Shown here: piece by piece, positions 1 to 20,186 of the stretch
Layout: the number at the start of each line of letters is the position of its first letter
How positions within the stretch are numbered: position 1 is the first letter of the stretch
Assembly (NCBI GenBank): GCA_946625715.1
Contig: CAMOTK010000008.1
Location: 1 to 20,186 of the forward strand
Origin: an uncultured Prevotella sp.
GTDB lineage: Bacteria > Bacteroidota > Bacteroidia > Bacteroidales > Bacteroidaceae
Length of the DNA stretch: 20,186 bases
Direction of reading: 5' to 3'
The notes under the pieces: model-generated
What the model saw: the letters and a program-made list of their open reading frames with translations, nothing else
Database searches by the model: none
What the model was told of the DNA's origin: nothing
Program-made: the position numbers and the translations under genes

Positions 1-81
1 GAGAGGGGAGTCTCAAACTCGCCATTCTTATTGGGGTAGAGGCGTATGGGATTGAATCTCCCCTCTCTTTTCGGAGAGGGG
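1..81. repeat. Inverted-repeat element inside the GH106 gene
   Basis: Bases 1-10 (gagaggggag) are the exact reverse complement of 58-67, and the similarity extends over 1-20 against 48-67 (16 of 20). A second perfect hairpin joins 60-67 (ccccTctc) to 74-81 (gagagggg) with a 6-nt loop. On the coding strand this reads PSPKREG and following residues. Short palindromic elements of this GAGAGGGG type, giving peptides such as SPDPSPKGEG, recur in many bacterial genomes (from memory). The left end may lie outside the window. Confidence 0.6.
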
Positions 82-1091
82 TCGGGGGTGAGGCTCCTGT
101 CAGGGGTGAGGCTCCTGTCAGGGGTGAGGCTCCTGTCGGTGGTGAGGCTTCTTCTCCACACCGCTCCGCTTTTCCCTTCATACTGGTCGATGCGGGGTTG
201 GGCAGAGAGGGTGAGGGTTTTGATTTTCAGAGTGGGGGCCCACTTGGCGGCATCGAGGTCTTCGCTGCCCGGTTCGGTGCCCTCGGGGGTCCAACGGAAA
301 CGGAAGTGGCGGGCTGTGGTCTCGGGCAGACTGAAGGTATAGCCGTAGTCGGTGTTCTGCCAACCCTGACGCGGCGGCACAAGCTGCTTGACGGTGCGGA
401 ACGTCTTTCCGTCGTCGCTTGCTTCTACGAGCAGGCGCTCGGCCTGCACATTGTTGCCCGAAGGCATGACGAAAAGAGAGCGCACGGTCTGGGGCTCGTC
501 GAACGAATAGTCGATGTAGCCAGGCTCCTTCGAGCGGAAACCGCCTTTCTCCTCTTGTGGAATGGTGCCCGACACCTTGGGCGCAGGCAGTGGCTTGTAG
601 TAGGGCACGGCAAAGACCGCAATGTCTTCGTAATAGCCATCGTAGCCGGGATGTGCCTGGGGCAACTTGAAGGTCTGCTGCTTGTCGGTACAGGTGATGA
701 CCGTGTCGGTCCACACCACCTTCTGCATCGACTCCTCGGGCGTAATCCACGGTCCGCCGGCAAGGGCAAAGCCGTCGCAGATGTGGATGCCCAACTTCAG
801 ACCGAGCGAGTCGGCCTGGGCCAGGGCATAGTCAATCATCTCCCAGAAGCGAGGCGTGAGCTGTTGAGCATCGCCGCCATATTCGGGCCGCTCGCTGGTG
901 CCGCGGATGGGCATGAGGTAACAACCGCCAAGCCCCACATCGTGCATGGCCTGCAGGTCGGCCTTGATGCCGTCTTTGCTGACGGCGCCGTACATCCAGT
1001 ACCAGAACGTCCATGGCTTGGCATCGGAAAAGGCTCCTGCCCGTATAGTTAGCATCGCCAACAGGAGAATAATTGCAGCTTTCTTCTTCAT
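1..1091 (-). CDS. GH106 alpha-L-rhamnosidase, N-terminal part (runs off left edge)
   Basis: This secreted glycosidase should release L-rhamnose from pectin in the periplasm. Translation from the ATG at 1089-1091 gives a type I signal peptide (MKKKAAIILLLAM..., cleavage near residue 20). Mature-start motifs follow: PWTFWYWMYGAVSKDGIKAD and GLGGCYLMPIRG, then HICDGFALAGGPW. These are typical of the N-terminal barrel of GH106, whose members are about 1,100 residues long. The frame stays open to base 3, so about 363 residues are visible and the C-terminal two thirds lie outside. From about residue 313 the protein becomes low complexity (RSLTPD repeated four times, then PSPKREG), encoded by an inserted repeat. 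It is oriented like the other glycosidases but separated from them by the plus-strand ATPase gene, so it probably has its own promoter. RG-II contains several L-rhamnose linkages; which one this enzyme cuts cannot be told. The family call rests on recognised motifs, not on catalytic residues. Confidence 0.85.
   Translation of the reverse strand, partial: MKKKAAIILLLAMLTIRAGAFSDAKPWTFWYWMYGAVSKDGIKADLQAMHDVGLGGCYLMPIRGTSERPEYGGDAQQLTPRFWEMIDYALAQADSLGLKLGIHICDGFALAGGPWITPEESMQKVVWTDTVITCTDKQQTFKLPQAHPGYDGYYEDIAVFAVPYYKPLPAPKVSGTIPQEEKGGFRSKEPGYIDYSFDEPQTVRSLFVMPSGNNVQAERLLVEASDDGKTFRTVKQLVPPRQGWQNTDYGYTFSLPETTARHFRFRWTPEGTEPGSEDLDAAKWAPTLKIKTLTLSAQPRIDQYEGKSGAVWRRSLTTDRSLTPDRSLTPDRSLTPDPSPKREGRFNPIRLYPNKNGEFETPL
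85..152. repeat. 18-bp tandem repeat inside the GH106 gene
   Basis: The unit ggggtgaggctcctgtca occurs at 85-102 and 103-120, once more at 121-138 with one change, and as a partial fourth copy from 139. The period is a multiple of three, so the minus-strand reading frame is kept and the repeat is translated as (RSLTPD)n. It abuts the GAGAGGGG palindrome element directly. Confidence 0.85.
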
Positions 1092-1109
1092 AAGTCCTTT
1101 ATGTATAAG

Positions 1110-1141
1110 ACAATGTACGCGCGTGTTTGTCGTCAGCCAAA
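1110..1141 (-). promoter_or_regulatory. Possible promoter of the GH106 gene
   Basis: On the minus strand TTTG (1138-1141) is followed after 20 nt by TACATTGT (1110-1117), an imperfect match to the Bacteroidetes -7 box TAnnTTTG. Transcription would begin about 10 nt before the GH106 start codon, which leaves a very short leader. The match is weak and no better candidate was seen upstream. Confidence 0.3.
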
Positions 1142-1173
1142 TGTGTTAAAATCGGAAAAAAGCAGTGCCAAAA

Positions 1174-1206
1174 TTTGGTGCAATCAAAACTTTTTTCATA
1201 CCTTTG
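1174..1206 (+). promoter_or_regulatory. Bacteroidetes-type promoter of the AAA+ ATPase gene
   Basis: A -33 box TTTG at 1174-1177 is followed, after a 21-nt spacer, by TAccTTTG at 1199-1206, an exact match to the TAnnTTTG consensus recognised by the Bacteroidetes housekeeping sigma factor. Transcription should start near 1211-1215. An 11-bp palindrome, CCAAAATTTGG at 1168-1178, overlaps the -33 box and could be an operator, though it is short and AT-rich enough to be chance. The promoter lies 320 nt before the coding start, which implies a long leader. Confidence 0.65.
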
Positions 1207-1241
1207 TGCCCACAAAATGATATCTATCACAACAAAACAAC

Positions 1242-1301
1242 ATGAAGAAACTCAGCCACAACTTGTTTGACAGCCGCTTGGCGGTGCATCTGAAGATATA
1301 G
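1242..1301 (+). other. Possible 19-codon leader peptide ORF
   Basis: An ATG about 30 nt after the predicted transcription start opens MKKLSHNLFDSRLAVHLKI and ends at TAG. It is the first start codon on the predicted transcript, and its stop falls within a 6-bp hairpin (1298-1303/1309-1314). The peptide has no run of one amino acid of the kind seen in amino-acid attenuators. It may be a translated upstream ORF, or nothing more than chance. Confidence 0.25.
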
Positions 1302-1415
1302 CCTCAGGGGCTATGACGACGATGCGCGACAAACGAATTGTGGGCGTTCTTTGACTTGTTGCTACTATTGTGTGTGATAGAAATCGGTCTCAAGATTTGA
1401 TTTTCTATGGATGTT

Positions 1416-1470
1416 AAGGGGCTTGTTCCGGCAGGTCCCTGAAGACTCTTGCGCCCCTTTCCCCAAGGGG
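1416..1470 (+). promoter_or_regulatory. Alternative hairpins in the AAA+ leader
   Basis: AAGGGGC (1416-1422) pairs with GCCCCTT (1453-1459). The same CCCCTT (1454-1459) can pair instead with AAGGGG (1465-1470) across a 5-nt loop. The two folds exclude each other, as in attenuators. The 3' hairpin is followed only after 10 nt by five T residues (1481-1485), so it is not a textbook terminator. Confidence 0.3.
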
Positions 1471-1524
1471 TGTACTATGTGTTTTTCTAAGCTGTTATTT
1501 GATGTTTTTTTTAGATGTATTGAC

Positions 1525-2649
1525 ATGGAAACGAAAAACGATTATTCAGACGAGGAGTTCATGAAGCTGCTCGACGAGTTTATTGCCAGTGAGATTGAAG
1601 ACGTGGAGCAGCCCGCTAACGAAGCGGAACCTAAGGAAACGATAGCGGAAGCATTGGAAGATGAAGCGGCAGAGGAAGCCGTTGATGAGGTGGAAGACGA
1701 GGAAGAGGAAGAAGAGGACGATTCAGACAACTTCCTGATATCCGACAATGAGTTGATACTGAACCCCAATACCACCGTCAAGGTGGAAATACTGCCGCCG
1801 GTGAAACGGCCTCGCGAGGAACTGGACAAACTGGTGGGCTGTAGGGCCATCAAGGAGCGCATTGACGAGCTGTTGCAACTGACGCGCTACAACAAGATGA
1901 TGAGCGAGATGTGTCCCAACGCCAAGCAGCACAGTCTTTCGCTGCACGGCATCTTCACCGGACGCCCAGGCACAGGCAAGACCACCGTGTGCAAAATCTA
2001 CGGTTCGCTGCTGCATCAGGCAGGTGTGCTGAGCAAGGGCCACGTGGTGGTGGCCGGCCGACAAGTGTTTGTGGGCAGCAACTGGGGCGATGAAGAGCGC
2101 GTGGTGCGCGAGGTGATAGGGATGGCTCAGGGCGGTGTGCTCATGATTGATGAGGCCTACCTGCTGAACACCGAGCACAAGGGCGACCCCGCCAAGTTGG
2201 TCATTCCGCTGCTGATGGATATTCTGGCCAACGAGCAGCAGCGCGACATCGCTATTGTGCTCTGCGGCTATAAGGCTGAGATGGAGCACCTGTTGGAACT
2301 GAATCCGGGCTTGCAGTCGCGCTTCCCCAACAAGTTTGACTTCCCCGACTTCACGGTCGACGAACTGCTCGACATCACGTTGCGCCGCGTGAAAGAGTAC
2401 GAATACCATTTCACCCGTGCGGCGTGGGTGAAATACAGGTCGCTGCTGATGCAGGCCTATAGCGTGCGCGATCCGCAGACGTGGGGCAACGCCCGCTTTG
2501 TGGCCAACCAGCTGGAGCGCATCTACCTGACCCATGCGCGTCGCTGTGTGAAAGCCCCGAAGATGGATGCCCGCCACTTGCACATGCTCACGCCGGCCGA
2601 CATTCAGCCGATAGAGGTGACCAAGCCAAAGGCGCGCATCGGTTTCTAA
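1525..2649 (+). CDS. CbxX/CfqX (SpoVK-like) AAA+ ATPase with acidic N-terminal tail
   Basis: This is a cytoplasmic AAA+ ATPase of the CbxX/CfqX type, a family that includes rubisco activases and SpoVK and generally remodels other proteins. The 374-residue product has Walker A GRPGTGKTT (146-154), Walker B GGVLMIDEA (D209, E210), a sensor-1 strand ending CGYKAEM (248-253), an arginine finger in NPGLQSRF (R266) and a sensor-2 GNAR (R324). Residues 1-70 are strikingly acidic, with a D/E run around 53-66. The frame is open from 1411, but the ATG at 1525 is preferred because the residues before it look non-coding and the acidic tail begins there. It is the only plus-strand gene, lies between glycosidase genes, and its TAA overlaps the GH2 TAG by four bases. 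Its client is unknown and a role in pectin use is not implied. Confidence 0.9.
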   Translation: METKNDYSDEEFMKLLDEFIASEIEDVEQPANEAEPKETIAEALEDEAAEEAVDEVEDEEEEEEDDSDNFLISDNELILNPNTTVKVEILPPVKRPREELDKLVGCRAIKERIDELLQLTRYNKMMSEMCPNAKQHSLSLHGIFTGRPGTGKTTVCKIYGSLLHQAGVLSKGHVVVAGRQVFVGSNWGDEERVVREVIGMAQGGVLMIDEAYLLNTEHKGDPAKLVIPLLMDILANEQQRDIAIVLCGYKAEMEHLLELNPGLQSRFPNKFDFPDFTVDELLDITLRRVKEYEYHFTRAAWVKYRSLLMQAYSVRDPQTWGNARFVANQLERIYLTHARRCVKAPKMDARHLHMLTPADIQPIEVTKPKARIGF

Positions 2650-5600
2650 TTCTTTTGTTGTTTCAGCCACTGCAGGCGGATGTGCAGGCGGTGCGTTTTC
2701 GAGGCGTCGATGCTGTACTTCTTCAGCACGCCCGGACCGCATGAGGAATTGCCCAGACCGAGCACGGCGCAGTCGATGGAGACATACGTCTGCGAGGGCT
2801 GAGGCAGTTCGAAGTCGTGGGCCGCCGAGGCTATTTCATGGGCCGAGTAGGGCAGGGCCGAGAACGAGAACGGACTGTCGACGGCAGTGATGCGCAGGGC
2901 TTCGCCCTTGGCGGTGCTCACCACCACCTCAGCCGTCTGCTCGTGGTTGCCGTTATCCTGCGGACGGGGATAGTGGGTGAACAGCTTGTCGACGGTACTC
3001 TCCCAGCGTCCGATGGGGCAGGAACGCCAGCGGTCGGGATAGTTCTCCCACGGGCCGCGACCATACCACGACACGTTCTCAAACTGCTTAGGCAGCGCAA
3101 TGCACAGGCCTAAGCGCGGCAGCTCGGGCAGTGTGCCGTGGCACTCGTAGGTCTGCACAAGGTCGATGGTGCCGTCGCTGAGCGTCTGCTGGTCGGTCAT
3201 TACGCGGATATAGCCTTCGGCAAAGCGGTAGTCTGTGGTGCGCTCGTCGACGACCACCACTTCGGCCGAGTCGAGGCGATGGCGTTTCCAGTCCTTTGCC
3301 AGCCAGTTGCCGAAGCTCTTGTCGTTGTCGGTGGGGGCGCGGAAGAACTGGGGGGTAATATTGACCTTCGACCTTTGACCTTCGACCTTCAGCCTTTGAC
3401 CTTCGACCTTCAACCGCCCAACAGCCAAGAGGTTGTCTTCGAGGGCAAACTGGTCGGTGATGACAGTTGCGCCGTCACGCTCTACACGGAGCCAGAGGCG
3501 GGAGTCGGTGCCGTGCTTCCATCGGAAATCGCCCAGTTCGCACACCACGGCACTGTCGCCCGGCGCTGTGTCGGGCAGTGCGAGGCGGCCTTCCTTGGTG
3601 GTCTTGCCGTTCTCCGTAACGAGGTAGTTGCACAGGTATTGGCTGAGGCCGGTGTGGTGGTTGCGGTTGACGACATAGACCTTGCCGTCGTGCTCACTGA
3701 ACTGCACGGGCGAGTAGACGTGCTGCACCTCGTAGTATTTGGCCGAGAGCGAGCGGTCGCACATCACTACGCCGTTCATGCAGAACGCTTTCAAGTTGGG
3801 CTGGTCGCCGAAGTCGCCACCATAGAGAACTGGTGTTTTCTTTGTTCCAGCCCATTTCTCATTTCTCATTTTCCATTTCTCATTGGGCATAATGCCCTGG
3901 TCCACCCAGTCCCAGATGAAGCCGCCAAGCATGCGCGGGTTGCGGTACATCTCGTCCCAATAGTCCTGGAAGTTGCCCAGGGCGTTGCCCATGCAGTGGG
4001 CATACTCGCTGGTCATGACGGGGCGCTGGTCGTCGGTGCGCTCGGCAATCTCGAGCAGGCGTTCCCAGCGTGCATTCTCGGCGCGCTCGGCATCGCTGCC
4101 TTCGGGGATGCCCGGGTTCAGGTATTCGGCCTTGACGCGGGGGTAGAAGCGCGAGATGACGTCGACGGTGGCGGGGTCGGTGGTGGTGCGGGTCATGTCC
4201 GACTGCACCGACTGCGTGCCCTGTGCACCCTCGTAGTGTACGAAGCGGGTGGGGTCGAACTCGTGGAGCCAGCCCGACATGGCGGCGTGGTTGGCACCGT
4301 AGCCGCTCTCGTTGCCTAAGCTCCAGAAGATGATGCAGGGGTGGTTCTTGTCGCGCTCGGCCATGCGGATGACGCGGTCCATGAAGGCGTCGTTCCAGTC
4401 GGGCGTCGAAGCCAGGGTGCCACGCAGACCGTGGGTCTCGCAGTCGGCCTCGTCCATGACGTAGAGGCCCAGCGAGTCGCACAGCTCATACCAGCGCGGC
4501 GTGTTGGGGTAGTGCGACAGGCGCACGGCATTGAGGTTGGCCGCCTTCATGAGTCGGATGTCTTCCAGCATGCGCTCTTCGGTCATTACGCGCGCCAGTT
4601 GAGGGTCGTGCTCATGGCGGTTGGCACCGCGCAAGCGCACGGGGCGGCCGTTGACCAGCAGTTGTCCGTTCTTGATTTGCAGCCAGCGGAAGCCCACCTT
4701 CTGTTCGGCCTGTTCCAGCAAGGTGCCATCGGCCCGCTGCAACTGCAGACGAAGGGTGTAGAGATAGGGCGTCTCGGCCGTCCACTCGTGGGGCTGGCTG
4801 ACCGACATGCTGATGCGGTCGAACTTGCGATAGCCGCGCTGCGGAAACCACGTGTTCATGCGGCCGGCCTTGTGCTCCAGGTCGAGCACCTCGGCAGCAC
4901 TGGCGCCGCCCTCGGCAATGCGCTTGCCGTCGGCGTCGTAGAGGGTGGCCACGATGGTGTCGCCGCGTCCTGTCTCGTTGCCGAAGACGCGCAGCTGCGG
5001 ATTGATTTGCAGTAGGTAGTCGCCGTGGTTGGGAATGGTGCGCACGGTGAAGTCGCGCAGTTGAATGTCGGGCGTGTGGAAGAGCGTCACGTCGCGGTGG
5101 ATGCCGCCGAAGCGCCAGAAGTCCTGGTCTTCCAGATACGAGCCGTCGCTATATTTATAGACCTCGACGGCCACCACGTTTTCTCCTTTCTTTATATATG
5201 GCGTCACGTTGAACTCCGAGGCTTCCATAGAGCCTTGCGAGTAGCCCACGCGCTGACCGTTGACCCAGACGTAGAAGGCCGACATTACGCCGTCGAAGCG
5301 CAGGAAGGTCTGTCCGCCCGATAGCCAGTCGGCCGGCAGGGTGAACGTGCGCTTGTACTGGCCCGTGGGGTTGCGCTCCACGTAGGCCGTGTACTTCTGC
5401 TTGGGCTCGCGGGTGACGTAGGGCGGCTCAATCTTGAACGTATAGCCGGCCGAGGCATAGATGGGCGTGCCATAGCCGTTGACTTCCCAGTTGGCCGGCA
5501 CCTGCAAGTGCTGCCACGACGAGCAGTCGTAGTCGGTGCGGTAGAAGTCTTTGATGCGCTCGTCGGGCGTCTTGGTCCAGCGGAACTGCCAGCTGCCGTT

Positions 5601-5816
5601 GAGCGACAGCATGCGGTCGCCCTTCTGTTGTCCGAACGGCATGAAGGCCGCGCGCGCCGGTTCGCGATTCAATTGCAAGATATGGTTGTTTTCCCAGTCG
5701 TTTTGCGCCCAAGCGTTGGTGCTGGCAAGCATCAGGAGCAAGGCGGTCGCTTTTAGTGAAAGGTAACTTCTCGGTCCTTGAAACGGTGGATTTCGGCGAA
5801 TGAAACGTAACTCCAT
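2646..5816 (-). CDS. GH2 beta-galactosidase, LacZ-type, with two in-frame repeat insertions
   Basis: This periplasmic exo-beta-galactosidase could remove the beta-D-galactose of RG-II chain B or of pectic galactan. The 1,056-residue protein has a signal peptide ending near 38 (ASTNAWA-Q), a jelly-roll (60-240), an Ig-like domain (245-375), a TIM barrel (380-670) with acid/base E503 in SLGNES and nucleophile E604 in TSEYAH, and a LacZ domain 5 with FFRAPTDND (824-832), WYGRGPWENYPDR and PQDNGNH. Two stretches are not family sequence: NEKWKMRNEKW (645-655), in the loop after DWVDQGI, and GRLKVEGQRLKVEGQRSKV (800-818), where domain 5 strands are expected. Both derive from DNA repeats. Catalytic residues remain, so it may be active, but domain 5 may be damaged. 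It is the last gene of the leftward operon, 60 AT-rich nt after its neighbour; no promoter was recognised there. Confidence 0.9.
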   Translation of the reverse strand: MELRFIRRNPPFQGPRSYLSLKATALLLMLASTNAWAQNDWENNHILQLNREPARAAFMPFGQQKGDRMLSLNGSWQFRWTKTPDERIKDFYRTDYDCSSWQHLQVPANWEVNGYGTPIYASAGYTFKIEPPYVTREPKQKYTAYVERNPTGQYKRTFTLPADWLSGGQTFLRFDGVMSAFYVWVNGQRVGYSQGSMEASEFNVTPYIKKGENVVAVEVYKYSDGSYLEDQDFWRFGGIHRDVTLFHTPDIQLRDFTVRTIPNHGDYLLQINPQLRVFGNETGRGDTIVATLYDADGKRIAEGGASAAEVLDLEHKAGRMNTWFPQRGYRKFDRISMSVSQPHEWTAETPYLYTLRLQLQRADGTLLEQAEQKVGFRWLQIKNGQLLVNGRPVRLRGANRHEHDPQLARVMTEERMLEDIRLMKAANLNAVRLSHYPNTPRWYELCDSLGLYVMDEADCETHGLRGTLASTPDWNDAFMDRVIRMAERDKNHPCIIFWSLGNESGYGANHAAMSGWLHEFDPTRFVHYEGAQGTQSVQSDMTRTTTDPATVDVISRFYPRVKAEYLNPGIPEGSDAERAENARWERLLEIAERTDDQRPVMTSEYAHCMGNALGNFQDYWDEMYRNPRMLGGFIWDWVDQGIMPNEKWKMRNEKWAGTKKTPVLYGGDFGDQPNLKAFCMNGVVMCDRSLSAKYYEVQHVYSPVQFSEHDGKVYVVNRNHHTGLSQYLCNYLVTENGKTTKEGRLALPDTAPGDSAVVCELGDFRWKHGTDSRLWLRVERDGATVITDQFALEDNLLAVGRLKVEGQRLKVEGQRSKVNITPQFFRAPTDNDKSFGNWLAKDWKRHRLDSAEVVVVDERTTDYRFAEGYIRVMTDQQTLSDGTIDLVQTYECHGTLPELPRLGLCIALPKQFENVSWYGRGPWENYPDRWRSCPIGRWESTVDKLFTHYPRPQDNGNHEQTAEVVVSTAKGEALRITAVDSPFSFSALPYSAHEIASAAHDFELPQPSQTYVSIDCAVLGLGNSSCGPGVLKKYSIDASKTHRLHIRLQWLKQQKN
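3361..3413. repeat. 21-bp tandem repeat inside the GH2 gene
   Basis: The unit cctttgaccttcgaccttca plus one variable base starts at 3372 and again at 3393, with a partial copy before it from 3361. On the coding strand it reads as runs of RLKVEGQ. Similar AAGGTCGAAGGTCAAAGG strings are familiar to me as intergenic low-complexity repeats in Prevotella and relatives. Here it lies in frame inside domain 5 of the beta-galactosidase. Confidence 0.85.
3852..3884. repeat. catttctcattt-type repeat inside the GH2 gene
   Basis: The 12-mer ccatttctcatt occurs at 3852-3863 and 3873-3884, with a further tctcattt in between, giving a 21-bp period. On the coding strand it reads NEKWKMRNEKW. AATGAGAAATGG repeats of this kind are, from memory, common in Bacteroidales intergenic DNA. 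It sits in the loop between DWVDQGI and YGGDFGD of the beta-galactosidase barrel and keeps the frame. Confidence 0.75.
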
Positions 5817-5876
5817 GTTTATTAATGTCTCGAATTCTTTACATTTGAATATTTCAATACTACTTGTTTTTCAGAA

Positions 5877-8800
5877 TCATTGTATTTCGAGGGTAGAAAA
5901 CTCGAGCCCCTTGCCTTTGACCACCACCTGATAGGTGCCGGCATTGATTTGGGTGCCGGTGGTGGTGGAGAGCATCTTGAACTTCTTCGGCGTGGGTGGG
6001 AAGGTCACTTCGCGGTCGACGAGCACGGCCTTTTTCACGTCGGTGATGGTCAGACGGGCTTTCACGGGGACGCCACTCTCGTTCTTGTACTTAAAGCGCA
6101 GGGCGTACTCCTGGCCCAAGCCGGGCTTGATTTGCCACTGGCCGGTACCGGCCTTCACAGGCTCGTAGGCTGTGGCCGGACGAGCTTCGGTGTCCTTGGG
6201 CAGTTTTTCCTTGGGCAACTTCTCCATGACCTGATGGTCGAGGGCCTTCCAAGAGAAGGGCGACATGGCCGGCATGGCCTGCACGATGTTCTGCTCCTTG
6301 GTGGCAATGGCAATGGCGCAGACAACGGCCTGTCCGGCTTTCACCTCGGGGAACGAGATGCGCAACCGACCGTTCTTGGCCTTGGCCTTCACCACGCGCT
6401 TCATGGCACCGCAGTAGCCAGCCTCGGCCCAGGGGTCGACATCGGGGCAGACCACCTCGCCGTTGACGGCTATGCTGAAGATGCGCAGACCCTCGTAGTC
6501 GCCGCCCACACGCTGACTGCGGCCGTGCCAAGGCTCCATGGTGTAGATTTCGACGAGATACTCACCGTCGTCGACGCTGAAGTCGTACCACAGGCGGTGG
6601 CGACCGAAGCGGAAGTACTGGAACAGCTCGGCATCCTTTGTGCCGCGAATGGGTTCGGCAATGTGGCGTTGCGAGGCCTGGTAGGGGTTGAGGCCTTCGA
6701 AGTCTTGTGCCCATGAGTGGCTGAACGTCGTGTTGTCCTGCAGCCACATCTGGCCGTAACTGTCGGTGTAGTAGTCGCCGCCGCAGTTGATGCGGTAGAG
6801 GTAGTTCCAGCCCGCAGCCCCTTTGATGAGGTCGTGGTTGCGGTCGGCAGCCGTCACCGTGAGCGGCTGGCCCTCGTCGGGACCATAGTGCTGCTTGTAC
6901 ATATAGTAAGCCTTCGTGGGTTCTTCCCAAATGGTGGTCAGGCCCTTGTAGTTGATGGGGCCAATCTTGTCGACCAGACGGTAGGCGCCGTCGGGCTGCA
7001 CGCGGCCGGGGTTGTCGTGCGACGAGAAGAGCCACTGGAAATGTCCGCAGACGCCCTGCTGGCTCTGGTCGTTGAAGGCTTGTTCGGCCTTCAGGGCCTT
7101 CGTCTCGAGCAGTTTGGTGAAGTTCTCTTCGCTATACTTGGCCTCGCCGTGCAGGTCGATGGTGCGCCAGGCACCATACTCGCCGTTGAGCAGCTGGTTG
7201 GGCTGGCGTAGCTCGTTGTCGTAGTTCTCAGGGTCGCCGCCATAGGTGCCACTCCAGTTCTGGATGACGTTCCAGTCGGAGCCCTCGCCGCCGTTGCAGG
7301 TGGTGATGAGGCGCGAGGTGCCGCAGGTGGGGTCGAGACGGCGAATCAGGTCGCAGCACTCCTGAGCAAACTCCTTGGGCAGCACGCTCTCGTTCTGCAA
7401 GCCCCACAAGACGATGCTGGGCGAGTTGCGGCGCTCCTTAATCCAGCGTACCAGCAGACGCTTGAACGACTGACGGAACTGGGGCGTGTCGTACCAGATG
7501 TGGGCTGAGAACTGGCTCCAGAAGAGCAGGCCCTGCTGGTCGAAGAGTTGCTGATAGAGTAGGTTGTGGGGTTGATGGCCTTCGCGGAAGGCGTTGAAGC
7601 CGGCGTTGCGTATCTGTTTGACGCGGGCTTTAATCTGCTCGTGTGAGAAGGCGTGACTTTGGCCGAACATGTGCTCATATTCGCAGGTGCCGTTGATGAA
7701 CGTGGGCTGACCGTTCAGGTAGAAGCGGTTGTCGTTCTTGGCACCGGCCGACAGTGGCCACGAGGCGGTGCGGATGCCGTAGGGCGTGCGCAGTTCGTCG
7801 GTGGTCTTGCCGCCGCGCTTAATCATGGTCGAGAGGTTGTAGAGGTAGGGATCGCTGAGCGTCCAGCGCTTCGCGTCGGCCACCTTGGCCGCCTGGCGCA
7901 GCATGCGGGTCTCGCCGGGCTGCAGGGTGAGCGTTTCCGACAGGCGGAACACTTGCTTGCCGCTGCTGAGGGTGAACTTGTTGACCAGCTCGATGGCGGC
8001 CGCCTGCTGACTGTAGTTCTTCACTTCTGTCTCGATGAAGACGCTGTCGCAGGCCGTGTTGTTCCAGATGTGTACGCCGAAAGGTTCTACGCGCACTTCG
8101 TCGGTCTCAATCAGTGTGACGGGGCGATAGATGCCCAACGGCTGACTGCCCTCGCTGAAGCCCCACTCCGACGAGCAGCCGCCGCACACCCATGGCGACT
8201 CGGTCTGCAGGGCCGGATGGTCTACGAGGACTTTCAGGTGGTTGTCGCCCGATTGCAGGGCGTCGGTCACGTCGATTGTCCACGACGTGCGCCCAACGAG
8301 TTCTTTCGGATAGCTGTGGCCGTTGAGTGTCACGGTGGCGTAGGTGCCCACGCCTTCGAACATCAGGAAGTAGCGTTTGCCGGCTTTCTTCTCGCTGGCA
8401 AAGGTCTTCTCGTAGGTGGCCTTGCCGTGCAGGTTGCCGTGGCGCAGTTGGCGGTAGCCGTAGTAGTCGTCGAAGTTGTGGGGCAGGTCGATGTGCACCA
8501 CCGAGTCGCCAGCCTCAGGGCAGCGGGCTGTCCAGTTGCGGTTCAGGTTGGTCGTGGTGCGCCGGCCCGTGGCTTCGGGAGCTGGGAAACTCACGGCCGA
8601 GCGGCCCATGGGCACGCTGGTGGCCACGGCGATGCCGCGCTGCTGGGCGTTGTTCACGGCGCAATAGAAGTGGTAGACCACCCCGTTGTGCTTCACCACA
8701 TAGCTCTTATGGGCAAACATCTCGTCGTAGGGCTTGGTGGGGTAGATGAGGTCCGGTCCCTGCCAGTCTTGCCAGTGGATGAGGTCGCGGCTCACAGAGA

Positions 8801-9680
8801 AGGTGTTGAAGGCGTTGTACTTTCTGGCGGGGTTGTAGGCCGAGAAGTAGAACATGACGTAGAGGTCGCCCATGCGCACAATCTGCGCGTCGCCAGTGAT
8901 GATGCCGGGCGCCTCGTGGTAGTAGACGGGGTTGCCCTCGTAGCGCTTCCACTTCTTCAGGTTGTTGCTCAGGGCAATGCCGATGCGCTCGGCTTTCAGG
9001 TTGTTGGCGGGGTTGATGCCACCGGCATTATAGAACATGATAAAGCGCTTGCCGAGCGTCTTCTGCGGGTCGTCGTAGATAGTGCTCTTGTACTGCACTA
9101 ATTTCTCCCACCATTGTACGTCCTTGTCGTTGATGGAGAGCAATGGCTCGTCGTCCGACTGCCACTCATGGGCGGTGCTCACATTGTCCGACGTCCAGGC
9201 CAGACCGATGTTCAGCGGTTCGCGCACGGCCTCGTAGCCCGTGCCGTGGCCACCGATGTAGGTCATCCAATACTTGTTCTTGTACTGGTTGATGGCATAG
9301 GTGCCGCCCCAGGTCCAGTCGATGAGGGCTGGGAAACCGCCGCGCTGGTTCATGTCCCAGCCGCTGTCTTTGTAGGAAAGGATGCGGCCAAGCGTCTGCC
9401 AGTGGAGCAGGTCGTCGGACTGGGCCAGCCACGTCTCGTAGCCGCGGCCGTCGGTGCCTTCCTTGCCGTTGTACACCACGTAGGTCATCAGCCACTTGTC
9501 GCCTTGGCGGAACACCGTGGGGCAGTCTATCTTGTGATAGTTGTCTTGTGGCGCAACTACCATACCATACTTGAACGGTGTCTTCACCTCGTCGTAGATG
9601 CGTTGCATGTCGATGTCGTCGACGGCCCATGCGCCGAGCATCATGCACACTGAAAGGAACGTCAGGAAGTGTCTCTTCAT
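5877..9680 (-). CDS. Bimodular propeller (GH137-like)-GH2 glycosidase
   Basis: The 1,267-residue protein carries two likely catalytic modules. After a signal peptide (cleavage near AWA-V, residue 19) come a five-bladed propeller-like module (21-365) with DCPTVFRQGDKWLM, AQSDDLLHW and YHEAPGIITGDAQ, then a GH2 enzyme: sugar-binding sandwich (376-530), Ig-like domain and TIM barrel (650-930) with acid/base E764 in GLQNES and nucleophile E834 in LLNGEYG. A malectin-like domain (about 1010-1128), a short KLPK-repeat linker and a C-terminal beta-sandwich end it. The order matches, from memory, BT0996 of Bacteroides thetaiotaomicron, where GH137 is a beta-L-arabinofuranosidase and GH2 a beta-glucuronidase acting on RG-II chains B and A. 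The neighbouring GH138-like gene supports this. I could not assign the propeller's catalytic residues, so GH43 is an alternative for that module. LSVC at 9-12 is not a good lipobox. Confidence 0.8.
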   Translation of the reverse strand: MKRHFLTFLSVCMMLGAWAVDDIDMQRIYDEVKTPFKYGMVVAPQDNYHKIDCPTVFRQGDKWLMTYVVYNGKEGTDGRGYETWLAQSDDLLHWQTLGRILSYKDSGWDMNQRGGFPALIDWTWGGTYAINQYKNKYWMTYIGGHGTGYEAVREPLNIGLAWTSDNVSTAHEWQSDDEPLLSINDKDVQWWEKLVQYKSTIYDDPQKTLGKRFIMFYNAGGINPANNLKAERIGIALSNNLKKWKRYEGNPVYYHEAPGIITGDAQIVRMGDLYVMFYFSAYNPARKYNAFNTFSVSRDLIHWQDWQGPDLIYPTKPYDEMFAHKSYVVKHNGVVYHFYCAVNNAQQRGIAVATSVPMGRSAVSFPAPEATGRRTTTNLNRNWTARCPEAGDSVVHIDLPHNFDDYYGYRQLRHGNLHGKATYEKTFASEKKAGKRYFLMFEGVGTYATVTLNGHSYPKELVGRTSWTIDVTDALQSGDNHLKVLVDHPALQTESPWVCGGCSSEWGFSEGSQPLGIYRPVTLIETDEVRVEPFGVHIWNNTACDSVFIETEVKNYSQQAAAIELVNKFTLSSGKQVFRLSETLTLQPGETRMLRQAAKVADAKRWTLSDPYLYNLSTMIKRGGKTTDELRTPYGIRTASWPLSAGAKNDNRFYLNGQPTFINGTCEYEHMFGQSHAFSHEQIKARVKQIRNAGFNAFREGHQPHNLLYQQLFDQQGLLFWSQFSAHIWYDTPQFRQSFKRLLVRWIKERRNSPSIVLWGLQNESVLPKEFAQECCDLIRRLDPTCGTSRLITTCNGGEGSDWNVIQNWSGTYGGDPENYDNELRQPNQLLNGEYGAWRTIDLHGEAKYSEENFTKLLETKALKAEQAFNDQSQQGVCGHFQWLFSSHDNPGRVQPDGAYRLVDKIGPINYKGLTTIWEEPTKAYYMYKQHYGPDEGQPLTVTAADRNHDLIKGAAGWNYLYRINCGGDYYTDSYGQMWLQDNTTFSHSWAQDFEGLNPYQASQRHIAEPIRGTKDAELFQYFRFGRHRLWYDFSVDDGEYLVEIYTMEPWHGRSQRVGGDYEGLRIFSIAVNGEVVCPDVDPWAEAGYCGAMKRVVKAKAKNGRLRISFPEVKAGQAVVCAIAIATKEQNIVQAMPAMSPFSWKALDHQVMEKLPKEKLPKDTEARPATAYEPVKAGTGQWQIKPGLGQEYALRFKYKNESGVPVKARLTITDVKKAVLVDREVTFPPTPKKFKMLSTTTGTQINAGTYQVVVKGKGLEFSTLEIQ

Positions 9681-9693
9681 TTGTTTTTTTTCT

Positions 9694-12342
9694 TTATTTC
9701 ATGAATAGCCAGTCTACTTCGTTGCCACCGCCGTTGAGGCCACAGTCGCGCGGCTTGATGTCGGAGGCGGTGAAGCCGGCTACGAGGATGATGCCGCGGG
9801 GCAGGCGCAGGGTGTGTCGGCCGGCGGGCATGTGGTAGCCGTGGATGTTGATTTTAGGCATCTGCACCAGGCTCAGCGCATTGGTGAGAATAGGCTCGGC
9901 CTGTCCGTATTCGTTGCCCGTGGCATCGACCTCGAGCTTCGGCGGACGGGCCCATTTGTTATCGTCGTCGTTGAAGAAGCCCACCAGCAGTTTTACGGGC
10001 CGCTCGGTCTCGAACGCAATGGTTGTGCCCTTTATGCGCGTGGTGTCGCGGTTGAGCACGATGGCCTGCATGCCAGTCAGTTCGGGTGCCACAGAGTCGA
10101 CGGGGGTGTCCTGACGGCGCTCAAAGAGGATGGCGCCCTTCTGCAGTGGCACGGTCTTGTGGGCCGACAGCAACTTGACCTGTGCCGGCTGTGCCGGACT
10201 AATCACGATGTTCTTGTCGGTGGCGGCAGGGTGCTTCAGCTTGTAGAGATTCTCCTTGAAGGCTTCAAGTTCTTCCTTGTAGACCGTCTCCAGTTCGGTC
10301 CATGTGCACATCTTGCCACCGTCGCCGCCGACAGGAATGCGGCGGTGAGAGGTCTGCATGGAGTTGGCGTAGAGATAGGTCTCGGCAGTCTGCTCGGCCA
10401 GCTGGTGCCAGCACGCCAGGCTCCGCTCCATGAACGGCAGGGCCAGGTCGAGATACTTCACGTCTTTCGTCCATTTGTAGTTCAGCACGTGCTGTGCTGC
10501 CATAATCTTATAGCGGAACGACTCGGCAAAGAGGCAGTAGTACGTGAAGTCCTGTTTTACGCGCTGGAACTCATCCTGATGGCGTGTGGGAACGGCAGTG
10601 ATGGCTTCCACCGCACTGACGGCGGTCTCGCCGTGGCGCAGACATTGGTCGACAATGTCGAGCGGCAGTTCACCGACGTGGGCTTCGCCCTTCCATTCCT
10701 TTTCTACATACTCAATGAGCTTTTCGCCCTCGGGACCGCAACTCTCATAGAAGCCGTGGTAGATATTGAACTTATAGGGATTGACCAGCTGGGCCATCTT
10801 CATGCCCAATAGCAGTGTCTGGCGGTTGCCTTCGGTGATGCCGAAGCGGCGCAACAGCTTCGGTGCAATCTCGCCCGCTTCGTCGTAGGCTTTCAGCAGT
10901 AGGGCAGCGTCGTCGGTAGAGAAACCGTAGTAGTCGGCCAGCTCCTGCTTCCAGTAGTCCTCATCGTTGCCGCGGTCTTGTTTCCAGGCATAGCGCCCCC
11001 ATGCTCTGTACCACATCCAGTCGCGGTCTATCTGCTTCAGGCGCCCGCCATTGGGCAGCCGGTCGGCCGTATAGGGATAGTCCCAGTAGTTGGCCTGCGG
11101 GTAGAGGTGCAGACCGTTGGCGTGGTGCACCTCGTGCATGGCCTTCACCGTCTTCTGCGTAAAGAGTGGCGAAGCCCAGCGCCACGGCTCCAGGTTAGCC
11201 AGAATGTGTACGTTCTCGATGTGGATAGGCGCAGCGGCAGCCAACTGCCGGTGGGTCTCCGACCACGGGCCGCGGGGCTGATAGGTGGTGAGGCTTTCGC
11301 CGTTGTACTTCGACATGGTGTAGATGTTGGGGTAGAGGGGCAGCGACTCGCGAAGTACACGTGGGCCGTCGGTGTCGTGCGAACGGAGCACCACGGGCGG
11401 AATGTCGGTGCGGCCGCGGGCTGCCAGTCCGTCTTTGATACCGGGAATAATCGTTTCCTTCATCCACGTGATGTCGTCTTCAATGGTGGCCATGGCCTCG
11501 CCCAGGCAAACCAGGAAGCCGATGTTGGGATACTTCTCCACAAAGGCGGCAATCGACTTGCGGGTGTAGTCGCTGATAAGTGGTGTGATGGGACGGTTGC
11601 GGTCTTGTGTCTTCAGACCATAGTGGTCGGCAAAGGGTTTCGACAGCAGGATGTTGTAGAACATCTGAATGACGAAGATGCCGCGCTTGTCGGCCTCGCT
11701 GGTCAAGAACGAAAAGACCTCTTCGTTCTTCTTAAACGTCTCCTCGTCGACTTCAAGGGCGAAGGGATAGTCCTTCAGTTTCACGAGCGAGGCGAAGGGA
11801 TGACCGTTCCAGAGGTAGAGCGAGTTCATCTTGTTCTCGACCATCATGTCGAGATACTTCACCCACTCCTGCTTGTCGTAGAACCAGGGGAAGTTTTCCG
11901 GCGTATAAGGATACTCATAGACGGCATGGCCAGGCAGGAAAACGGTCTTCTGAATACCGATACACGTGCCGCGCATCAGCATTTCCGGCTGTTCGGCCGT
12001 AGGCTGGATGTTGAAGTTGCCGGCTTTCTTCACGCGGTCGGCCAACTCCACACAACCATAGATGACACCCGTGCCGTCGTTGCCCGTCACCGTGATGCCT
12101 TTCTTGTCGCAGGCAATGGCATAGCCCTCGGCCGGTCCGGTGGCCGTGTTGCTGAGCGTAATCTTCACGTCGCCCTTCTTCTTGGTCACGTTGTAGCCCA
12201 TGTCGGCCAGTTTCTTCTGCAGATATTGGGCGGCATAAAGCTCGCGGTTGGAAGCCTTCTTGGCTGTGCTGATGCTGACGGTCTGGGCCTCAATGGTCAA
12301 GGCAACCATGGCCAATGCCAGTGTGATGAGTCCTTTTTTCAT
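9694..12342 (-). CDS. GH138-like alpha-D-galacturonidase
   Basis: This is a periplasmic glycosidase probably removing alpha-linked galacturonic acid from the rhamnose of RG-II chain A. The 882 residues comprise a signal peptide (cut near IEA-Q, 19), a small alpha/beta domain like those of GH20/GH67/GH115 (22-110, ending GTGVIYGCVELADRV), a TIM barrel (about 120-450), an alpha-helical region (450-700) and a C-terminal beta-sandwich. Candidate catalytic glutamates are E282 (CLGEAM) and E349 (KYNGES). Their spacing of 67 equals that of the pair E294/E361 I recall for a characterised GH138 enzyme. In B. thetaiotaomicron the GH138 gene BT0997 is next to the GH137-GH2 gene BT0996, the same pairing as here. 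Automated annotation might call it an alpha-glucuronidase (GH67-like) because of the N-terminal domain. It lies 10 nt after the upstream gene and 13 nt before the next. Confidence 0.7.
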   Translation of the reverse strand: MKKGLITLALAMVALTIEAQTVSISTAKKASNRELYAAQYLQKKLADMGYNVTKKKGDVKITLSNTATGPAEGYAIACDKKGITVTGNDGTGVIYGCVELADRVKKAGNFNIQPTAEQPEMLMRGTCIGIQKTVFLPGHAVYEYPYTPENFPWFYDKQEWVKYLDMMVENKMNSLYLWNGHPFASLVKLKDYPFALEVDEETFKKNEEVFSFLTSEADKRGIFVIQMFYNILLSKPFADHYGLKTQDRNRPITPLISDYTRKSIAAFVEKYPNIGFLVCLGEAMATIEDDITWMKETIIPGIKDGLAARGRTDIPPVVLRSHDTDGPRVLRESLPLYPNIYTMSKYNGESLTTYQPRGPWSETHRQLAAAAPIHIENVHILANLEPWRWASPLFTQKTVKAMHEVHHANGLHLYPQANYWDYPYTADRLPNGGRLKQIDRDWMWYRAWGRYAWKQDRGNDEDYWKQELADYYGFSTDDAALLLKAYDEAGEIAPKLLRRFGITEGNRQTLLLGMKMAQLVNPYKFNIYHGFYESCGPEGEKLIEYVEKEWKGEAHVGELPLDIVDQCLRHGETAVSAVEAITAVPTRHQDEFQRVKQDFTYYCLFAESFRYKIMAAQHVLNYKWTKDVKYLDLALPFMERSLACWHQLAEQTAETYLYANSMQTSHRRIPVGGDGGKMCTWTELETVYKEELEAFKENLYKLKHPAATDKNIVISPAQPAQVKLLSAHKTVPLQKGAILFERRQDTPVDSVAPELTGMQAIVLNRDTTRIKGTTIAFETERPVKLLVGFFNDDDNKWARPPKLEVDATGNEYGQAEPILTNALSLVQMPKINIHGYHMPAGRHTLRLPRGIILVAGFTASDIKPRDCGLNGGGNEVDWLFMK

Positions 12343-12352
12343 TTCCGAATGA

Positions 12353-15300
12353 TTACTTTAGTTTGTTCAGGTCGAGTTCTTTGAACACGATGCGCTTGCG
12401 GCGCCAGGTATAGGTGCAGTACACATGACCGTTCTTGCCTTCGATGATGGCGGGGTAGGAGTACTGGTCGATGGGCGAGTCTTCGAGCGTCACGGCATGC
12501 TGCCACTTCTGTCCGTCGTTGCTGACGGCAATGGAGAGCGGCGTGCGCGGTCCCTTCTTGGTCAGGGGCAGCGTCTCGAAGTTGTTGTAGATGAGCACGT
12601 GCTGGCCCTGCTTGGTGGTCACGGCGTCGGTGCCGCTCTGGTTGTTCTCCACCTCAGAGAGCGTTACGGGCGTCCACGTTTCGCCTTGGTCGCTGGAGAA
12701 CGAGGTGGCCAGTCGGGCGTTGTGGGTGCGCATGAGCACTTGCAGACGGCCATCCTTCAGTTGCAGGAACGACGGCTGGATGCAGTCGATGGGGTGCGGC
12801 TGGTTGTCGTCGGTCTTGGTGGCCACGGTCGATTCTACGGGGATGTATTTCCACTGGTTGCTCTTCAGGTCGAGCATTTCCACGTGGAAGCGCCAGCCGT
12901 TGCCTTCGGTAGAAGAACCGCAGAGCAGGCGGTCGCCCAACAGCAGGGGTTTGTTCTTGATGGGACCAAGGAAAGCGCGGCCTTCAGCGTCGGTGGGCAG
13001 CGGTTCCTTGTCGCTCCAGGTGCGGCCGCCGTCCTTCGACTTGCTGAGCCAGCCCGTCCAGTCGCCTACCGACGAGCCAATCTTGAAGAAGAGCCACAGT
13101 TCGCCGTTGGGCATTTCAAACAGCACGGGGTTCCAGCACGACTTGCGCTTCAGCGTTTCGGGAACGTTCTGCAGTCGGGTGGTCTTCGTGGTGTAGTCGT
13201 AGTTCTCCTCGTCGGTCAGGCCCTTGGTCTTGGCCTTCTTCCAACTGCTCTGTCGGATAGGTCCTTTGGCGGCAGGCGTGGTCTCGGCGTTCATGCCCGA
13301 CAGGCCAGCCTTTGCGGCACGCGCATCGCTCAGGTCGAGCACGCCGTCGGCAGCCAGAATGGGCTTGCTCCACACGTTGCTGCCCTTCTTCTTGATGTTC
13401 ACCCAGATGCAGACATCCGGGTCGCGCTCGTGAGTGCCGCCGAAGTAGCCGGCCACGAGGTCGCCGTTCTTCAGTTCCACGATGGTCGAGGCATGGGCTT
13501 CGGGGAAGTAGGTGTGCTCATAGAGGAACTCGTCGGCCACGATGGCGGCATCGGATGTGGGAATATCGACGTTGAAGTCGTAGCTGCCCGAGCCGATGGT
13601 CTTCACCTCGCCGCCGGGCAGACAGACGTCGGCCGTGGTGTTGGCGGGAATCTCCACATGCCACTGCAGCTTCTGCAGCGTCTTCTTCCACTTGCTCACC
13701 ACCTTGCCGTAGGGCGAGTCGTAGCTGGCGTTGGTCCATTCGCAGTCTTGGATGTCGAACGAAGGTTTCAGGGTGATGTGCTTGTAGGCATCGTTGCTGC
13801 GTATGCCGCCCAGATACTGGTAGCACCAGGTGAGCAGGTCGCCTAAGAGCATGACGTGGTTGCCGCTGTTCATGCGCGGGTTGGCCTTGTCGCCGTTCCA
13901 CAGTTCCCAAATCGTTGTAGCACCCTGTTCGGCCATGTAGCCCCACGAGGGATAGCTCTTCTGCGTGGCCACGAGCCAAGCCACATCGCTGAAGCCATTG
14001 TCGCTGAGACCGCGGAGCAGCCATGAGATGCCGATGACGCCGCAGGTGACGTGACCATTGCCCGTAGTGATGATGTTGCTCACCACGTTCTTCACCACCT
14101 CAGCCTTGTATTCCTCGGGCACGATGCCGAAGGCCAGCGGCAGCAGGTTGGCCGTGGCCGTGTTGTTGGCATAGAACACAGAGTCGGGGAAGAGCACATG
14201 GCCGGGCCGGGGCGACGTGCCTTTCTTCACGGTAAGGAACTTCTCATTGAACGCCTTCGTCATGGCCTCGCGCTGCGGACGCCAGTAGTCGGCCTCGCAG
14301 CCCCACTGCTCCATGAGCTGCATGGTGCGGATGATGTAGGCCGTGGAGAGCAGGGTGACGTCGGTCTTGCGCGTCGGGTCCTGCGAGTGAATCAGTTCCA
14401 GACTTTCCGGGGGCAGACACCAGTCGGCATACTTGCCGCAGTTGACGATGCCGTTGCGACCATATTCGCCCACGATGTGCTCCACCCACTTCTTGATGGC
14501 CGGATAGCTGCGGTCGATGGCCTCGCGGTTGCCATACTGACGGTAGAGCATGTCGCAGGAGAAGGGCAGGGCGGCAGCCCAGCACACATCGTCGCTGTAA
14601 TAGTTCCAGAAGGCCGGCGCCACGTCGGGAATACAGCCGTCGGTGCGCTGAGCCTCGCAGATGTCGCGCATCCACTTGGTGTAGAGGCGCTCGTTGTTCA
14701 TGAGGAACGACTCGCCCAGCGAGCCCACGGTGCGGTCGCCCAGCCACGGCTGGCGCTCGTCGCGCTGCGGACAGTCGACGGGCATGCCCTTGTAGTTGTC
14801 GGTGATGCCCCACCAGGCGTTCTTCATGACCTTGTTCAGTATCGGACTGGCACACTCGAAGGTGCCGGTCGTCTGCATGTCGTCGGCCACGAGTTCGCCC
14901 ACAATCTCTTCGGCCGTGAGCGAACTGAAGCCCGAGATTTCGGCATACTTGAAGCCGTGGTAGACAAAGGTCGGTGCCCACCAGCGGTCGTTGCCCTCTT
15001 CGCCGTTGCATATATAATAATCGGTAGAGCGGGCGTTGCGGAAGTTGTCGCGATAGAGCGAGCCGTCGGCATTGAGCTTCTCGGCATAGATGATGCGGAT
15101 GGTGTCGCCCTTCTTTCCGTGCATCTTGATTTTCAGCCAGCCGGCAATGTTCTGTCCCAGGTCGACGATGACCGACTTGCCGCGCTTGGTGAGCGACACG
15201 GGCTGAATCTGGCGGAGCACCTTCATGCCCTCGGTCATCTGGCCGCGCAGCATGGCTTGGGGAATGTCGGTGCGCTCGGCCTTCATCCACTGGCTGTCGT

Positions 15301-16219
15301 CGAAGCCCACCTTGTTCCAGCCCTTCATCTCCATGCGGGCGTCGTACTCCTCACCGTCGTATTCGTTGTTGGCGCGAATGGGGCCGTTGGCCGTCACCTT
15401 CCAGCCCTTGTCGTCGGTCTGCAGGCGCTGCTTGGTGCCGTCCTCATACTCCACGATGACGTTGATGCGGCACTTGGGATAGCCGAAGGTGTGAATCTTG
15501 TAGGCCTTGTGCTGCTGCATGGGGAACATGCGGCCGTTGCCCAGTGCGATGCCCAGACAGACATCCTCGCTGCCGGTCAGCTGCGACGTGACGTCGTACG
15601 TATTATAATATATGGTCTTGCGGTAGTCGGAAGGGACGGGCGTGAGCACACGGTCGCCGATGCGCTGTCCGTTGACGAAGAACTCGTTGACGCCCAGGCC
15701 CGAGACGTAGGCCAGTGCGCGCTTCACGTTCTGCTGCTTCAGCTTGAACTCCTTGCGCAGATAGCGGGCGGCCATGCGGGTGTGCATGCCCCGTGCCTCG
15801 CCCGGCAAGAGCTGTTCCAAGCCAATCCAGTAGCCGCTCCACTTCGACTCGTTGAGCAGACCGATGCTGAAGTGCTGGTCGGCGCTCCATTCCGTTTCGC
15901 CCTTGTTGGTGAACACTTTTACGCGCCAGGTGCAGAACTGTCCGCTCTGCAACTTCCGTCCGCCGTAGGGCACCCACAGCTGCTGGTCGCTCTGCACCCT
16001 GCCCGAGTTCCATAGTTCGCCTTTGTCGTCGCTGACCACAATCTGGTAGGCCGTCTGGCGCACGTCGTTCTGGTCGGAAGCGGTCTGCCACGAGAAGCGT
16101 GGCTGGTCGGTGTCGATGCCCAAGGGGTTCTGCAGGTTCTCCACCTTTGGATTCTGAATGCTCACCTTGGCCATGAGCTGCAAGGGAATGAGCAGCGATA
16201 GTAACAGCAGTTTCTTCAT
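12353..16219 (-). CDS. GH78 alpha-L-rhamnosidase fused to a BNR/sialidase-like propeller
   Basis: The 1,288-residue protein joins two modules. Residues 1-880 are a complete GH78 alpha-L-rhamnosidase: signal peptide (cut after LMA, 17), Ig-like and jelly-roll domains, then an (alpha/alpha)6 barrel with the general acid E488 in DCPQRDERQPWLGD and the base E772 in GATTIWELWNG. Residues 895-1288 are a BNR_2 sialidase-like propeller: EAHASTIVELKNGDL, FGGTHERDPDVCIW, CWNPVLF, Asp boxes at 1061-1068 (SKDGGRTW) and 1175-1182 (SSDQGETW), a degenerate one at 1233, and RTPLSIAVSND plus YSYPAIIE near the end. Arginines 1164 and 1225 and tyrosine 1255 are candidates for a 2-keto-acid binding site. A segment at about 958-1026 looks inserted. 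RG-II chain C is Rha-(1-5)-Kdo, so the fusion may remove both sugars. GH78 is certain; the propeller's activity is inference. Confidence 0.9.
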   Translation of the reverse strand: MKKLLLLSLLIPLQLMAKVSIQNPKVENLQNPLGIDTDQPRFSWQTASDQNDVRQTAYQIVVSDDKGELWNSGRVQSDQQLWVPYGGRKLQSGQFCTWRVKVFTNKGETEWSADQHFSIGLLNESKWSGYWIGLEQLLPGEARGMHTRMAARYLRKEFKLKQQNVKRALAYVSGLGVNEFFVNGQRIGDRVLTPVPSDYRKTIYYNTYDVTSQLTGSEDVCLGIALGNGRMFPMQQHKAYKIHTFGYPKCRINVIVEYEDGTKQRLQTDDKGWKVTANGPIRANNEYDGEEYDARMEMKGWNKVGFDDSQWMKAERTDIPQAMLRGQMTEGMKVLRQIQPVSLTKRGKSVIVDLGQNIAGWLKIKMHGKKGDTIRIIYAEKLNADGSLYRDNFRNARSTDYYICNGEEGNDRWWAPTFVYHGFKYAEISGFSSLTAEEIVGELVADDMQTTGTFECASPILNKVMKNAWWGITDNYKGMPVDCPQRDERQPWLGDRTVGSLGESFLMNNERLYTKWMRDICEAQRTDGCIPDVAPAFWNYYSDDVCWAAALPFSCDMLYRQYGNREAIDRSYPAIKKWVEHIVGEYGRNGIVNCGKYADWCLPPESLELIHSQDPTRKTDVTLLSTAYIIRTMQLMEQWGCEADYWRPQREAMTKAFNEKFLTVKKGTSPRPGHVLFPDSVFYANNTATANLLPLAFGIVPEEYKAEVVKNVVSNIITTGNGHVTCGVIGISWLLRGLSDNGFSDVAWLVATQKSYPSWGYMAEQGATTIWELWNGDKANPRMNSGNHVMLLGDLLTWCYQYLGGIRSNDAYKHITLKPSFDIQDCEWTNASYDSPYGKVVSKWKKTLQKLQWHVEIPANTTADVCLPGGEVKTIGSGSYDFNVDIPTSDAAIVADEFLYEHTYFPEAHASTIVELKNGDLVAGYFGGTHERDPDVCIWVNIKKKGSNVWSKPILAADGVLDLSDARAAKAGLSGMNAETTPAAKGPIRQSSWKKAKTKGLTDEENYDYTTKTTRLQNVPETLKRKSCWNPVLFEMPNGELWLFFKIGSSVGDWTGWLSKSKDGGRTWSDKEPLPTDAEGRAFLGPIKNKPLLLGDRLLCGSSTEGNGWRFHVEMLDLKSNQWKYIPVESTVATKTDDNQPHPIDCIQPSFLQLKDGRLQVLMRTHNARLATSFSSDQGETWTPVTLSEVENNQSGTDAVTTKQGQHVLIYNNFETLPLTKKGPRTPLSIAVSNDGQKWQHAVTLEDSPIDQYSYPAIIEGKNGHVYCTYTWRRKRIVFKELDLNKLK

Positions 16220-16246
16220 CGTCGGTCGTCCTTTCTTTTCTTTTTT

Positions 16247-17704
16247 TTATTCGTTCAGGTTGCGGGCTTTGCCAGCCATGGTCTTGTCGCTCACTTCAAT
16301 CTGGTCTTTCTGCAGATAGTTTTTCGAGGCATCGACGGCAATGAGCACACCGTCTTCCACGCCGAAGCCCTGCTTGTGCATGCGGAAGGTGAGCACCTTC
16401 GAGTCGTACTCGCCCAAGTAGCGCAGTCCGCCCGTGCCGGCATTCATCCACCACACTTGCTTCTTCTCGCCCGAAATCTTCGTGAAGTCGAGCTTCATCA
16501 CGCGGCTGGTGTAGTTGTAGACCAGCAGGTAGTCCTGTCCGCGCGTGGCGATGAGGCGGTCATACTGCGTGCCGTTGTCCAGGATGATGCTTTGGTCGGG
16601 CACGCGGTCGAAGACGGGGAATGAGAGCATGAGGTTCTTCAGATACTTCATCTGGTTGAAGCCCGGGTCTTCGAGGGCCTCATACCAAGGCTTCATCTTG
16701 GCCACGTCGCCGTAGCTAGTGCCGTGGCCGGGCTTCCACATCTGCATAATGGCGTTATGGCCATAGGTGTGGCCAAACGAACCGGCGAACACGCTCCAGT
16801 AGGCATAGCGGCGCACGTCGCAGGCCTGCCAGTACTGCTCGTTCTTGTCGTGCAGGCCCTTGGGGATGGCCTCGTAGCTGGGCTCGCCGTCGAGCACCGG
16901 CTTGATGGGCTTATAGGCCCACGTAGAGTCCACGTACATCCAGTTGTCTTCCTCGGTGTTGTCGGGGATGGGATAGTCGGCGTTGCCCATGCGCTGTCCG
17001 TACTTGCGGTGTCCGCTCTGGAACATGTGGAAGTCCATCCAGTCGGCCTTGCTCCACCACTTGGCCGAGGTGTAGCGTCCGCGGGGATGGTAGGTCATGA
17101 GGTGGTTTTTGTCGATAGACTTGATGGTCTTGGCCAGCGTTTCCCACACGTCGGGGTTGATGTCGCCCTGAATGTCGCCACCCATAATCCAGATGATGTT
17201 GGGGCTGTTCTTGTAGCGGTTGGCCAGGAACGTGCCGTACTTCTTGGCATCCTGAGCCGTGAGCAGACCGCGCTTCACGAGTCCGCCCCAGATGCACACC
17301 ATGCCGATGTAGATGCCGTTCTGCTCGGCCTGACGGATGATGTAGTCCATGTGGTCCCAGTAGCCGTAGACGCCCTTCTGATTAATCTTCGAGAAGTCCC
17401 AGCCGTCGATGTTCGAGAGCTGTCCGTAGACGTTCATGGCGGGCACGCCGTCGATGGTCTGCACCTGCACCACGTTGTAGCCGGCCTCGCGGCAGCGTTC
17501 CAGGTAGTAGCTGGCCTCGCCGCGGTCGAGCTGTTCGGGCAGCAGCCAGCCCGTTTCGCCCAGCCAGAAGAAGGGCTCGCCGTTTTCAAACTGCAGGAAT
17601 CGCTGGTTCTGCGACACCTGTAACTTTCCGTTCTCCCAAGGCTTGCCGGCCTGAGCCGCCGTGGTCAGGAGTGCAAGCGCCAGTATAGTCAGTAGTTTTT
17701 TCAT
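16247..17704 (-). CDS. GH140 apiosidase
   Basis: GH140 enzymes (formerly DUF4038) cut the bond between D-apiose and the galacturonan backbone of RG-II, freeing side chains A and B. The 485-residue protein has a signal peptide (cut at AQA-G, 19), a TIM barrel (about 30-365) and a small C-terminal beta-sandwich. Typical motifs are PFFWLGETGW, IIWIMGGDIQGD and KPVLDGEPSYE. D177 and E274 are the likely catalytic pair; their spacing of 97 equals that of D187/E284, which I recall for the B. thetaiotaomicron apiosidase BT1012. The length is usual for the family and the gene appears intact. It sits 15 nt after GH95 and 27 nt before GH78. Since apiose occurs in few polysaccharides, this gene is a strong marker for RG-II as the target. 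Confidence 0.9.
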   Translation of the reverse strand: MKKLLTILALALLTTAAQAGKPWENGKLQVSQNQRFLQFENGEPFFWLGETGWLLPEQLDRGEASYYLERCREAGYNVVQVQTIDGVPAMNVYGQLSNIDGWDFSKINQKGVYGYWDHMDYIIRQAEQNGIYIGMVCIWGGLVKRGLLTAQDAKKYGTFLANRYKNSPNIIWIMGGDIQGDINPDVWETLAKTIKSIDKNHLMTYHPRGRYTSAKWWSKADWMDFHMFQSGHRKYGQRMGNADYPIPDNTEEDNWMYVDSTWAYKPIKPVLDGEPSYEAIPKGLHDKNEQYWQACDVRRYAYWSVFAGSFGHTYGHNAIMQMWKPGHGTSYGDVAKMKPWYEALEDPGFNQMKYLKNLMLSFPVFDRVPDQSIILDNGTQYDRLIATRGQDYLLVYNYTSRVMKLDFTKISGEKKQVWWMNAGTGGLRYLGEYDSKVLTFRMHKQGFGVEDGVLIAVDASKNYLQKDQIEVSDKTMAGKARNLNE

Positions 17705-17719
17705 AAAGCTATATGTTTT

Positions 17720-20176
17720 TTACAAGATGATATATTCCTTTCCGGGTTCCGTCTTCAGGTCGTAGAGATAGGTCTTGGGCAGTTCCACTGCCTCCGGCGC
17801 CGTCTTCACGATAGGCGCTTTCGGCTCGATGGTCTGGAAGAAGCTGTTCGGGTTGTTGCCCCGTGCCTTCTTCAGGCCCTTGCCCTTCAGTGGCGTGATG
17901 GAGCGCAGTCGGCAGTTGCCGCCGTTCTTCGAGCGCACCACGAGCTTCTCCAGTCGGCCCTTCTTCCAGTCGATGTCCAGTTCGAAGCCGCCGCGGGCCA
18001 TGAGTCCCTTCACGCTGCCCTCTTCCCAGGCTGTGGGCAGTGCGGGCAGAATGAAGATGCAGCCGTCGTGGCTCTGCATGAGCATCTCGGCGATGCCGGC
18101 CGTGCAGCCGAAGTTACCGTCGATTTGGAAGGGCGGATGGGCATCGAACATGTTGGGATAGGTGCCGCCGCGCTGCTTATTCGTGCCGAAGATGAGGAAC
18201 GTGTCGGCCGTGAGCGTCAGTTGGTCCTTGATGAGCTTCAGGGCGTGGTTGCCGTCGAGGAAGCGTGCCCACGAGCACACCTTCCAACCCATGGACCAGC
18301 CCGTAGAGACGTCGCCGCGATGGATGAGCGACGTGCGGGCAGCCTGCCAGAGTTCGGGCGTGCGGAAGGGCGAAATCAGGTTAGACGGATAGAGTCCGTA
18401 GAGATGCGAGAAGTGGCGGTGCTGGTCGTTGGGGTCGTCGACGTCCTCGAGCCACTCCTGCAACTGTCCCCAGCGGCCCACCTGCATGGGTGCTAATTGG
18501 GCTAATTGCGCACGGAGCGTCGACAGCAGGGCGTCGTTGCGGCCCAGGGCTTTGGCGGCCATGAGCACCTCGTTGAACAGTTCGGTCACAATCTGGTTGT
18601 CCATCGTGACGCCGGCATCAATCTGTGCGCCGCGGCCCTTGGGCGTGTTCTCAGGCGACACCGCCGGACAGACCACGAGCCACCCGTTGGCAGGCTCCTT
18701 GACCATCGTCTCGCTGAGGAAGCGGGCGGCGTCGAGCATGATGGGGTAGTACTCGGCCAGGAACTGCTTGTCGCCGGTGTAGAGGTAGTGCTCCCAGAGA
18801 TGGCGGCAAATCCAGGCGGCACCCGTCTGCCACATGCCGCTCGACGCGTGGTCGACGGGAGCCGTGATGCGCCACTGGTCGGTGTTGTGGTGGAGCACCC
18901 AGCCGTTGGCGCCATACATGCGCTGTGCCGTGTCGTGGCCCGTCTTGCTGATTTCGCGAATGAGGCGGAACAGCGGGCCGTTCATCTCCGTGAGCTGTGC
19001 CACCTCGCTGGGCCAGTAGTTCATTTCGAGATTGATGTTCGTGGTGTATTTCGAGTCCCACGACGGGTAGAGTTTCTCGTTCCAGAGGCCCTGCAGGTTG
19101 GCGGGGTTCATGTCGCCGGGCTGCGAGGCCGAGATGAGCAGGTAGCGGCCAAACTGGAAGTAGGTGGCCACGAGATGGTTGTCGGTGACGGAGCTGAAGC
19201 GCTCGATGCGCTTGTTGGTGGGCATGTCCTCGTAGCGGTTGGGGCCGAGGTCGAGGTCTACGCGGTTGAAGTATTTGCCGTAGGCCTGCTTGTGCTGACC
19301 GAAGAGCGTCTCGACGTCGACGGCCGTGGCACTGTGCAGCCGCTCGCGCGACTGTGCAGCCTCGTCGCCCGTGATGTCCTTGTAGCTGCGCACGTTGGTG
19401 CCCACGGTGATGTAGAGCACGGCCTCGTCGGCACCCACCACACTGATGTTGCCGTCCTTCTGACTGACCTTGCCGCCGCGGGCCTTGGCCGTCATGCGGC
19501 CCTGGAAGCACACCTTGCCCTTCACGCCCTCGTGCTTCGGCGTGACGCCGAGCAGCGTGGCCTCAAGGCCCTCGCCGCCGATGAGCACGTTGTCGTGGGG
19601 CGACGTCATGTTGGCCGTGAAGCTGATGTGGCCGGGCTTGCTGGCCGTGAAGCGCACCACGATGGCTTTCTGTCCGCCCATGGCGGCGAAGGCCTCGCGC
19701 TGGTAGCGCACGCCGTCGACGGTATAGCTGCTGCGCACCACGGCCTCCGAGAGGTCGAGCTCGCGCTCATAGTCGGTGTAGTTGGCGTGGCCGGGCATGG
19801 CTACATAGACGTCGCCGAAGGGCTGGAAGGGCATGCCGCAGTTCTGTCCGGCTCCCAGCGGCATGAGCTTCTGGTCGGCCAGCTGCTGAGCTTCCCTGTA
19901 TCGGCCTTCGAAAATGAGCTGGCGCACCTTGTCGAGGTTGTCCTTGGCCTGCGGGTTGCCGATGGTGTTGGGCTGTCCGGCCCAGATGGTCTCCTCGTTC
20001 ACCTGCAGTCGTTCCACGGCAGGTGTGCCGAAGACCATGGCGCCGAGTGTGCCGTTGCCGATGGGCAGGGCCTGTGTCCAGGTCATGGCGGGGCGGTTGT
20101 ACCATAGTTTATAGTCGCGAGCCGCAACACTAAGGGTCATTATGAGGGCGGGCAGTAGGGTGAGGTGTCGTTTCAT
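17720..20176 (-). CDS. GH95 alpha-L-galactosidase / alpha-L-fucosidase
   Basis: This is an inverting exo-glycosidase acting in the periplasm, in RG-II probably on the alpha-L-galactose that caps GlcA in chain A. The 818-residue product has a signal peptide (cut near SVAA-R, 19), an N-terminal beta-sandwich with [13 protein letters not shown] and [10 protein letters not shown], an (alpha/alpha)6 barrel and a C-terminal sandwich. Likely catalytic residues are the acid E574 in GQLQEWLED and the water-activating pair N380/N382 in [14 protein letters not shown]686 lies in FQIDGNFG. T378 stands where, as I recall, fucosidases such as AfcA have histidine and L-galactosidases have threonine, which favours L-galactose. 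The ATG at 20174-20176 is only 10 nt from the window edge, so the promoter or an upstream gene is not visible. It is the first visible gene of the leftward operon. Confidence 0.9.
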
Positions 20177-20186
20177 TGTGTTTTCT

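Follow-up and report, generated by a model that had tools for sequence, protein, structure and literature searches.

Here we analyzed a gene of an uncultured Prevotella sp. in which a GH78 alpha-L-rhamnosidase is joined to a sialidase-like propeller. Comparison of its sequence and surroundings suggests, with a probability of about 0.72, that the product is a secreted or periplasmic two-step exo-enzyme which takes rhamnose and then Kdo from chain C of RG-II. The fusion as observed is confirmed, its assignment to RG-II is well supported and its assignment to chain C is probable; the interpretation given in the initial annotation is, as a whole, partly supported. RG-II ranks with the most complex polysaccharides of plants, and a Kdo-freeing domain and its chemistry are relevant to pectin use by gut bacteria and to tools for trimming RG-II.

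The window (the whole stretch of DNA analyzed, 20,186 nucleotides) is one entire contig (G000:C8) of a genome of 1.87 Mb that is 65% complete. The minus-strand genes follow the order GH95, GH140, GH78-propeller, GH138, GH137-GH2, GH2 and truncated GH106 (Table 1). This is firmly an RG-II locus, and the RG-II context claimed earlier is borne out by the GH140, GH138 and GH137-GH2 matches. An AAA ATPase gene at 1411-2649 on the plus strand, SpoVK/CbbX-like (below the cut-offs of those families) and with an acidic N-terminal stretch, is an odd neighbour for such a locus. Two tandem repeats are read through in frame, one at 81-149 (18-bp unit, 3.8 copies) inside the truncated GH106 frame and one at 3363-3415 (7/21-bp units) inside the GH2 gene. 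A near-identity search for plasmids gave no match, and a guessed repeat pattern also gave no match.

Table 1. Features of the window and the evidence on which they were named
Feature	Position	Strand	Evidence
GH106 rhamnosidase, cut by contig end	3..1091	-	Pfam, NCBIfam
GH2, beta-galactosidase-like	2646..5816	-	Pfam; recurs in 12 of the 80 best named loci, above the threshold used
GH137-GH2, beta-glucuronidase/beta-L-arabinofuranosidase type, with malectin	5877..9680	-	NCBIfam NF049877, 2021.8 bits (cut-off 1800); Pfam malectin
GH138 alpha-D-galacturonidase, close to BPa0997 (6hze)	9694..12342	-	~1180 bits; NCBIfam NF049878, 1332.1 bits (cut-off 1300)
GH78 - sialidase-like (BNR_2) fusion, 1288 aa	12353..16219	-	ORF list, Pfam, motifs
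Sialidase-like propeller module, residues 891-1288, with H909, E931, Q1148, R1164, R1225, Y1255	12356..13549	-	Pfam, alignments
GH78 alpha-L-rhamnosidase module, residues 1-890, with E488 and E772	13550..16219	-	Pfam, 3w5m/6i60 alignment
GH140 apiosidase (RG-II marker), directly upstream of the fusion	16247..17704	-	Pfam Apiosidase, 380.8 bits
GH95, alpha-L-galactosidase/fucosidase family	17720..20176	-	Pfam

The reading frame of the fusion is present where it had been annotated, and its N-terminus is hydrophobic and signal-like as judged by eye. Five GH78-type Pfam domains occupy residues 21-877, PF17389 (325 bits) and four others, which gives a six-hairpin catalytic domain with accessory domains; the solved enzyme 6i60 matches residues 25-868 with 496.5 bits. 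E488 lies within RDERQPW and E772 within TTIWELW, and these stretches align to the RDER and TT.WE.W motifs of the solved GH78 enzymes 3w5m and 6i60. The GH78 module was rightly called complete. The two motif positions are those which we take to be the catalytic acid and base of GH78. For BNR_2 the whole protein scores 239.9 bits (cut-off 31.4), the strongest match covering residues 1021-1268. The propeller as annotated is upheld by fold matches to sialidases and by two intact Asp boxes, which begin at 1061 (SKDGGRTW) and 1175 (SSDQGETW). Its stretch at about 960-1024 varies among relatives.

The fusion is widespread among relatives. At least 1607 propeller-region matches were found among 7991 scored candidates of similar length, and all of the 120 matches listed carry GH78 and BNR_2 Pfam domains, some of them truncated, so a rare or chance event is ruled out. 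In a scan of named genomes, taking the best 80 loci of a longer list, 78 loci were fused, with carriers in Bacteroides xylanisolvens, B. faecis, B. cellulosilyticus, Phocaeicola, Prevotella, Segatella, Paludibacter and Muribaculaceae. GH140 was nearby in 59 of the 80, and seven further fused loci had another of ten RG-II markers; for four of these the evidence is weak, as GH95 was the only marker and matched at 35-46% identity. The flanking DNA of 12 of the 78 fused loci held none of the ten markers (it was below 7 kb in four of them), and these loci count against the chain C reading.

Linkage to GH140 was assessed in a family sample of 249 genomes, calling the propeller at E <= 1e-20 and GH140 at E <= 1e-90. 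The propeller was found in 48 genomes, GH140 in 51 and both in 45 (Fisher p 3.5e-39, which overstates the linkage because the genomes are related). The two genes were at most 400 bp apart in 40 of these 45, about 2 kb apart in two and elsewhere in three, so the co-occurrence of such fusions with GH140 proposed as a check proved to be a tight linkage. The spacing table covers 42 of the 45 and omits G407, G423 and G323, where the genes are on other contigs or far apart; these three fusions away from GH140 count against the chain C reading, as do the six of 51 GH140 genomes that have no propeller (G322, G394, G432, G433, G465 and G470), two of which, G322 and G432, have a GH78 49-50% identical to that of the window. 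Among the three genomes with only the propeller, the fusion of G351 adjoins GH138 and GH137, and the propellers of G267 and G403 lack GH78 and stand in other settings. In an order sample of 247 genomes drawn evenly, the propeller was present in 29, GH140 in 15 and both in 13; the ten best propeller matches were all in GH140 genomes, and 16 propeller genomes had no GH140. The samples are not independent, since G145 and L080 (the Bacteroides ihuae record) are the same contig, and so are G407 and L087. In the G351 locus the fusion match begins at residue 295 and an opposite-strand frame of 2770 aa overlaps its start at the expected GH140 site; this locus looks rearranged. In G423 and G407 the fusion is apart from RG-II genes and adjoins a gene named by eye as a TypA/LepA-type GTPase, with GH140 elsewhere in both genomes.

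A tree of 43 propellers (midpoint-rooted for drawing only) has a split with support 100/99 that sets 26 rows, all 23 labelled RG-II and three others, apart from the remaining 17. The label can be placed on this tree with 3 changes, compared with 14.6 on average after shuffling; it takes in L046, a fusion around which no RG-II marker was seen, and L156, with GH140 on another contig of the genome. In two of the 13 order-sample genomes with both genes, G061 and G065, the tree puts the propeller outside the RG-II branch. Members of this branch are fused to GH78, stand separately beside it (L157, L192), are joined to an isomerase-like barrel (L188, L189) or combine all three parts (L066), and such shuffling suggests that the propeller has its own job in RG-II breakdown.

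A reading in which the propeller removes Dha of chain D, either instead of Kdo or along with it, and its GH78 partner attacks a different rhamnose is distinctly unlikely, and yet the fold does not tell Kdo and Dha apart. Dha is presumably served by the BT1020-like protein, which we take to be a GH142-GH143 arabinofuranose/Dha enzyme. Of the 48 propeller genomes, 40 have a match to it, and the genome of the window is one of these, with the gene separate on another contig (G000:C163); the other eight have no match, which counts for Dha. In six genomes with a BT1020-like match and no propeller, the copies are only partial and distant. The BT1020-like enzyme resembles the fusion in having a propeller and a hairpin-type glycosidase domain and in standing in RG-II-type loci, whereas its propeller belongs to another family (PF24067, with a weak BNR_2 match). 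PMC12282258 names Dha as another 2-keto-3-deoxy acid of RG-II and places Kdo and Dha in chains C and D, attached to the backbone through alpha2,3 and beta2,3 linkages. In the same source chain C ends in alpha1,5-L-rhamnose and chain D in beta1,5-arabinofuranose; the terminal rhamnose is thus on chain C, not D, and matches the GH78 partner, in agreement with the Rha-on-Kdo chemistry that the initial annotation had assumed.

In the two-step reading for chain C, the GH78 module would, by homology, first take off the terminal alpha-1,5-L-rhamnose through acid/base catalysis by E488 and E772, and the propeller would then, as its fold, tree position and locus suggest, release the exposed Kdo by cutting its ketosidic bond. 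The Kdo carboxylate may be held by His909, Arg1164 and Arg1225, with Tyr1255 as the predicted nucleophile and Glu931 as the predicted acid/base. Because a separate BT1020-like enzyme is presumed for Dha and the GH78 partner fits chain C, Kdo is a better guess than Dha; the Rha-Kdo of chain C would be the best target and Dha a less likely one.

Sialidases use an Arg triad, a Tyr nucleophile, a Glu which activates the Tyr, and an Asp as acid/base. Residues at these positions were compared among 40 propellers, 23 RG-II-labelled and 17 others, with L068, L150 and L151 omitted from the second set since the tree groups them with the RG-II rows. Arg1164, Arg1225 and Tyr1255 are invariant (23/23 and 17/17), D1198 is kept in 40/40, and E1105 and K1090 in 39/40 each. 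The conserved Arg and Tyr positions of the initial annotation therefore hold for these three residues and not for Arg932, which is kept in only 18/23 RG-II-labelled and 5/17 other propellers and is ruled out as a pocket arginine. The four-residue arginine pocket as named also fails in that the column of the first sialidase Arg (R1, [YF]RIP motif) is His909; the triad is incomplete, with R2 (R1164) and R3 (R1225) kept. This column was His in 21/21 rows when aligned with five Bacteroides-type sialidases in two MAFFT modes, and in the residue comparison in 23/23 RG-II-labelled and 16/17 other propellers (one gap); in hhalign the R1 end was outside the reported block or had near-zero confidence.

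In the NanC, hhalign and MAFFT alignments Q1148 takes the position of the Tyr-activating Glu (40/40 propellers) and E931 that of the acid/base Asp (39/40, one gap). NanC and NanB alignments set R1164, Q1148 and Y1255 opposite sialidase Arg, Glu and Tyr, and Arg1225 opposite no Arg; hhalign and MAFFT set Arg1225 opposite Arg. Y1255 stands at the sialidase Tyr in the NanC alignment and both MAFFT modes, while hhalign puts Y1253 there. The propeller thus shares with GH33 exo-sialidases (Micromonospora 1wcq, NanB/NanC, Bacteroides-type) the fold, the Asp boxes, R2, R3 and the catalytic Tyr, but differs at R1, Asp and Glu, with 14-19% identity among the structural alignments listed. Judged by its residues, the propeller is not placed in GH33, because the Arg triad, the Tyr-activating Glu and the acid/base Asp are not all there. 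These three changes among six catalytic positions count against the Kdo reading, and as they are common to propellers not linked to RG-II, the sites at 909, 931 and 1148 are no pointer to Kdo as such.

The replacements Q1148, H909 and E931 would suit a propeller that only binds substrate or acts on another acidic sugar, sialidase-type catalysis having ended with the loss of the Tyr-activating Glu and the first Arg. We consider this rather unlikely, as R1164, R1225, Y1255 and D1198 in 40/40 and E931, E1105 and K1090 in 39/40 are more than a binding domain seems to need, and stand-alone copies of the propeller are present in RG-II-type loci. It is highly improbable that the module is a true sialidase for host sialic acid which entered an RG-II locus by accident; its fold matches are indeed sialidases, but the Arg triad and the Glu are lost and both locus and tree position are RG-II-linked.

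The residue patterns can tentatively be read, as a possibility that we place below even odds, as a separate subfamily of the sialidase fold that is not part of classical GH33. It would have a His-Arg-Arg carboxylate clamp, Glu as acid/base, Gln for the Tyr-activating Glu and possibly the invariant Asp1198 or the near-invariant Glu1105 as replacement base, and one branch (Asn1193, Lys1222, Thr1226-Pro1227, Gln1252, Arg1273) would be specialised for RG-II Kdo and travel by domain shuffling with GH78 and the isomerase-like barrel. If true, ketoside cleavage by a sialidase fold would not require the classical Arg triad or the usual Tyr/Glu pair.

GH33 is given as 'Kdo hydrolase' in a table of activities in PMC9120202, and a 2024 paper (PMC11214529) states that RG-II breakdown needs a GH33 Kdo hydrolase along with GH78 rhamnosidases. 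In view of these two sources, the earlier remark that the BNR_2 specificity is not well defined is outdated. A GH33 Kdo hydrolase and GH78 are thus already published as RG-II enzymes, and the idea behind the fusion is sound and largely follows what is known. The unusual part appears to be the rebuilt active site of the propeller, which is the point worth further work. No description of the fusion by gene was found in the open-licence papers searched.

RG-II is given as the substrate of the BT0977-30 locus in the relevant part of PMC3243724, where the fusion gene is not named. Apiosidase BT1012 is named in a passage of PMC7939467, and a passage of PMC4032388 has BT_1012 colocalized with an alpha-rhamnosidase. 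By position, the B. thetaiotaomicron counterpart of the fusion would be BT1013, beside GH140 BT1012 (this species is outside the best 80 loci). Bacteroides-type relatives have the order GH95 - GH88 - GH140 - GH78/propeller, with genes nearby which we presume to be BT1017-like, BT1018-like and BT1020-like; in G458 and G484 GH78 is about 55% and the propeller 51-52% identical to the modules encoded in the window. PUL 2 of B. xylanisolvens (2016), with GH28, GH33, GH43, GH78, GH95 and PL1, is described in part of PMC4769552 as pectin-induced and proposed for RG-II, with homology to a PUL that B. thetaiotaomicron up-regulates on RG-II. Locus L071 of the same strain has the fusion with GH95, GH140 and GH28 homologues, and we infer that L071 is PUL 2 and that its GH33 is a propeller of the window type.

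Further arrangements were observed around related propellers. In RG-II-type loci the propeller is joined to a xylose-isomerase-like TIM barrel, with or without GH78 (L066:6730-11331, L188:6501-8438, L189:7904-9889; PF01261 in L066 and 49% identical pieces in L188 and L189), and the barrel may add a third activity that acts on a released sugar. At L189:5855-7897 the C-terminal piece of GH140 resembles the C-terminal part of a DUF3826 (BT1017-like) protein. A stand-alone propeller gene at L067:3640-4794 is flanked by a hisA-like and a hisF-like gene (as judged by eye), and a frame of 671 aa at L191:5413-7425 consists of part of an SSS-like symporter and the propeller. Outside the RG-II branch, three homologous loci from three families (L197, L198 and L199, in G205, G186 and G007) have the propeller beside a dihydrodipicolinate synthase/sialate lyase-type aldolase and an SSS symporter, both named by eye, which fits the release of a 2-keto-3-deoxy acid.
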